From Proteiniphilum sp. X52 (lineage in GTDB: Bacteria; Bacteroidota; Bacteroidia; Bacteroidales; Dysgonomonadaceae), in contig NZ_RDSD01000023.1 of NCBI RefSeq assembly GCF_003712195.1, forward strand, positions 1 to 62,105: a stretch of DNA of 62,105 nucleotides, given 5' to 3'. The first letter of the stretch is position 1; every line of letters begins with the position of its first letter. Below the pieces are notes generated by a model. That model made no database searches. It saw only the letters and a list, made by a program, of their open reading frames with translations, and had not been told where the DNA came from. Below are positions 1-62,105 of the stretch, piece by piece. The position numbers and the translations under genes were made by a program.

Positions 1-204
1 AGCTACCCCGAAAAGTTCCCCATACAAATGCATGACGCCTTCACACAATTCAAGAAAGCAGATAGACGCAATCATGTGAAATTGAAAAGGGAAGCGCAGG
101 AAAATTATTATCGGTTATTGGCATTGCCCAATTCACAAGGAATATCAATCACGACACCAGATGAGGAAAAGTTAAATCCGTACAATCCCATGGAATTGGA
201 ATAA
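1..204 (+). CDS. C-terminus of a GLPGLI-like family protein (5' end outside window)
   Basis: Frame 1 is open from base 1 to a TAA at 202-204, giving 67 residues of a protein whose start lies upstream. The tail is rich in Lys, Asn and Gln and ends NPYNPMELE, which resembles the NPIELE-type ends I associate with GLPGLI family proteins of Bacteroidota. Those proteins usually sit directly before a carboxypeptidase-regulatory/outer-membrane-barrel protein, as here (next ATG 11 bp later). The open frame and its tight linkage to the next gene are seen directly; the family call rests on the tail and the neighbour only. Confidence 0.55.
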   Translation, partial: SYPEKFPIQMHDAFTQFKKADRRNHVKLKREAQENYYRLLALPNSQGISITTPDEEKLNPYNPMELE

Positions 205-215
205 AATACACTTCT

Positions 216-2870
216 ATGAAACAGTTCTCTATTTGCGTTTTATCACTGCTTGTCCCTTTACTTGCGTACACCCAGACTACGCTGACCGGCACGGTCAAGA
301 ACAGGCAGGGAGAGCCTTTGATTGCCAACATAACCGTGCAGGCCAAGGGAAGCAACACGATTGCCGGGTTTACGACAAGCGACGAAAATGGGAACTACAA
401 AGTGACTTACAAGGGAACAGCCGATTCCCTCGTGGTTACCGTCTCCGGACTTACAGTAGGGAAACATAGCCGTACAGTGCCCAATCGCCCGGGGCAGGTC
501 GATTTCAACATTGAGGAGAAAGTCATTGAGTTGAAAGGGGTAACCGTCACTGCGTCACCAATCCGCCGTGCCGGAGATACCCTCAACTACGCAGTTGGCG
601 TGTATACCGGTCAAAATGACCGCACCATCGAAGATGTATTAAAGAAAATGCCGGGTATTGATGTGGATGAATCAGGTACTATTTCTTACAATAAGAAACC
701 CATCAATAAATTTTATATCGAGAACCTGGATCTTCTACGGGGTCGTTATAGCATTGCAACCAAAAACATTGAAGCGCGGGATGTGGCGACCGTCCAGGTG
801 ATGGAAAATCACCAGCCGGTCAAAGTGTTGGCAGACAAGATGTTTGTCGATGCGGCGGCACTCAACCTTAAATTGAAGGAGAGCGCCAAGGGGAAGCTGA
901 TGATGAATGCCTTGGCGGGAGCCGGTTACGAACCGGCAATGTGGAACGCGGAATTGGTGGCGATGTACTTTGCCCACCGAAAGCAAAACATGACGACCTA
1001 CAAGGGGAATAACGCCGGGAAGGATTTGAATCTGGAGATTGTCACTCACGAAGGATACGATTACGACTATGCGAATTCCGGAAGCAGAGGCATGCTTTCC
1101 ATTACATCCCCTTCCTCCCCCCCGGTCAGTAAGAATAGATACCTAAACAGTATAAGTAATGTTATTGCCGCGAACCAGTTGATTAAAATGAAAAAGGGTA
1201 TGGAAATGACATTCAATGCCATTTACTTCAACGACCGTGTGGGTAAGGAAGGCTATTCGGTTTCAGAGCAGTTTCTGCCTGACGGCAGTTCCGTAAGGAT
1301 CGAGGAAAATATCAAGAGTTTGACCAGGACCAATAATCTGGATTTGTCATTTAGATTGAATTCAAACGAGGAAGAGAAGTATTTCAACAACTCGTTGAAT
1401 ATCAAGGGGAGTTGGGGCAATGATCGGGGAACGGGCGTTACAAGGAGTAATGTGGGAGATATGGACGAAATGCTGTCGCAGTATTTATCCAGGCCTTTTT
1501 TCTCGGTGGGCAACTCCCTGGATTTTATCCGGAACATCAGGAAAAGAAGCTACAAGATTTTATTTTCAATGGACTACAACCACAGCCCTCACGAGTTGAC
1601 GGTGAGTCCGGCAAACTATTTCGGCGACAACAATCTGATTTCCGTGGAGCAAAGTGTGGTCACAGATAATTTCACATCATCGCTCAGGACGTCCTACGGG
1701 TTGAGAAAAGGAAACGTAAACATCGATTATGGCCTGTGGTGTAGCGTGGACCTGAAGGGGCTGGATTCCGAACTGAGAGAAAAAGGTCCTGCCGGTCAAC
1801 TTGTTCCCGCTGCCGACTCACTGAGGAATAACCTTTGGTATAACACCTACCAGGTGGGTGTAAACCAGAATTATACCTACAATAAGGGTGGAAAACTCAA
1901 AGTCACCCTTGCCATTCCTGTCATTAATTATGCCCTGACGGTAAATGACCGGAATCTTGAAACATTCACCGGTTATAACCGCTGGATAATCAATCCTTCA
2001 CTTAAAGTTTCGTATGACCTGACGCACGAACTGGTTTTGGCTGCCGGTGGAAATTTCCGAAAAAATTATGGAAATATGGACGATGCCTACACGGGGTACA
2101 TCATGCATTCTTACCGCAATCTGCTCCGCAATACCGTTAACCGTCTGTTTGAGTCGCGTTCGGGAGGAGCAAACGCATCCATACAATACCGCAATGCTTT
2201 ACGGGCGCTCTTCCTCAATTTTGGTGTCAATTATGGAACCTCGTGGAACAACCTGCTCTATGGTTTTGATTACGATGGTATCATGCAGGTGAAGAGGACC
2301 ATTGACCAACCAACCCGGTCAGAGTACTATGGCCTAAACTTCGGCGGCAGCAAAGGCCTCGGTTTTTGGAAAACAAGGATCGGTATATCAGGAGGGTACA
2401 ACCAAGGCCGTGGAGAACATTTAATACAGGATGAAATTTTGACCTACCGTTCGGAAGGTTACAATGCGGGTGCCTCCATCAATACGTCACCCTCTTCATT
2501 CATTGATCTGAATTATAACTTTGGCTGGTCGAAGAATTGGAGTTTTTCGGAGGAGTCAACGACACGGTTTCCCTCCATCCGCAACCAGAACCATACAGCC
2601 GCTATCTGGATCAACCCTACCAAAAGTTTCAGCATAAACCTGAGAGGAGATTACCGGTACAACAGTGCGGTGAATAATCGTAACATGACTTTTATTGATG
2701 CAAAAATACGTTACAAAAGCGGACGGGCGGAATGGGAACTGGAGTGTAACAACCTCTTTAATGTCAGACAATATGTGTCGGCTTCCTACACGGATTTAAG
2801 TACCTATTATTATAGATACAACCTGCGGCCGAGAAATTTTCTGTTAAGCGTGAGATTTAAATTGAAATAA
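216..2870 (+). CDS. Outer membrane beta-barrel (TonB-receptor-like) protein with carboxypeptidase regulatory-like domain
   Basis: 884 residues. A signal peptide (about residues 1-20) is followed by a carboxypeptidase-D-regulatory-like beta-sandwich (about 22-100), a plug-like region (about 105-225, with the segment IEDVLKKMPGIDVDESG typical of receptor plugs), and a long stretch of alternating aromatic/polar beta strands to the C-terminus, as in outer membrane barrels. No TonB box can be assigned with confidence. It follows the GLPGLI-like gene by 11 bp and precedes a glycosyltransferase and a peptide exporter by 15 bp, so it is probably cotranscribed and acts as the outer-membrane part of that locus, either receptor or export pore. 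The substrate is unknown. Confidence 0.85.
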   Translation: MKQFSICVLSLLVPLLAYTQTTLTGTVKNRQGEPLIANITVQAKGSNTIAGFTTSDENGNYKVTYKGTADSLVVTVSGLTVGKHSRTVPNRPGQVDFNIEEKVIELKGVTVTASPIRRAGDTLNYAVGVYTGQNDRTIEDVLKKMPGIDVDESGTISYNKKPINKFYIENLDLLRGRYSIATKNIEARDVATVQVMENHQPVKVLADKMFVDAAALNLKLKESAKGKLMMNALAGAGYEPAMWNAELVAMYFAHRKQNMTTYKGNNAGKDLNLEIVTHEGYDYDYANSGSRGMLSITSPSSPPVSKNRYLNSISNVIAANQLIKMKKGMEMTFNAIYFNDRVGKEGYSVSEQFLPDGSSVRIEENIKSLTRTNNLDLSFRLNSNEEEKYFNNSLNIKGSWGNDRGTGVTRSNVGDMDEMLSQYLSRPFFSVGNSLDFIRNIRKRSYKILFSMDYNHSPHELTVSPANYFGDNNLISVEQSVVTDNFTSSLRTSYGLRKGNVNIDYGLWCSVDLKGLDSELREKGPAGQLVPAADSLRNNLWYNTYQVGVNQNYTYNKGGKLKVTLAIPVINYALTVNDRNLETFTGYNRWIINPSLKVSYDLTHELVLAAGGNFRKNYGNMDDAYTGYIMHSYRNLLRNTVNRLFESRSGGANASIQYRNALRALFLNFGVNYGTSWNNLLYGFDYDGIMQVKRTIDQPTRSEYYGLNFGGSKGLGFWKTRIGISGGYNQGRGEHLIQDEILTYRSEGYNAGASINTSPSSFIDLNYNFGWSKNWSFSEESTTRFPSIRNQNHTAAIWINPTKSFSINLRGDYRYNSAVNNRNMTFIDAKIRYKSGRAEWELECNNLFNVRQYVSASYTDLSTYYYRYNLRPRNFLLSVRFKLK

Positions 2871-2885
2871 ATATAATTTTTTCGT

Positions 2886-3578
2886 ATGATACCAAAAATA
2901 ATTCATCAGGTGTGGGAAGGACGAAAGGATGTACTACCCGATTTTCATAGAAAATTAGGTGAGACATGGAAAGAGCATCACCCTGATTGGAAATACGAAC
3001 TCTGGAACGGTAAAAAGATGGAGGGATTGATTAGAACGTCCTTCCCTGAAATAGCCGATGTCTATTTTAACTATAAGTATGATGTGCAACGCTGGGATGT
3101 AATCCGTTATCTGATTCTTTATAAAATGGGGGGAATGTATGCTGATTTTGATTACGAATGTTTTGAACCTTTTGATGATTATCTTAATAATAACGGAAAA
3201 TGCTTTTTTGCAATGGAGCCGGTCGAACATTGCCAAGGATTCGAGAACGGTATATATTTCAATAATGCATTGATGATGTCTCCTCCTTGTCATCCGTTTA
3301 TTGAACACATTATTACTTATTTAAAAACAACACCCTTTATTTATACCGGGAACAAATTTCAGGATGTCTTATCTTCTACAGGGCCTAAAATGCTAACATC
3401 TCTTTATAGTAAATATGAAAATAAAGCTATTATCGATTTTTTTCCGGCAGAAAGAGTTTCTCCATGGTTGCCAGAAGATGTAAGACATTATATCTATCAT
3501 GAAGGGGACATAGAGAAATTAGAAAAGAAATTGGAAAAGGCCATGGCAATTCATTATTTTTTTGGCTCATGGGTATAA
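2886..3578 (+). CDS. GT32-type glycosyltransferase (OCH1/Gly_transf_sug family)
   Basis: 230 residues starting MIPKIIHQVWEG, the classic opening of GT32/OCH1-like transferases. The DXD metal/nucleotide-sugar motif is D87-F88-D89 in MYADFDYE, after the family block RWDVIRYLILYKMGG. No signal peptide or membrane segment is visible, so it should be cytoplasmic and use a nucleotide sugar. It lies 15 bp after the barrel gene and 9 bp before the C39 ABC exporter, which suggests it modifies the exported cargo (a glycosylated peptide or protein) or a linked surface glycan. It is more AT-rich than its neighbours. Fold and motif are clear; donor and acceptor are unknown. Confidence 0.85.
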   Translation: MIPKIIHQVWEGRKDVLPDFHRKLGETWKEHHPDWKYELWNGKKMEGLIRTSFPEIADVYFNYKYDVQRWDVIRYLILYKMGGMYADFDYECFEPFDDYLNNNGKCFFAMEPVEHCQGFENGIYFNNALMMSPPCHPFIEHIITYLKTTPFIYTGNKFQDVLSSTGPKMLTSLYSKYENKAIIDFFPAERVSPWLPEDVRHYIYHEGDIEKLEKKLEKAMAIHYFFGSWV

Positions 3579-3587
3579 TTTTTTATA

Positions 3588-5813
3588 ATGCAGAAACCAT
3601 TTCCTATATATACACAATTAGACTCGATGGACTGCGGTCCCACATGCCTGCGCATGATTGCCAAGCATTACGGGCGCAGCTATACGTTACAAACCTTGCG
3701 TGAAAGAAGTTTCATCACTCGTGAAGGAGTGAGTATGTTGGGTATTAGCGATGCAGCCGAAAGCATTGGAATGCATACGCAAGGTGTGAAAATCACGCTT
3801 GAACAATTGACGGAAGGAGAACCTCTACCCTGCATCCTACATTGGAATCAGAATCATTTTGTGGTGTTGTACCGCATTACCTCCGCTACAAAATGGAGAG
3901 AGGAAGGGGGAAAGCAAAGATTCTACATAGCTGATCCTGCTGGTCAAAAATATACAATGAACCAGGAAGAATTCTGTCGTTGCTGGTATAGTTCCAAGGA
4001 GAAAGGAAAAGAAACCGGAACGGCTCTACTGTTGCATCCTACTCCCGATTTTTACGATTACGAGGACGACAAGGAAAAACAGGAAAAGAACTTGGGGTAT
4101 TTTTTCCGTTATTTGTTGCCCTACAAATCGCAATATGCCCAAATAGTCGTGGGAATGATGCTGGGAAGCATCCTCTCCCTGATTTTCCCTTTTCTGACAC
4201 AAGCCGTGGTCGACCAGGGTATCGGTAACAGTAACCTGAGTTTTATATCGTTAATACTTATTGCACAGTTTGTTTTGTCGATAACCCAAATGGGCATGGG
4301 TTTTCTCCAGAGCTGGATTTCCCTTCATACCAATACCCGTGTCAGTATTTCTTTGATTTCAGATTTCCTGGCCAAGTTGATGAAACTGCCTGTAAGTTTC
4401 TTCGACGCGAGGAACATCGGCGACATCATGCAACGCATCGGCGACCATGGGCGTATCCAAGGATTCATGTCCGGAACTACTTTGTCCACGCTCTTTTCCT
4501 TTGCAAACTTCTTTGTTTTTGCTTTTATCCTTGCCTATTACAATTTCACCATCCTGCTTGTTTTTTTGGTGGGAAACACCTTTTATATAACCTGGATCTT
4601 ATTGTTTATGCGCTACCGCAAGAAGTTGGATTATAAGCGGTTTATCCAGTCGGCCGCCAACCAGAGCAATACAATCCAACTAATTACCGGCATGCAGGAA
4701 ATCAAACTCAATAACTGTGAAAAGCAACAACGGTGGAAGTGGGAACGCATCCAGGTGAAAATGTTCAAAATCAGCATACAGGGAATGGCATTAGGGCAAT
4801 ACCAGCAAATAGGGTCCATATTCTTCAGCCAGACCACCGGTTTATTAATCTCGTTCCTGTCGGCCAAGGCAGTAGTGGAGGGAAACATTACACTGGGCAT
4901 GATGATGTCCATCAGTTATATAATCGGGCAACTCTCAGGTCCCATCGGGCAGGTGATAGGTTTTGCACAGTCGTTGCAGGATGCCAAGATAAGCCTTGAA
5001 CGCCTGAATGAAATCCACAATAAGGAGGACGAGGAGCAAACGATTGAAAATAAAATAAATATCTTGCCTGAAAACAAAACAATTAAGATGGAAAATGTCT
5101 CTTTCAGCTACGATGGGGCAGAACGTGATTATGTGTTGGATGAGTTAAGCCTGACAATTCCACAAAACAAAGTGACGGCCATTGTGGGAGCTAGCGGAAG
5201 CGGGAAAACGACCATAATAAAACTCTTAATGGGTTTTTATCCGCCCGTCAAAGGGAAAATCAGCATAGATAATATTCCTTTGGATGAAATCAATCCGCAT
5301 TTATGGCGGCAAAAAACCGGGGCGGTGATGCAGGATGGGTTTGTCTTTTCCGACACGATAGCCAACAATATTGCCGTAGGGGAAGATGAAGTCGACAAAA
5401 AACGTTTGTTGCATGCGGTAGAAACCGCCAATATTCGTGAGTTTATCGAATCGCTCCCGTTGAAATACAACTCAAAAATCGGCATGGAAGGCAGCGGTAT
5501 CAGCCAGGGACAGCGGCAACGCCTTTTTATTGCCCGTGCCGTATATAAAAATCCCGATTTTTTGTTTTTCGACGAGGCTACCAATTCGTTGGATGCCAAC
5601 AATGAAAAGATAATAATGGAAAACCTGAAGGAATTCTATAAAGGAAAAACAGTAGTGATAGTCGCCCATCGGTTAAGCACGGTACAACACGCCGACAAAA
5701 TCATCGTGTTGGATAAAGGAAAAATAGTGGAAGAAGGCACCCATGCCGGATTGACCGGAATGCGTGGAGCCTATTACACACTGGTAAAGAACCAACTGGA
5801 GTTGGGTACATGA
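3588..5813 (+). CDS. Peptidase-containing ABC transporter (C39 leader peptidase, bacteriocin-type exporter)
   Basis: 741 residues in the usual PCAT order. The N-terminal C39 cysteine peptidase has Cys16 in MDCGPTCL, His90 in QNHFVVLY and Asp116 in IADPAG, so the catalytic set is intact. The transmembrane domain spans about residues 160-440. The nucleotide-binding domain carries Walker A GASGSGKT (about 535), signature SQGQRQR (about 638), Walker B FLFFDEA (about 660) and H-loop AHRLS. Such proteins cleave a double-glycine-type leader and export the mature peptide through the inner membrane. An HlyD-family adaptor follows 25 bp later. No precursor with a double-glycine leader is in this window; it may lie upstream of base 1 or elsewhere. 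Confidence 0.95.
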   Translation: MQKPFPIYTQLDSMDCGPTCLRMIAKHYGRSYTLQTLRERSFITREGVSMLGISDAAESIGMHTQGVKITLEQLTEGEPLPCILHWNQNHFVVLYRITSATKWREEGGKQRFYIADPAGQKYTMNQEEFCRCWYSSKEKGKETGTALLLHPTPDFYDYEDDKEKQEKNLGYFFRYLLPYKSQYAQIVVGMMLGSILSLIFPFLTQAVVDQGIGNSNLSFISLILIAQFVLSITQMGMGFLQSWISLHTNTRVSISLISDFLAKLMKLPVSFFDARNIGDIMQRIGDHGRIQGFMSGTTLSTLFSFANFFVFAFILAYYNFTILLVFLVGNTFYITWILLFMRYRKKLDYKRFIQSAANQSNTIQLITGMQEIKLNNCEKQQRWKWERIQVKMFKISIQGMALGQYQQIGSIFFSQTTGLLISFLSAKAVVEGNITLGMMMSISYIIGQLSGPIGQVIGFAQSLQDAKISLERLNEIHNKEDEEQTIENKINILPENKTIKMENVSFSYDGAERDYVLDELSLTIPQNKVTAIVGASGSGKTTIIKLLMGFYPPVKGKISIDNIPLDEINPHLWRQKTGAVMQDGFVFSDTIANNIAVGEDEVDKKRLLHAVETANIREFIESLPLKYNSKIGMEGSGISQGQRQRLFIARAVYKNPDFLFFDEATNSLDANNEKIIMENLKEFYKGKTVVIVAHRLSTVQHADKIIVLDKGKIVEEGTHAGLTGMRGAYYTLVKNQLELGT

Positions 5814-5838
5814 CCCACGCAATTGTATTGGCAGTGAT

Positions 5839-7209
5839 ATGGATATGGAAAAAGAAGAAGATAAAATAGAATTGCGCAGCGAGGAATTTCAAGAAGTGCT
5901 TGGAACGGTTCCCCCATGGATATTGCAATGGGGCATTACTTTTTTGGCCATCGTAGTTCTGATTCTATTGATAGGGAGTGCGATGTTCAAATACCCCGAT
6001 GTGATCTCTGCGCAGGTAACCATTACGGGCACAACGCCGCCCGCGTCGGTCGTCGCCCATGCTTCCGGCAAGATAAAAGAGCTGTATGTGAAAGACAATC
6101 AAGAGGTGAAATCGGGTGATTACCTCGCAGTGATAGACAATACCGCCAATACGAATGACGTAAGATTATTGAAAGAGTCGTTACGTGCCTTCTCAGCCAT
6201 CTCCACGGGAGGAGATACAGAAAAAAACACCTTGGGCCTACAACACACCAATCATTTGAACAAGGAATTACAGCTTGGCAATATCCAATCAATATATTCA
6301 CAATATTATACAGCACATTTCCAATACAATGAATACAAGCGCCTGCTGTATTACCCGCAAAAGCTTGAAATAACCAAACAACGGATAGTGGAACATGAAA
6401 AACAGCGTAAAAACTTGCAAAGACAATATGAATTGATAAAAGAGCAAGCACGTTTACAGGAAAACCAATACCAACGGGATGTCAAATTAAACGAAAAAGG
6501 TATAGTATCAGATGAAGAACTGGAACAATCCCGGTCACAATACCTGCAATCGGAATTGACACTTGAAAGTATGCAGGCGGCCACCAATAGTATGGGTATA
6601 CAAATTGAACAATTAAAAGAAACGTTATTGGACACAAGGCAATTGGATACGGAAACGTTAAACGACCTGGAGACAAGGTTACGGACGCTTGTAACCCAGT
6701 TGGAAGTAGCCATCGAAGAATGGGAAATGAGTTTTGTGCTGAAATCGCCGATTGACGGCAAGGTCACATTTACCAGTTTCTGGTCCGAAAATCAGGTCGT
6801 TACGGCCGGACATGAAGTTTTCTCTGTGGTGAGCAGCCTGTCCCCATCCTCCTCCTATTTTATTTTTGGCAAAGCTCTCCTTCCCATAGCACGTAGCGGA
6901 AAAGTGAAAATAGGCCAGAAAGTAAATATCCGGCTGGAAAATTTTCCCGAAAACGAATTCGGCATTTTACAGGGGCAGGTAAAAAACATATCGTTGGTGC
7001 CTGTTAGTGCGGGACAAGCTGCGGCCGAAAACGGTGCGGCATATTATACCATTGATATCATACTTCCAGATAGGCTGACAACTACCTATAAAAAAGAATT
7101 GCCTTATCTTCCCCACATGCAGGGACGCGCCGACATCATTACCGAAGATATTTCGCTTCTCGAAAGGTTTTTCCTTCCAATGAAAAGGATTTTGAGTGAA
7201 AGCTTGTAA
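5839..7209 (+). CDS. HlyD-family membrane fusion protein (peptide export adaptor)
   Basis: 456 residues. A short acidic cytoplasmic start is followed by one membrane helix (about 28-48), a biotinyl-lipoyl-like half (HASGKIKELYVKDNQEVKSGD, about 75-95), a long coiled-coil hairpin (about 160-290), the second lipoyl half (LKSPIDGKVTF, near 310) and a beta-barrel domain. This is the periplasmic adaptor expected for the preceding C39 ABC exporter, 25 bp upstream, linking it to an outer-membrane protein. The second Met (5845) is an alternative start. It appears to be the last gene of the export operon, since 250 bp without a convincing gene follow. Confidence 0.9.
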   Translation: MDMEKEEDKIELRSEEFQEVLGTVPPWILQWGITFLAIVVLILLIGSAMFKYPDVISAQVTITGTTPPASVVAHASGKIKELYVKDNQEVKSGDYLAVIDNTANTNDVRLLKESLRAFSAISTGGDTEKNTLGLQHTNHLNKELQLGNIQSIYSQYYTAHFQYNEYKRLLYYPQKLEITKQRIVEHEKQRKNLQRQYELIKEQARLQENQYQRDVKLNEKGIVSDEELEQSRSQYLQSELTLESMQAATNSMGIQIEQLKETLLDTRQLDTETLNDLETRLRTLVTQLEVAIEEWEMSFVLKSPIDGKVTFTSFWSENQVVTAGHEVFSVVSSLSPSSSYFIFGKALLPIARSGKVKIGQKVNIRLENFPENEFGILQGQVKNISLVPVSAGQAAAENGAAYYTIDIILPDRLTTTYKKELPYLPHMQGRADIITEDISLLERFFLPMKRILSESL

Positions 7210-7459
7210 AATCTCGATAGTGATTTTTTGACAGACAATTTGATGTCACAATTTGGAATTGTTTACCGACTGCCTTGGATTATCCGAAGCTGTAAAACTT
7301 TTTGTATCTTTGTGGAAAATAAGAATGCGTCTGGGACAAGCTCAAACAAGTTTGACTTTTCTCTCGGCTTTCATTATATTTGCCGGAGTGTGGTGATGCT
7401 TGTACTGAAAAATCTCTATGCTAAGTGTATGAACTTCTTGACTCCTAAACATTCAATAT
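7210..7459. other. Intergenic region, weak promoter only
   Basis: No convincing gene. TATCTTTG at 7305-7312 matches the Bacteroidota -7 consensus TAnnTTTG, but no TTTG box lies at the right distance upstream (the nearest TTGG is 26 bp away). It may drive the next gene, whose ATG is about 150 bp downstream. Confidence 0.35.
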
Positions 7460-8245
7460 ATGAAGCGAATTGAAACATTGACCTTGTCGGTCTTATTATT
7501 GACATTCTTGACCGCTCTTCCTGCTCATCCACAGGAGGATAGTGAAAACCAATACACCTTCCTGCTCACCGGGGCATCCTTTGCCTCGCCCAACAACGGT
7601 TGGTTCGAGGTGGGATGCCGATTGACAGGCGCGACTCCACTGAACAGAGCCGTTGGAGGAGAAGCGATCGCCGATGCCGCCAACCGGATGGCGGAAGGCA
7701 CACTCTACTCCAAAGAAGAACTCGAAGAGATAGATGCGTTGGTGATCATGCAGGTACACGACAGGGATGTGTGGGGTTCCTCTCCGCTGAAAGAAGATTA
7801 TACCGATTACAATATCCCGTTTGACCGCGGCAACTACGCCGCCGCGTTCGACTATGTGATCAAACGTTACCTCACGGAATGTTATAATCTGAAATTCGAT
7901 GAAAATTCAAAATACTATAATACCCGTATGGGAAAGCCGGCGGTAATAGTGCTTTGCACCGACTGGCACGACGGAAGAGTGACTTACAACACCTCCGTGC
8001 GGAAGCTGGCGGAGAAATGGGGATTCCCGGTAGTGGAATTCGATAAATATATCGGTTTCTCCAGGAATAGTGTCCATCCCGTCACCAGACAACAGACCAG
8101 CCTGCTCTTTACGGGCGACAATCAGCAGATCGCCGGCGAGAAATTCGGATGGCATCCCGAAAACGGTCAGGATAGTTATATCCAGCGGCGTATGGGAGCC
8201 ATCTTTGCCGATACAATGCGGAAAATATTTCCCATAAAAGATTGA
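7460..8245 (+). CDS. DUF5040-type secreted SGNH-like hydrolase
   Basis: 261 residues with a signal peptide (about 1-24, ending PAHPQ). GASFASPNNGW resembles block I of SGNH/GDSL hydrolases (Ser after Ala), AVGGEAIADAANRM gives the block II Gly, and NSVHPVTRQQ near the C-terminus could supply the block V His. The overall sequence matches what I know of DUF5040 proteins from Bacteroides. It is probably a periplasmic or surface esterase-like enzyme of unknown substrate. The preceding 250 bp and the unrelated next gene suggest a single transcription unit. The family call is moderately sure; catalysis is inferred from motifs only. Confidence 0.7.
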   Translation: MKRIETLTLSVLLLTFLTALPAHPQEDSENQYTFLLTGASFASPNNGWFEVGCRLTGATPLNRAVGGEAIADAANRMAEGTLYSKEELEEIDALVIMQVHDRDVWGSSPLKEDYTDYNIPFDRGNYAAAFDYVIKRYLTECYNLKFDENSKYYNTRMGKPAVIVLCTDWHDGRVTYNTSVRKLAEKWGFPVVEFDKYIGFSRNSVHPVTRQQTSLLFTGDNQQIAGEKFGWHPENGQDSYIQRRMGAIFADTMRKIFPIKD

Positions 8246-8276
8246 CCTTCGGTTAATGGGAACAATAATCAAATAT

Positions 8277-8318
8277 TTTGTAATTTGTAATTTGTAATTG
8301 GTAATTGGTAATTTATAA
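8277..8318 (+). repeat. Heptad tandem repeat, TTTGTAA class (6 units)
   Basis: Six consecutive 7-bp units: TTTGTAA three times, TTGGTAA twice, TTTATAA once, ending 7 bp before the Nif3 start codon. It is the same class as the AATTACx arrays at 27581 and 51306 read on the other strand, and as the array at 22714. Confidence 0.9.
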
Positions 8319-8325
8319 CTATCCC

Positions 8326-9420
8326 ATGCGAATAAAAGAGATTATCCAGACCATTGAACAGGTCGCCCCGCTACCGCTACAGGAAGGATATGACAACAGC
8401 GGACTGCAGGTGGGGGACGCGAACCGGGAAGTAACCGGTATCCTGTTATGTATTGATGTGACCGAGGACGTGATCGATGAAGCCCTTTCTTTAGGCTGTA
8501 ACCTTATCATTTCGCATCACCCCGTCGCCTTCCGGCCGTTCAAGTCGCTCACCGGAAAGAATTACACGGAACGGTGCATGATGCAGGCTGTCCGGCACGA
8601 CATCGCGCTCTATGCCGCGCACACCAATCTGGATAACGCGCGGGGAGGTGTAAACTACAAGCTGGCGGAGATGCTGGAATTGCAGAACGTGAAGATCCTG
8701 CAACCCCTGGAAAATGCGTTGTTGAAATTCGTGACCACCGTGCCGCTCCAGCATGCCGAGAGTGTCAGGAACGCCCTGTTCAATGCCGGTGCGGGGGGTA
8801 TCGGGAATTACGACAGTTGCAGTTATAACCTCTCGGGAGAAGGCACATTCCGGGCAAAGGAGGGAGCCAGTCCCCACATAGGAGAGATCGGCCGGCTTCA
8901 TTTTGAGCCGGAAGTGAGAATAGAAACCGTGATCCCTGTCATGAAAAGGGAAGAGGTGCTTCGGGCGTTGCTGTCAGTACATCCCTATGAAGAGCCGGTG
9001 TTTGATTTCTATCCCATAGCCAACGACTGGCCGCAACACGGCAGCGGCGTGGTGGGGGTATTGCCGGAACCGATGCCGGAGCAGGAATTTTTATATCTGT
9101 TGAAAGATATTTTTAATTTACCCACCATACAACACTCAAAAACGCAGGGGAGGGAAATCCGTGACGTGGCGCTCTGCGGCGGTGCCGGCGCATTCCTTAT
9201 CCCCAGGGCCATCGCTTATGGTGCCGATGCTTTTATCACCGGTGAAGCAAAATACAATCACTTTTTCGATGTGGAAGGACGTATCCTCCTGGCGGTGGTC
9301 GGTCATTATGAGTCGGAAATCTGCACAAAAGAGATTTTTTTCGATCTTATTTCGAGAAAATTCCCTACCTTTGCACTACATAAATCGGCGTTCGACTCGA
9401 ATCCGGTGAAGTATCTGTAA
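8326..9420 (+). CDS. Nif3-like dinuclear metal center protein (DUF34, GTP cyclohydrolase I type 2-like)
   Basis: 364 residues from the ATG at 8326; an earlier in-frame TTG lies inside the repeat and is not credible. The sequence starts MRIKEIIQTIEQVAPLPLQE and carries the metal-binding His pair in IISHHPV, the TNLD motif (AAHTNLDNARGG) and the C-terminal VVGHYESE, all typical of Nif3. The length matches the longer form with a PII/CutA-like domain inserted between the halves (about residues 125-230). Family members form hexamers with two metal ions per site; the physiological reaction is unsettled. Many Bacteroidota carry this gene directly before the zinc-ribbon gene found next. Confidence 0.95.
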   Translation: MRIKEIIQTIEQVAPLPLQEGYDNSGLQVGDANREVTGILLCIDVTEDVIDEALSLGCNLIISHHPVAFRPFKSLTGKNYTERCMMQAVRHDIALYAAHTNLDNARGGVNYKLAEMLELQNVKILQPLENALLKFVTTVPLQHAESVRNALFNAGAGGIGNYDSCSYNLSGEGTFRAKEGASPHIGEIGRLHFEPEVRIETVIPVMKREEVLRALLSVHPYEEPVFDFYPIANDWPQHGSGVVGVLPEPMPEQEFLYLLKDIFNLPTIQHSKTQGREIRDVALCGGAGAFLIPRAIAYGADAFITGEAKYNHFFDVEGRILLAVVGHYESEICTKEIFFDLISRKFPTFALHKSAFDSNPVKYL

Positions 9421-9461
9421 AAAGGCGGTCCGACTTGTTCCCGCGACTACAGGGAAATGTG

Positions 9462-9501
9462 GTAATGAAACGATCGATCATCGTTCATTACTACATTTTT
9501 T
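9462..9501 (+). terminator. Probable intrinsic terminator after the Nif3 gene
   Basis: A hairpin of 12 bp with one bulged A (arms from 9462 and to 9491, loop CGATC) is followed by a T run at 9496-9501. It lies 41 bp after the stop codon. Confidence 0.6.
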
Positions 9502-9603
9502 GATTTATAATGTGATTATTGTGAGTCTTGGGTGTGCGATTTGGTTACATCCACACGGTTTGCAAAACTTGATGAAATGAATATTGATAAACAACTATGA
9601 ATT

Positions 9604-10371
9604 ATGGCAACAAGAAAAAAAAGCGCTGAACAGGAAGTCTCGGTAGAAGATAAACTGAAGTCCCTTTACAAATTACAATCTTATCTCTCCGAAATCGACC
9701 GGATCAAGACCCTGCGCGGGGAATTACCCCTTGAGGTGGCCGACCTCGACGATGAGATCGCCGGCTTGGGCACCCGTATCAACAACTTCGAGTTGGAGCT
9801 CAAACAACTGGATGAGAACACGAAATTACAAAAGGGGAAGATCGAGACCAGCAAGGTAAAGATTGAGAAATATAACAAGCAGCTTGAGAACGTGCGCAAC
9901 AGCAAGGAGTACGACCATCTTTCCAAAGAGATAGAGTTCGAGACGCTTGAGATAGAGCTTTCGGAGAAACATATCCGGGAGTATGCCCAAGAAGCTGACT
10001 CTATCAAGGAACAGATTGAAGCCGCCAATGAACTGCTGAAAGACAAGACCTCGGATCTGGAGCATAAGAAACAGGAGTTGGACGATATCGTGTCGGAAAC
10101 CAAGACACAGGAGGAGAAAATCCGCGAGAAGGCAAAGAAGACAGAGACAACCATTGAACCCCGTCTTTTGACCGCTTTCAAAAGGATCCGCAAAAATGCC
10201 CGCAACGGCCTGGGAGTAGTGCCTATCCAACGGGGTGCTTGCGGTGGGTGCTTTAACAAGATACCGCCCCAGAAACAGATGGATATCAAGCTGGGAAAGA
10301 AGATCATCGTGTGTGAATATTGCGGGCGCATTATGATCGACCCTGAAATGGCGGGAATCTCTGAAAAGTGA
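9604..10371 (+). CDS. Coiled-coil C4 zinc-ribbon protein (DUF164/CdsZ-like)
   Basis: 255 residues. After a short basic start, residues about 15-190 form a continuous charged coiled coil rich in Glu and Lys. The C-terminus holds a four-Cys zinc ribbon, CGGCFN followed about 20 residues later by CEYCGR. Proteins of this layout are widespread and are proposed to bind nucleic acid or act as chaperone-like factors; no reaction is established. The ATG at 9604 (MATRKK) is clear. It has its own terminator 50 bp downstream and is likely expressed alone or by read-through from the Nif3-like gene. Confidence 0.9.
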   Translation: MATRKKSAEQEVSVEDKLKSLYKLQSYLSEIDRIKTLRGELPLEVADLDDEIAGLGTRINNFELELKQLDENTKLQKGKIETSKVKIEKYNKQLENVRNSKEYDHLSKEIEFETLEIELSEKHIREYAQEADSIKEQIEAANELLKDKTSDLEHKKQELDDIVSETKTQEEKIREKAKKTETTIEPRLLTAFKRIRKNARNGLGVVPIQRGACGGCFNKIPPQKQMDIKLGKKIIVCEYCGRIMIDPEMAGISEK

Positions 10372-10423
10372 ATTTATCACCCCGCAATACAGAAGAGGCG
10401 TCCGGCAAAGTACCCGAAAGTGG

Positions 10424-10460
10424 ATTGGAGAATTTTTTCTCCAATTTCTTTTTATTTTTT
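10424..10460 (+). terminator. Intrinsic terminator after the zinc-ribbon gene
   Basis: Perfect 9-bp stem ATTGGAGAA/TTCTCCAAT with a TTTT loop (10424-10445), followed by a T-rich run to 10460. Confidence 0.85.
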
Positions 10461-10482
10461 CTTTTTTTGGAGGGAAATGATG

Positions 10483-10490
10483 TATCTTTG
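10483..10490 (+). promoter_or_regulatory. Promoter -7 element for the nqr operon
   Basis: TATCTTTG matches TAnnTTTG exactly. The -33 region is a T tract without a perfect TTTG at 19-21 bp. It would give an nqrA leader of roughly 135 nt, which includes the small palindrome CCTTCCGGAAGG right after the element. Confidence 0.6.
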
Positions 10491-10631
10491 CCTTCCGGAA
10501 GGAGGTGCTCCTTCAAATTCATCAGACTATTTCCCGCCATGGCATAATTCAAGCAAGCTTGGATTCTGTTCGTATTGCTTAACGAGATAGTTTTCAAGAA
10601 GATTACAGGCAAGGTTATTTATAAATACTAT

Positions 10632-11978
10632 ATGGCTAATCGAATTAAAATTAAGAAAGGCTTGCGAATTCCGCTGCTCGGTGAGGCTGAAGAGACACTA
10701 AGAGGCAAGGTGACGAGTGAATATGTGAGGATTTGCCCGGAAGATTTTCATGGCATTACTCCCAAATTGGCCGTCAACGTGGATGATGCCGTGAAGGCCG
10801 GAACGCCCTTGTTCTTTGATAAAAATCATCCCGAAATGTTCTTCGCGTCACCTGTCAGCGGCGTGGTGACAGCCATTGAACGCGGTGAGAAGCGGCGTAT
10901 CCTTTATATAGAGGTGAAAGCTGACAATACCCCGCAATACGAAGATTTCGGCAAGAAAAAGGTGGATTCACTCTCTGCCGAAGAGGTGAAGAAAACGATC
11001 CTCGATGCCGGTATCTGGTTCCTGGTCAAGCAGCGGCCTTATGATATAGTGGCTATGCCCGACAAAGAACCACGCGACATATTCGTGACCGGTTTCGACA
11101 CGGCTCCGCTGGCGCCGTCCGCCGATTTTATACTGAACGGTCTGGAGGCTGACCTGCAGACGGGATTCGATGCCCTGGCAAAATTGACCACCGGCAAGGT
11201 TTATCTCTCTGTCAGTCCGAAAACAACCAATAAAGGGTTACGTGAGGCGAAGAATGTGGTGGTCACAGAATTCGATGGGCCGCATCCCGCGGGAAATGTA
11301 GGTGTACAGATCAACCATATCAAACCGGTGAACAGGGGCGAAACCGTATGGACGCTCAGCGCACCGGATGTGGCGCTGATTGGCCGCCTCTTCAACCAGG
11401 GGATCGTGGATCTCACCCGTACGGTCGCCCTTACCGGATCGGAAGTGAAACAGACCGGTTACTTTCAGATGGTGATCGGCACACAGTTGAAATCCCTTTT
11501 CAAGGGAAATGTAACGGAGGGTATCTCATTGAGATATATCAGTGGAAATCCGCTTACAGGTCGCAAAATCGATGCGGACGGTGTGCTTCGCGCGTATGAC
11601 ACGCAGGTGACCGTCATTCCCGAAGGCGATGAAGTACATGAGGCTTTTGGATGGGCATCGCTGTCGCCCAAGCGTTACAGTGCCGGATGCACTTATCCCA
11701 CCTACAACAAGAAATACCGTCTCGATGCCCGTCTGTTGGGCGGCCCGAGGGCTATCATCGTTTCCAACGAATATGACAAGGTGTTTCCGATGGATATTTA
11801 TCCCGAGCAACTCATCAAATCCATTATCGCATTCAATATCGACAAGATGGAGCAATTGGGTATATACGAGGTGGCGCCTGAAGATTTTGCCCTGTGCGAG
11901 TTTGTCGATACATCCAAACTGGAACTGCAACGTATCGTGCGCACCGGGCTGGATATGTTGCGCAAGGAGATGGAGTGA
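10632..11978 (+). CDS. nqrA: Na+-translocating NADH:quinone reductase subunit A
   Basis: 448 residues from the ATG at 10632 (MANRIKIKKGLRIPLLG). An in-frame upstream extension to 10575 is rejected because NqrA proteins start at this motif. NqrA is the peripheral cytoplasmic subunit of Na+-NQR, associated with quinone binding near NqrB and without its own redox cofactor. The sequence runs colinear with the family to the end (LELQRIVRTGLDMLRKEME). It is the first gene of a complete nqrABCDEF operon, preceded by a TATCTTTG promoter element and a leader of about 135 nt. Confidence 0.97.
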   Translation: MANRIKIKKGLRIPLLGEAEETLRGKVTSEYVRICPEDFHGITPKLAVNVDDAVKAGTPLFFDKNHPEMFFASPVSGVVTAIERGEKRRILYIEVKADNTPQYEDFGKKKVDSLSAEEVKKTILDAGIWFLVKQRPYDIVAMPDKEPRDIFVTGFDTAPLAPSADFILNGLEADLQTGFDALAKLTTGKVYLSVSPKTTNKGLREAKNVVVTEFDGPHPAGNVGVQINHIKPVNRGETVWTLSAPDVALIGRLFNQGIVDLTRTVALTGSEVKQTGYFQMVIGTQLKSLFKGNVTEGISLRYISGNPLTGRKIDADGVLRAYDTQVTVIPEGDEVHEAFGWASLSPKRYSAGCTYPTYNKKYRLDARLLGGPRAIIVSNEYDKVFPMDIYPEQLIKSIIAFNIDKMEQLGIYEVAPEDFALCEFVDTSKLELQRIVRTGLDMLRKEME

Positions 11979-12022
11979 ACATCGTTTATGATAGTATAAT
12001 ATAACTTATAAATAATAGAACT

Positions 12023-13231
12023 TTGAAAGCGTTAAGAAAGTATCTTGATAAGATCAAACCGAATTTCGAGGAAGGCGGGAAACTGCACTGGCTCTATTCC
12101 ACATACGATGCCTTTGAGACGTTCCTTTTCGTGCCCAACACGACATCGAAATCGGGTGTGCATATCCACGACGCGCGTGACTCGAAACGTACGATGGTCA
12201 TCGTGATCGTCGCGTTGATCCCCGCGCTGCTGGTCGGTATGTATAACGTGGGATTACAGCATTATCTGGCAATTGGCCAGGATGTGACATTCCTTACCAA
12301 ATTCTTCTATGGATTTCTGGCAGTGCTGCCCCATATCGTGGTTTCATATGTGGTGGGACTTGGCATCGAGTTCGCCATGGCGCAGATGAAAAAGGAGGAA
12401 GTGGCCGAAGGGTTCCTGGTCACAGGGATGCTTATCCCGATGATCGTGCCCGTGGATACCCCGCTGTGGATGGTCGCGGTAGCCACCGCCTTTGCCGTGG
12501 TATTTGCCAAAGAGGTGTTCGGTGGTACCGGATACAATATATTTAATGTGGCGTTGATCACGCGTGCATTCCTTTTCTTCTCCTACCCTTCAAAAATGTC
12601 GGGTGACCAGGTATGGGTCCGCACTGCCGATACTTTCGGAATAGGTAAAGGAACAGTGATAGACGGTTTTTCCGGTGCTACCCCATTGGGACAGATCGCG
12701 ACGACCGAGGTGGGTGGTTTTTCTGAATTTGCCTTCCACGGTATTACCGGCCAGCCTCTCTCTCTCAGTGACATGTTTTTCGGCTTCATTCCGGGATCTA
12801 TCGGTGAAGTATCTACCATTGCCATCCTGTTGGGAGCCGCGATTCTGATTGCCACCGACGTGGGAAGCTGGAAAACCATGCTTTCAGTCTTTGTCGGAGG
12901 TCTGGTTGCCGTCCTGCTGGTGAATCTCTTCGCGCAAAATGCCATCATGGAGATGCCCGTACATTACCACTTCCTGTTAGGCGGTTTCGCCTTTGGAGCC
13001 GTATTTATGGCCACGGATCCGGTAACCTCGGCAAGAACCGAAAAAGGAAAATGGATCTACGGTTTCCTGATCGGACTGATTGCGGTAGCCATCCGCGTGT
13101 TCAACCCGGGATATCCTGAAGGAATGATGTTGGCTATCCTGTTCATGAACGCGTTCGCTCCGCTTATCGATTTCTATGTGATCGACGCCAATATTAAGCG
13201 TCGTGTCAAACGGGCAGCAGTATTGAAATAA
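12023..13231 (+). CDS. nqrB: Na+-translocating NADH:quinone reductase subunit B
   Basis: 402 residues starting at a TTG codon; the family start MKALRKYLDKIKPNF begins exactly there and no ATG fits, so a TTG start is favoured. This integral membrane subunit has about ten helices, a covalently bound FMN and bound riboflavin. The FMN attachment motif is DGFSGATPLGQ with the flavinylated threonine at T220. It lies on the sodium path of the complex. It follows nqrA by 44 bp and precedes nqrC by 14 bp. Confidence 0.97.
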   Translation: MKALRKYLDKIKPNFEEGGKLHWLYSTYDAFETFLFVPNTTSKSGVHIHDARDSKRTMVIVIVALIPALLVGMYNVGLQHYLAIGQDVTFLTKFFYGFLAVLPHIVVSYVVGLGIEFAMAQMKKEEVAEGFLVTGMLIPMIVPVDTPLWMVAVATAFAVVFAKEVFGGTGYNIFNVALITRAFLFFSYPSKMSGDQVWVRTADTFGIGKGTVIDGFSGATPLGQIATTEVGGFSEFAFHGITGQPLSLSDMFFGFIPGSIGEVSTIAILLGAAILIATDVGSWKTMLSVFVGGLVAVLLVNLFAQNAIMEMPVHYHFLLGGFAFGAVFMATDPVTSARTEKGKWIYGFLIGLIAVAIRVFNPGYPEGMMLAILFMNAFAPLIDFYVIDANIKRRVKRAAVLK

Positions 13232-13245
13232 ATAATAATAAAGAT

Positions 13246-13959
13246 ATGAACAGAGAAAACAGTGGATATACGATCATATATGCATCGGTGATGGTGGTAG
13301 TGGTAGCCCTGGGTTTGGCATTCACACACCAGGTGCTGAGCGAGCGGCAGACGGCTAACGTGAATACCGACAAGATGCAGCAGATATTGCGTTCTCTCAA
13401 CTTGGATGTAAGGGCGGCCGAGGCCCAGGTGAAATATACCGGCTTGATAAAGAATGCCTATCTTGTCGATGATGAAGGTGTGAAGGTGGAAGGTAGCGAA
13501 GGGATCACCCCTGACGATCCGGCCTTTTCAACCGAATTGGGAGATACCCAGGCTAAAGGACTGCCGGTATATGAAGCGGAAGTAGATGGTTCCACCAAAT
13601 ATATTATCCCGATGAGCGGTGCCGGACTTTGGGGCCCCATTTGGGGATACCTGGCCATTGAGGCCGACGGGAGCACCATCTACGGTGCCGAATTCGGGCA
13701 TGCGGGAGAAACTCCCGGGCTGGGCGCCGAAATAGAGACTGCCGGATTCAGAACTCAATTTCAAGGGAAAAATCTTTTCAGGGAGAATCAATTCACCTCC
13801 GTGGCTGTGGTAAAGCCCGGACAGAGTAATAACCGACGAGACTATGTCGACGGTATCTCGGGAGGCACCATCACTAGTAAAGGGGTGGACAACATGTTGC
13901 TGAACAGCGTGGGTGAATACAGGAATTTTTTAATGAACTTGCACACCGCCAATCAATGA
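13246..13959 (+). CDS. nqrC: Na+-translocating NADH:quinone reductase subunit C
   Basis: 237 residues. One N-terminal membrane helix (about 8-28) anchors a periplasmic FMN-binding domain. The covalent FMN site is DGISGGTITS with T208, a variant of the usual SGAT(L/I)T motif with Gly in place of Ala. NqrC passes electrons between the iron-sulfur centre of NqrD/E and the FMN of NqrB. FMN attachment needs an ApbE-type flavin transferase, which is not in this window. Confidence 0.97.
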   Translation: MNRENSGYTIIYASVMVVVVALGLAFTHQVLSERQTANVNTDKMQQILRSLNLDVRAAEAQVKYTGLIKNAYLVDDEGVKVEGSEGITPDDPAFSTELGDTQAKGLPVYEAEVDGSTKYIIPMSGAGLWGPIWGYLAIEADGSTIYGAEFGHAGETPGLGAEIETAGFRTQFQGKNLFRENQFTSVAVVKPGQSNNRRDYVDGISGGTITSKGVDNMLLNSVGEYRNFLMNLHTANQ

Positions 13960-13984
13960 CAGGTGATGATAAAAGTAAAACAAG

Positions 13985-14617
13985 ATGGCATTATCAAGTA
14001 AGACAAAAGCGGTTTTATTAGGCCCGCTGAATAAAAATAACCCTGTTATCGTGCAGGTGTTGGGTATCTGTTCCGCATTGGCGGTCACATCCAAACTGGA
14101 ACCTTCCATCGTGATGGCGGTGGCCGTGGTGTTGGTGACCGCTTTTGCCAATGTGATCATCTCTCTGTTGCGCAAAAGCATTCCCAATCGCATCCGTATT
14201 ATTGTGCAACTGGTCGTCGTGGCCTCGCTGGTGACCATCGTGAGTGAAGTGCTGAAAGCGTTCGCATATGATGTGAATAAGCAGCTTTCGGTGTTCGTCG
14301 GACTGATCGTGACAAACTGTATACTGATGGGACGCCTTGAAGCGTTTGCACTGGGTAACGGCCCCTGGCCTTCTTTCTTGGACGGTATCGGCAATGGGTT
14401 GGGTTATGGATGGATACTGGTAGTGGTGGGATTCTTCCGCGAACTGCTGGGTTCCGGCACATTGCTGGGATATCAGGTGATACCCCAGGTGCTCTATGAT
14501 GCCGGGTATCAAAATAACGGTTTGATGATGCTCGCGCCCATGGCGATATTGCTGGTAGCTTGCATTATATGGGTACACAGGTCGAGGAACAAAGAGCTCC
14601 AGGAAGAGACTAATTAA
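13985..14617 (+). CDS. nqrD: Na+-translocating NADH:quinone reductase subunit D
   Basis: 210 residues with six predicted helices. NqrD and NqrE are paralogues arranged as an inverted pair that holds an iron-sulfur cluster in the membrane. The expected cysteines are present at C29 (LGICSAL) and C110 (IVTNCILMG). It begins 25 bp after nqrC. It is separated from nqrE by 168 bp, an unusually long gap inside this operon that is largely filled by a heptad repeat. Confidence 0.97.
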
Positions 14618-14619
14618 GT

Positions 14620-14682
14620 GAAGAGTGAAGAATGAAGAATGAAGAATGAAGAATGAAGAATGAAGAATGAAAAGTGAAAAAT
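14620..14682 (+). repeat. Heptad tandem repeat, GAAGAAT class (9 units)
   Basis: Nine consecutive 7-bp units between nqrD and nqrE: GAAGAGT, six GAAGAAT, GAAAAGT, GAAAAAT. Degenerate AT-rich sequence continues to about 14760. It has the same sense-strand class as the 27-unit array upstream of tolC (51372-51560, read on the minus strand). Confidence 0.95.
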
Positions 14683-14785
14683 TAGAATTCATGGTTCAAG
14701 ATCCACAATTCAAAACTTTACAATTCAATGGAAAATCAATTTTTCAATTTTCACTTTTAACTATTAATTTATAAAATATATAGAC

Positions 14786-15400
14786 ATGGAAGCAATTAGT
14801 TTGATTGTACGATCGATATTTGTCGACAACATGATTTTCGCCTACTTCCTGGGGATGTGCTCCTTCCTGGCAGTGTCGAAAAATGTGAAGACAGCACTGG
14901 GGTTGGGAATTGCGGTCACATTTGTATTGGTCCTCACCCTTCCTATTAATTATATGCTGGAAAACTATGTGTTGAAGGCAGGCGCGTTGCAATGGCTGGG
15001 AGAAGAGTATGCCGGAGTCGATTTGAGTGTCTTCAGCCTCATTGTGTTTATTGCCATCATCGCTTCTTTCGTGCAATTAGTGGAAATGGTGATTGAACGT
15101 TTCAGCCCCTCTCTCTATAACTCATTGGGTATCTTTCTGCCGCTCATCGCGGTGAATTGCTCGATTCTCGGTGGTTCGCTGTTTATGCAGCAGCGCGAGT
15201 TCGCCAATGTGGGCATGGCTACTGCCTACGGATTTGGTTCCGGAATCGGTTGGTTGCTGGCTATCGTGGGGTTGGCGGCCATCAGGGAGAAATTGGAGTA
15301 TTCCCATGTTCCCAGACCCCTGAAAGGATTGGGTATCACCTTTATTATTACGGCATTGATGGCTATTGGCTTCATGAGTTTTTCAGGGATCGACATTTAA
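14786..15400 (+). CDS. nqrE: Na+-translocating NADH:quinone reductase subunit E
   Basis: 204 residues, six helices, paralogous to NqrD. Iron-sulfur cysteines are C25 (LGMCSFLAV) and C125 (AVNCSILGG). It could be confused with RnfA, but the flanking nqrABCD and nqrF settle the assignment. The start ATG at 14786 lies 103 bp after the end of the heptad array; nqrF follows after 35 bp. Confidence 0.97.
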
Positions 15401-15435
15401 ATGAGAACAGACAATAACAAATTATTTATTGAAAT

Positions 15436-16710
15436 ATGAGTGTATTATTGAGCGCGGGTGGGTTGACGATATGGGCGAGTGTCATTGCATTCCTGCTGAT
15501 CATTTTGGTACTTGTGGTGATCATTCTGATAGCTAAAGCTAAATTGATGCCTTCCGGCAATGTAAAGATTACCCTGAATGATGAAAAAGAATTGAACGTG
15601 CCGATGGGGGGTACCCTGTTGAACACGTTACAGTCGCAGAATATATTTCTCTCTTCTGCCTGCGGGGGTGGAGGTACCTGTGGCGAGTGCCGTTGTCGCG
15701 TCACCCAGGGAGGAGGTGGGATACTTCCCACCGAGAAGGGCCACTTCAGCCGTAAGGAGCAGTTGAACGATTGGCGTTTGAGTTGTCAGGTGAAAGTAAA
15801 GGACAACATGTCGATCGTTATACCCGATGAGGTTTTCGGTATTAAGGAGTGGGAGTGTGAAGTGGTTTCAAATCGTAACGTGGCCTCGTTCATCAAAGAA
15901 TTTATAGTGAAGCTGCCCGAAGGGGAGAAACTCAATTTCAAACCGGGGTCCTACAGCCAGATCAAGGTACCCCGATTCGGCCAGATAAAGTATTCCGATT
16001 TTATTATCGATGAGAAGTACAAAAGCGAATGGGATAAATTCAACATGTGGGATCTTACGGTGACCAATGACCAAGATACCGTACGCGCTTATTCCATGGC
16101 CAATTATCCGGCGGAGGGAAATATCATTACCCTCAACGTGCGAGTGGCGACTCCTCCGTTCGACAGGGCCAAAGGCACATGGATGAAGGTGAATCCCGGA
16201 ATTGTATCTTCTTACATCTTCAACCTGACTCCGGGCGACAAAGTCAAAATATCGGGCCCATACGGGGAATTTCATCCCATACTCAACAGCAAGCGTGAAA
16301 TGCTCTGGATAGGCGGTGGTGCCGGTATGGCTCCCCTGCGTTCCCAGATCATGCATCTGACCAAAACGTTGAAGGTCACCGACCGGAAGATGTCTTACTT
16401 CTACGGGGCAAGGGCTTTGATAGAAGCATTCTATCTGGAAGATTTCTACGAACTCGAAAGAGAATTTCCCAACTTCTCGTTCCATCTGGCACTCGATAAG
16501 CCCGATCCGGCAGCCGACGCCGCCGGTGTGAAATATACGCCGGGATTCGTTCACCAGGTCATTCACGATACCTATCTGAAGGACCACGATGCTCCCGAAG
16601 ATATCGAGTACTACATGTGTGGCCCCGGCCCCATGGCAAACGCTGTGCAGCGCATGCTCGACAACCTGGGGGTCCCGCCGGAGATGATCATGTTCGACGA
16701 CTTCGGTTAA
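15436..16710 (+). CDS. nqrF: Na+-translocating NADH:quinone reductase subunit F (NADH-oxidising)
   Basis: 424 residues. An N-terminal membrane helix (about 10-33) is followed by a plant-type [2Fe-2S] ferredoxin domain with C76, C82, C85 and C117, then an FAD domain (RAYSMANYP, about 225) and an NADH-binding domain (WIGGGAGMAPLRSQ, about 292-306, and YYMCGPGPM near 395). It takes electrons from NADH into the complex. It is the last gene of the operon; a strong terminator follows within 30 bp. Confidence 0.97.
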   Translation: MSVLLSAGGLTIWASVIAFLLIILVLVVIILIAKAKLMPSGNVKITLNDEKELNVPMGGTLLNTLQSQNIFLSSACGGGGTCGECRCRVTQGGGGILPTEKGHFSRKEQLNDWRLSCQVKVKDNMSIVIPDEVFGIKEWECEVVSNRNVASFIKEFIVKLPEGEKLNFKPGSYSQIKVPRFGQIKYSDFIIDEKYKSEWDKFNMWDLTVTNDQDTVRAYSMANYPAEGNIITLNVRVATPPFDRAKGTWMKVNPGIVSSYIFNLTPGDKVKISGPYGEFHPILNSKREMLWIGGGAGMAPLRSQIMHLTKTLKVTDRKMSYFYGARALIEAFYLEDFYELEREFPNFSFHLALDKPDPAADAAGVKYTPGFVHQVIHDTYLKDHDAPEDIEYYMCGPGPMANAVQRMLDNLGVPPEMIMFDDFG

Positions 16711-16736
16711 TCACGGAAGGAATCCATATATATTTG

Positions 16737-16780
16737 ACGGCATCCTCTCCCACTGGAGAGGATGCCGTTTCGCTTAGTTT
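16737..16780 (+). terminator. Intrinsic terminator of the nqr operon
   Basis: Perfect 14-bp stem ACGGCATCCTCTCC/GGAGAGGATGCCGT with loop CACT (16737-16768), followed by a T-rich stretch. It starts 27 bp after the nqrF stop. Confidence 0.9.
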
Positions 16781-17074
16781 TGTAATTATGAAGATCAAAA
16801 ACTATAAAAAGCAAAGACTATGTCACTATCGGCGGCGGCTGTATGGGCAAACCATATGTTCAGCAGACCCTGAATAAACAATTAGCCGAAGAAAGATGTT
16901 TCGTGAGGGGCTGAACCCGCTAAGCCTGTAAGATGCCAAATACCCCCGATAAGGGGGGCAGGGATAGTATGCTGATTTTTTGTGTTATTTGAGAGGGTGT
17001 GGAGGTTAAATCGATATTTTTTCATGGGAATAATCAACAAAATGAAATTTTTTTGAAGAAAATCGTGGAAATAT
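16781..17074. other. Unexplained intergenic segment before the leu/ilv promoter
   Basis: No credible complete gene. One frame (about 16822-16912) reads VTIGGGCMGKPYVQQTLNKQ and further to a TGA at 16912, but has no start codon, and could be the remnant of a lost gene. Bases about 16945-16972 form a GC-rich hairpin (CCCCC, loop GATAA, GGGGG, flanked by TGCC/GGCA). Neither is assigned to a known family or RNA. Confidence 0.3.
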
Positions 17075-17105
17075 TTTGTTTGTATGAATTTTTGCCTTTA
17101 CTTTG
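17075..17105 (+). promoter_or_regulatory. Promoter of the leu/ilv operon
   Basis: TTTG (17075-17078), 19-bp spacer, TTACTTTG (17098-17105), against the consensus TTTG-N19..21-TAnnTTTG. Predicted transcript start is near 17112, which places a 20-codon leader peptide and a terminator in the transcribed leader. Confidence 0.75.
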
Positions 17106-17139
17106 CACCCGTTAAACAGAGAAAATTTCAATTTGTCGT

Positions 17140-17202
17140 ATGTATTATCAGGTCGATATTCTAGTCATCTCTATTCTACTTCTGAAAAGATTCGGAGGGT
17201 GA
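17140..17202 (+). CDS. Branched-chain amino acid leader peptide (attenuation)
   Basis: A 20-codon frame, ATG at 17140 to TGA at 17200-17202. Nine of 20 residues are Ile, Leu or Val, eight of them within the ten-residue run DILVISILLL. It begins about 28 nt after the predicted transcript start, lies upstream of an intrinsic terminator, and precedes a leucine/valine biosynthesis operon. This is the layout of ribosome-mediated attenuation leaders such as ilv and leu in Enterobacteria. Too short for ordinary gene finding. The composition is seen directly; the regulatory role is inferred. Confidence 0.8.
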   Translation: MYYQVDILVISILLLKRFGG

Positions 17203-17242
17203 GACTGGCATATCTGTGATTTACATTAGGTAAAAAATATAG

Positions 17243-17283
17243 GGATAACCTTTCTCACCACGTGGGAAAGGTTATCCTTTTTT
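17243..17283 (+). terminator. Attenuator terminator upstream of leuA
   Basis: A 12-bp perfect stem GGATAACCTTTC/GAAAGGTTATCC extends by four inner pairs (one G-U) to a CAC loop, then six T at 17278-17283, 26 bp before the leuA ATG. A competing pairing exists: GGTGAGA at 17198-17204, overlapping the leader stop codon, is complementary over 7 bp to TCTCACC at 17253-17259 in the terminator's 5' side and loop. Confidence 0.85.
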
Positions 17284-17309
17284 ATAAAGCTAACAAAACG
17301 TGAATAATA

Positions 17310-18797
17310 ATGGAACGTATTTATGTGTTTGATACAACATTAAGAGATGGCGAGCAAGTCCCCGGTTGTCAGTTGAACACCATTGAAAAGATACAGATTG
17401 CTCAAACGCTTGAATTGTTGGGAGTGGATGTCATAGAAGCCGGTTTTCCCGTGTCAAGCCCGGGCGACTTCAATTCGGTCGTGGAGATATCTAAAGCGGT
17501 CACCTGGCCTACTATCTGCGCGCTAACCCGCGCGGTGGAAAAAGATATCGAAGTGGCTGCGGAAGCCCTGAAGTATGCCAAGCGGAAGCGGATCCATACC
17601 GGTATTGGCACATCGGACTCGCATATTAAATACAAGTTCAACTCCAACCGGGAGGAGATCATCGAACGGGCGGTAAAGGCGGTAAAGTGTGCCCGCCGTT
17701 TCGTGGATGATGTGGAGTTCTACGCCGAAGATGCGGGACGTACCGACAATGAATATCTTGCCCGCGTGGTGCAGGCCGTGGTGAATGCGGGAGCCACTGT
17801 GGTGAATATACCCGACACGACCGGCTACTGCTTCCCCGACGAATACGGGGCGAAAATAAAGTATCTTATAGATAACGTGGACCTGAGAGGTGCCATCCTC
17901 TCCACCCACTGTCATCAGGATCTGGGAATGGCCACTGCCAACACTCTTTCGGGCGTGATCAATGGGGCACGTCAGGTGGAAGTGACCGTCAATGGTATCG
18001 GTGAGCGCGCCGGGAATACTTCCCTTGAAGAGGTGGTGATGGCTCTGAAAAGTCATAAAGACCGCGGATTCGATACCAATATCAATACCCAACATATCTA
18101 TTCTGCCAGCCGGATGGTGTCGAGCCTGATGAATATGCCGGTACAGCCTAATAAGGCCATCGTGGGGAGAAACGCTTTTGCACACTCCTCGGGCATCCAT
18201 CAGGATGGGGTACTCAAGAATGTCCAAACATACGAGATCATCAATCCGAAAGATGTGGGAATCGATGACAATGCCATAGTGCTGACAGCACGTAGCGGAC
18301 GCGCCGCGCTGAAGAACCGTCTGTCGATCCTCGGGGTAAAACTCGAAAACGAAGAGCTGGATGAGGTATACCAGAAATTCCTGGAAATGGCCGACAGGAA
18401 GAAAAGCGTTAATGATGATGATATCCTGATGCTGGTAGGCAAAGATGGACGCCTCAACAGGATCAAAGTGGAATATCTGCAGGTACTGTGCGGTATTGGC
18501 GTACGTGATGTGGCCAGCATCGCCCTCAACATTGCAGGCGAGCGTTTCGAAGCTACCGCGAGCGGCAACGGTCCGGTAGATGCCGCCATCCGTGCCGTGA
18601 AAAATATTATCCGAAGGAAGGTGAAAATCCGTGAGTTCCTCATCCAGGCAATCGACCATGGCAGCGATGACATAGGTAAAGTCCATATGCAGGTGGAACA
18701 CAACAATATAGTATATTATGGTTTCGCGGCCAACACCGATATTGTGGCGGCCTCCGTGGAGGCATTTATCGATGCGGTGAATAAGTTTGTGGAGTAA
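17310..18797 (+). CDS. leuA: 2-isopropylmalate synthase
   Basis: 495 residues. The DRE-TIM catalytic domain opens with [14 protein letters not shown]. The metal-binding HxH occurs in STHCHQD (about 198-204), and GERAGN (about 232) is a second family signature. The C-terminal LeuA regulatory (leucine-sensing) domain starts about residue 370. It condenses acetyl-CoA with 2-oxoisovalerate, the first committed step to leucine. It is the first structural gene after the attenuator. A second LeuA-family gene lies downstream at 21045; this one is the closer match to canonical LeuA. Confidence 0.95.
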
Positions 18798-18827
18798 GGT
18801 GGAAAGGTGGCCACATAATCATCTTTG

Positions 18828-18859
18828 AATCAGTAAATCAATGAATTAACAAATCAATT
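18828..18859 (+). repeat. Octad tandem repeat between leuA and leuC (4 units)
   Basis: Four 8-bp units AATCAGTA, AATCAATG, AATTAACA, AATCAATT, ending 4 bp before leuC. A similar three-unit stretch (AATCAACA, TATCAACA, AATCATCG) sits at 20995-21018 before the second leuA-like gene. Confidence 0.65.
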
Positions 18860-18863
18860 ATAA

Positions 18864-20246
18864 ATGAAGACTCTTTTTGATAAGATATGGGATGCGCATG
18901 TGGTGGCGACGGTAAAGGACGGTCCCACCCAGCTATACATCGACAGGCATTTGTGTCACGAAGTGACCAGTCCCCAGGCCTTTGCGGGCCTCCGGGCACG
19001 TGGGTTGACGGTGTTTCGCCCAAAGCAGACTACACTGACGGCCGACCATAACATTCCCACCATGGGGCAGAACAGGCCTATTCGCGACTCGGTCTCTCGT
19101 TTTCAGGTGGAAACGCTTGCCAGGAACGCGTCGGATTTCGGCCTGACCTATTACGGATTAAATAATCCCAAGAACGGGATCGTGCACGTGATCGGACCGG
19201 AGAACGGCTATACACAACCGGGAATGACTATTGTCTGCGGCGATAGCCATACTTCTACCCATGGCGCTTTCGGAGCTATCGCTTTCGGTATCGGTACCAG
19301 CGAAGTGGAGATGGTGCTGGCGTCGCAATGCATCCTGCAGACACGTCCCAAAACCATGCGGATCAATTTCGAAGGCAAACTCGGCGAAAAGGTAAGCGCT
19401 AAAGATATGGCGCTGTATATGATCTCACAGTTGACCACCGGGGGAGCTACCGGCTATTTCGTGGAGTATGCCGGCGAAGCGGTACGCAATCTCACCATGG
19501 AAGAGCGGATGACACTTTGCAACCTGAGTATCGAGATGGGGGCGCGCGGCGGGCTGGTCGCCCCGGATGAAACCACATTCAATTACATCAAAGGACGTGA
19601 GTTCGCACCTAAAGGAGAAAAATGGGAAAAAGCCCTGGCTTACTGGAAAACATTGAAGAGTGATGAGGGTGCCCTCTTCGATAAGGAGGTTACTTTCGAT
19701 GTGACGAAGATCCGTCCCATGATCACTTATGGAACCAACCCCGGGATGGGTATTCCTATCGATGGTACTATTCCACATCTGGATGAAATAGACGAAGCCG
19801 GAAAATTATCATTCCAGAAGTCATTGAATTATATGGGATTTGCTCCTGGTGAAAAGTTGGAAGGAAAACAGATCGATTATGTCTTCCTGGGAAGTTGCAC
19901 CAATGGCCGGATCGAGGATTTCAGGGTATTTACCCATTATGTGAAGGGTAAAAAGAAAGCCGGCAATGTGACAGCATGGTTGGTGCCCGGCAGTTGGCAG
20001 GTGCGCAAGCAGATTGAAGCGGAAGGACTCGACAAGATACTGGAAGAGGCCGGCTTCGAACTTCGCCAACCGGGTTGTTCTGCCTGTCTGGCAATGAATG
20101 ACGATAAGGTGCCGGCAGGTAAATATGCGGTCTCTACTTCCAACCGCAATTTCGAAGGACGACAGGGCCCGGGGGCAAGGACTATCCTGGCAGGTCCCCT
20201 GGTGGCTGCTGCCGCGGCGGTAAACGGAAAAATAACCGAACCGTGA
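18864..20246 (+). CDS. leuC: 3-isopropylmalate dehydratase large subunit
   Basis: 460 residues, aconitase fold. The [4Fe-4S] ligands are C345 (LGSCTNGRI), C405 and C408 (GCSACLAMN). Other family blocks present are [20 protein letters not shown] and [12 protein letters not shown]. With LeuD it isomerises 2-isopropylmalate to 3-isopropylmalate. It sits 66 bp after leuA and before leuD in one transcription unit. Confidence 0.96.
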
Positions 20247-20309
20247 GTCAATGTGCCAATGTGCTAATGTGCCAATGAGATTAATAAGCTAATGGAAATC
20301 AGAATTCAA

Positions 20310-20365
20310 AATTTTGAATCTTGAATTTTGAATCTGAAATCTGAAATCTTGAATTTTGAAAAAAT
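20310..20365 (+). repeat. Heptad tandem repeat, AATYTKR class, between leuC and leuD
   Basis: Seven to eight 7-bp units (AATTTTG, AATCTTG, AATTTTG, AATCTGA, AATCTGA, AATCTTG, AATTTTG and a degenerate last unit) end one base before the leuD ATG. A separate 8-bp-period stretch (CAATGTGC type) lies just upstream, about 20254-20280. Confidence 0.85.
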
Positions 20366-20366
20366 A

Positions 20367-20966
20367 ATGGAAAAGTTTCAAACAATAACATCAACATACG
20401 TGCCGCTTCCCATAGAAAATGTGGATACCGACCAGATCATCCCTGCCCGCTTTCTAAAGGCGACTACACGGGATGGTTTTGGTGACAACCTGTTCGCCGA
20501 CTGGCGTTATGATAAAGAAGGAAATCCTAAATCCGATTTCGTGCTGAATAACCCTCTCTATTGGGGAGAAGTGTTGGTGGCAGGAAAGAATTTCGGGAGT
20601 GGAAGTAGCCGCGAACACGCCGCTTGGGCCATCGCAGGTTATGGCTTTAAAGTGGTGGTGTCGAGCTTCTTCGCCGATATCTTCAGTAACAACGCCCTCA
20701 ATAACGGTATCCTGCCCGTAGTAGTGAGTGAGAAATTCCTGAGCGAACTTTTTGCATCAGTGAATGGTAATCCGCGGGCTACAGTGACGGTCAACCTTGA
20801 GGAACAGACCATCTCGAATAACGAAACCGGTACGGTCGAGTCGTTCGAGATCAATCCCTACAAGAAAGAATGTCTGATGAAGGGGTTGGATGATATCGAT
20901 TTCCTTCTCTCCAACAGGAATAAAATCGAAGAATATGAGAAAAACCGTTTATTTGCGTACGAATAG
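20367..20966 (+). CDS. leuD: 3-isopropylmalate dehydratase small subunit
   Basis: 199 residues from the ATG at 20367 (MEKFQTITSTYVPLP). An in-frame upstream extension is translated repeat and is rejected. Family motifs are NVDTDQIIPARFL (about 17-29), the active-site loop KNFGSGSSREHA (about 73-84), and FFADIFSNNALNNGILPV. It forms the swivelling-domain subunit of isopropylmalate isomerase with LeuC. Confidence 0.96.
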   Translation: MEKFQTITSTYVPLPIENVDTDQIIPARFLKATTRDGFGDNLFADWRYDKEGNPKSDFVLNNPLYWGEVLVAGKNFGSGSSREHAAWAIAGYGFKVVVSSFFADIFSNNALNNGILPVVVSEKFLSELFASVNGNPRATVTVNLEEQTISNNETGTVESFEINPYKKECLMKGLDDIDFLLSNRNKIEEYEKNRLFAYE

Positions 20967-21044
20967 AGTCCGGATTTAGGATTCTGAGCCGGCAAATCAA
21001 CATATCAACAAATCATCGCATTAATATAGGTTGTTTTGGGAGGA

Positions 21045-22595
21045 GTGAAGAAAATAGAAATCATGGATACCACGCTTCGTGATGGTGAGCAGACCTCGGG
21101 CGTCTCTTTTGCCGCACAGGAGAAGGTGAGCGTGGTACGCCTTTTGCTCGAAGAGCTGAAGGTGGACCGTGTGGAAATTGCTTCCGCGCGGGTTTCCCAA
21201 GGAGAGTTCCAGTCCGTGAAGAAAATGGCGCAATGGGCGCGAACGCATGGCTATATCGACCAACTCGAGGTGCTCGGCTTCGTGGATGGCAATACTTCCT
21301 TGGAATGGATTGTCAATGCGGGATGTAAGGTGGTAAATCTGCTCTGCAAAGGTTCTTTGAAACATTGCACCTATCAGTTGTCTAAATCGCAGCAAGAACA
21401 CCTGACAGATGTGAAGGAGACTATTGCCCAGGCACAACGGATGGGATTGACGGTCAACCTTTACCTGGAGGATTGGTCCAACGGTATGCGCGACTCTAAA
21501 GAGTATGTATTCCAAATGATGGATGGGTTGAAAGATGAGGCGGTCACCCGTTTCATGCTGCCCGATACCTTGGGTGTGCTCAATCCCGATGAGACACACC
21601 GGTTCTGTTCGGAAATGATTACACGATATCCCGACCTTCATTTCGACTTCCATGCCCACAACGATTACGACCTGGCCGTGGCCAATGTATACGAAGCCAT
21701 CAAAGCGGGAGTCAAAGGCATCCATGTCACTGTGAACGGACTCGGCGAGCGTGCCGGCAATGCGCCCCTTACCAGCGTGGTGGCGCTTATCCATGACCAT
21801 ATGGGTTTGAGTACCGGCATCGATGAGTCGAAACTCTACAACGTGAGCAAGGTGGTGGAGAGCTACTCCGGTGTGCGTATCCCGAATAATAAGCCGGTGA
21901 TTGGTGACAATGTGTTCACTCAGGTGGCGGGTGTTCATGCCGACGGAGATAAAAAGAAAAACCTTTATTTCAATAACCTCATGCCCGAACGGTTCGGCCG
22001 TTTCCGCGAATATGCGCTGGGGAAAAATGCAGGACGTTCCAATATCATTAAAAATCTGGAAGCCCTGGGTATTGAACTCGACGATGAGGCGACACGCAAG
22101 GTGACGGCCCGAATTATCGAACTGGGTGACAGGAAAGAGATTGTCAACCTCGATGAACTCCCTTATATCGTTTCCGATGTGTTGAAGAACGGAATGGAAA
22201 ATCAGGATATTAAAATGCTTAACTATTCACTCACGCTGACGGATGGGCTCAGACCGACCGCTACGGTGAAAATATCGATAAAAGGAGAGATCTATCAGGA
22301 AACCGCAGCCGGAGAGGGACAATACCATGCTTTCTCGAAAGCGATGTACAAGATATACAGAAAGCTTGACAAGCCGGCACCGGAACTGATTGACTACGTT
22401 GTAGTAATCCCGCCCGGCGGGAAAACCAATGCTTATGTGCAGACAGTGATCACCTGGAAGTTCGAAGACAAGATATTCAAAACCCGCGCCCTCGATATCG
22501 ACCAGACGGTAGCAGCCATCAAGGCGACAGTGAAAATGTTGAATATGATAGAAAGCGGGAATATTCCCAATATGAATTATATGAGATTACCCTAG
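21045..22595 (+). CDS. Second 2-isopropylmalate synthase-family enzyme (LeuA/citramalate synthase-like)
   Basis: 516 residues from GTG at 21045. A TTG at 21036 is possible and would add three residues; the first ATG (21063) would remove the leading beta strand before [13 protein letters not shown]. It has a DRE-TIM domain with the HxH in DFHAHNDYDL, GERAGN, and a C-terminal regulatory domain (from about 385, LTLTDGLRPTATVKI). It is clearly divergent from the LeuA at 17310. Known roles of such paralogues include citramalate synthesis for isoleucine or a second isopropylmalate synthase. No ilvA is present here, so a citramalate role would make biosynthetic sense, but sequence alone does not decide. 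Confidence 0.85.
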   Translation: MKKIEIMDTTLRDGEQTSGVSFAAQEKVSVVRLLLEELKVDRVEIASARVSQGEFQSVKKMAQWARTHGYIDQLEVLGFVDGNTSLEWIVNAGCKVVNLLCKGSLKHCTYQLSKSQQEHLTDVKETIAQAQRMGLTVNLYLEDWSNGMRDSKEYVFQMMDGLKDEAVTRFMLPDTLGVLNPDETHRFCSEMITRYPDLHFDFHAHNDYDLAVANVYEAIKAGVKGIHVTVNGLGERAGNAPLTSVVALIHDHMGLSTGIDESKLYNVSKVVESYSGVRIPNNKPVIGDNVFTQVAGVHADGDKKKNLYFNNLMPERFGRFREYALGKNAGRSNIIKNLEALGIELDDEATRKVTARIIELGDRKEIVNLDELPYIVSDVLKNGMENQDIKMLNYSLTLTDGLRPTATVKISIKGEIYQETAAGEGQYHAFSKAMYKIYRKLDKPAPELIDYVVVIPPGGKTNAYVQTVITWKFEDKIFKTRALDIDQTVAAIKATVKMLNMIESGNIPNMNYMRLP

Positions 22596-22601
22596 GAAGG
22601 C

Positions 22602-22673
22602 GGAATAGTGGAATAGCGGAATAGTTGAAGAGTAGGAGAGTAGGAGAGTGGAGTAGTGGAATAGTGGAAAGGT
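22602..22673 (+). repeat. Octad tandem repeat, GGAATAGT class (9 units)
   Basis: Nine 8-bp units of the form GGAATAGT, TGAAGAGT, AGGAGAGT, GGAAAGGT start 6 bp after the leuA-like stop codon. Confidence 0.85.
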
Positions 22674-22713
22674 GATTAATCCCGGTAAATCGGGACAAGT
22701 GTTGGTAATCAAC

Positions 22714-22741
22714 AATTCGTAATTTGTAATTTGTAATTTGT
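22714..22741 (+). repeat. Heptad tandem repeat, AATTTGT class (4 units)
   Basis: AATTCGT followed by three AATTTGT units, 12 bp before leuB. It is the same class as the array at 8277. Confidence 0.9.
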
Positions 22742-22753
22742 AATTGAATTAAG

Positions 22754-23830
22754 ATGCGACTAAACATAGCTGTACTGCCGGGCGACGGAATAGGTCCGGA
22801 GATCATGAAACAGGCGTTGAATATAACTTCGGCCGTCTGTGAAAAATTCGGCCATACTTTGACCTACAAAGAGGCCATGGTGGGCGCCTGTGCCATTGAT
22901 GCGACCGGGGACCCTTATCCGGCCGAAACGCATGAACTCTGTATGCGGAGCGATGCGGTGCTGTTCGGTGCTATCGGTCATCCTAAATTCGATAACGATC
23001 CCAACGCAAAAGTGCGTCCCGAGCAGGGTTTGCTCCGCATGCGAAAGCAACTGGGACTCTATGGGAATATCCGGCCCGTAATGACCTTTCCCTCCCTTAT
23101 CCATAAATCACCCCTGCGGGCCGATCTGGTGGAGGGTGCCGATTTTGTCTGTATCCGCGAGCTTACGGGTGGCATGTATTTCGGACGGCCCCAGGGAAGG
23201 AGTGAAGATGGTGATACGGCTTATGACACCTGCGTCTATACGCGCGAAGAGATTGAACGTGTACTGCATCTGGCCTATAAGTTTGCCGCACAGCGACGTA
23301 AAAAAGTGACCGTGGTCGACAAGGCCAACGTCATCGCTACTTCCCGACTGTGGCGCCAGATTGCGCAGGAGATCGCACCCCAATATCCTGATATTGAAAC
23401 CGATTTCCTCTTTGTGGACAATGCCGCCATGCGTATCATACAATGGCCCAGGAGCTTCGATGTGATGGTGACCGAAAACCTGTTCGGAGATATCCTCACC
23501 GACGAAGCCTCCGTGATCACCGGCTCACTGGGATTACTCCCTTCGGCATCCGTGGGCTTGCATACATCGCTGTTCGAGCCCATCCACGGATCCTATCCGC
23601 AGGCGACCGGCAAAAACATCGCTAACCCGCTGGCTATGATCCTGTCTGCCGCCCTGATGTTTGAATATGGTTTCAACCTGATGGAAGAAGGAGCGCTTAT
23701 CCGCGAAGCGGTCAATGCGAGCCTCCAAGCAGGAGTGGTCACCGAAGATATCGCCGACGGCGGAAAGGCATATAAAACCTATGAAGTGGGAGAGTGGATT
23801 GAACAATTTGTGAAAAGGTGGATTGGATGA
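22754..23830 (+). CDS. leuB: 3-isopropylmalate dehydrogenase
   Basis: 358 residues. It starts [16 protein letters not shown]. It carries the substrate arginines in the region [10 protein letters not shown] and [10 protein letters not shown], the divalent-metal Asp residues in [15 protein letters not shown], and the NAD site [25 protein letters not shown]. It oxidises and decarboxylates 3-isopropylmalate to 2-oxoisocaproate. A 158-bp gap made of octad and heptad repeats precedes it. Confidence 0.96.
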
Positions 23831-23935
23831 TTTGCCGATGTGAAGATCTGATGATTAATGTGGAGAGTGGAAACGGGGAAGAAAGGAGGACTGTGAGTCC
23901 CACATCCCACATCCACATCCCAAATTTAAAGAGTG

Positions 23936-25780
23936 ATGAATAACAAAAATATAAATAAGGGCGATTTACGCAGTGCGACCAGTACGCAGGGACGCCGTAT
24001 GGCAGGCGCGCGCGCTCTCTGGCATGCCAACGGGATGACGCGTGAGCAGATGGGGAAACCGATCATCGCCATCGTAAACTCCTTCACCCAGTTCGTCCCC
24101 GGCCATACGCATCTGCATGGAATAGGGCAGATGGTAAAGGCCGAGATCGAGAAGCTGGGTTGTTTTGCCGCTGAGTTCAACACCATCGCCGTGGACGACG
24201 GCATTGCCATGGGGCATGACGGTATGCTGTATTCCCTCCCGTCGCGCGACCTGATCGCCGATTCGGTAGAGTATATGGTCAATGCCCACAAGGCCGACGC
24301 GATGATCTGTATCAGCAACTGCGACAAGATCACGCCCGGGATGCTGATCGCCGCTATGCGTTTGAATATCCCGGCTATCTTTGTCTCCGGAGGACCCATG
24401 GAGGCGGGTAAGATCGGCGAGGAGCAGGTCGACCTGATCGATGCCATGATCGAGTCGGCCGACGAGTCGGTTTCCGATGAACGGGTAGCCCAACTCGAAC
24501 AACTGGCTTGTCCCACCTGCGGATCCTGCTCGGGAATGTTCACTGCCAACTCCATGAACTGCCTCAATGAGGCGATCGGGCTGGCGCTTCCCGGTAACGG
24601 CACCATTTTGGCCACGCACGTCAACCGCAAACAGCTGTTCGTCGATGCTGCCCGACAGATCGTGGAAAATGCTTACAGCTATTACTTCGAAGGAGATGAT
24701 TCGGTATTGCCAAGGAATATCGCCACCCGCGACTCTTTTCTCAACGCCATGACGCTTGATATCGCCATGGGTGGCTCCACCAACACCATCCTCCACACAC
24801 TGGCCATTGCCCATGAAGGGGGAATCGACTTCACCCTCGATGATATCGATGCCCTTTCGCGTCGCGTGCCTTGTATATGCAAGGTGGCACCCAATTCGAA
24901 AAAATACCATATCCAAGATGTGAATCGCGCAGGTGGTATTATGGGTATAATGAACGAACTGGCGAAGGCCGGCCTGGTGAATACCTCAGTGCACCGCGCC
25001 GACGGGCGCACCTTGGAAGAGGCGTTAAAAGAATATGATATCACCAACGGAAATCCGGGTGACGAGGCATGCAGGATCTATTCTTCCGCTCCCGGTAACC
25101 GGTACAATATTGTGATGGCTTCACAGAATGCACAGTTCAAGGAGCTGGATACCGACAGGGAGAGGGGATGTATCCGCAGCGTGGAACATGCCTATACCAA
25201 AGATGGCGGGTTGGCTGTCCTGAAAGGGAATATCGCTCAAAAAGGCTGTGTGGTGAAAACTGCCGGCGTGGATGAGCGTATCTGGAAATTCAGCGGCAAA
25301 GCCAAAGTATTCCATTCTCAAGACGATGCCTGTACCGGTATCCTTAACGGCGACGTGCAGGCGGGCGATGTGGTGGTGATCGTGTACGAAGGGCCCAAGG
25401 GGGGGCCCGGTATGCAGGAGATGCTTTATCCCACGTCTTACATTAAAGCCAGACACCTTGGCACTAAGTGCGCCCTGATCACCGACGGCCGTTTTTCGGG
25501 CGGCACTTCGGGTCTCTCCATCGGACATATCTCTCCCGAAGCGGCTGCCGGCGGAAACATCGGGCTGGTATGCGAGGGGGACATCATCGAGATAGATATC
25601 CCTGCCCGTTCCATCCACTTGAAAATTAGCGATGAAGAACTTCAGGAAAGAAGAAGGGAAGAAGAGGAAAAAGGGGAAAACGCCTTCAAACCCCAACGCG
25701 ACAGAGTGATTTCGAAAGCATTAAAAGCATACGCCGCTTTTGTAAGCTCAGCCGATCTGGGAGCGGTAAGAATCATTTGA
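23936..25780 (+). CDS. ilvD: Dihydroxy-acid dehydratase
   Basis: 614 residues from the ATG at 23936; a GTG three bases earlier is an alternative. Iron-sulfur and metal motifs are C129 in [12 protein letters not shown] and the [18 protein letters not shown] block (about 192-210). It makes 2-oxoisovalerate and 2-oxo-3-methylvalerate in the valine and isoleucine pathways. The preceding 105 bp contain a short CCCACAT-type heptad repeat near 23898-23920. Confidence 0.96.
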
Positions 25781-25825
25781 GAAAAAGAGTTACAATTTTA
25801 GGTTCAAGTTTAAAGAGAAGAGTGT

Positions 25826-27580
25826 ATGAACAGAGATAATCAAACTCCATTAACTACATCCCTTTCCGTGGAGACGGAAACTATTCCGGGGAGTGAAGTG
25901 CTTATTCGCTCACTGATGGCCGAAGGAGTGGATACCATATTCGGCTATCCCGGTGGAGCGATCATGCCTGTATTCGATGCTTTGTACGATCATAAAGACA
26001 AGATCAGGCATATACTGGTGCGTCATGAACAGGGTGCGCTCCATGCGGCGCAGGGATATGCGAGGGTCTCGGAAAAGGTGGGGGTGGCCCTGGTAACATC
26101 CGGCCCGGGGGCAACCAACGCGATTACCGGCATCACCGATGCGATGATGGATAGTACGCCGTTAGTGGTGATCGCGGGACAGGTCAATTCCACTCTGCTC
26201 GGTTCTGACGCTTTTCAGGAGGCCGATGTGATTGGTGTTACGCAACCCATCACCAAATGGGCTTATCAGGTACGGCGTGCCGAGGATATTGCCTGGGCCG
26301 TATCGAGGGCGTTCTACATCGCTTCCAGTGGCCGACCCGGTCCGGTGGTGCTCGATATCGCAAAAGACGCACAGGTGCTGAAATGCGATTATGCCTACCA
26401 AAAAACCACTTTTTTGCGGAGTTATCATCCGCTGCCCGAAGTGGAGGAAGACAAAATAAAGATGGCGGCCGACCTTATTAACAGCGCTAAAAAGCCATTT
26501 GCCCTGATAGGGCAGGGGGTAATCCTCGGGAATGCCGAAGAAGAATTGCGCGCTTTCCTGGAGAAAGGCGGTATCCCCTTTGGATCTACCATCCTGGGAC
26601 TATCGGCGATACCCTCTGATCATCCTCTGAATCAAGGTATGCTGGGTATGCACGGGAATGTAGCTCCCAATATCAAGACAAATGAATGTGATGTGTTGAT
26701 CGCTATCGGCATGCGGTTTGACGATCGGGTGACGGGCGACCTGAAGACTTATGCCAAACAGGCGAAAGTGATCCATTTCGATATTGATCTGGCCGAAATG
26801 GACAAGAACGTGAAGACCACCGTGAAAGTACTGGGCGACGCTAAACAGACGTTACCGATGGTAACCAGGCTGATCGAAAATAAATCCTATCCTGAATGGC
26901 TCGAAGAATTCAAACCCTATGAGCAGAAGGAATACGATTGCATCATAAAAAATGAGCTCTATCCTGAAAATGGGGGAGAGATAAAGATGGGCGAAGTGGT
27001 GAATAAAGTCACCGAAGCCACTCAAAACAAGGCAATTTGCGTGACCGACGTGGGACAACACCAGATGATGGCCACCCGTTATTTCAAATACAATCAATCG
27101 CGCAGTATGGTTACATCGGGCGGATTGGGGACGATGGGATTCGGCCTGCCCGCCGGTATCGGTGCCAAATATGGCGCACCCGGCAGAACGGTTTGCATCT
27201 TCGTGGGTGACGGGGGACTGCAGATGACGATCCAGGAGTTTGGCACTATTATGGAATATGGTATAGATGTGAAGATCATCCTCCTGAACAATAATTATCT
27301 GGGGATGGTGCGCCAGTGGCAGGAACTCTTTTTTGACGAACGCTATTCGGAAACACACCTTAAAAATCCTGATTTTATCAAGATTGCCGACGCATACAAT
27401 ATCAGGGGACGGAAAGTGACACAGCGCGCCGAACTCGATGCCGCCATACAGGAGATGCTCCAACACAAAGGGGCATACCTGCTCGAAGTGGTGGTGGAAA
27501 CCAAAGGGATGGTTTATCCGATGGTGCCTGCCGGAGGCAATATTACCAATATTATCTTGGGTAACGGATACACGCTGTAG
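25826..27580 (+). CDS. ilvB: Acetolactate synthase large (catalytic) subunit
   Basis: 584 residues, thiamine diphosphate enzyme. The catalytic Glu68 is in RHEQGALHAAQGYAR. The central FAD/nucleotide domain spans about 205-345, and the ThDP motif runs from GDGGLQMT (about 461) to NNNYLGMVRQWQ. It condenses two pyruvates, or pyruvate and 2-oxobutyrate. It is followed by a heptad repeat and then its regulatory subunit ilvN. Confidence 0.96.
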   Translation: MNRDNQTPLTTSLSVETETIPGSEVLIRSLMAEGVDTIFGYPGGAIMPVFDALYDHKDKIRHILVRHEQGALHAAQGYARVSEKVGVALVTSGPGATNAITGITDAMMDSTPLVVIAGQVNSTLLGSDAFQEADVIGVTQPITKWAYQVRRAEDIAWAVSRAFYIASSGRPGPVVLDIAKDAQVLKCDYAYQKTTFLRSYHPLPEVEEDKIKMAADLINSAKKPFALIGQGVILGNAEEELRAFLEKGGIPFGSTILGLSAIPSDHPLNQGMLGMHGNVAPNIKTNECDVLIAIGMRFDDRVTGDLKTYAKQAKVIHFDIDLAEMDKNVKTTVKVLGDAKQTLPMVTRLIENKSYPEWLEEFKPYEQKEYDCIIKNELYPENGGEIKMGEVVNKVTEATQNKAICVTDVGQHQMMATRYFKYNQSRSMVTSGGLGTMGFGLPAGIGAKYGAPGRTVCIFVGDGGLQMTIQEFGTIMEYGIDVKIILLNNNYLGMVRQWQELFFDERYSETHLKNPDFIKIADAYNIRGRKVTQRAELDAAIQEMLQHKGAYLLEVVVETKGMVYPMVPAGGNITNIILGNGYTL

Positions 27581-27662
27581 AATTACGAATTACAAATTAC
27601 AAATTACGAATTACGAATTACAAATTACGGATTACGAATTACGAATTACCAATTACCAATTA
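27581..27662 (+). repeat. Heptad tandem repeat, AATTACN class (11-12 units), ilvB-ilvN gap
   Basis: Eleven full 7-bp units (AATTACG, AATTACA, AATTACC, one GATTACG) and a partial twelfth fill the entire space from the ilvB stop codon to 2 bp before the ilvN ATG. Confidence 0.97.
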
Positions 27663-27664
27663 AA

Positions 27665-28249
27665 ATGGACGGGAATAAAACATTATATACCATTACTATT
27701 TTCTCAGAGAATACGGTAGGTGTGCTCAACCAGATCGCGACCATCTTTACCCGCAGGCAGCTCAATATCGAGACATTGTCAGTCTCACCCTCGGCCATCC
27801 GCGGGATACATAAATTCACCATTACCACTTTTTCGGATGATGAGGAGGTGATGAAAAAGTTGGTGCGCCTGATCGATAAACGGGTGGATATCCTGAAAGC
27901 CTATTTCAACACCGATGAAGACCTTGTGCATCAGGAGTTGGCGCTCTACAAGTTGTCCACCGATAAGGTGATGGAACATGGCTCCATAGAGTATCTGGTG
28001 AGGAAATATAATATCCGCATACTGGAGGCCAACAAAGACTGTGTGGTCTTTTTGAAAGCAGGTCATTATGAGGAGACCCAGGGCCTCTTCGAAGAGCTGG
28101 CCGACACCATTGGTGTGTTGCAATTCGTCCGTTCGGGAAGGATTGCCATTACCAAATCGAAGGTGGAACGTCTGAGCGATATGCTGGCCAAATGGGAACA
28201 GCAACGAAACGGCATCGGGAAACCGGAAAACCTGGTGCAAAATCTATAA
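27665..28249 (+). CDS. ilvN: Acetolactate synthase regulatory subunit
   Basis: 194 residues. An N-terminal ACT domain (about 6-80; TITIFSENTVGVLNQIATIFTRRQLNIETLSV) binds valine for feedback inhibition, and a C-terminal ALS-ss domain follows (about 85-170, ending RSGRIAITK). It is at the upper end of the usual size. It partners IlvB; the ATG directly abuts the heptad array. Confidence 0.95.
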   Translation: MDGNKTLYTITIFSENTVGVLNQIATIFTRRQLNIETLSVSPSAIRGIHKFTITTFSDDEEVMKKLVRLIDKRVDILKAYFNTDEDLVHQELALYKLSTDKVMEHGSIEYLVRKYNIRILEANKDCVVFLKAGHYEETQGLFEELADTIGVLQFVRSGRIAITKSKVERLSDMLAKWEQQRNGIGKPENLVQNL

Positions 28250-28296
28250 AACAGAAAATAATTATAAATAAACAGTCAATGAGTTCAGCTGGTATT

Positions 28297-28380
28297 TCAG
28301 TTCTCAGTTCCAAGTTCTCAGTTCCAAGTTCTCAGTTCTCAGTTCTCAGTTCTCAGTTCTCAGTTCTCAGTTCCAAGTTC
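28297..28380 (+). repeat. Heptad tandem repeat, TCAGTTC class (12 units), ilvN-ilvC gap
   Basis: Twelve consecutive 7-bp units, nine TCAGTTC and three CAAGTTC, end 38 bp before ilvC. This class was not seen elsewhere in the window. Confidence 0.97.
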
Positions 28381-28418
28381 TAACAATACCCTACTCATGA
28401 CAATAAAAAATTGAACAA

Positions 28419-29465
28419 ATGGCAAAAATGAATTTTGGCGGGGTTGAGGAAAATGTAGTCACCCGCGAAGAATTTCCCCTTGAAAAAGCGCGGGAAGTAT
28501 TGAAAGATGAAACCATCGCGGTGATCGGTTACGGCGTGCAAGGCCCCGGACAATCTCTCAACCTGCGTGATAACGGTTTCAACGTGATCATAGGACAGCG
28601 GAAAGAGAGTAAGACTTGGGATAAGGCGGTGGCCGACGGCTGGGTGCCGGGTGAGACGCTCTTTGATATTGAAGAAGCCTGCCGGCGCGGAACTATTATT
28701 CAGTACCTGTTATCTGACGCGGCACAGATTGCCCTGTGGGACACCGTGAAGAAACATCTGACTCCCGGCAAGGCGCTCTATTTCTCACACGGCTTTGGCA
28801 TTACCTATAAAGATCGCACCGGTATTGTTCCGCCCGAAGATGTGGATGTGATCCTGGTAGCTCCCAAAGGATCGGGCACGAGCCTGCGTAAGATGTTCCT
28901 GGAGGGGCGGGGACTGAATTCCAGCTATGCTATCTATCAGGATGCCACGGGCAAGGCATACGATCGGGTGGTGGCTCTGGGTATAGGTGTGGGTTCAGGT
29001 TATCTGTTTGAAACCGATTTCAAACGTGAAGTATATTCCGATCTGACCGGCGAGCGCGGTACCCTTATGGGCGCTATTCAGGGCCTGTTGCTGGCACAGT
29101 ACGAGGTGTTGCGTGAGAACGGGCATACGCCTTCGGAAGCATTCAACGAGACGGTGGAAGAACTTACCCAATCGCTGATGCCTTTATTCGCCGAAAAAGG
29201 AATGGACTGGATGTACGCCAACTGTTCCACTACCGCACAGCGCGGCGCCCTTGACTGGATGGGGCCGTTCCATGATGCCACCAAGCCGGTATTTGAAAAA
29301 CTCTATAAAGAGGTGGCCAGTGGCAATGAGGCGCAACGTTCTATCGACAGCAATTCACAATCCGATTACAGGGAAAAGCTGGAAAAAGAACTGAAAGCCC
29401 TTCGTGAAAGCGAGATGTGGCAAACCGGAGCCGTCGTAAGGAAACTGCGTCCGGAGAATAATTGA
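28419..29465 (+). CDS. ilvC: Ketol-acid reductoisomerase (class I)
   Basis: 348 residues, short class I form. The nucleotide loop is AVIGYGVQGPGQSLNLRDNG (about 34-53), with Pro-Gly where many bacteria have His-Ala. SHGFGI supplies the active-site His. The C-terminal knotted domain carries the metal-binding residues in DLTGERGTLMGAIQG and NETVEELTQ. It isomerises and reduces acetolactate or acetohydroxybutyrate. It is the last gene of the operon, followed by a bidirectional terminator. Confidence 0.96.
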   Translation: MAKMNFGGVEENVVTREEFPLEKAREVLKDETIAVIGYGVQGPGQSLNLRDNGFNVIIGQRKESKTWDKAVADGWVPGETLFDIEEACRRGTIIQYLLSDAAQIALWDTVKKHLTPGKALYFSHGFGITYKDRTGIVPPEDVDVILVAPKGSGTSLRKMFLEGRGLNSSYAIYQDATGKAYDRVVALGIGVGSGYLFETDFKREVYSDLTGERGTLMGAIQGLLLAQYEVLRENGHTPSEAFNETVEELTQSLMPLFAEKGMDWMYANCSTTAQRGALDWMGPFHDATKPVFEKLYKEVASGNEAQRSIDSNSQSDYREKLEKELKALRESEMWQTGAVVRKLRPENN

Positions 29466-29494
29466 GATAGAGGGTAAATATTGAACCCCTTGAT

Positions 29495-29528
29495 ACGAAA
29501 AACGCGGTTTTAAAACCGCGTTTTTCGT
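29495..29528. terminator. Bidirectional terminator between ilvC and pdxA
   Basis: A perfect 34-bp palindrome (two 17-bp arms, ACGAAAAACGCGGTTTT and its complement) lies between convergent genes. It has A-rich and T-rich outer arms, so it can terminate both strands. Confidence 0.9.
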
Positions 29529-29530
29529 GT

Positions 29531-30628
29531 TTATATCTCTTCTTCACCGGTAAGGTCGAGTTTTTCATCGTCCTTGCCCCGGTCGAAGAACATCTTTTTG
29601 AGAGGATTCTTACGGGCTTGATCATAAGCCAGCCGGTTCCTGAAAATATCAATACCCATATAGATCGCCTGACGGAACGATTCATCGGAAGCCAAGTTCT
29701 TTCCTGCGATATCGTAAGCGGTGCCGTGATCGGGCGAGGTGCGCACGATGGGTAGTCCGGCCGTGAAATTGACGCCCGCATCCATGGCAAGGGTCTTGAA
29801 AGGGATCAATCCCTGATCGTGATACATCGCCAGGATGGCGTCGAACTCCTTGAAGCGTCCCGAGCCGAAGAATCCGTCGGCAGCAAAAGGGCCGGCACAG
29901 AGGATCCATTGGTCCTGTGCCTCTTTCACGGCAGGGGCAATGATGTCTGCTTCCTCTTTTCCCAGCAATCCGTTTTCGCCTGCATGCGGGTTTAACCCCA
30001 ATACGGCAATACGGGGATTCTCCACTCTGAAGTCACGCTTCAACGTGTGGTCGAGTGTCCTCAGCTTCTCCATGATCAATTCCCTGGAAAGTCTCGAGGC
30101 GACTTCCGCCAAGGGTACATGAGTGGTGGCCAGTGCCACACGCAATGTTTCTGTTGCCATGATCATTAAAGCCTTTTCACCGTTCGAGGCAAAACGTTCC
30201 TCTAAAAATTCGGTATGTCCGGGAAATTGAAAACGGTCATTCTGGATGGTGTCTTTATTGATGGGAAGGGTGACCAGCAGGTCGATCTTGCCGTTCGCCA
30301 GATCACGACAAGCAGCATCTAATGCCGTGTAAGCCGACTCTCCCGCATCGGTGCTTGCCGATCCCAACTCTATCTTGATCTCCTCCCTGACACAATTGAC
30401 AAGATTGACTTTACCTTCATGCGATTCCTCGACTTTGGAAATGATGTGAAAATTCATCGCGTCGCTGTTCAACACCTTCCGGTGATAGGAGGCCGATTTG
30501 GATGATCCGTATACGATTGGGTGGAACAACTCAAGTATTCTGGCATCGGAGAAGGCCTTTAACAGGATTTCATATCCTACGCCGTTCACATCGCCATGGG
30601 TGATGCCCACCTTGATTAAATCTGACAT
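29531..30628 (-). CDS. pdxA: 4-hydroxythreonine-4-phosphate dehydrogenase
   Basis: 365 residues. It starts MSDLIKVGITHGDVNGVGYEI. Characteristic blocks are LVTLPINKDTIQ, FPGHTEFLEERF (metal His), GLNPHAGENGLLGKEE and AMYHDQGLIPFKTL with a further metal His. It catalyses a step in the DXP-dependent vitamin B6 route. A DUF4837 gene lies 59 bp upstream and rlmN beyond it; this order is one I associate with other Bacteroidales. Confidence 0.95.
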   Translation of the reverse strand: MSDLIKVGITHGDVNGVGYEILLKAFSDARILELFHPIVYGSSKSASYHRKVLNSDAMNFHIISKVEESHEGKVNLVNCVREEIKIELGSASTDAGESAYTALDAACRDLANGKIDLLVTLPINKDTIQNDRFQFPGHTEFLEERFASNGEKALMIMATETLRVALATTHVPLAEVASRLSRELIMEKLRTLDHTLKRDFRVENPRIAVLGLNPHAGENGLLGKEEADIIAPAVKEAQDQWILCAGPFAADGFFGSGRFKEFDAILAMYHDQGLIPFKTLAMDAGVNFTAGLPIVRTSPDHGTAYDIAGKNLASDESFRQAIYMGIDIFRNRLAYDQARKNPLKKMFFDRGKDDEKLDLTGEEEI

Positions 30629-30687
30629 GTATGTATGTTGATTAAAGAGCTTAAGTGCGATTAAAGTCTATGTGATAAATAATTCAA

Positions 30688-31689
30688 TTAAGATTTGGTT
30701 TTTTCTCCCTCTTCGTCGGCGATACTGATGGTATATAATGTGGATTCCAGATTACGCAGGAGATTCCGCTTATTCATTTCCGGGGCATACACGAATACTT
30801 CCACGATTACCACCATACCGGTGTTCTCGTTGACGAACGCATGCATCACGAAGGGGCCGCCCATCATGTCGGTGGTCATTTCCCAGAGGCCGCGCAACTC
30901 TGCCCGGAACAGGCCATCCGTTTCCATTTTCCTGTAATCGGGTGGATATGCTGTGGCTGTCGTCATACTGGAGTCGAACGATCCTGTGATATATTCTCCT
31001 AACACCCTGTTGCGAATATTGATGAGCGAATCTTTCTCGAAGACGGTCTCCGTGGTATAGGGAAACTGGTATATTACGATGTCCTGGCGCCCTCGCGCCG
31101 CATTGTTGGTCGCCCAGTAGAAATTCTCATGCTCACTAATATTAGGCAATCCTTTCGGGAGATGAATATTGATCCCAAAAACCTGTTTTACGCGTGATAC
31201 CGGTTCTTTTATCTGATTTTTAAGATATCTCGCGTTGCGTTCCAGTTCTTTGGCGACGAAATAATCTATTATGCTCTCCTTGTTCTCGGTTACGAATTCC
31301 ACAAAACTGGCCGTGTCGGGAGCATGAATATTCATGATGACCTGTCCCATGGCATATTTGTCGAGATCCGCGGTAAGTTTGGGAAAACTGTATATGTTGG
31401 ATATTTCGGGAATGATCAGGTTTCTCGCCATCTTGAAAGTGCTGGTGAAATTTTCCGGGGAAAGTTGTATTATCCGGAAGTTGGGTTCGGCCTGGGGTAG
31501 TGCTTTCACGTTAGAGTTGAGCACGCCGAAGAGGGCCCTTCCGGCAGTGCCTTCCCAGGCATTCTCGTCCATTATTACGATCACCTCGTTGGTAGTTCCC
31601 GAAGCGGAGAAAAAACTACTTCCGGTGTCACACGATATAAACAGCGCTAATAAAGCAAGAATAACGGGTAAAACGGCATATCGTTTCAT
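30688..31689 (-). CDS. DUF4837 family lipoprotein
   Basis: 333 residues with a lipoprotein signal (ALLALFISC, Cys about 20). No catalytic motif is evident. The length, the opening after the lipobox (NEVIVIMDENAWEG) and the position between rlmN and pdxA match DUF4837 proteins of Bacteroidota, whose function is unknown. It is presumably anchored to the inner face of the outer membrane or to the inner membrane. Confidence 0.85.
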   Translation of the reverse strand: MKRYAVLPVILALLALFISCDTGSSFFSASGTTNEVIVIMDENAWEGTAGRALFGVLNSNVKALPQAEPNFRIIQLSPENFTSTFKMARNLIIPEISNIYSFPKLTADLDKYAMGQVIMNIHAPDTASFVEFVTENKESIIDYFVAKELERNARYLKNQIKEPVSRVKQVFGINIHLPKGLPNISEHENFYWATNNAARGRQDIVIYQFPYTTETVFEKDSLINIRNRVLGEYITGSFDSSMTTATAYPPDYRKMETDGLFRAELRGLWEMTTDMMGGPFVMHAFVNENTGMVVIVEVFVYAPEMNKRNLLRNLESTLYTISIADEEGEKTKS

Positions 31690-31896
31690 ATCGACGTAGT
31701 TTTAAAAGGTTTGTATTTCATTTTTAACTTTAGCGACCTCCATGTCAAGCCATATCTTCGGAAACCGACCAGGCCGAACAATCAGTCAGTTGTGTTTGAA
31801 AAGCAAATATACGATTATTTGTATGAAATATAACCGATAGGGCTAAAATAATCGTTAAACTCCTGCCCAGGACCCATGCCGGTATAGCTCGTCTTT

Positions 31897-32925
31897 TTAT
31901 GTATCTGTGATCTTCGCTGTCGACAGCATGCCGCAGGCGGCGAAGATATCCTCTCCCCTCGAAGCGCGGATGGTGCAGATGAATCCTTTTGCGGTAAGGA
32001 AATCGCGGAATTTGATCATATTCTCGTGGGTGGAAGGTTTCAGGTTGCTCATCGGAATCACGTGGAACCGGATCAGGTTGATGCGGCAATCCAGTCCGAC
32101 AAGTAACTTGGTCAGTTCGCGGGCATAAAGCGGCGAATCGTTTACCCCGTCGAACATGATGTATTCGAATGAAAGCCTCCTCTGTCGGCTCCAGTCGTAC
32201 TCGCGCAGCATTTCGATCACCGAAGCCGAAGGTGCCGACTTTTCTATCGGCATGATAGCCAGCCGCTCTTCCGGGATCGGGTTGTGGAGGCTGACCGCCA
32301 GATGGCATTTGCTCTCTTCGAGAAACCGTTTCAGGTTTGATGTCAACCCGATAGTGGAGAGAGTGATCCGCCTGGGGCTCCAACCCAGTCCATACTCCGC
32401 CTGAAGCAATTCCGAGGCTTTCTTTACATTCTTATAATTATCCAGCGGTTCACCCATTCCCATAAATACCAGGTTGGTGATCTCTTCCGAGCTGGGTACC
32501 GAGTAGACCTGATTCAATATTTCCGTGGCGGTAAGGTTGTCATGGAACCCCTGCTTTCCCGTCATGCAGAAATCGCAGTTCATCCGGCACCCCACTTGCG
32601 AGGAGACACAGATGGTGAGTCGGTCCTCTTCGGGGATGGTCACTGTCTCTATGAATTTTCCGCTGTATGTTTTGAACAGCATTTTGCGGGTGCCATCGAT
32701 CGATGTCTGTATATCCAATGGTTCCGATCTGCCTATGTCGAATTTCGCCGAGAGCAGTTCCCGGTTCTTCAGCGAGATATTGGTCATCTCGTCGATCCGC
32801 TTTACCCGTTTCACATACATCCAGTCGGCAATCTGCTTCCCTGTGAATTTGGGTAATCCCAGTTCAGTAACGTTTTCGGTGATCTCGGCAAGCGTCATCC
32901 CCAGAAGATATTGTTTTTGATCCAT
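31897..32925 (-). CDS. rlmN: 23S rRNA/tRNA adenine-C2 methyltransferase RlmN
   Basis: 342 residues from the ATG at 32925 (MDQKQYLLGMT); a 23-codon upstream extension is possible but unlike family starts. The radical SAM cluster ligands are C113, C117 and C120 (CRMNCDFCMTG). The C-terminal methyl-carrying Cys331 lies in FAACGML. It methylates C2 of A2503 in 23S rRNA and of A37 in some tRNAs. It is divergent from the hydrolase at 33158, with a 232-bp shared upstream region. A TATATTTG on the minus strand at 32962-32969 may be its promoter. Confidence 0.95.
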   Translation of the reverse strand: MDQKQYLLGMTLAEITENVTELGLPKFTGKQIADWMYVKRVKRIDEMTNISLKNRELLSAKFDIGRSEPLDIQTSIDGTRKMLFKTYSGKFIETVTIPEEDRLTICVSSQVGCRMNCDFCMTGKQGFHDNLTATEILNQVYSVPSSEEITNLVFMGMGEPLDNYKNVKKASELLQAEYGLGWSPRRITLSTIGLTSNLKRFLEESKCHLAVSLHNPIPEERLAIMPIEKSAPSASVIEMLREYDWSRQRRLSFEYIMFDGVNDSPLYARELTKLLVGLDCRINLIRFHVIPMSNLKPSTHENMIKFRDFLTAKGFICTIRASRGEDIFAACGMLSTAKITDT

Positions 32926-33096
32926 TTGCTGCAATTTTATACGATTAAAACTATTTATTTTCAAATATATCGTATAGAACTCGCTTTTAATCACGTTCTT
33001 GTGTGAGAACAGTTATTATGCTCGTTTCAATTAGACTGCAAAGATAGCACCAACCGGCCGTTTTTCTTCTATCATCGTAATATAAAATGAATTTGT

Positions 33097-33129
33097 TTTA
33101 TCTTCGGAATCAAAAAATCCCTATCTTTG
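33097..33129 (+). promoter_or_regulatory. Promoter of the esterase-like gene
   Basis: TTTA (33097-33100), 21-bp spacer, TATCTTTG (33122-33129), a good match to TTTG-N19..21-TAnnTTTG. Predicted start is near 33136, about 22 nt before the ATG. Confidence 0.6.
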
Positions 33130-33157
33130 CCTCGAAACGAAATCATGTAAAAAGACG

Positions 33158-34042
33158 ATGAAACGAACAATTTTCTCACTTTTCTTATTTTCAGTAATGA
33201 CGATAACCCTTATGGCACAGCATAATCCGGTACTGTTGTTTCCCGACGGTGCGCCGGGTGAATCACGGAAGATGAAACAGGTGGATGACCAGAGCGGCAA
33301 CAGGGTCGCCGGATGCCCTGTACTCCGTATCAGTAATGTGAGTGAACCAACACTTACTTTTTATCCTGCGCCTGCCGGAAACAATACCGGTGCTACCATC
33401 ATTTTGAATCCCGGAGGAGGTTATAATATACTGGCCTACAACCTTGAAGGATCGGAGATATGTAAGCGTTTCAATAGTTTTGGCATCAATTGTGTGTTGG
33501 TGAAGTACCGCGTGCCGCGCCGCGAAGGGTTGGAAAAACATACGGCTCCCTTACAGGATCTGCAACGCGCCATTGCCTATACACGTTCCCATGCAGGTGA
33601 ATGGAATATCGATCCCGGCAGGATCGGGGTGATGGGCTTTTCTGCCGGAGCACATCTCTCGGCAATGGCAAGTACGGCGTATGGCGAACCTACTTATCCG
33701 AAGGTCGACGCTTATGATGATGTAAGTCTACGACCTGATTTCTGTATTCTTATCTATCCGGCCTACTTATCCGGAGAGAATTTTTCGATTGCTCCTGAAC
33801 TGAAAGTGGATGCCAATACCCCTCCCACTATCCTTATCCAGACTCAGGACGACAAGGATTACATCAATAGTAGTTTGTTTTATTATTATGCGCTCAAAGA
33901 AGCGAAAGTGCCGGCTGCCATGCATTTATATCCCTCCGGCGGACATGGTTACGGCTTGCGTAATACCGGTCACACGGTGAATGAATGGCCCCACCGCGTC
34001 CTTTCATGGATGCGGGATATCGGTATGATCGGGAACAGGTAG
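33158..34042 (+). CDS. Secreted alpha/beta hydrolase (acetyl-xylan-esterase/BD-FAE-like)
   Basis: 294 residues with a signal peptide (about 1-20, LMAQ). The oxyanion block is NPGGGYNILAYNLEG, the nucleophile Ser162 is in GFSAGAH, the acid is Asp231 or Asp232 in QTQDDKDY, and His263 is in GGHGYG. This is the pattern of small esterases acting on acylated plant or microbial glycans, so a periplasmic carbohydrate esterase is likely. No polysaccharide utilisation genes are adjacent. It stands alone between divergent rlmN and a stress-type SDR. Confidence 0.85.
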   Translation: MKRTIFSLFLFSVMTITLMAQHNPVLLFPDGAPGESRKMKQVDDQSGNRVAGCPVLRISNVSEPTLTFYPAPAGNNTGATIILNPGGGYNILAYNLEGSEICKRFNSFGINCVLVKYRVPRREGLEKHTAPLQDLQRAIAYTRSHAGEWNIDPGRIGVMGFSAGAHLSAMASTAYGEPTYPKVDAYDDVSLRPDFCILIYPAYLSGENFSIAPELKVDANTPPTILIQTQDDKDYINSSLFYYYALKEAKVPAAMHLYPSGGHGYGLRNTGHTVNEWPHRVLSWMRDIGMIGNR

Positions 34043-34213
34043 AAAAGCAAACCTTTTGCATACCCTTTGTTTTCCGTTAATCACAATTATAATTTTCTTC
34101 CCATACAAATGCTTAATTAATTATAATACCGTCTGCATCTGAGAACAAATATTCTTCAGGAACAGTTTTATAGATGATTAATTATCAACCGGCAGGTGAA
34201 ACTTATAAGAATT

Positions 34214-35074
34214 ATGCAAAAACAAAATGAAGAAAAAAAATTACGTCCAGAGCAAAAACAACGCCGTCCCGGAAAAGAGTCGAAAATGAGACCGGTTCCC
34301 CATACCGAACCTGTGAAACAACAAAATAAACTTGACGGAAAAGTTGCCCTCATAACCGGCGGCGACAGCGGCATAGGGAAAGCAACTGCCTTGCTCTTTG
34401 CGGCAAACGGGGCCGATATCGCCATAGCCTATTTGAGCGAAACGGACGATGCGAAAGCTACGCAAAAAGAGATCCGCGAAATGGGGAAGGAGTGCCTGCT
34501 CATAAGAGGCGACCTGTCCAAGGAAGTGAATTGCAAAAAAGCCGTCGATAAAACGATTGATAAATTTTCAAAACTCGACATTTTGGTAAACAACGCAGCC
34601 TTGCATTGGGAAACGGAAAGTCTGGAGGAAATATCGACCGATCAGTTGGAGCGCACTTTTGCTAACAATGTGTTCTCTTACTTTTGGGTTACCAAGTACG
34701 CCCTGAGACACTTAAAAGAAGGGAGCGCCATTGTGAATACAAGTTCCGTAACAGCTTACCGCGGAAGTGGAAAGCTGATTGATTATTCCGCTACCAAGGG
34801 CGCTATCATCAGTTTCACCCGCAGCCTTGCCCAAAGTCTGGCCCCGAAAAAAATACGGGTGAATGCCGTGGCGCCCGGCCCTATATGGACGCCGCTGATT
34901 GTGTCGACATTCGATGAGAAAAGGGTTGCTGAATTCGGTAGCGATACGCCCCTGGGCAGAGCCGGAGAACCCAGTGAAGTGGCCCCCTGCTTTTTGTTTC
35001 TGGCCTCCGACGACTCGACTTACATAACCGGGCAATGCCTGCATCCGAATGGTGGCGAGATTGTGAATGCGTGA
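34214..35074 (+). CDS. SDR family oxidoreductase (YghA/general stress protein 39-like)
   Basis: 286 residues from the ATG at 34214. A lysine/glutamine-rich N-terminal extension (about 1-38) precedes the Rossmann start KVALITGGDSGIGK (about 43-56). Catalytic residues are S178, Y191 and K195 in YSATK, plus NNAAL and APGPIWTPL. This form with a long N-terminal tail is typical of stress-associated SDRs that reduce aldehydes or similar substrates with NAD(P)H. The stop codon is 3 bp from the convergent gtrA stop. Confidence 0.88.
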   Translation: MQKQNEEKKLRPEQKQRRPGKESKMRPVPHTEPVKQQNKLDGKVALITGGDSGIGKATALLFAANGADIAIAYLSETDDAKATQKEIREMGKECLLIRGDLSKEVNCKKAVDKTIDKFSKLDILVNNAALHWETESLEEISTDQLERTFANNVFSYFWVTKYALRHLKEGSAIVNTSSVTAYRGSGKLIDYSATKGAIISFTRSLAQSLAPKKIRVNAVAPGPIWTPLIVSTFDEKRVAEFGSDTPLGRAGEPSEVAPCFLFLASDDSTYITGQCLHPNGGEIVNA

Positions 35075-35077
35075 TAT

Positions 35078-35494
35078 TTAACGGAAAGTAAAGAAATAGT
35101 TCGCCAGAAAATTCCACAGTGTGACAAGGGTGATGGCAGCCATCTTTGCCAGATAGAAATTCACCTTACCTTTCTCGTGGAGCAGATAAAGAAAAAAATT
35201 ATTCAGACCGAGTCCGATCAGGGATACTACAATAAAAGAGAGATACTCGCTTCGTAAATCAGGATTCTCGCTTTCAAAAGTCCATATTCTGTTCAGCAGG
35301 TAATTGGAGGTGGCTGCCAGTATGAAGCCGATAGAATTTGAAAGAAACTTATTCCATTTGAACTTCTCTTTACATAGCCACGTAAAGAAAAAATCGACGA
35401 TCATTCCTGATAATCCTACTGCCCCGAATTTCAAAAATTTCAGTAACAACTCAGAAATACTGACTATTTCAAAGTCCGAAAAGATTTTTTCCAT
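35078..35494 (-). CDS. gtrA: GtrA family membrane protein (putative lipid-linked sugar flippase/accessory)
   Basis: 138 residues with four predicted helices and the GtrA pattern (LKFLKFGAVGLSGMIVDFFFTWLL-like start, SNSIGFILAATSNYLLNRIWTFE in the middle, WNFLANYFFTFR at the end). GtrA proteins help move or position polyprenyl-linked sugars. The mycobacterial member Rv3789 sits beside dprE1/dprE2 and is tied to arabinan synthesis. Here the gene closes an operon carrying the same set. It overlaps the lepB end by 31 bp, so the two are translationally coupled. Confidence 0.88.
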   Translation of the reverse strand: MEKIFSDFEIVSISELLLKFLKFGAVGLSGMIVDFFFTWLCKEKFKWNKFLSNSIGFILAATSNYLLNRIWTFESENPDLRSEYLSFIVVSLIGLGLNNFFLYLLHEKGKVNFYLAKMAAITLVTLWNFLANYFFTFR

Positions 35495-36129
35495 TTTTCC
35501 TGAGAAAAGATGATTCTGTTTACTTTTCCTATGATCTCTTTTTCATTGACATAACCGAAGAAACGGCTATCCCGTGAAATTTGCGGATTATCCCCCAAAA
35601 CAAAATAGTAGTTGTTTTGTACCCGATAAATAGTCATTGGTTTTCCATTGATTGATATGGAATTATTCTGCAATTCAACGGTATTATTCTCCCGTATAAT
35701 GATCTCCTTATAATCAATGAAATTATCGGGATTGATAATAAGATCCGTCCCTTTTTGCAATATTTGAGAAATTCGTTTCACCAGCAATACTTCTTTATTT
35801 TCAGGACTTTTAAAAATAATAAGATCGTTTTCCTGCGGCATTCTTAATCCCTTTAGCCGATGGTATCCCCAATTCGTTTCCATATCTTTTTCTCGCAGTG
35901 AGGGAATCCATGTGAAGATGTTTACAAGCGGAATATCAGACCAGCGGGCAGGTAGTATAGCGCCATAGCTGACCTTATCGATCCATAACCAGTCACCCGC
36001 CATAACAGTCGGTTCCATACTACCACTGGAAATACGGCACGGTTCACCGATAAAAGTCCGTATTAAAATCGCAATAAAAAATATGCTTAAAAAGAGATGA
36101 ACAAATTTATGAATAACTCTTCTCATCAT
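35464..36129 (-). CDS. lepB: Signal peptidase I
   Basis: 221 residues. One N-terminal helix (about 8-26) precedes the nucleophile Ser37 in ISSGSMEP; the general-base Lys118 is in VLLVKRI, and GDNPQISRDSRFFGYV is the C-terminal family box. It is shorter than the housekeeping LepB of Bacteroidales, so it may be a second, dedicated copy. It is embedded in the arabinose-lipid operon, overlapping the phosphatase gene by 23 bp and gtrA by 31 bp, which suggests it processes proteins belonging to this system. Confidence 0.93.
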   Translation of the reverse strand: MMRRVIHKFVHLFLSIFFIAILIRTFIGEPCRISSGSMEPTVMAGDWLWIDKVSYGAILPARWSDIPLVNIFTWIPSLREKDMETNWGYHRLKGLRMPQENDLIIFKSPENKEVLLVKRISQILQKGTDLIINPDNFIDYKEIIIRENNTVELQNNSISINGKPMTIYRVQNNYYFVLGDNPQISRDSRFFGYVNEKEIIGKVNRIIFSQEKWKKSFRTLK

Positions 36130-36760
36130 CCAGATATTTGGAATTCATTTTTAAGATATGTGAAACATTCTTTGTAGTCAACTTAGCATTATAATGTATT
36201 TCCAATAACTCCAAAAAATAGTTATCGGAATTACTATTTCCATATCCGAAGCTAGTAGTATAATTTTTCTCTTTAATTAAATCTAATACAATCCTTTTTT
36301 TTCTCAGCCCATGACAATTTCCTCCTTTAATCTTTCCCGTGAAAACCCCATTCTTTATTTCATATATAGTTCCTATTAATTCCATCCCGTTTATATCGCA
36401 CCATTTTTTCAACCAAATCGAAGAAGATGCTGTCAATATAATGATTCTATCATTCCTTTTTTTATGCCATTCTATAAGTTTAATTGCATCTCTTCGACAA
36501 ATATATGGCAACTTCTTCTCACAAAATTCATTTCCTTTTTTAATCAAATATGATTCTGGTTTATTCTTAAAAAAAAAGGAAAATAAGCGTTCTTTCAATT
36601 TAAAATTAGGATATATTCTAAAAAAATATAACAACGTAAATGGTATTAAACTCAATATTCCCTTATAAAAATGACTACCTTCACAGAATTTTATAAATTC
36701 AAAAAATGTATTTTTGAAAGTTATAGTACCATCCATATCAAAAACAGCAATACCTTTCAT
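36107..36760 (-). CDS. HAD-IB family phosphatase, candidate polyprenyl-phospho-5-phosphoribose phosphatase
   Basis: 217 residues. Motif I is FDMDGT with Asp8 and Asp10, motif II is ILTAS, and the motif III/IV region is FGYGNSNSDNYFLEL. The cap region (about 40-80) is helical and hydrophobic (LSLIPFTLLYFF), consistent with a membrane-lipid substrate. In mycobacteria, dephosphorylation of decaprenyl-phospho-5-phosphoribose is assigned to a PAP2-type enzyme; a HAD enzyme beside UbiA, DprE1 and DprE2 could fill that step here. The family is sure, the substrate is inferred from context. Confidence 0.8.
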   Translation of the reverse strand: MKGIAVFDMDGTITFKNTFFEFIKFCEGSHFYKGILSLIPFTLLYFFRIYPNFKLKERLFSFFFKNKPESYLIKKGNEFCEKKLPYICRRDAIKLIEWHKKRNDRIIILTASSSIWLKKWCDINGMELIGTIYEIKNGVFTGKIKGGNCHGLRKKRIVLDLIKEKNYTTSFGYGNSNSDNYFLELLEIHYNAKLTTKNVSHILKMNSKYLDDEKSYS

Positions 36761-36769
36761 AGATTATCA

Positions 36770-37510
36770 TTATAAACTTAATTTTTTAAATATTTTCTCA
36801 GGAATCAATTTTATTATACAAGTGATCATCTTCCAGATTCCTAATACATAAATTTTTTCTTTCTTCCTTTTGTAAGCAATGTATATGGTTTTTGCAACTG
36901 TCGACGGTTGTGCTGTTAAAATAGAAGGAGTTTTTAAATGAGAAATCATCTTAGTGTCTATATATCCTGGTATTACAGTTATTATATTCACGTGTGATTT
37001 AGAAAGCCTATTTCTCAATCCACTTAAATATGCTGTAAATCCAGCTTTAGCACTCCCATAAATATAATTATTCCCTCTCCCTCTTTCACCGGCAACAGAA
37101 GAGATTCCTATGATTGTACCAGCATGGTCGTCTTCCATTATATTTGCCAGTATATTTAAAATGGAAACATGAGCTACATAGTTATTATTAATTATAGCTA
37201 ATGATTCGTTAAAATTGCCTAAAGCTTTATTATGATCCCCTAAATATCCAAAGACAGAAACAACAACATCAGGAAACATAGGCAGTGATTTTACAAACTC
37301 CATGTGATTCTCAAATTCATTTCCATCGAATAAGAGATTAAAAGTTTTGACATCATTTTTAATTGAAATATCAGCCGACAATCTTTGCTGATAATCTGTA
37401 ATTTTTCTGGCAGCTAATTGGATGTCGAATCCCTCTTTTGCAAATTTATATGCAATAGCTTCACCCAAATCCGAATTTGAACCAAGAATCAAACAGGTTT
37501 TATTGGCCAT
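36770..37510 (-). CDS. dprE2: DprE2-like SDR (decaprenylphospho-2-keto-ribose reductase)
   Basis: 246 residues. Cofactor motif CLILGSNSDLGEAIA; catalytic Ser/Tyr/Lys in ISSVAGERGRGNNYIYGSAKAG, which closely follows mycobacterial DprE2 (SSVAGER...YGSTKAG); then VIPGYIDTKM and a hydrophobic C-terminus ending KIFKKLSL, as DprE2 ends IFRKLPI. It would reduce the 2-keto intermediate made by DprE1 to the arabinose epimer. It lies 33 bp after dprE1 and 9 bp before the phosphatase. Confidence 0.9.
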   Translation of the reverse strand: MANKTCLILGSNSDLGEAIAYKFAKEGFDIQLAARKITDYQQRLSADISIKNDVKTFNLLFDGNEFENHMEFVKSLPMFPDVVVSVFGYLGDHNKALGNFNESLAIINNNYVAHVSILNILANIMEDDHAGTIIGISSVAGERGRGNNYIYGSAKAGFTAYLSGLRNRLSKSHVNIITVIPGYIDTKMISHLKTPSILTAQPSTVAKTIYIAYKRKKEKIYVLGIWKMITCIIKLIPEKIFKKLSL

Positions 37511-37543
37511 TTCATCAAAGATTTTATATTATTACTGTATCTT

Positions 37544-38857
37544 CTATATATCTAGTCTTGTAGACTGGAGAGATTGAAATTTATTAGGATGAGTAAAATC
37601 AGTATTGTACATTTCTTTAAACAGATTTTTTGGGATTAGAAGATCTTTTGTTAAGTATATTTTCCCTTCGTATTTGAGTACCAGTGTGTGTAGCTGATTG
37701 ATTAAATCAATATTTTGACGATTTAATTTAAAATCAAGGGCTAATGTATAGCCTGGCATTGGGAACGAAATAGGTGCTGCATACTCGCATTTATCTCCCA
37801 TAATTTTAAGAATAGCCAATGGAGAAAAACAAGATGAACTTACAATTTTATCGATGATATTTTTTATGCCTTCCTTACCCTTTGTAAATGGAATTACAAA
37901 TTGGAATTGAGTGAATCCTTTTTTGCCATACACCCTATTCCAATTGCTGATACTATCCAAGGGATAAAAAAAACTATTATAGTGAATTAAAAAATTACTT
38001 TCTTTCTTTATTTGTTTATTATAATATATGGAGTTCCAATTGCTTATAAACTGTTTATTTAATATAAACGAAGGAAACGTGAAAGGCACATTTATTAACG
38101 GGTTAGATCTCTGTACTTTTAATGGATTATTTTTTTTATCCACAGGTAAATCCTTTAACAGAGCATGTTCTCCCAACAAAAGGATAGATTTTCTGGTTGA
38201 ATTTTTCATCGAGTTGCAATTAAGCCAAGCTACAGAATAAGTATAAAAATTATATTCTTCTAATTTATCCAATAGTTCATCCACTCCTTTTATTTTTATA
38301 GATTTTTGTTTTAGATAAGCTGTCTCTATTTTCCTAAGTTTTAAAGTGACGGATACAATAATTCCTGTCAGCCCCATTCCTCCAATTGTATTTGAGAACA
38401 ATTGGGTATTGCGATTTCTAGAACATTCTATTAATTCCCCTTTTGCATTAATCAGTTCTATATTCTCTATGTAAGATGAAAATGCGCCTTCCTTATGATG
38501 ATTCTTTCCATGTACATTTGATGCTACGGCTCCTCCTAATGTAACGTATTTAGTCCCAGGTGTTACAGCAAGAAAAAAACCTTCAGGTACGATTAATTCC
38601 AAAAGGTCTTTTATTAAAATACCTGATTCTGCTTTTATAATGCCATTTTCAGAGTCGAAAGAGATAACTTTATTAAACCTTAAAGTTGAAATAATATGAT
38701 CCTTATTAAGAGAACTATCCCCATAACAACGCCCATTACCTCTTGCTATCAAGTTGTTGCTATTGACGATTATTTCATATAAATCGTCATAATCCTTTCG
38801 CTCTATCAAGTTTGTTTTAATACAAGGGTATAATCCCCAATTACAAATTTTTTCCAT
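37544..38857 (-). CDS. dprE1: DprE1-like FAD oxidase (decaprenylphospho-ribose 2-oxidase)
   Basis: 437 residues, VAO-type FAD protein. Conserved with mycobacterial DprE1 are ARGNGRCYGD (Tyr45), PGTKYVTLGGAVASNVHGKNHH (H116, K118), TIGGMGLTGII, YTYSVAWLN, YPLDSISNWNRVYGKKGF, FQFVIP, FPMPGY and the Lys404-Asp405 pair. The position of the benzothiazinone-target cysteine of mycobacteria (Cys387) is Ala373 here. The enzyme oxidises polyprenyl-phospho-ribose at C2. It overlaps ubiA by 17 bp and precedes dprE2. Confidence 0.93.
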   Translation of the reverse strand: MEKICNWGLYPCIKTNLIERKDYDDLYEIIVNSNNLIARGNGRCYGDSSLNKDHIISTLRFNKVISFDSENGIIKAESGILIKDLLELIVPEGFFLAVTPGTKYVTLGGAVASNVHGKNHHKEGAFSSYIENIELINAKGELIECSRNRNTQLFSNTIGGMGLTGIIVSVTLKLRKIETAYLKQKSIKIKGVDELLDKLEEYNFYTYSVAWLNCNSMKNSTRKSILLLGEHALLKDLPVDKKNNPLKVQRSNPLINVPFTFPSFILNKQFISNWNSIYYNKQIKKESNFLIHYNSFFYPLDSISNWNRVYGKKGFTQFQFVIPFTKGKEGIKNIIDKIVSSSCFSPLAILKIMGDKCEYAAPISFPMPGYTLALDFKLNRQNIDLINQLHTLVLKYEGKIYLTKDLLIPKNLFKEMYNTDFTHPNKFQSLQSTRLDI

Positions 38858-39722
38858 ATAAAATAATCGTAAAGATAAAAAACCAGATAATAATTACAAT
38901 CTTTAAATATAAATCTTTCATTAGAATATTCATAGGACAACCCGATTTTCTTTCAACTATGGAAAGCTGTATATAACGCATAATGCCTATAAAGACAGGG
39001 ATAGACGTAAGGTATAATTTATTCGAACCTATTCTTTCAATCACATCCTCAGAAACCGTATAGAGGATATATGTAATAAGAGTGACAGAAAAACCGATTG
39101 TTTCGGCCACATCCATAAAAACTATATTATATTCTTTTTGTACGTCCCGGTATATATACTTTTGCGATAATATAAGATCATCTCTTCGTTTGGCAAAAGC
39201 AATAGATACGGTGAGGAAAAATACAATAATCAGTATCCAATGACTGACAAATATGTCACTCATAACCCCGCCGCTTTTTATTCTTAAAATGTATCCAAGA
39301 CCTATGCATGATACATCGACGATTGGGATTTTTTTTAACGATACAGAATATGATAAATTTAATGCTATATATAATATTACATATAAGCCGGAAGATTTCA
39401 GATAAGGAAATAACGAAATGAATATGATCAATAAAATAAAAGCGATAATTAAGGTTTGCTTTTTAGTGAAAAAGCCGCTTGCCAGCGGTCTTGTGAATTT
39501 TATTGGATGGTATTTATCCTTTTCAACATCCAGAACGTCATTGACAATATATATGATGGAGCAGGCCAAACAAAAAGAGGAAAAAAGAATGAATAAATCA
39601 TATATTGTGTTTAACGGAAGATCGAAAATTCTGCCGGAAAAAAAAGCCGGAATAAATATCATTCCATTTTTAATCCAATGATCTACCCTTATTAATTTAA
39701 GAAATTGGGAAATAGTTTTCAT
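38841..39722 (-). CDS. ubiA: UbiA-family prenyl-phosphate 5-phosphoribosyltransferase (DPPR synthase-like)
   Basis: 293 residues with about nine helices. The first Asp-rich motif is NDVLDVEKD (61-69) followed by HPIKFTRPLASG; this HPxKxxRP extension distinguishes decaprenyl-phosphate phosphoribosyltransferases (Rv3806c type) from quinone prenyltransferases. LSYSVSLKKIPIVDV and ILRIKSGGV also fit. It would transfer phosphoribose from PRPP to a polyprenyl phosphate, the entry step to lipid-linked D-arabinofuranose. Its ATG overlaps the GT22 stop by 4 bp. Confidence 0.92.
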   Translation of the reverse strand: MKTISQFLKLIRVDHWIKNGMIFIPAFFSGRIFDLPLNTIYDLFILFSSFCLACSIIYIVNDVLDVEKDKYHPIKFTRPLASGFFTKKQTLIIAFILLIIFISLFPYLKSSGLYVILYIALNLSYSVSLKKIPIVDVSCIGLGYILRIKSGGVMSDIFVSHWILIIVFFLTVSIAFAKRRDDLILSQKYIYRDVQKEYNIVFMDVAETIGFSVTLITYILYTVSEDVIERIGSNKLYLTSIPVFIGIMRYIQLSIVERKSGCPMNILMKDLYLKIVIIIWFFIFTIILYGKNL

Positions 39723-41260
39723 GGTAATATGTAACTGATTTTTTCGTAATCTGTTATAAACGGATTGGGAGTGTATAAGAGCAATACAGAATTTTCATCA
39801 TACACTTTATATAGTTTGTTAAAAAAGCTCATCCAAGTTGGGATACTTTCATGTTCAATTTTATATCCGGATGTTTCAAGAAGTTCGCGTTCATGAAAAT
39901 ATCCTTTTGGAATAGTCACTATTGCATTATCCGGTATATCATTCAGAAACTCTGTATCAATAAAATGAAGGTTTACTTCATCATCCATATAGAATCTTTG
40001 AATCCAGCCTTTGGCATTCCCGATAGAATACGGTCCATAATAGGTACTGTAAATATCTATTGGATTACCCTTATAATAAGTTTTCTGGATATATTCAGCT
40101 AAATTTACAGCCCCGCTACCTGCGGGTTTGAAGATCATAAATAATCCCCCCGCATTTACTATTATCACTGCGAAAATAAATGAGTGGAACATAACTTGGA
40201 AATATCTTTTCTTGATTTTATATATTATTCTCTGATAAGTCCAGATAAGTAAGATGGGGGCAAAATTAATTATCGGGAAAAAATACCGAATTTCTTTATG
40301 GCCTATGAAAGAGTGAATTACCAAATATGGTAAAATGCACCACAGAATAATATTTTTATAATCATAAAATAATAAGTAAATCAGAGAAAACAAAATGGAA
40401 ATACCAATAATTAATGTAGGCGCTGTTACAATTTTCTGAATATAATAATACCAGGGCTCTAATCCATAAAAGTTTACTACATTGTCAATAAGATCAACCT
40501 TAAAATAATTATAAGGTGCAAAAACAAATTCTCCATAATAAATTGTATCTAACAGGGTACATAAGAATACAATTGTAAATAGCCCACCCAGGACAAAGAA
40601 AAGATCCCTGAATCTGATTTTTTTAATTAATAATAACCATAATAGTAGACCTGTTACACAAAGTCCCATCTGGAAACGAAATTCAAAGCTTAATCCGAAT
40701 AATACGCCTATAAGAAAAAAATAAATGTTGGTATGTCTATTTAATTGGATTAAACCTACAGAAACTAAGAGACATAAACCAGCCCATACTTCAGATGAGA
40801 AACGCACATTAATTGAGGGAAGAAACCATAGTACAAAAGATAAAAAGGAAAAGACCGTATAGAACCTTCTTTCTATAGTAGGCCTGAAACAACGGATAAA
40901 AAAGGAAATGGAAAAAACAGATAAAATTGCTGTTATTCCTCTTAATATCATTGCCAAAACATACGGGTTATTCAGATTAAATAAAGAAAAGAAGTAAAAA
41001 ATACATAGAGCAATATACGGTTGTAATGACGAACGAATTTGTGAATCATATTCCCATGCCAAATCATAACCGGTATTCCATCCCGCTTTTAATCCGGCAA
41101 ATTCAATTAACTGGAAATGTTCATCGGGATGATGGAAGCCGTTACTATAGAAAATAGATAAGGTGTATATGACTATAATGATATATATATTAAAAGATTT
41201 AATATACGTTATCTGGTTCTTTTTTAGATTTTGTACCATATATACTAAAATTGACTTCAT
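39719..41260 (-). CDS. GT22/GT-C family polyprenyl-phosphosugar-dependent glycosyltransferase
   Basis: 513 residues (505 if Met8 at 41239 is the start) with about ten helices. Two GT22 hallmarks of ALG9/PIG-B-type enzymes are present: HPDEHFQ after the first helix (44-50) and HKEIRYFFP (321-329), the bacterial form of HKExRF. These enzymes use lipid-phosphate sugars and act on the outer face of the inner membrane. In an operon that seems to make polyprenyl-phospho-arabinofuranose, it is the natural candidate for the arabinosyltransferase; the acceptor is unknown. It overlaps the DUF1573 gene by 41-62 bp. Confidence 0.85.
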   Translation of the reverse strand: MKSILVYMVQNLKKNQITYIKSFNIYIIIVIYTLSIFYSNGFHHPDEHFQLIEFAGLKAGWNTGYDLAWEYDSQIRSSLQPYIALCIFYFFSLFNLNNPYVLAMILRGITAILSVFSISFFIRCFRPTIERRFYTVFSFLSFVLWFLPSINVRFSSEVWAGLCLLVSVGLIQLNRHTNIYFFLIGVLFGLSFEFRFQMGLCVTGLLLWLLLIKKIRFRDLFFVLGGLFTIVFLCTLLDTIYYGEFVFAPYNYFKVDLIDNVVNFYGLEPWYYYIQKIVTAPTLIIGISILFSLIYLLFYDYKNIILWCILPYLVIHSFIGHKEIRYFFPIINFAPILLIWTYQRIIYKIKKRYFQVMFHSFIFAVIIVNAGGLFMIFKPAGSGAVNLAEYIQKTYYKGNPIDIYSTYYGPYSIGNAKGWIQRFYMDDEVNLHFIDTEFLNDIPDNAIVTIPKGYFHERELLETSGYKIEHESIPTWMSFFNKLYKVYDENSVLLLYTPNPFITDYEKISYILP

Positions 41261-41681
41261 CGTTACTCACAATACCCTTGATAGTTACTAAGATCGGAGA
41301 TTCATACCCGTAAAAATATATAAACACCACCCTCTCGATATAACCGTAATCCAACTCTGTTGGGGTGAAATTTAATTTAATCACAGAACTTTCTTTAGGC
41401 TCTAAAATAAACGGAGTGTTAGAAATCTTACTGATAAGGCACTTACAACTGGTTTGAATTTGTGCTACCTGTATTTTGTTTTCACTTAAATTTTTTAACG
41501 GAATATCTATGTCAAACTTATTTTTTTTATTTCGAGATGTAATTATTTTTCCAAAATCTACTTCTGTTGGTATTTCTATTTGGAGAACATTCGTTTTTCT
41601 CGAATTACATCCTGAAATCGTAATACAAATAACTGATAATATTAGAAAGCACTTATATATTTTGTGTTTATTTTCTTGCAT
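41199..41681 (-). CDS. DUF1573 domain lipoprotein
   Basis: 160 residues. The lipoprotein signal ends ITISGC (Cys about 25). An immunoglobulin-like DUF1573 domain follows: VDFGKIITSRNKKNKFDIDIPLKN, then the typical TSCKCLISK cysteine pair and the proline-rich turn ending in FTPTELDYGYIERVVFI. Function is unknown. It overlaps both neighbours (14 bp with the propeller gene, at least 41 bp with GT22), so it is part of the same operon. Confidence 0.85.
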   Translation of the reverse strand: MQENKHKIYKCFLILSVICITISGCNSRKTNVLQIEIPTEVDFGKIITSRNKKNKFDIDIPLKNLSENKIQVAQIQTSCKCLISKISNTPFILEPKESSVIKLNFTPTELDYGYIERVVFIYFYGYESPILVTIKGIVSNDEVNFSIYGTKSKKEPDNVY

Positions 41682-42876
41682 CTTGTACTATTTGTTGTAT
41701 GTTGATAAATACGATTATTGGATTACCATCTTCCTCAAATTCCGAACGAATCTCTTTTATTGATTCATTCTCACTTATTATATCTTCGTTAACTTCTTTA
41801 AAACCATCTCTTAGCATAAAAACTGCGACGAAATATTTATTTGTACTGGCTTTAAAGTTTCCAAAAGAAACTATGTCAGCTATGGGATATTTATAAAATT
41901 CTTTATCTAAAGTTATTGAAAAGTTTTGGTTATATTGTAAATCTCTAAATATGTGATAAATCTTATTTTTATGATAATTATTGTATAATAGGTATAAATA
42001 TTCATCTGTAGATAATATCTGTTCTAATCCTAATGAATAATTATCTTTCTTTAAATTACTATCGAAATCCAATATTGTTCCTGTTTCGTTTCTACCTGAA
42101 AATTTTGTATTTTTATTAATCTGTTTCAAATGAGTACTCACTAATAGATATGGGTTAATGTTATTATTATGATATTTTTGAACAATGTCTGAATATTGTG
42201 TAAGAATAAAACAGGTGTCTTGAACCATTGTGACCCTAGGAAAGCCATATTTCATTGAAACGTTATTAGTAGCTAGATAGGGGAAAACTTTCCTTTCCAA
42301 TTTCATGTTTTCTTCATCTACCAGTAAGTATTCATATTTATTTCTTGGCTCGTTGTAGGTTGTGAGTACTAATTTGTTCTCATCGCTCAGTAGGTCTACA
42401 TCATAGAATTCAGAGATCGAGTTATCGTACTTAATTTTATCAAGTAATATCCCATTATAGGAGTATTTGAAGACAGTTTGTCTAAGAATATCAAAAATTG
42501 CTATATATTTTTTAATTGGGTGTACGTAAAAACTAACAATGCTTAATTGCTCATTTGGGCCTCCACCTTTTTCTCCAATCGTATTTAAAAAAGTGCCATT
42601 TGTATCAAATACAAATATCTTATTATTAGAATCTAAAATAAATATTTGATTATCTTTGACAACCAATTTTTCAATATTGTTTCCAATTAAACAATTTTCG
42701 TTAGTCTCTAATTGAATATAAGTGGAATTTTTTATAAAATTACCGGGGGTGATTTTAATTTCTTCAAGTTCTTCAATATCAATGATCAAATCAATAGATT
42801 GCCTTTCTTGTTTGGGATTACAAGACAAAATCAATCCGTTTAGTATAAGAATGAGAATATATTTTTTCATTTTCAA
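41668..42876 (-). CDS. 6-bladed beta-propeller lipoprotein (BF3164/TolB-like)
   Basis: 402 residues; Met3 (42870) is an equal alternative start. Lipobox LILSC, Cys about 19. The first-blade signature is present: IFVFDTNGTFLNTIGEKGGGPNEQL, where the GxGPxE motif is typical of Bacteroidota 6-bladed propeller proteins. The tail (EDGNPIIVFINIQ) resembles the propeller remnant at 61816. It is likely a surface or periplasmic binding protein; no ligand is known. Second gene of the operon, 13 bp after the protease. Confidence 0.88.
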   Translation of the reverse strand: MKMKKYILILILNGLILSCNPKQERQSIDLIIDIEELEEIKITPGNFIKNSTYIQLETNENCLIGNNIEKLVVKDNQIFILDSNNKIFVFDTNGTFLNTIGEKGGGPNEQLSIVSFYVHPIKKYIAIFDILRQTVFKYSYNGILLDKIKYDNSISEFYDVDLLSDENKLVLTTYNEPRNKYEYLLVDEENMKLERKVFPYLATNNVSMKYGFPRVTMVQDTCFILTQYSDIVQKYHNNNINPYLLVSTHLKQINKNTKFSGRNETGTILDFDSNLKKDNYSLGLEQILSTDEYLYLLYNNYHKNKIYHIFRDLQYNQNFSITLDKEFYKYPIADIVSFGNFKASTNKYFVAVFMLRDGFKEVNEDIISENESIKEIRSEFEEDGNPIIVFINIQQIVQDARK

Positions 42877-42889
42877 AGATTTATATTTG

Positions 42890-44254
42890 TTATTTTTTTA
42901 ATTGAATAAACATTTTATTCAGATTCAATGTGATCTTACTAAATTTATTAATGAAATCCGTTCCTAAAGAGCCATCAGCAGAGGGATCTTCCATAAAATA
43001 GTCTACAGTATAAATGGGGATATTTTTAAGAGAGAAAAATGTTTCACCAATTAATAATGCAAGTGAAGGCATTTGATAAATAGTATCGGACTTAATGGCT
43101 CCTACTCCGAAGGAATAAGTGAGTTTTTTCTCTAACGTTGTTTCTATTTCATTTCTATTTTTTAAATAATAGGATTTGAACATATGACTATTACTATTTC
43201 CCGTGTCAAGATGAAATGTAATAAGATCATCTTCACTAAAGGCTTTAACGATAATATTATTTCTTTCGTCGAGTATAATATTCCGGCCTGAAATAGGTAA
43301 TTCGCTTTCTTTCTGAGGGATTATTATCTTCTTGTCGGAGGGATATAATTGTATCTCTCCTATTCTTTTTATAAAATCTATTCCTAAAACTCCATCAATA
43401 TAGTCATTTATATTTTCATTTCTGAAAATACCGGATTTTTCCAAAAAATTATCACTGACTACAATCAATAGATTATAAAGAGTTACTTCTCCCAATGAGA
43501 TATTATCTAATATTGCTAAATTTCCCTGGCTTATCCCTGTACCTGATATATTTATCGAATCATTCAGGTAATGTAAATTTATATTTTTTGAAGTATTATT
43601 AAAAATGCAAGTTGTTTCATATCCCGTATCTAGAATGAAGACATATTCTTTTCCTTGTATAAAAATTTTCACTACTCCTAGAGCACTTGTCATGTCGTGA
43701 ATTGTGTCTTCATCTTTTCGAGAAGTAAAATCCATTTCTATTGTGCCGAAGGGAATTTCAATATTTTTTTCCGGCTTTATTACTTGGGTTTTCTCCTCAT
43801 TACGTAGTGAATTATAAAAATTATACATTTCTTCAAATTTTTTTAATTCTTCTTGAGGCAAATTTTCAGAAACTTGGTCTATAAAATTTTTCAATTCACC
43901 AGCTATAAAGCCGTACTCACCCTGATAAGCCAATAAAGATATTTTATATCGAAATAATTCTACACTATTAGTAAAACCGATATTTTGTTGGTATTTATGT
44001 AGAAGGGTATCAATTGATGAAATCGCGGCCTCGTTTTGATTAAATTTGATATTTAACAAGGATTCTGTAAGCCACTTAAGTTCAGGCGTTTTAATACTGT
44101 CTTGTATTTGAGGATATTCTTTCTCTAGAGCAAACCAGTTATTTTGTTTTAACAATTCGTGGATAAAGATATCATATTTTTGAGCATTTAAATGCTCAAA
44201 AAATAATATAATTATAGAAAATATCATTACTTTTTTATTAATCTTACTTTTCAT
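42890..44254 (-). CDS. Retropepsin-like aspartic protease with two DTG lobes
   Basis: 454 residues. After an N-terminal signal/anchor (about 8-24) and a helical region (about 25-160), two aspartic protease lobes follow, with catalytic triplets D209-T210-G211 (FILDTGYET) and D350-T351-G352 (FHLDTGNSNS). Two lobes in one chain give a pepsin-like single-chain enzyme instead of a homodimer. GVLGIDFIKRIGEIQL and GSLGTDFINKFSKITLNL are the matching second motifs of each lobe. It is the first gene of the ten-gene operon and may process secreted proteins of the locus. Confidence 0.88.
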   Translation of the reverse strand: MKSKINKKVMIFSIIILFFEHLNAQKYDIFIHELLKQNNWFALEKEYPQIQDSIKTPELKWLTESLLNIKFNQNEAAISSIDTLLHKYQQNIGFTNSVELFRYKISLLAYQGEYGFIAGELKNFIDQVSENLPQEELKKFEEMYNFYNSLRNEEKTQVIKPEKNIEIPFGTIEMDFTSRKDEDTIHDMTSALGVVKIFIQGKEYVFILDTGYETTCIFNNTSKNINLHYLNDSINISGTGISQGNLAILDNISLGEVTLYNLLIVVSDNFLEKSGIFRNENINDYIDGVLGIDFIKRIGEIQLYPSDKKIIIPQKESELPISGRNIILDERNNIIVKAFSEDDLITFHLDTGNSNSHMFKSYYLKNRNEIETTLEKKLTYSFGVGAIKSDTIYQMPSLALLIGETFFSLKNIPIYTVDYFMEDPSADGSLGTDFINKFSKITLNLNKMFIQLKK

Positions 44255-44278
44255 AACATTGTTGGATTGATTATCTTA

Positions 44279-44369
44279 AAAATGAGGCAAGGAAAATGCA
44301 AATAGAACTTTTAGGTAAACGTTATGGAAATATTTAGATTTCTAGTATTTACATTCCTTGCCTCATTTT
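44279..44369. repeat. Inverted repeat flanking a promoter (candidate invertible element)
   Basis: Perfect 16-bp arms, AAAATGAGGCAAGGAA at 44279-44294 and its complement at 44354-44369, are separated by 59 bp. With a 2-bp offset the match continues inward (TGCAAATA against TGTAAATA). The loop is too long for an ordinary terminator. A promoter-like sequence in the loop points to the protease operon. Confidence 0.75.
44299..44330 (-). promoter_or_regulatory. Promoter candidate of the arabinose-lipid operon, inside the inverted repeat
   Basis: Read on the minus strand: TTTC (44327-44330), 20-bp spacer, TCTATTTG (44299-44306), against TTTG-N19..21-TAnnTTTG (one mismatch in each box). Predicted start is near 44292, about 38 nt before the protease ATG. 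No TTTG-ended -7 box is seen in the opposite direction within the loop. Confidence 0.5.
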
Positions 44370-44439
44370 GCTGTTTTGTAATTATATATTACAAGATCGT
44401 CTTTATTCTCTTAAGTATAAAAATACCTGAATAAATTTG

Positions 44440-44910
44440 TTAAAATGTTACTTTAATTGTACCTGAAATGGACCAATCACAGTTTGAATTAAAAGAATAA
44501 GAACATGAGGCTACTGAAATTTTAGCGGATGCTCCAACTGTATAGCTACCATATTTTTTACTCCCTCCAAATTCAATATAAGCTCCATAACTGTCTTCTT
44601 TAACTGTTGATGACCCAGTTAACGTCCAGACTATTTTACTATTATTGGAAGAAGGATTGGAACTGCTACCGCCAGAACTGCTACCACCAGAACTGCTACC
44701 ACCAGAACTGCCACCTCCGGAACTGCCACCTCCAGAACTGCCACCACCTCCAGAACTATCTCCTCCACCTGAACCATTCGACTGAGCCAATACTTCCACA
44801 TGCAATTTATTGTCTACTATTCCGTAGTCATCCAGTGCATGTTTGAAGTTCAGCGTAAGCGCAAACAGTAAGGTTGCTATGCCTAAAATTGTTAAGTAAA
44901 TCTTTTTCAT
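44440..44910 (-). CDS. Secreted Gly/Ser-rich peptide with NVEALA-like leader
   Basis: 156 residues. The N-terminus (MKKIYLTILGIATLLFALTLNF, then LHVEVLAQSNG at about 37-47) resembles NVEALA leaders with a degenerate motif. Residues about 46-87 are a low-complexity linker of GGGSS and GGSSS units. The C-terminal part (about 92-156) is beta-rich with two cysteines (SCSYSFNSNC). Ser-dense linkers are common O-glycosylation targets, and a GT-C O-glycosyltransferase-like gene lies 39 bp upstream in the same orientation. No relative of the C-terminal domain is recognised. Confidence 0.75.
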   Translation of the reverse strand: MKKIYLTILGIATLLFALTLNFKHALDDYGIVDNKLHVEVLAQSNGSGGGDSSGGGGSSGGGSSGGGSSGGSSSGGSSSGGSSSNPSSNNSKIVWTLTGSSTVKEDSYGAYIEFGGSKKYGSYTVGASAKISVASCSYSFNSNCDWSISGTIKVTF

Positions 44911-44949
44911 TTCTGTTAATTATTTGATTATTAATTGATATAATTGAAT

Positions 44950-46353
44950 TCAACTATTCATCTTCTGATTATTTTCATCCCGCCAATGACGGGATTGTCG
45001 GAAGACCACGCTATCGTAAAAGATAAGATATGTTTTCATTGTTCCATTGTCAGGTTGAAATAAATGGTAATCGTTTCGTTGTTTCAGTAATTCCCTTAGT
45101 TCTTTCTTCAACGTATCGGTATTATACCATGTATACGTGCGTTTGTGGGCATAAAACCCTAAATACAGTATGTAGCTGGTAAAAAGTATTACTGTTAATA
45201 ATTTAAGGCTTTTCTTTCTGATCCTGTTATACAGAATAACACCGTAATAAGCCAATATAAATCCTATTCCTATCACTGCAACATAGGCATATCTATCGGC
45301 CACAATGGCAAAGCGTGATAGCGGAATGATATGCAAAGCCAGAGCGATATGGATGGTAAAAAATAAAAATCCGAAAGCCATCGGCCATTGCCTGATAAAC
45401 GTCCATAATGATACCGCAATAACTAGTATTATTGCCGGATACACCAACAGCCAGTTGGGTAACGGATCTCCGATAGCAGAAGGAAAAGGATACAGGTAGG
45501 ATAACTTAAACGGGAAAATGATTTTGAACAGGTATTCCAGATAAGCATAAGAGGCATAAACAATACGCTGCCATACTGGGTAATTGTCATGCCCGGCAAG
45601 AAATCCTCCTCCGTCGGTGTACTGGGAATAGATGGTGACAATCCCGAAAATAATGGATAACACGAAGAACGGCAGGGTTGCCATCCATGCCTTCCTATCT
45701 GATAGCTTCCGGTTCAATAACCAGTATATCAATAGCATCCATACCGGGAAAACTACCGCCTGCTCTTTTCCCAGAAAAGAGAGAACGTATAATAAGAGTG
45801 TGTATATGTAAAACCGTGCTTTCGCGGTTTCCATATAACGGAGAAACGTGTAGGTTGCCAGTAAATAGAAGAGGGCATATACCAATACCTTTGATGCGCT
45901 CATCCATGCAACCGATTCAACATTGAACGGATGAACGCAGAATATAAGGGAAGTGATCAATGAAACCGGCGGAATTATTTTAATATCGATTTTTCCGCTT
46001 AAAGTAAGCAATTTCTCTATTACTAAGAATACCAGGCAGGTATTGATGATATGCAGGATAAGACTTGCCAGATGAAAGACAAATGGATTATATCCGGCCA
46101 CAGAATATAAGATCAGGTATAAATATTCATTAAAAGGGGCATATTGTCCATGATAGAATTCGGTAAGTATTCGCCATATATTCTGAAATGTGAATCCACC
46201 TTCAGTATATTGGTTCATCACGACCCATTGGTCGTCCCAGAAATCGAGCAACTGATTACTAAGGATCGGGTAATATATTGCCAATGCAGAGATTCCCAGT
46301 ATTATGAAATACAAGTAGCGGAAAGAAAAGATAGATGGCCTTTGTGTTTCCAT
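44950..46353 (-). CDS. GT-C family glycosyltransferase (TMTC/O-mannosyltransferase-like)
   Basis: 467 residues, about eleven helices. The first extracytoplasmic loop contains FWDDQW, an acidic catalytic pair typical of GT-C enzymes, and HPFNVESVAWMSASK is the block I associate with TMTC-type O-mannosyltransferases; the usual C-terminal TPRs are absent. It should use a polyprenyl-phosphate sugar at the periplasmic face. The next gene, the Gly/Ser-rich peptide, is a possible acceptor. A good promoter lies about 130 bp upstream. Confidence 0.8.
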   Translation of the reverse strand: METQRPSIFSFRYLYFIILGISALAIYYPILSNQLLDFWDDQWVVMNQYTEGGFTFQNIWRILTEFYHGQYAPFNEYLYLILYSVAGYNPFVFHLASLILHIINTCLVFLVIEKLLTLSGKIDIKIIPPVSLITSLIFCVHPFNVESVAWMSASKVLVYALFYLLATYTFLRYMETAKARFYIYTLLLYVLSFLGKEQAVVFPVWMLLIYWLLNRKLSDRKAWMATLPFFVLSIIFGIVTIYSQYTDGGGFLAGHDNYPVWQRIVYASYAYLEYLFKIIFPFKLSYLYPFPSAIGDPLPNWLLVYPAIILVIAVSLWTFIRQWPMAFGFLFFTIHIALALHIIPLSRFAIVADRYAYVAVIGIGFILAYYGVILYNRIRKKSLKLLTVILFTSYILYLGFYAHKRTYTWYNTDTLKKELRELLKQRNDYHLFQPDNGTMKTYLIFYDSVVFRQSRHWRDENNQKMNS

Positions 46354-46481
46354 AAGGAAAAGAATTACGTTTTCATCCTATCGGACCGGCTCGTTTTTGG
46401 TTATTTGCCTCTTCCGGCACTATTCATCTGTCATTGCGATTGTGATAAACGCTTTTATCTCAGTATTGTACTGATAGAGGG

Positions 46482-46513
46482 CAAATATGGGATATTATTT
46501 TGATTATTACAAA
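46482..46513 (-). promoter_or_regulatory. Promoter of the GT-C/peptide pair
   Basis: Minus strand: TTTG (46510-46513), 20-bp spacer, CATATTTG (46482-46489); one mismatch to TAnnTTTG. It gives a leader of about 120 nt to the ATG at 46353. Confidence 0.65.
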
Positions 46514-46545
46514 TATTTTTTTATGTTATCCAACATATTTCACCT

Positions 46546-49500
46546 TCATCTCTTAACCATCAACAGAGGCATGAAAATAAAGATGCCGATAAAAGACATG
46601 ATCAGGCCTCCAATAGTGCCGGCGGCCAGCGGGAACCAGAAGCCTTCTTTCTGCGTGCCGACCAGAAAGGGGATAAAGCCGAGCACGGTGGAGATAATGG
46701 TCAGGAAGATGGGGATAATCTTCGCGTTCCAGGCTTTCAGGTATGTCCGTAACGGGGAGAGGCGGGGCCTGCGCCTTCTTATCCGGTTGTATTCGTCCGT
46801 GATATAAATTCCGGCGTTGATGGTGATACCCGACAGGAGGATAAACGAGGCAAAGCCGCCCTGGTCGAAGTTGAGCCTGAACCAGTAAAACGTCAGGAAA
46901 ATACCGATAAAGGATACCGGGATGATGAAGATCACGGCCAGTGGCTGTTTCAACGAATTGAACAGGATGGAGGAGGTGAAAAATATGATCACGATCAGCA
47001 ACCCTATCAGCCGGTATTGCTTGTTGTTTTTCTTGCCCCAGCCCCAGTAACTGTCTTCCCTTTGCGCCGTATAACCCATCGGGAGCCGCTTGTTGAACTC
47101 CTCGATCTCCCTCTCCAGTATTTTCTGTCCCTGCGTGTTGGAGCCGATATAATCGTATTGCAGTACCAGACGGTATTGCTGGTTTTCCTTGCCTACCTCC
47201 TGCGGCGCCTGCCCCCGGGCAATATCGGCCACTTCGTTCAGTTTATAGTAGCGATCGCCTACGTGACGCCCCAGATGCTGTAATACCCAGATATCATATT
47301 CCCTTGCCTGCCTGCCGGAGAGGATGATATCTTCGTTTTCCCCGTCCATCACCACGGAGCCGATCCACATATTCCTCGCAAAGACCGGCTGGAGTGAGGA
47401 GAACAGTTCGCCGGGTAAAATATCCCGCGCTGCAAGTTGTTCTTTTTTCAGGTCGAATAAGAACTCATGATAATCGTCCTTATACCACGAAAAATTGGAG
47501 TTGACGATCACTTCCCGGATGCGGCGATAGGTAAGTAACCGTTGCTTCAGGCTGTCCGTCCATGCCGACAACTCATCGTAGTTATATCCATAGAGCTTTA
47601 CCCTGTATTGTCCGGCCATATCCCGGACCTCGTTGCTGAACCCCTGGTCCTGCAACCCGTACACGCCCCAGCTGCCGCCGCCCAACTCCAGGGCTTTACT
47701 GATCACATTGCTTTTCAACTGGTAGGGAAAGCCGCTCTGCTCGGCTTCCTTCCGGAAAAAGACATTGATTGAGGCGCGTCGCGCGTTGGGGATGCTGGTC
47801 TGGAACTGGCGTATCTCAGAAAAGCCGCTCAGGTAACGTTCCATCTTGACAACCAGGTCGTTCATCTGTGAAAGAGTGGTGCCGTTGGGCATTGAAGCGG
47901 TGATGGTGAGCACCAGTTCCTCACTGCGGGTGAAGTAACTTCCCTGGTAGACTTTCTCCACGAACAGCCGCAGTGTGCCTCCCAATGCCTTGGCTACCAA
48001 CGGTTTGATTTTCTCCTTGTAGGTGGCGCTCCCCAATATTTCATTATACTTCAAAGCGAAGGGGGTCTTCTTTTCTATCTTGTCCGGCAACATGAAAACC
48101 GGAAACCCGAATAACAGGACGATGGAAGTGAAGGCGATCCATTTCCTGCGGGACAACAGCAGGATCATTTTTTCATAGAGGCGTGTGAGCCGGATGGCGA
48201 TCCGACCACGGGAAAGATAGCGATGGCGAAAAGCGGCAAGACGGCCGGAACGGCCAAAAAGGCGGAATCGGGAAAGGAGGCGGAATCGGGGCGCTCTCCT
48301 CTTCCTGTGCCGCTTTGTAAGCCCTATCCGCTCGACTAAGGCCGGGACGAACAACAGCGCCACGAACAACGATACCATCAGGTTGATCATCACCACCGCC
48401 GCGAAATCCTGCAGGTTAAGCCGTATCCGTTCATCCAGCAGAAAGATCATGGACAATGCGCCGATGGTGGTGACCGTAGCGGTCAGGATAGGCATAAAGG
48501 CATTTCTGTCCCCCTTGTGCATAATATGGTCGGTCATGATGATGGCATTGTCGATGATCAGGCTCAACGAGATGGTGATGCCGGCCAGGGAAAACAACTG
48601 TATCTCCAGTTTGAGCAGATAGTAGAAGATGACGGCGATAGCCAGGTCGACAAAAAGACTGGCGGTGATCAGGAAGAGGTAACGCCCGTTGCGGGTGATC
48701 AGCAGCACGAAAAGGGTGAGGATCAACACGGTGAGCCCGCTGCGGAGATAGATCTTGTTCAGTTCGGCCTGGATATAGTCGGTGGCATCGTAGCTGGCGT
48801 GTATCTGGTAACCGGCCGGGAGCGATGCTTCCAACTCCCGCATCGTCCTTTTCACCTGCTCGTTCAGACGCAACTGGTTGGCCGACTCTTCCGCCGTGAG
48901 GTTGAGGTAAACGGAGTTGAGCCCGTTGATCCGGTAATAGCCCGACGGTTCCCTTTCGGCATGATGCACCCTCACCAACTGGTCCAGGCGGATAAGGGCG
49001 CCATCCCTGTTCGCCACGTGGATGACGGTGGGGTCGAACCGGTTCTCCTCGGCTGTGGATGCCAGTGTGACGCGGATCCATGACGGGGCACTACCCTCTG
49101 TTTTTGTCTCCGCCATCCCCAGGAAATCGGTGGAGTAATACTGAGATACGGCTTGCATGATATCCGTCACGGTCACGCCGGCAGATTCCAGTTGCAGGTA
49201 GTCATATTCCAGTTGCCATTCCATGGGACTGGCACCGGTCACGTCGATCTTGTACAATCCCTTGATATCGCTCAGTGCCGTCTTGATCACGTTCTCCGTA
49301 TAGCGCTGAATAACGATGGGGGTAGCTGCCGAATTAATAGTGTAGGTCATGAAGGGACGGGCGGCATTGTCATCAGGACGGTTCACGGAGATATACGGAT
49401 AGGTTACTTCCCGGGGGAGTTCCGGCCATGTCTGGCGGATGATGGTGGATACTTCGAAGCGGGCCACGTCGATGGGCGTGTGTTTGTCGAGTTCGAGGGT

Positions 49501-49773
49501 GATGCTTCCCCAGCCATTCCCGGAGGTAGAGTACATATTCCTGATCCCCTTGATTCTGGCCAGCATCGACTCCAGCCGGGAAGTGGCCTCCATCTCCACC
49601 ACGCGGGAAGAATTCTGTGGCATATTGAAACGTACCGTAATGCCCGGCAGGGTACGCGAGGGCGACAGTTTTACGGGCAGGAGCGGGACAAGGGCCACTC
49701 CCACGATTGCCAGGCAGACAAACGCGATGATGACCGTGAAGGAGGATATATGTTTTTTTTCAGTACCAGTCAT
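46546..49773 (-). CDS. RND efflux permease (second of two in the operon, AcrB/CusA superfamily)
   Basis: 1075 residues with the RND repeat structure: a helix at the N-terminus, a long periplasmic loop, helices about 335-480, a second half from about 545, and a final helix bundle. In TM4 the proton-relay region reads SLIIDNAIIMTDH, with a single Asp where many HAE pumps have Asp-Asp. The central cytoplasmic linker (about 475-525) is unusually Arg-rich (RHRKRRAPRFRLLSRFRLFG), coded by locally repetitive DNA. It follows tolC by 27 bp and shares its adaptor, so a heteromeric RND pump with the permease at 51557 is plausible. Confidence 0.92.
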   Translation of the reverse strand: MTGTEKKHISSFTVIIAFVCLAIVGVALVPLLPVKLSPSRTLPGITVRFNMPQNSSRVVEMEATSRLESMLARIKGIRNMYSTSGNGWGSITLELDKHTPIDVARFEVSTIIRQTWPELPREVTYPYISVNRPDDNAARPFMTYTINSAATPIVIQRYTENVIKTALSDIKGLYKIDVTGASPMEWQLEYDYLQLESAGVTVTDIMQAVSQYYSTDFLGMAETKTEGSAPSWIRVTLASTAEENRFDPTVIHVANRDGALIRLDQLVRVHHAEREPSGYYRINGLNSVYLNLTAEESANQLRLNEQVKRTMRELEASLPAGYQIHASYDATDYIQAELNKIYLRSGLTVLILTLFVLLITRNGRYLFLITASLFVDLAIAVIFYYLLKLEIQLFSLAGITISLSLIIDNAIIMTDHIMHKGDRNAFMPILTATVTTIGALSMIFLLDERIRLNLQDFAAVVMINLMVSLFVALLFVPALVERIGLTKRHRKRRAPRFRLLSRFRLFGRSGRLAAFRHRYLSRGRIAIRLTRLYEKMILLLSRRKWIAFTSIVLLFGFPVFMLPDKIEKKTPFALKYNEILGSATYKEKIKPLVAKALGGTLRLFVEKVYQGSYFTRSEELVLTITASMPNGTTLSQMNDLVVKMERYLSGFSEIRQFQTSIPNARRASINVFFRKEAEQSGFPYQLKSNVISKALELGGGSWGVYGLQDQGFSNEVRDMAGQYRVKLYGYNYDELSAWTDSLKQRLLTYRRIREVIVNSNFSWYKDDYHEFLFDLKKEQLAARDILPGELFSSLQPVFARNMWIGSVVMDGENEDIILSGRQAREYDIWVLQHLGRHVGDRYYKLNEVADIARGQAPQEVGKENQQYRLVLQYDYIGSNTQGQKILEREIEEFNKRLPMGYTAQREDSYWGWGKKNNKQYRLIGLLIVIIFFTSSILFNSLKQPLAVIFIIPVSFIGIFLTFYWFRLNFDQGGFASFILLSGITINAGIYITDEYNRIRRRRPRLSPLRTYLKAWNAKIIPIFLTIISTVLGFIPFLVGTQKEGFWFPLAAGTIGGLIMSFIGIFIFMPLLMVKR

Positions 49774-49800
49774 TCCGCATCCCTAATTCAATATCCGTTA

Positions 49801-51297
49801 TCATTTGCCTGTCAGGCTCCAATCGAATGTGTCGGCGATAGGCGTCCGTTTCTCAAAGTCGAACAGTGTGAGCTTGCGTATCTTGAAATAGCTCTGCCAG
49901 TAATTCTTCAGGGCGGAGATATAGTTCCGCTGCGCTTCCTGGCGTCGGTTGGTGGAAAGTGTGAGGCTGTTGATGTCGGCTTTCCCGATGATGAACCGTT
50001 CACGTGTCTGCTCATAAGCGAGCTTGGCCAGGTCCATCGCCTCCTCGGCGCTGCGGATAAGGTGCTGCTGTATGGTAAAGTCGCCCACGGTCATGATCAC
50101 ATCTTCCTCGAGCCGTATCTCATTCTCCTGGGCGGTGAGGCGGGTGATGTTGAGGTTGCTTTTGGCCATGTTGTAGCGCCCTTTCCTCACACCCCAGTCC
50201 ACCAACGGGATCGATAGTGTGAGAGAGACTATATCCTGTTGCAGCGGATTCCGGTACGCATTTCTGAAGGACTCCGCCACCTGGTTGAATCCCACGCTCG
50301 CGGACAGTCCCGCGTTGAACCACGACTCTATTTTTGCCTTTTCCACGGTCTGTTCCGATTGCAGGATCTGCTGTTCGGAATCCAGGTATTGCGGGTTGTT
50401 TTCTTTGGCCAGCGTCAACGCCTCATCCTCGGTGATGATCACCTCGCTGGGGTATCCGGGCAGTTTGAGGGTGATACGCGTGTCTTTCTCCAGGTTGAGG
50501 TATGCGGCCAAGGCGAACATGGTTCTTTTGAGGTTGATCTCCGCATTTTGCAGGCTGTTCTGTGCGTTTACCCTGTCTAATTTCAGGGTAAGCAGGTCGG
50601 CCTGTCCAATTGAGGCGATCTTGTGCTTTTGCTCACCGATGCGGTAGAGCGTGTCGGAACTGGCGAGGTTTTCCATGGCCAGTTCGTATTCGGCTTGTGC
50701 CATGGCCAGATCGAAGAAATAACCCGTGGCCGTTTCGGCTGTCTGCTCCAGTTGATGGATCAATTGTTTCTGTGCTTTCTCGTATTTCACGGGAGCGATT
50801 CTCTTTTCCCATTTGAAAGGGTTGTATCCGATCAGGTTCTGTCGGTAGCCGACGCGGATGGGGACGCTGGAGAACTGGCTGTAGGTTTGTTCACCCAGGT
50901 TACGGATATGTCCCAGTTCCGAGTCGATGAAGAAAGTACCGCCGGTGATGTCCAGGTTTTGCTGTGCCGCCAGGTTGCCGTAGCTGTAAAGTGATTGTTG
51001 GCGGCGGTAAATATCGATATTCTGTTCGGAGTCGTACCGGCGAGTGTAGTCTCTGTTATAGCTGACGGGAGTCAGGTAGAGGGAGAGCGATGGCAGCCGG
51101 TCCGCCTTGAATGAACGGTATTCCCAATGGCTGGCCATGTAGCTGTTCTTCGCCCGGAATGCCGACAGCGAACTGTCGTTTGCCAACCGCACCGTTGTCT
51201 GCAGGTCTAACTCGATATGCGTCTGCTGGGCGAGAACGAGGTGCGGGAGAAAAATCCCCACAACCAGTATGATATATGTCAGGGCAGAAGGTCTCAT
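49801..51297 (-). CDS. TolC-family outer membrane efflux protein
   Basis: 498 residues from the ATG at 51297; an upstream in-frame extension is translated repeat and is rejected. Signal peptide about 1-24 (LPHLVLAQQ). Two OEP halves have the long alpha-hairpins characteristic of TolC (ATGYFFDLAMAQAEYELAMENL near 195 and DFTIQQHLIRSAEEAMDLAKLAYEQTRERF near 415-445). It should form the outer-membrane duct for the adaptor and two RND permeases of this operon. Confidence 0.92.
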   Translation of the reverse strand: MRPSALTYIILVVGIFLPHLVLAQQTHIELDLQTTVRLANDSSLSAFRAKNSYMASHWEYRSFKADRLPSLSLYLTPVSYNRDYTRRYDSEQNIDIYRRQQSLYSYGNLAAQQNLDITGGTFFIDSELGHIRNLGEQTYSQFSSVPIRVGYRQNLIGYNPFKWEKRIAPVKYEKAQKQLIHQLEQTAETATGYFFDLAMAQAEYELAMENLASSDTLYRIGEQKHKIASIGQADLLTLKLDRVNAQNSLQNAEINLKRTMFALAAYLNLEKDTRITLKLPGYPSEVIITEDEALTLAKENNPQYLDSEQQILQSEQTVEKAKIESWFNAGLSASVGFNQVAESFRNAYRNPLQQDIVSLTLSIPLVDWGVRKGRYNMAKSNLNITRLTAQENEIRLEEDVIMTVGDFTIQQHLIRSAEEAMDLAKLAYEQTRERFIIGKADINSLTLSTNRRQEAQRNYISALKNYWQSYFKIRKLTLFDFEKRTPIADTFDWSLTGK

Positions 51298-51305
51298 GTT
51301 TTTTA

Positions 51306-51361
51306 AATTACCAATTACCAATTACTAATTACCAATTACTAATTACTAATTACTAATTACT
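51306..51361 (-). repeat. Heptad tandem repeat, AATTACY class (8 units)
   Basis: Eight units AATTACC/AATTACT on the plus strand, directly upstream of tolC. Same class as 27581-27662. Confidence 0.95.
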
Positions 51362-51371
51362 AATAATCAAT

Positions 51372-51560
51372 TCTTCACTCTTCATTCTTCATTCTTCACT
51401 CTTCATTCTTCATTCTTCACTCTTCACTTTTCATTCTTCACTCTTCATTCTTCACTTTTCATTCTTCATTCTTCATTCTTTACTCTTCATTTTTCATTCT
51501 TCACTCTTCATTTTTCATTCTTCACTCTTCATTCTTCATTTTTCATTCTTCATTCTTCAC
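51372..51560 (-). repeat. Heptad tandem repeat, TCTTCAY class (27 units)
   Basis: Twenty-seven consecutive 7-bp units on the plus strand (TCTTCAT, TCTTCAC, TTTTCAT, one TCTTTAC); read along transcription they are ATGAAGA-like, the class of the nqrD-nqrE array. The last unit reaches into the stop codon of the upstream RND gene. With the 51306 array it fills nearly the whole 259-bp gap inside this operon. Confidence 0.97.
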
Positions 51561-54500
51561 TCTTTCCTATAGATAGCCCAATAAAGCAAGGGGATCAGGA
51601 ATATACTTACAACAGTCCCGATGGTCATTGCGCTGATCATGGCTATGGCAAGGGGTTTCTGTAATTCCGAACCGATATCGAAAGTGAACAGGATTGGGAT
51701 CATGGAGAAGAGAGATGTGAGCGATGTCATGATGATTGCCCTGAGCCTCCTTACCCCGCCGGTATGGATGGCTTCCATGAGTGGCATTCCCCCTTTCCGC
51801 AACTCATTGATCAGGTCTATTTTCAGGATGGAGTCGTTAAGGATAATGCCGACTGTCACCACGATACCGATGGCGCTCATCAGGTTCAGAGAATGTCCTG
51901 TCAGCCAGAGCACAACCAAAGCGAAAGCGATATCGATGGGAATTTCGGCCAATACGATCAGCGGTTGCAGGAAATTCTCGAACTGGGAAGCCAGAATGAA
52001 ATACATCAACAGGATAGATATCAGCAGGATGATCACCAGTTCTTTGAGCATTTGCCGGTTGGCGAAGAAATTCCCGGAGAAGATGACATCCCACGAACCC
52101 TCCTGCCGCACGGTTTCCGCGGCTTTTTCCATCAGCTTCCCGGGCTGATCGGTATGGTGATAATAGAGGGGGATGTATTCGCCGTTCTTTCCGGCAATGA
52201 TGGTCTTTATATCCTCTCCTGGGGTCAGGCTGACTAATGCAGCCAAGGGTACACGGATAGGTTGCGACCTGTCGGCCGGATAACCATATAACAATGTCTG
52301 TTGCAGGACATCCTGAATGGATTGTTGTTTGCCTGCAATGGAGATGGGGAGGTACTGCTGGAATGAGCGTAACACCGCCACTTGGTTGTCCCTGAACGCC
52401 GTTTTTAATGTCTTTGACACCTCCTGTTGTGAAACGCCGTAGAGCAGGAGCTTCTCCCGGTCGGTGGTGATCACGAACTGGTGTTCGAACGGCACGTTTT
52501 CGGCCTGTTCACCCGTGGTGGTCTCCAGAATGGCTTCCATTTGCCGGATGGCGGCCGGTTCGGGGATATCTTCCCTGTTCTTGGGATAGAGTTGCACGAT
52601 CATCTCGGCTTCGCCCGTATCGAATATCTTCTCGAATATGTTCTCCGGAGGGGAAAAGGTGATTACCGCCTCAGGGTAATGATGGCGCACCCAATCCGAT
52701 ATTTGGGTTTCGAGTGATGCGATTCCCGAGGGTTTGTCGCTCTTCAGATACAACTGGGCCTCGGTAGCGGTCAAGTCGTTGTCCTTGTCCAACAAGTACT
52801 GCCGTTGTCCTACGTAGGCAGCGCTCTCCACCGCATGTGCTTTCGTTGTCTGAAGCAGTTCCGATATACGGCGCGCATTCTCATCCACATGGATGTTTTC
52901 GTTCCATTCCACTGTGACGATACTTTCCACATAGCTGATCTCGGGCATGCTCGTCTTGGGCATTGCCTGAAAAAGAAGCGCGCAGAGCGGAATGGCGATC
53001 ACCAGTAAGACAATAAAGAACATCTTGTGTTTGAAGACATAATGGATCCCTTTGTCGTAAGCGGGAAAAAGTACCCCGTCGATTTTCTTTTGCGCGGCAG
53101 CAAAGAACCCTTTCTCATTTTTCTTGGCGAGTTTTTTCCCGTAAGCAATTTTATAGAGTACCGGCAGCATAATGATCCCGGTGAGATAGGATACCAGCAT
53201 GCCCATGGTTACCGCAAATGCCTCAGCGGTAAAGAGGGCACCGGCAATTCCGCTCATAAAGACAAGCGGTACGAAAACGGAGATGGTGGTCAGCGTGGAG
53301 CTGAAGATGGGCATGATCACCTCCTTGGTCCCTTTCTCGCAGGCTTCTTCCAGCGGGTATCCCAGTTTCCTGTATTGGGTGATGACATCGGTCACCACGA
53401 TGGAGCTGTCTATCATGTTCCCCAATGCGAGGATCAATCCCGCGAGGGTGATGATATTCATCGACTGGCGGAAGAGGAAGAAAAAGATAAAAGTAGTGAT
53501 CAGCGCGGTGGTCATACTGATGCCGATGATCAGGGGTGATTTTCCATCGCCCAGGAACAGCAAGGCGACGATGAACACCAGTATAAAGCCGCGTATGAGG
53601 TTCTCCTGGAGGTTGGAGATGGTGTATTCGAGCAGTTCCGTCTGGTTCCTGTTCACGGTGAATTCCACGTCGGAGTAACTTCGTTCCAGGTTGTGGAGCG
53701 TTTTGTCCAGCGATTTACGGAGATTCTTCATGGTTTCATCCGCCTGCTTGATCACGCCTATGGTGACAGCCCTTTTCCCGTTGATGAGCGACATCCCTGA
53801 CTCCGGTTGCCGCGCGACCTCAATCCGCGCCAAGTCTTTCAGTTGGAAGAGACGTCCCTCCTTCCCTATGTAGATATTCCGTAGATCTTCAGGGGTGCGC
53901 AGCAGTGAGGAGAATTTGATATTATATTCATAATAGCCGTCGCGCACGATCATGCTTCCCGGTTCGATGTTATTGGCAGAGAGCGCGCTCTCTATATCGC
54001 TCAGGGTGATCGATGCCGATTCCAGCAAGGCGGGATCAGGTGTGATTTGGAGATGTTTGTACATTAGCCCCGTCATGTCGGCCATCGCTACTTCGGGCAG
54101 TTGCTCGATACGGCGTTTGACCACGTTGTCGGCAAATTCCGACAGTTCGAGGAATTGCTGTTCGTCGGTGCCGGCGTAGGGGATATCGTTTTTCAGGGTG
54201 AGGTTCAGGTAGAATACGGGCAGGTCGGTCGCGCTGGCCTTGATCACCCTTGGGCGGCGGAAATCGCGCGGCAGGTTGTTCATGGCGGCATCGATCTTCT
54301 CGTTCACTTCGATAAATGCCAGGTCGGTATCGGTACCGTAATCGAATTTCAGCCGGATAATGGCCGATCCGTCGCGTGTCTCGCTCTGGATATCCCTCAG
54401 TTTTCCCACCTGCATCAACTGCCTTCGCACAGGTTTCACCACCGTGTTCTCCAGTTCGCGCGCCGAGGTGTTCTCACCCGACACCTGTACGGTAATCTCC

Positions 54501-54622
54501 GGAATGGCAATATCGGGCAGCAGCGACACGGGCAGAGTGTTATAAGTGATAATCCCGAGAATCACACATGCCAGGAACAGCATTAATACCGATACGGGCC
54601 GTTGCAGTATAGCTTTTATCAT
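51557..54622 (-). CDS. RND efflux permease (first of two in the operon)
   Basis: 1021 residues. Opening MIKAILQRPVSVLMLFLACVILGIITYNTLPVSLLPDI is the standard RND start. TM4 reads LALGNMIDSSIVVTDV, again one Asp in place of Asp-Asp; the following block (KEVIMPIFSSTLTTISVFVPLVFMSGIAG) is standard for the superfamily. The second TM bundle contains GIVVTVGIILNDSILKIDLINE. The adaptor gene is 78 bp upstream. Pump substrate (drug, lipid or other) cannot be read from the sequence. Confidence 0.94.
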   Translation of the reverse strand: MIKAILQRPVSVLMLFLACVILGIITYNTLPVSLLPDIAIPEITVQVSGENTSARELENTVVKPVRRQLMQVGKLRDIQSETRDGSAIIRLKFDYGTDTDLAFIEVNEKIDAAMNNLPRDFRRPRVIKASATDLPVFYLNLTLKNDIPYAGTDEQQFLELSEFADNVVKRRIEQLPEVAMADMTGLMYKHLQITPDPALLESASITLSDIESALSANNIEPGSMIVRDGYYEYNIKFSSLLRTPEDLRNIYIGKEGRLFQLKDLARIEVARQPESGMSLINGKRAVTIGVIKQADETMKNLRKSLDKTLHNLERSYSDVEFTVNRNQTELLEYTISNLQENLIRGFILVFIVALLFLGDGKSPLIIGISMTTALITTFIFFFLFRQSMNIITLAGLILALGNMIDSSIVVTDVITQYRKLGYPLEEACEKGTKEVIMPIFSSTLTTISVFVPLVFMSGIAGALFTAEAFAVTMGMLVSYLTGIIMLPVLYKIAYGKKLAKKNEKGFFAAAQKKIDGVLFPAYDKGIHYVFKHKMFFIVLLVIAIPLCALLFQAMPKTSMPEISYVESIVTVEWNENIHVDENARRISELLQTTKAHAVESAAYVGQRQYLLDKDNDLTATEAQLYLKSDKPSGIASLETQISDWVRHHYPEAVITFSPPENIFEKIFDTGEAEMIVQLYPKNREDIPEPAAIRQMEAILETTTGEQAENVPFEHQFVITTDREKLLLYGVSQQEVSKTLKTAFRDNQVAVLRSFQQYLPISIAGKQQSIQDVLQQTLLYGYPADRSQPIRVPLAALVSLTPGEDIKTIIAGKNGEYIPLYYHHTDQPGKLMEKAAETVRQEGSWDVIFSGNFFANRQMLKELVIILLISILLMYFILASQFENFLQPLIVLAEIPIDIAFALVVLWLTGHSLNLMSAIGIVVTVGIILNDSILKIDLINELRKGGMPLMEAIHTGGVRRLRAIIMTSLTSLFSMIPILFTFDIGSELQKPLAIAMISAMTIGTVVSIFLIPLLYWAIYRKE

Positions 54623-54630
54623 TGTTAATC

Positions 54631-54670
54631 GATTTGCTGATTTGCTGGTTTATTGATTGGCTGATTTCAG
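54631..54670 (-). repeat. Octad tandem repeat between adaptor and RND permease (5 units)
   Basis: Units GATTTGCT twice, GGTTTATT, GATTGGCT, GATTTCAG with 8-bp period, between 54623 and 54700. Confidence 0.6.
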
Positions 54671-54700
54671 CGTTATCGTCGCATCTCTTAAATCATCAGA

Positions 54701-55825
54701 TTAATCATCCGTGGCGTTTGAGTCTCCTGTAGTATCCCGGGAATCGCCACTCCTTTGTATCTCATCGATCACGGTGACGGGTGACTCATGTGCCAGGTTG
54801 ATATTGCCGCTGGTGATGATCCGGTCGCCCTCCTTGAGTGTTTCGCCCGTGATAGTATAGGAGGAGGCATTTTCCAGTCCGGTCTGGACGTAATTCCAGA
54901 GGGCTTTTCCGTCCTGCAGCGTAAAGACCACCTGCTTGCCTGTGCGCAGGACAACCGCGCTTTTGGGTACGACCCATTGCTTGCCTAATGAACGGAAGAT
55001 GCTGACCCGCACGTTCATCCCCTCCACCATGCGTTCATGGTATCCTACCGATGCTTTCACCTGTACCATCCCGTTCTTGTCCACCCAGGGGTTGATCTCC
55101 GAGACGCGCCCCTCTATTTCCACGCCGGGCATGGAGAAGGGTGTGACTTTTATCTTGTCGCCTGTGCGAATCATCACCAGTTCGTTTTCCATCACGGTGA
55201 AGGTCGCTTCCAGGCTGCGTGTGTCGATGATATTGCAGAAGATCGCGGAAGGGGAGGAGAGAGTATTGGGTTTGGCGAAGAGGTTGGCGATCACTCCGCT
55301 GATGGGGGCGGTCAGCGTGGCCTGTTCCAGGTTATATACCGCCATGTCGTATTGAGTTTGTGCCGTGTTGTAACCGCTCTTTACCCGGGCCAATTCTTCC
55401 ACTTCCTTGGGCACGGCTTGCGGGTTATCGAGCCTGTATCCCTGTCCGATCAGCACGTCCTGGTATTCGAGTTTGCTCCTGTCGAGCGCATCTTTGGTCT
55501 GGTTCAAGGCGTTGGTGAGGGAGTAGGTGTGCAGTATGGCGATGGGTTGTCCTTTTTCCACGCGGGAGCCGTTTCTGACATATATGGCGGCGATCACTTC
55601 AGCGGTGAGGAATTTCAGTTCCGCCACATTTTGCGCCGATATCTTGCCATTACTGACCAGTTCATGTTCAAAATCGACCGCGGTGAGGGTCATGGTGGTT
55701 ACTTCGGCCGGCCGGTCCGGAAGTAGTTGCTGGACATTGTTTTCGCTATTTTTGTCCTTGTCAGCTTTGCATGCGGCAAACAAGGAAATGGAGAGTGTCA
55801 GGATAAAAATATGGTTGTGCTTCAT
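54701..55825 (-). CDS. RND periplasmic adaptor lipoprotein (HlyD/AcrA family)
   Basis: 374 residues from the ATG at 55825; a 26-codon upstream extension is rejected because the lipoprotein signal starts here (MKHNHIFILTLSISLFAAC, Cys19). Lipoyl halves are at about 62-82 (VIAAIYVRNGSRVEKGQPIA) and near 170 (LTAPISGVIANLF), with a short helical hairpin between; beta-barrel and membrane-proximal domains follow. It is the first gene of the adaptor, RND, TolC, RND operon. Confidence 0.93.
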   Translation of the reverse strand: MKHNHIFILTLSISLFAACKADKDKNSENNVQQLLPDRPAEVTTMTLTAVDFEHELVSNGKISAQNVAELKFLTAEVIAAIYVRNGSRVEKGQPIAILHTYSLTNALNQTKDALDRSKLEYQDVLIGQGYRLDNPQAVPKEVEELARVKSGYNTAQTQYDMAVYNLEQATLTAPISGVIANLFAKPNTLSSPSAIFCNIIDTRSLEATFTVMENELVMIRTGDKIKVTPFSMPGVEIEGRVSEINPWVDKNGMVQVKASVGYHERMVEGMNVRVSIFRSLGKQWVVPKSAVVLRTGKQVVFTLQDGKALWNYVQTGLENASSYTITGETLKEGDRIITSGNINLAHESPVTVIDEIQRSGDSRDTTGDSNATDD

Positions 55826-55911
55826 TATTGCAAAATATTGGTGAATAAATTTATTCCGGACAAAATAATATGTTTTTTTTGAATGATAGCTCTTTAATGT
55901 CATTTTTTACT

Positions 55912-56991
55912 TTACAAGTCAAAACTTACCAGGGACACATCATGGTCGGGATCCCGCATTAACGCGTATCCTTTTTTATCATTATCTTCAATCACAAACG
56001 AGATGATTCCCCTTTCAAAAGAAAACAATTTCACAGGATCTCCATACCAATCAAATGCCGCAATTTGATGATACTCATTTTCACCGCGCCTGTCACTATA
56101 AATTGTATATATATATTTATCGGTACAGGCAATACTGGTGATTCCGTGGATGGAATTCGGGTCTACTTGCACAAATGGATACATGGTGTCTTTTCTTTTC
56201 GGGGGAATATAAACCGGTTCAAAAAAGCGTTTTGTCTGCAGAAGTGTGATCCTGTCCGAACAGTCAAAAATTTCGAGAATACATCCACCCTGAGTTGCGT
56301 GTGCGAATTTTTTTCCATCGGTTTTGGTGGCAAATCTCCCCAAATTAGCAAAATAAGCATGTTCAACTCTCACAAACTCCTCCGGTTCATTTAATTTGGG
56401 ATATTGGTTGTAAGTACTGATTGTGTCATCAATATTTGTCTTTATAAAGCGATACGAGGTGTCGTATGAGTTATTATATGCGGATAGAAATTCATTGTTT
56501 CCTAAAGAAAAGAACATCTCGCTTCTGACATTGCGTATTTCGGGAGGAAGCATATAGTCTTTTGTGTTTACGGCTATTTCATTTTCGGTATAATAGAGGG
56601 AATATTCCGTCAGTTTGAATTGTCGCGTATCATAGAAAAAAACTTTATTTTGGTTTCGATCTGTTGAAAAGCCAGAAACCGGCAGTATTATTTCTCCCGG
56701 CCCTTGTCCTATCTGTCCGAAACTTCTGACATGATCTCCACTTTTTTTAGAGAATAAATGAAACGGATGCTCATTGATATCCGTTTTACCGGAGCATATT
56801 ATAAATGTATCGATAAAGTTTATCAGACCTGTGTCGAAAATAAAAGAATCGTTCAATCGTTTGGTTACTACTTCTTGTGTCTCAGGGAAGACGGGAGGGA
56901 AATACGCGTCTGTCGAGTCATCTTGATTTTTGCATTGTAAGAAAAACAAAATGAATAAGACACATAAGATATAGTTATAGTTCATTTTCAT
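55912..56991 (-). CDS. 6-bladed beta-propeller lipoprotein (TolB-like)
   Basis: 359 residues from 56991 (MKMNYN); 56985 is an alternative and the longer frame to 57039 is unlikely. Lipoprotein signal ending ILFFLQC. The blade motif SGDHVRSFGQIGQGPGEI contains the GxGPGE signature of Bacteroidota propeller proteins found beside NVEALA genes. No enzymatic motif. It lies 304 bp after the NVEALA gene, with a MITE-like repeat between, and 86 bp before the efflux operon. Confidence 0.85.
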   Translation of the reverse strand: MKMNYNYILCVLFILFFLQCKNQDDSTDAYFPPVFPETQEVVTKRLNDSFIFDTGLINFIDTFIICSGKTDINEHPFHLFSKKSGDHVRSFGQIGQGPGEIILPVSGFSTDRNQNKVFFYDTRQFKLTEYSLYYTENEIAVNTKDYMLPPEIRNVRSEMFFSLGNNEFLSAYNNSYDTSYRFIKTNIDDTISTYNQYPKLNEPEEFVRVEHAYFANLGRFATKTDGKKFAHATQGGCILEIFDCSDRITLLQTKRFFEPVYIPPKRKDTMYPFVQVDPNSIHGITSIACTDKYIYTIYSDRRGENEYHQIAAFDWYGDPVKLFSFERGIISFVIEDNDKKGYALMRDPDHDVSLVSFDL

Positions 56992-57047
56992 ACATTCTTT
57001 CTTAAAATATAAGACATATAAAATCAAGCCTATTCTCATAAATTTTT

Positions 57048-57240
57048 AGAAACTGTTTTGAATTTTACGAGTAATTATTTTACGCTTATTTTTCCACTCT
57101 TTCATATTGTTTTTAGCCATTTTTTGCGCCTTTGAACTTTCATTTCTTTTAAGTGGCCCGCCACATTTCAATAAATGAAAATCCAAATCCATCAAAAAAT
57201 GGCTAAAAAACAATGGATGAAAAAATTCAAAACAACTTCT
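57048..57240. mobile_element. MITE-like element with terminal inverted repeats
   Basis: 193 bp bounded by 19-bp terminal inverted repeats, left AGAAACTGTTTTGAATTTT and right the complement of AGAAGTTGTTTTGAATTTT (17 of 19 match). A second, inner inverted repeat (GTTTTTAGCCATTTTTTG near 57109 and its near-complement near 57193) would fold it into a long hairpin. 122 bp of it recur at 61683. The short frame across it (77 codons, minus strand) has no recognisable product. Confidence 0.65.
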
Positions 57241-57295
57241 TATTCTCGAAAAAACAGGCTTAAATTTCAGTAAAAACACATTTCAAAGATACAAT

Positions 57296-57604
57296 TTATC
57301 TACAGTCTTCAACAGGAGTCCCACAAACCCCACATTTACCTTTCACCGAATAAGTGTCGCCTTGACTTTGACTCTGATGTAAAGCCCCACATGCGCAACA
57401 TCTATAAAAGCAATAAGATGATGATGATCCTGTGCAAGTCCCTCTTATCTCATTGGCATTACTCTCTGCCAGTGCCTCCACATTACTTAGAGCCAGTTCT
57501 GAAAGACCGGCATTGTTTCCCATATTCACGTTCACTCCGTAAGCTGCGGCTATTAAGAGTGTAAGGGTAAATACCCCCCATCCCATAATAATTTTTTTCT
57601 TCAT
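57296..57604 (-). CDS. NVEALA family peptide, cysteine-rich
   Basis: 102 residues. Leader of about 45 residues with a hydrophobic helix and the name-giving LSNVEALAESN at about 40-50. The mature part is short and Cys-rich: single cysteines, then CCACG and CGVCG, two CxxC-like pairs about 25 residues apart that could hold zinc or disulfides. NVEALA proteins are small secreted peptides of Bacteroidota, usually next to 6-bladed propeller genes, with no established role. A conserved promoter with an inverted repeat lies directly upstream. Confidence 0.92.
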   Translation of the reverse strand: MKKKIIMGWGVFTLTLLIAAAYGVNVNMGNNAGLSELALSNVEALAESNANEIRGTCTGSSSSYCFYRCCACGALHQSQSQGDTYSVKGKCGVCGTPVEDCR

Positions 57605-57644
57605 ACTCCAATGAATTAAAATGTTTTATGCATTATTGCAACTG

Positions 57645-57680
57645 TAAATGTAGCTGAAAACTTGGTTTTGACCAAATTTC
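57645..57680 (-). promoter_or_regulatory. NVEALA promoter with overlapping inverted repeat (operator candidate)
   Basis: Minus strand: TTTG (57673-57676), 20-bp spacer, TACATTTA (57645-57652). A 24-bp near-palindrome, AAAACTTGGT/TTTG/ACCAAATTT (57657-57680), covers the -33 box. The same block precedes the frameshifted copy at 61541, so it is under constraint or recently duplicated. Confidence 0.65.
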
Positions 57681-58031
57681 TTAACTCACTTATAACTCAT
57701 TTTTATTAAGGTGCTGAGAAAGAGTGTGTATTGTTTCACACCTTTCAACTCTCTTGTGCAAATAAACAGAAAAAAGAATGATTTCCCAACAATTGATTTG
57801 TTAAGATTCTGTTCGAATTCTGTTTTCACAGGGGAGCGGGAATCCTATTGTCCACGTTTCTTTTCCTTGTATCATTTTTTATTGCAATTATAAATCACAA
57901 TGCTGCAAATTTATGAATAAATCGTAAATGAAAAATTGTTCCGTAAAATATTAATCTTAAAAAATGAAAAATACTATTCTTATTGTTGTCTGGATATGAG
58001 CCGCCACTTTAATTGTAATCCATTGAATGGT
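57681..58031. other. Intergenic region, nothing recognised
   Basis: AT-rich, no convincing gene. A 60-codon plus-strand frame (57711-57893) has no signal, no family resemblance and no promoter. A direct repeat AACTCACTTATAACTCAT sits at the NVEALA end and recurs, altered, near 61580. Confidence 0.5.
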
Positions 58032-59255
58032 TTAATTTTGTCGTAGTTTTCCGTAAAACAGGTAATTGTTGTCGTTTTCATCGATGGATTCCAGTAAATC
58101 TGTTAACTTCTTCCGGTCTTTTTCTATAAGTGTTTTACTCTTATCCAGGTGTTTTGTCAAGTGTTCGGCCAATTCACCGGGATCGACGTTCCACACGTAG
58201 TATCCGTTATGGAATGAAGGCCATCCTTCGACGGGTAAGCCTGCCAAGAAATCGTTGTAGAGCTTATAAAACCCACCTTTGAGTGTTTTTTTGTCCACAA
58301 TGAAATTAGAGGGGTGTTCAGTAATAGTAATGTTATCAGACAATTTCTTCTCGACAGTTACATCGCCAATAAAATGGCGGGGTAGTTCCTGATAGGAGTG
58401 TATTTTCCACGCCCTGTCCTTGAAATCAAGGGTAAACTTTGGGTCGAGGCTGTTTCCTACCATATTATAGTGGTAGAGGCTGTCGGGGCGTTGTTCGAAA
58501 AAGGTGAACAGGGAACAGTCGAATTCACGTGTGTTTTTATTTGAAAGTACTTCGTTGCTGAAGTCGGGCTGTACTGCCAGATGTCCGGCCGGAATAGAGT
58601 CAATCATATTTCCGTTGAAATCCTGTGTCCATGCTACTACGGGACTACCGGCAAAGGGGAGCAGGAAGACCGATAGAGTCGATTCTTTGTTGTTAACGCA
58701 GAATTTTCCTTTGGGAGCCGTGTACTTCAGGGGAATAGGTTCCAGGGCATTGCCCTGCAGGTCAAAGCGTAACAATTGATTACTTTGCCACGGTAGAATA
58801 AAGATTTGTGCGGTTTCTTCATCCAACCAGTCGTCATACACGTTCAGGTATTCATGGGGGCCCTGTCCGTAAGAGCCGATCGTAGTGATAAATTCACCCT
58901 TTGTATTGAATAGTTTATAAGGGTTCTGGCGATTATTCCGGATTAAGACATGTTTGTCGGTGACAATGGAAGAAGAATTTCCCACAAGCGCTTCATTCCG
59001 GTTATCGAGCCGTATCATCTGAAGATCTTCCACAAGATAACTTAACGGTATCTCCACGGTGTCTTTTAGTTTAGTCAGGTCGCAGGCGATCAGCTCTGAA
59101 TTATGAACCATCACTTTTTCGGCTACTACATCCAATTCGGCTACTACGTCCAACTGGTCGAATGCGGAGTTCCTTGTGCTTTTGCCACAGGAGAATAGAC
59201 AGAACAGGGGGATAAAAAACATTCCCGGAAAATGAAAAAATAATTTGTGTTTCAT
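58032..59255 (-). CDS. 6-bladed beta-propeller lipoprotein (BF3164-like)
   Basis: 407 residues from the ATG at 59255 (MKHKLFFHF); lipobox PLFCLFSC. The first blade carries YKLFNTKGEFITTIGSYGQGPHEYLNV, the GxGPxE propeller signature. Residues about 31-45 contain LDVVAELDVVAE, an exact duplication coded by two adjacent 18-bp units (near 59122-59157). The tail (about 360-400) is a charged helix. It is preceded by a near-perfect promoter and lies between the NVEALA gene and the TPR regulator, the usual context of this group. Confidence 0.87.
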   Translation of the reverse strand: MKHKLFFHFPGMFFIPLFCLFSCGKSTRNSAFDQLDVVAELDVVAEKVMVHNSELIACDLTKLKDTVEIPLSYLVEDLQMIRLDNRNEALVGNSSSIVTDKHVLIRNNRQNPYKLFNTKGEFITTIGSYGQGPHEYLNVYDDWLDEETAQIFILPWQSNQLLRFDLQGNALEPIPLKYTAPKGKFCVNNKESTLSVFLLPFAGSPVVAWTQDFNGNMIDSIPAGHLAVQPDFSNEVLSNKNTREFDCSLFTFFEQRPDSLYHYNMVGNSLDPKFTLDFKDRAWKIHSYQELPRHFIGDVTVEKKLSDNITITEHPSNFIVDKKTLKGGFYKLYNDFLAGLPVEGWPSFHNGYYVWNVDPGELAEHLTKHLDKSKTLIEKDRKKLTDLLESIDENDNNYLFYGKLRQN

Positions 59256-59288
59256 ATTTATCTGTTTTTTAATAGTGATAGATAGGTG

Positions 59289-59320
59289 CAAAGTTAGGTT
59301 TGATACAAGGTATATGCAAA
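59289..59320 (-). promoter_or_regulatory. Promoter of the propeller gene at 58032
   Basis: Minus strand: TTTG (59317-59320), 20-bp spacer, TAACTTTG (59289-59296): an exact match to TTTG-N20-TAnnTTTG. Predicted start about 27 nt before the ATG. Confidence 0.85.
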
Positions 59321-59480
59321 TAATCAGGTGGACAGAAAATAAAACTTTGTGATCCGTAAGACTTTTATTTTTAAGTGTTTATGTTTTTTATTCCATAAAT
59401 AGAGGCGGACAATAATCTCTCTGAATCATTTTTTTACGATTTTGTCGTAAAAAATGTCTGTCAAGAAAAGTGGTGACCAG

Positions 59481-61118
59481 TCATTGCATCTGTTGTAAAA
59501 CAGTATCCAAATTCAGGCTATTATCAGCGATTTGGAATTTCTCGGTTTTGATGCGGTATTTCCGTTTTGTGACGGCTGCCTTGGAAACGCAGTAGATATC
59601 TGCCAGGTCCTGCATATTCACATTGATTTTCAATAGGCAGCAAAAACGCACATCGTCGTCCGACAGGGTGGGGGCGTGTTGTTTCAATTTGTCCAGAAAT
59701 TCGGGATATGCATCCCGGATACCGTTTATCAGTTCCTGCCAGTCGTGGGGGGTGATCTTTATTTTTTGCTGTTCGTGATGGTTGTGTTCTTCCCGGTTCC
59801 ATGAAGGTAGTTTGTGGAAAAAACTGATCTTTTTGAACAGTGATTCCCTGAGTATCGCTTCTTTTTCACGTAAAACACTTATTTCTTGTTGTTGTTTGAG
59901 TAATAAGTTTTCATGTTGTAGCCGGATCATTCGGTTTTCATGCGCCGTTTTTTCATTTTTCCGTCTATTGTTTACACGAATAAAATAGAGGACGATCAAC
60001 ATAAGAAGAAGGAGAAAGGCACTCATCAACAGATAAAACTGATGTTCCCTTTGTTTGATCTTTAGCCGGTTGTTTTCATTCTCCAATTTCTCCTTTTCAT
60101 ATTTCTGCTGCATATCAGCGGAATGGATCCCGGATAAAAATGAGTTGAAGATCCTTTCGCTGTTTTTTGAAAGGTTCAACGCGTCGGCATAGCGGCCCTG
60201 TTTTGCTTCTGATTTACTTAAAAAGGCATAGGCAAGATCCGCCACATACTGGTTGTCTCCTTTGATGGATAGCTGTGCGTAGTGCCGCGCGGAGTCGTGC
60301 ATATCCAGCTTGTCGAACAGGAGTGCCCTGTACAGGTTGACGGCAGGCACCTCCTGCCGGTTCCGTTTGACCTGCTGCGATTTATTCTTATAGTGTAACG
60401 CATCCTCTATCCGGTTGTCTGACTCGTAAACTCCCGAGACAATATTGAGGATACTGGCTTCCATATCCCGATCCTCTCTCTCCCTTATCAGGTCGAGTAC
60501 CTGCCTATAGGTTTCCAGGGACTGTCCGGTATTCTTATTGTATTTATAAGCCTCCGCAAGGCTTAACAAGGAGTGGATAACAGAGAGGGAATCGTTCGCG
60601 GCGCGGGCATATTGCAACCCCTCTGTCTGGGTTTTTACCGCTGCCTCTGCATCTCCAAGGTAGAGGCAGGAATAACCGGCCGCTCGTTTATAACCGGCTT
60701 TCCTGTCGTTATCGTTTCCGGCCGGAATGGATTTTACTGCTTTATCGAAGTAGAGAACGGCCGAGTCGTGCCTGGCATTGCGGTAGTGGTATAGTCCGTT
60801 ATAATACAGGGCTTGGTGCAAACCTGCGGAATCATTATGATTCAAATAATATTGTGTGGTGGCATGGATGATAGAGTCGGAACTGAGTTTATTGCCAGAC
60901 CGCAGCATACTTTTTATGAGAATCAGGTCATATTCGGCTTGTTCGGCTGTGCTCAACCGCTTCACATTCTTTATTTCCTCCAGTTTCATCAATGCCTGTG
61001 AAGGGATGGAGTCGGATAAACGGGCTGCTTCACTCAACACTTCGGTGTGATGTTTTCTATTCCGGCAGGCCGTGAATAGCAGGCAGAGCGGTATAATGAG
61101 AAGGAGGAGTCGTTTCAT
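59481..61118 (-). CDS. TPR-containing membrane regulator with C-terminal LuxR-type HTH
   Basis: 545 residues from the ATG at 61118; a 22-codon upstream extension is rejected because the lipoprotein-type signal LLFTAC (Cys18) starts here. Tetratricopeptide repeats fill about 35-330 outside the membrane, one helix crosses it (about 358-380, LLMSAFLLLLMLIVLYFIRV), a coiled coil follows (about 385-435), and the C-terminus has an HTH (LADIYCVSKAAVTKRKYRIK, about 505-525). This layout lets an external signal control transcription directly. It sits between the two NVEALA copies and may bind their shared inverted repeat; that link is inferred. Confidence 0.85.
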   Translation of the reverse strand: MKRLLLLIIPLCLLFTACRNRKHHTEVLSEAARLSDSIPSQALMKLEEIKNVKRLSTAEQAEYDLILIKSMLRSGNKLSSDSIIHATTQYYLNHNDSAGLHQALYYNGLYHYRNARHDSAVLYFDKAVKSIPAGNDNDRKAGYKRAAGYSCLYLGDAEAAVKTQTEGLQYARAANDSLSVIHSLLSLAEAYKYNKNTGQSLETYRQVLDLIREREDRDMEASILNIVSGVYESDNRIEDALHYKNKSQQVKRNRQEVPAVNLYRALLFDKLDMHDSARHYAQLSIKGDNQYVADLAYAFLSKSEAKQGRYADALNLSKNSERIFNSFLSGIHSADMQQKYEKEKLENENNRLKIKQREHQFYLLMSAFLLLLMLIVLYFIRVNNRRKNEKTAHENRMIRLQHENLLLKQQQEISVLREKEAILRESLFKKISFFHKLPSWNREEHNHHEQQKIKITPHDWQELINGIRDAYPEFLDKLKQHAPTLSDDDVRFCCLLKINVNMQDLADIYCVSKAAVTKRKYRIKTEKFQIADNSLNLDTVLQQMQ

Positions 61119-61187
61119 AGGTGAAATCTGGCAAGCCGCAGATGACAGGCAAACAAAACTGGTCGATGGAAAGGTAAATTCCACGTT

Positions 61188-61501
61188 TCACTCAACTAAA
61201 AGCAGAGGATTGTCATCTTTAAATCTTTTTGACCTGCAATAATATTTTTTATTTTTCTCTAAGTCAAAATATTGGGTCATCTCAATGTGATTTTTCTTTA
61301 ACAACCATTTCTTTTGAGAAAGACGCATATTGGTGATCTCGTACTCCTTCTTAAAAATATCCATAGCAATAGAGTCATTATCCTGGGAGGCTTGAAGGGA
61401 TTTGAAAGACCGGCATTGCTTTTCATACCTCTGTTCACTCCATAGCCTGTGGTTGCAAGGAGCGCAATGGGAAATATGGCTGATAAAATTTTTTTCTTCA
61501 T
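61188..61501 (-). pseudogene. Frameshifted NVEALA-like peptide gene
   Basis: From the ATG at 61501 the frame reads MKKKILSAIFPIALLATTGYGVN and MKSNAGLS, closely parallel to the intact NVEALA gene at 57296 (YGVNVNMGNNAGLS). Right after AGLS it enters NPFKPPRIMT, loses the NVEALA core and stops at 61298. A different frame then stays open from the same point (LQASQDNDSIAMDIFKKEYEI) to a stop at 61188. Joined, they would give about 104 codons, the size of the intact gene. A single-base indel is the simplest explanation. Its promoter block is still recognisable. Confidence 0.7.
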
Positions 61502-61540
61502 ATTCACGAATATAAAAGATTTTATGCGTTATTGCAACTG

Positions 61541-61576
61541 TAAATGTAGCTGAAAACTTGGTTTTGACCAAGTTTT
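61541..61576 (-). promoter_or_regulatory. Second copy of the NVEALA promoter/inverted-repeat block
   Basis: TACATTTA on the minus strand (61541-61548) and, 20 bp upstream, CTTG in place of TTTG. The palindrome is perfect here: AAAACTTGGT (61553-61562), TTTG, ACCAAGTTTT (61567-61576). Flanking sequence from TTGCAACTGTAAATGTAGC onward is nearly identical to 57635-57700. Confidence 0.65.
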
Positions 61577-61682
61577 TTAACTCACTTTTAATTCACTTAC
61601 GACCACAGGGAAGGTTGATAATAATATAAAAATACTTTGTATTCATGAGTCCCGCAGATTTTATGATTGAATAATTTTGCCT

Positions 61683-61802
61683 TTTTTGCGCCTTTGAACT
61701 TTCATTTCGTTTAAGTAGCCCGCCACATTTCAATCAATGAAAAACCAAATCCATCAAAAAATTTCTAAAAAACAATGGATGAAAAAATTCAAAACAGCTT
61801 CT
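61683..61802. mobile_element. Truncated second copy of the MITE-like element
   Basis: About 120 bp matching 57121-57240 with only about seven mismatches. It keeps the right terminal repeat (complement of AGAAGCTGTTTTGAATTTT, ending 61802) but lacks the left end. It lies between the NVEALA pseudogene's upstream region and a propeller gene remnant. Confidence 0.65.
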
Positions 61803-61815
61803 TAAATCTTGGAAC

Positions 61816-62028
61816 TTAATTAAGGTAGTACATCACTAAGAAAGGATTTCCGTCTTCCCTGATTGTCTTGAATCTTTTTCTCAAATGATCAACTTGGAGC
61901 GGATATTTTTCTTCAAAGTTGTTGTATGGGTCTTTTCCATCCCAAAATCTCTTAATCTCGGCCGCATCAATTATGGTATAAATAGTCTTTTCATCGAAAC
62001 CAATGATATTCCCAAAGGAGAAAAAATA
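61816..62028 (-). pseudogene. C-terminal remnant of a 6-bladed propeller gene
   Basis: Seventy codons open on the minus strand, beginning YFFSFGNIIGFDEKTIYTII and ending in EDGNPFLVMYYLN and TAA at 61816-61818. The end resembles that of the propeller at 41668 (EDGNPIIVFIN). There is no start codon, and just upstream (higher coordinates) the frame hits stops inside sequence that looks like an insertion element. The gene therefore appears cut at about 62028, with its N-terminal part beyond the element or lost. Confidence 0.7.
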
Positions 62029-62105
62029 GGCTCTATATGATTTCGTATGGGTAAATTAGTTTTTCTACTTTTGCAAAATGGATTCATTACAATTATTTAC
62101 ATTAG
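62029..62105 (+). mobile_element. Left end of a probable insertion sequence (ISL3-like), runs off the window
   Basis: GGCTCT at 62029 is the sort of terminus ISL3-family elements carry. It is followed by a TACTTTTG promoter box (62066-62073) and an ATG at 62079 opening MDSLQLFTL, a start I associate with transposases of this type. The position exactly where a propeller frame is broken supports an insertion. The transposase itself is outside the window, so the family is tentative. Confidence 0.45.

Follow-up and report, generated by a model that had tools for sequence, protein, structure and literature searches.

The question raised by this locus is which sugar is made, and for which acceptor, by a minus-strand operon at positions 35078-41260 of the window (the whole analysed stretch of 62,105 nucleotides of Proteiniphilum sp. 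X52), encoding a GT22-family glycosyltransferase, a UbiA-type protein, DprE1, DprE2, a HAD phosphatase, a type I signal peptidase and a GtrA-family membrane protein. An earlier note had read the operon as a polyprenyl-phospho-D-arabinofuranose module, and all genes that it named are present on the minus strand between these positions, adjacent ones overlapping by 4 to 31 bases (4 bases for GT22/UbiA, 23 bases for HAD/signal peptidase) or separated by gaps of 9 and 33 bases. The signal peptidase (S26; 35464..36129; TIGR02227 9.3e-30, over cut-off) between HAD and GtrA had been overlooked. Also absent from that account were the genes upstream of GT22, which extend the same-strand run to 46353 and encode a DUF1573 protein (41199..41681; Pfam 5.5e-11), a 6-bladed beta-propeller protein (DUF5128/DUF4934; 41668..42876; Pfam 1.4e-23), a retropepsin-like aspartyl protease (42890..44254; Pfam Asp_protease_2 2.4e-11), a Ser/Gly-rich secreted peptide precursor (GSpep; 44440..44910) and a polytopic, probable GT-C glycosyltransferase (GTC2; 44950..46353; Pfam PMT_2 E 0.0011, below cut-off). 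The numbers of predicted promoters (67) and terminators (6) did not exceed chance when compared with shuffled sequences (64.5 and 6.6).

The UbiA protein (38841..39722, minus strand) carries the motif NDxxDxxxDxxHPxKxxRP, and no aligned row, of 76 from loci among the matches listed, departs from NDxxDxxxD and HPxKxxRP at any of the nine fixed positions. Its top NCBIfam model is decaprenyl-phosphate phosphoribosyltransferase (DPPRS; NF008977, E 1.1e-55), with 189 bits against a curated cut-off of 234, and a search of PDB sequences at E<=0.01 returned only two DPPRS entries, 8j8j (1.2e-28) and 8j8k. The AlphaFold model (pLDDT 94) matched 8j8j best with a TM of 0.83, whereas other UbiA-family structures (E<=0.005) gave TM values of 0.60-0.71. 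In the tree, the window protein falls among DprE1-linked UbiAs while the two other UbiA proteins of the genome lie outside (98), a placement obtained with no actinobacterial sequence in the tree and with very long outgroup branches. Profile, residues, tree and fold thus agree with the assignment to the DPPR synthase type, in that both motifs and the DPPRS fold are found in a protein placed outside its quinone-type paralogues. Membership in Pfam families as broad as UbiA and FAD_binding_4 would also allow a quinone or other prenyltransferase beside another VAO oxidase; we give this reading almost no weight. A quinone prenyltransferase was ruled out by the tree, by the fold and by the score of TIGR01474 (3.5e-6 vs 1.1e-55 for the DPPRS model).

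Another VAO oxidase was likewise ruled out for the second enzyme (37544..38857, minus strand), for which the sugar-lactone oxidase model scored 2.8e-20 and the DprE1 model NF053785 7.6e-105. Its 352 bits lie under the NF053785 cut-off of 500, which was reached by none of 395 phylum genomes, and its PDB match is DprE1 4aut (1.5e-66). Tyr45, His116, Lys118, Gln317, Gln319, Lys351 and Lys404, which we take to be active-site residues, are conserved in 97 of 97 rows from loci among the matches listed. The column aligned to what is presumably Cys387 of mycobacterial DprE1 holds Ala in 92 of these 97 rows. In the DprE1 tree (76 of 95 candidates, to which the window protein and two further FAD oxidases were added) the window sequence stands with those of another Bacteroidales genome (G126) and Algoriphagus (98), thus with other DprE1s and not in another oxidase clade, again with no actinobacterial sequence and with very long outgroup branches. 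Relation to DprE1 across most of its length, the conserved active site and the tree together bear out its naming as DprE1. The adjoining reductase gene (36770..37510, minus strand) scored 5e-47 with the DprE2 model NF053786 (161 bits, under the cut-off of 250) and was outscored by the generic SDR model PRK07102 (1.2e-84, over its cut-off). Its best PDB chain is nevertheless DprE2 (21gq, 4.3e-28), and Tyr151 and Lys155 are conserved in 90 of 90 rows from loci among the matches listed; as an SDR with the Tyr-Lys pair, nearest to a solved DprE2 and paired with DprE1, it is assigned to DprE2.

The HAD-IB protein (36107..36760, minus strand; Pfam HAD 1.1e-24, over cut-off) is a candidate 5'-phosphatase of lipid-phosphate-phosphoribose. 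Its model is nearest to 3fvv and phosphoserine phosphatases, and of 97 DprE1 loci among the matches listed 62 have a HAD gene nearby, none of them together with DUF212. Asp8 and Asp10 are present, but motif IV has Asn175 where 61 of 64 rows from loci among the matches listed carry Asp. Of the pathway claimed in the earlier note, the enzymes that turn PRPP into lipid-phosphate-phosphoribose and those that epimerise C2 therefore stand, with conserved active sites, and dephosphorylation by the HAD protein is likely, though less sure given Asn175. Both Asn175 and the NCBIfam scores under cut-off would also fit a block that yields polyprenyl-phosphate-ribofuranose or another pentose, or one that is decaying; we consider this improbable, as the catalytic residues of UbiA, DprE1 and DprE2 are conserved and the reading frames are intact and identical in Proteiniphilum acetatigenes. 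Synthesis of the donor from this operon is well supported, and the product of the gene set is very probably the lipid-linked sugar familiar from the cell wall of the tuberculosis bacterium.

How widespread is this gene set? DprE1 was found in 82 of 395 Bacteroidota genomes and in 2 of 393 Bacteroidales genomes, so that the rarity in Bacteroidota suggested by the earlier note does not hold for the phylum and applies only at the level of the order. A first occurrence in Bacteroidota was ruled out by the same count. In 61 of 97 loci among the matches listed, DprE1 has genes for UbiA, DprE2 and HAD in its vicinity. The scan of contigs for DprE1 used the best 80 of 582 confirmed matches, and the 98 resulting DprE1 loci are consequently skewed towards relatives of the query, which came from Bacteroidota. 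Residue counts refer to rows of normal length, near-copies included; structure alignments comprised the window with 39 of 63 UbiA candidates, and 25 of 54 HAD candidates; both trees, for which length ranges of 250-340 aa (UbiA) and 380-520 aa (DprE1) were set, omit the same 19 loci (Chryseobacterium and one Epilithonimonas) and proteins of unusual length. The gene set has been exchanged recently: the cassette is AT-rich, and 13.3 kb are identical in P. acetatigenes, with adjoining flanks at about 94-96%. The record of strain DSM 18083 of that species contains this operon. GC3 is 24-31% from HAD to GSpep, 38-47% in the signal peptidase, GtrA and GTC2 genes and 72% in a neighbouring RND gene. 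On plasmids, relatives of DprE1 occur in 64 records, 34 of them from Rhizobium, all below 60% identity and therefore pointing to no recent donor there.

The earlier note had also placed GtrA and GT22 in the arabinofuranose pathway, and this part did not stand as a matter of descent. The GT22 protein (39719..41260, minus strand; Pfam Glyco_transf_22 7.2e-33, over cut-off) had no PDB match at E 0.1 as a single sequence, and a profile of 11 relatives was nearest to ALG9 mannosyltransferase structures (best E 1.2e-9); the GTC2 profile had no PDB match at E 0.1. A unit of GT22, signal peptidase and GtrA genes occurs in two genomes (G100, 89% complete, and G159) in which neither a strong DprE1 nor a DPPRS was found. 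Because the unit exists elsewhere without arabinofuranose genes, GT22 and GtrA are not specific to arabinofuranose by descent, and the ALG9-like profile together with these genomes means that the GT22 donor may be a hexose. GT22 and GtrA could thus use another lipid-phosphate sugar, as would have to be the case in G100 and G159, leaving arabinofuranose to an unlinked transferase. We regard this as a real possibility but less likely than not, since the operon has no GT2 donor synthase, the donor block overlaps both the GT22 and the signal peptidase genes, and no further GT22 (E 1e-5) or GTC2 (E 1e-15) was found in the genome. A search of the genome for an AftB-like transferase found none; its query was an Algoriphagus protein that is itself a 0.021 match to NF041481, and it was run without a positive control. 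For the GtrA-family protein (35078..35494, minus strand; Pfam GtrA 2.7e-28, over cut-off), a candidate lipid-phosphate-sugar translocase like the GtrA-like Rv3789 of mycobacteria, a role in the pathway is favoured by its proximity to DprE1 in 8 of 97 loci among the matches listed, six of them in Pseudomonadota.

What, then, would receive the sugar? The setting of the donor genes within a peptide cluster is unusual. GSpep has a leader ending in VEVLAQ followed by a long Ser/Gly tract and no Pfam match at E<=1, NVEALA (PF14055) included, while the gene at 57296-57604 does match NVEALA (1.4e-8). A leader alignment of 11 rows was run as a profile in 70 chosen genomes, because most peptide loci had entered through GT-C matches, and was found in 6 of them; at the five places not used for building the profile, glycosylation genes lay beside the peptide in two and not in three. 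A GT-C gene is present in several clusters that encode a secreted peptide of this type, and some, that of G433 included, also have a GT2 polyprenyl-phosphate-sugar synthase. Relatives of GTC2 share a cluster with the same peptide type in G038, G433 and G375 and lie beside GT22-signal peptidase-GtrA in G159, and relatives of the signal peptidase share clusters with GT22 or GTC2 in G100, G159, G433, G375 and G051. At one locus (L250), a GT2 gene with 4-base overlaps sits between GTC2 and the signal peptidase, the same place as that of UbiA-DprE1-DprE2-HAD in the window.

This arrangement suggests D-arabinofuranose as a decoration of GSpep or of some other surface molecule. As a tentative proposal, possible rather than probable, the operon may be a dedicated glycopeptide system in which GT22 and/or GTC2, acting in the periplasm, add O-linked D-arabinofuranose from its polyprenyl-phosphate donor to the Ser/Gly tract of GSpep, and the leader is cut by the signal peptidase of the operon. 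It would be one version of a modular peptide glycosylation of Bacteroidales with an exchangeable donor, GT2 (PgfS/ArnC-like) supplying another sugar and UbiA-DprE1-DprE2-HAD supplying D-arabinofuranose. Alternatively, the donor may feed an envelope polysaccharide or a side chain of LPS, the peptide cluster being a mere neighbour, which we take as a serious possibility short of a probable one; it shares its donor part with the preferred reading, and the two overlap and need not add up to certainty. Neither peptide type turned up at the other DprE1 loci searched (L041-L058 and L060-L138, among the matches listed), a scan of four flanking genes in G126 (L041) revealed no GT-C, and published systems act on O antigens (passages of PMC11127046). 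Yet the GT-C and signal peptidase genes overlapped by the donor block are those of the peptide cluster, and no O-antigen or capsule genes were recognised among the ORFs of 23.9-62.1 kb.

Our preferred reading, which we hold to be probable, is that the operon makes polyprenyl-phosphate-D-arabinofuranose in the cytoplasm and uses this donor beyond the inner membrane, and that the donor block was acquired horizontally. UbiA would move the 5-phosphoribose of PRPP onto polyprenyl phosphate, HAD would take off the 5'-phosphate, DprE1 would oxidise C2 and DprE2 would reduce it to the arabino form; GtrA may then aid the lipid sugar across the membrane, and one of the operon's GT-C enzymes, GT22 or GTC2, may pass D-arabinofuranose on to an acceptor that is secreted. 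Having arrived horizontally, the donor block would have joined a unit of GT-C, signal peptidase and GtrA that is found elsewhere without it and presumably goes with clusters encoding Ser/Thr-Gly-rich secreted peptides. Counting against this reading are the scores of UbiA, DprE1 and DprE2 under their NCBIfam cut-offs, Asn175 of HAD, the ALG9-like profile of GT22, the GT22-signal peptidase-GtrA unit of G100 and G159, and the search, run with no positive control, that gave no AftB-like transferase in the genome. Enzyme families, active-site residues, the UbiA fold, gene order and the recent exchange were computed directly; from them we infer the chemistry, the translocation, the substrates of GT22 and GtrA, the acceptor and the arabinofuranosylated product.

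Should the predicted donor synthesis be real, a D-arabinofuranose chemistry best known from mycobacteria would exist in Bacteroidales as a movable module. This would have a bearing on which natural D-arabinofuranose polymers are met by D-arabinan-degrading Bacteroidetes, a question posed in passages of PMC10115798. If the glycopeptide proposal is true, a class of peptide/propeller clusters would gain a function, sugar-coated secreted peptides, and the window would hold a natural case of swapping the sugar of protein glycosylation through donor-module exchange.

The biochemistry of lipid-phosphate-arabinose is known from mycobacteria, and passages of PMC11127046 give the general pathway and its decaprenyl-phosphate-arabinose enzymes, Rv3806c, Rv3807c, DprE1, DprE2 and Rv3789. 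The window shares the UbiA-type DPPR synthase, DprE1, DprE2 and a small membrane protein proposed as translocase; unlike mycobacteria, it has as phosphatase a HAD protein, called unrelated to Rv3807c in these passages, its lipid is presumably undecaprenyl, and no Emb/Aft-type transferase was seen in its operon. The three-component pentofuranose systems of Citrobacter O1/O2 (Kelly 2024, passages of PMC11127046) likewise combine PPPRS and HAD phosphatase, a translocase and a GT-C, and according to the authors candidate systems of arabinofuranose-containing glycans have DprE1/E2 homologues. In the window, however, HAD is a separate gene, GtrA is present where Citrobacter has MATE (no MATE-family translocase was seen in the window operon), the transferase is assigned by Pfam to GT22 where Citrobacter has GT136, and the genes lie in a peptide cluster rather than an O-antigen locus. 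Arabinosylation of Pseudomonas aeruginosa group IV pilin by TfpW, as described in passages of PMC11841053 and PMC11127046, resembles our reading of the window in its GT-C, which acts on a secreted protein, and in the undP-Araf donor proposed for it; there the acceptor is pilin, and the window transferase is GT22 by Pfam. Last, Bacteroidales clusters of NVEALA peptides (PF14055; a family name of which the literature searched gave no mention) and 6-bladed propellers share a small leader peptide and propeller proteins, and such leader-peptide/propeller genes occupy the same chromosomal site in two congeners (G088, G060). The window differs from these clusters in a leader that lacks the PF14055 match and runs into a Ser/Gly tract, and in the addition of glycosyltransferase, signal peptidase and donor genes.

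The window corresponds to contig 19 of a Bacteroidales genome 4.43 Mb in size. Its minus strand carries, from 46353 to 35078, genes for GTC2 (a probable GT-C glycosyltransferase), GSpep (a secreted Ser/Gly-rich peptide precursor), an aspartyl protease, a 6-bladed propeller, DUF1573, GT22, UbiA, DprE1, DprE2, HAD, a type I signal peptidase and GtrA. Neighbouring genes overlap or lie no more than 185 bases apart, a spacing that suggests one transcript. An earlier note had read the gene content of 35078..41260 correctly but overlooked the type I signal peptidase.

As UbiA, DprE1 and DprE2 of the window do not reach their NCBIfam cut-offs (that of DprE1 is reached in 0 of 395 genomes of the phylum), their names rest on the summed evidence. 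In profile searches UbiA matched the DPPR synthase (DPPRS) model NF008977 with E 1.1e-55 versus 3.5e-6 for the quinone model, and among PDB sequences at E 0.01 it matched DPPRS only; nine motif positions show no variation in 76/76 aligned rows. A 58-row tree places it with Algoriphagus and G126, a Bacteroidales genome with a DprE1 locus (100), and the two other UbiA proteins of its own genome fall outside (98) on very long branches whose placement drew a program warning. The AlphaFold model of UbiA (pLDDT 94) has DPPRS 8j8j as its top match (TM 0.83, rmsd 2.7), and other UbiA-family structures gave TM 0.60-0.71. DprE1 showed a profile E of 7.6e-105, a PDB match of 1.5e-66 and seven chosen active-site columns constant in 97/97 rows; its tree (79 rows) again joins the window, Algoriphagus and G126 (98), with a warning on outgroup placement. 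Both trees consist of rows without any actinobacterial protein. The top PDB chain for DprE2 is DprE2. The lines of evidence support the identities proposed in the earlier note for all three enzymes, UbiA being of the DPPR synthase type.

Analysis of 98 loci, with counts given for the 97 in which the DprE1 ORF is present, revealed HAD within four ORFs of DprE1 in 62, the PAP2-like DUF212 (named by Pfam on two seeds) near DprE1 in 5 and both together in none. This closeness to DprE1, never alongside DUF212, supports a role of HAD as the putative 5'-phosphatase. Against this role counts motif IV of HAD (36107-36760), which carries Asn175; Asp occupies this position in 61 of 64 rows, and the remaining three, with Asn, are copies of the window protein. 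The HAD model (pLDDT 95.3) lies nearest to 3fvv and phosphoserine phosphatases.

The gene order UbiA-DprE1-DprE2-HAD, predicted to make a polyprenyl-phosphate-D-arabinofuranose (Araf) donor, is common in Bacteroidota, and DprE1 has UbiA, DprE2 and HAD nearby in 61/97 loci of a sample leaning to this phylum. DprE1 at E 1e-30 or better occurs in 82/395 genomes of the phylum and 2/393 of the order. In the family, 4/101 genomes match at E 0.001, strongly only the window's own genome and the congener G051, the remaining two weakly (4e-13 and 4e-8). Other transferase candidates were seen near DprE1. Within five ORFs of it, 18 loci encode a polytopic family of ~550 aa (including L044:12147-13802), candidate new arabinofuranosyltransferases; the proteins of L044 and L046 have no Pfam match and that of L044 no NCBIfam match. 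An AftB-like GT-C adjoins UbiA in Pseudomonas indica (L131:13391-15079; NF041481 1.9e-10, far below cut-off), and a GT-C with a very weak NF041481 match (0.021) lies between DprE1 and DprE2 in Algoriphagus (L060:11305-12978).

GT22, signal peptidase and GtrA also occur together without the Araf genes. In G100, GT22 (49%), signal peptidase (50%) and GtrA (60%) follow one another, uninterrupted by Araf genes, and lead into an efflux operon; the order in G159 is GTC2 (63%), GT22 (47%), signal peptidase (48%), GtrA (54%) and the efflux operon. Neither DPPRS at E 1e-5 nor strong DprE1 was found in G100, G159 or G038 (G100 89% and G038 82% complete). GtrA is near DprE1 in 8/97 loci, six from Pseudomonadota and one from P. 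acetatigenes. Given these gene orders, the transferase-translocase part has a descent separate from that of the Araf block. GT22 relatives elsewhere in the order mostly stand alone (20 loci, 19 genomes); among the matches listed, a peptide, signal peptidase or GtrA lies beside them only at both G159 loci. The proposal that GT22 uses Araf is weakened by this independent descent and by a profile nearest to ALG9, but the overlap of the genes and the adjacency of GtrA to DprE1 in other phyla favour joint use of GT22 and GtrA with the putative donor. A similar RND efflux operon, possibly an exporter of peptides, adjoins the unit in three genera (window 46546-55903; L158; L195), flanking the GtrA end in G100 and G159 and the GTC2 end in the window.

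GSpep relatives share a common leader. In 11 GSpep-type peptides, Gly, Ser and Thr account for 27-97% of the 30 residues after it, seven of them reaching at least 60%; in 7 peptides of the NVEALA type the share is 7-40%, an overlapping range. One of these seven has a misplaced cut, and one further match was spurious. Pfam NVEALA did not match any of six GSpep-type peptides tested. Peptide clusters with GT22 or GTC2 occur in G051 (L254, L256), G038 (L159) and G159 (L196). In G433, L250 carries propeller, peptide, propeller, a 197-aa protein, GTC2, GT2 and signal peptidase, L252 peptide, propellers, GTC2 and GT2, and L249 peptide, propeller and GTC2; L253 of G375 carries peptides, propellers and GTC2, and also signal peptidase then GT2. 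The three GT2s of these clusters score ~271 bits against PgfS, whose cut-off is 500, and also match an ArnC-type model without reaching its cut-off; they are probably polyprenyl-phosphate-sugar synthases. In L250, GT2 overlaps by 4 bases the GTC2 and signal peptidase genes that flank it; the corresponding place in the window, between GT22 and signal peptidase, is taken by UbiA-DprE1-DprE2-HAD. This one exact parallel suggests a module swap.

As a check on bias, a leader profile was searched in 70 chosen genomes. It matched 6/70, the same six from which it was built. All six belong to the seven genomes with a listed GT22 or GTC2 relative at 39% identity or above; G100, the other member of the seven, was negative, as were the other 63. 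Glycosylation genes adjoin 2 of 5 peptide places not used in the profile: L278, where GTC2 (50%) is accompanied by a weak match to signal peptidase, and L277, with GT2 (47%) and a partial signal peptidase at the contig end. The peptide has none beside it at L274 of the own genome, at L276 and at L275, which runs into a contig end. L274:8993-9253 is the own genome's second GSpep-type peptide (leader 88%), adjoined by a propeller without transferase; L274 also has a 58-aa ORF resembling the start of a 191-aa protein in L256. The window holds a second peptide/propeller cluster (55912-59291), whose peptide at 57296-57604 does match Pfam NVEALA.

At 36-45 kb GC drops to 28-33%, the rest of the window being mostly 43-56% with further dips at 3-4 and 56-62 kb. 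Across the genes HAD to GSpep, GC3 ranges from 24 to 31%; it reaches 38-47% in signal peptidase, GtrA and GTC2, and 72% in the RND gene. P. acetatigenes DSM 18083 (NZ_KB905710.1) encodes an identical DprE1, and 33,536-46,875 (13.3 kb) shows zero substitutions between the two, the sole difference being a 15-base indel within the GSpep Ser/Gly repeat. Identity is about 94-96% in the adjoining kilobases and 86-96% farther out. In the congeners G088 and G060 the site between RND operon and esterase holds other peptide/propeller genes. Together with the substitution-free stretch, this makes the site look like a hot spot at which two species exchanged DNA very recently.

DprE1/E2-containing systems for Araf side chains have already been proposed in print and the pathway itself is known; to our knowledge, and within the literature searched, what is apparently new is the occurrence in Bacteroidales, the chassis of GT22, signal peptidase and GtrA, the placement in a peptide cluster and the exchange, which was very recent. 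From the observed sequence, UbiA fold, gene order and distribution we infer a scheme for chemistry, translocase, GT22/GTC2 donor and acceptor. The window enzymes would synthesize the donor by the same scheme as the mycobacterial system, as set out in PMC11127046, and a GT-C would use it outside the cytoplasm, following the three-component logic of that paper and the precedent of the Pseudomonas pilin system (PMC11841053).
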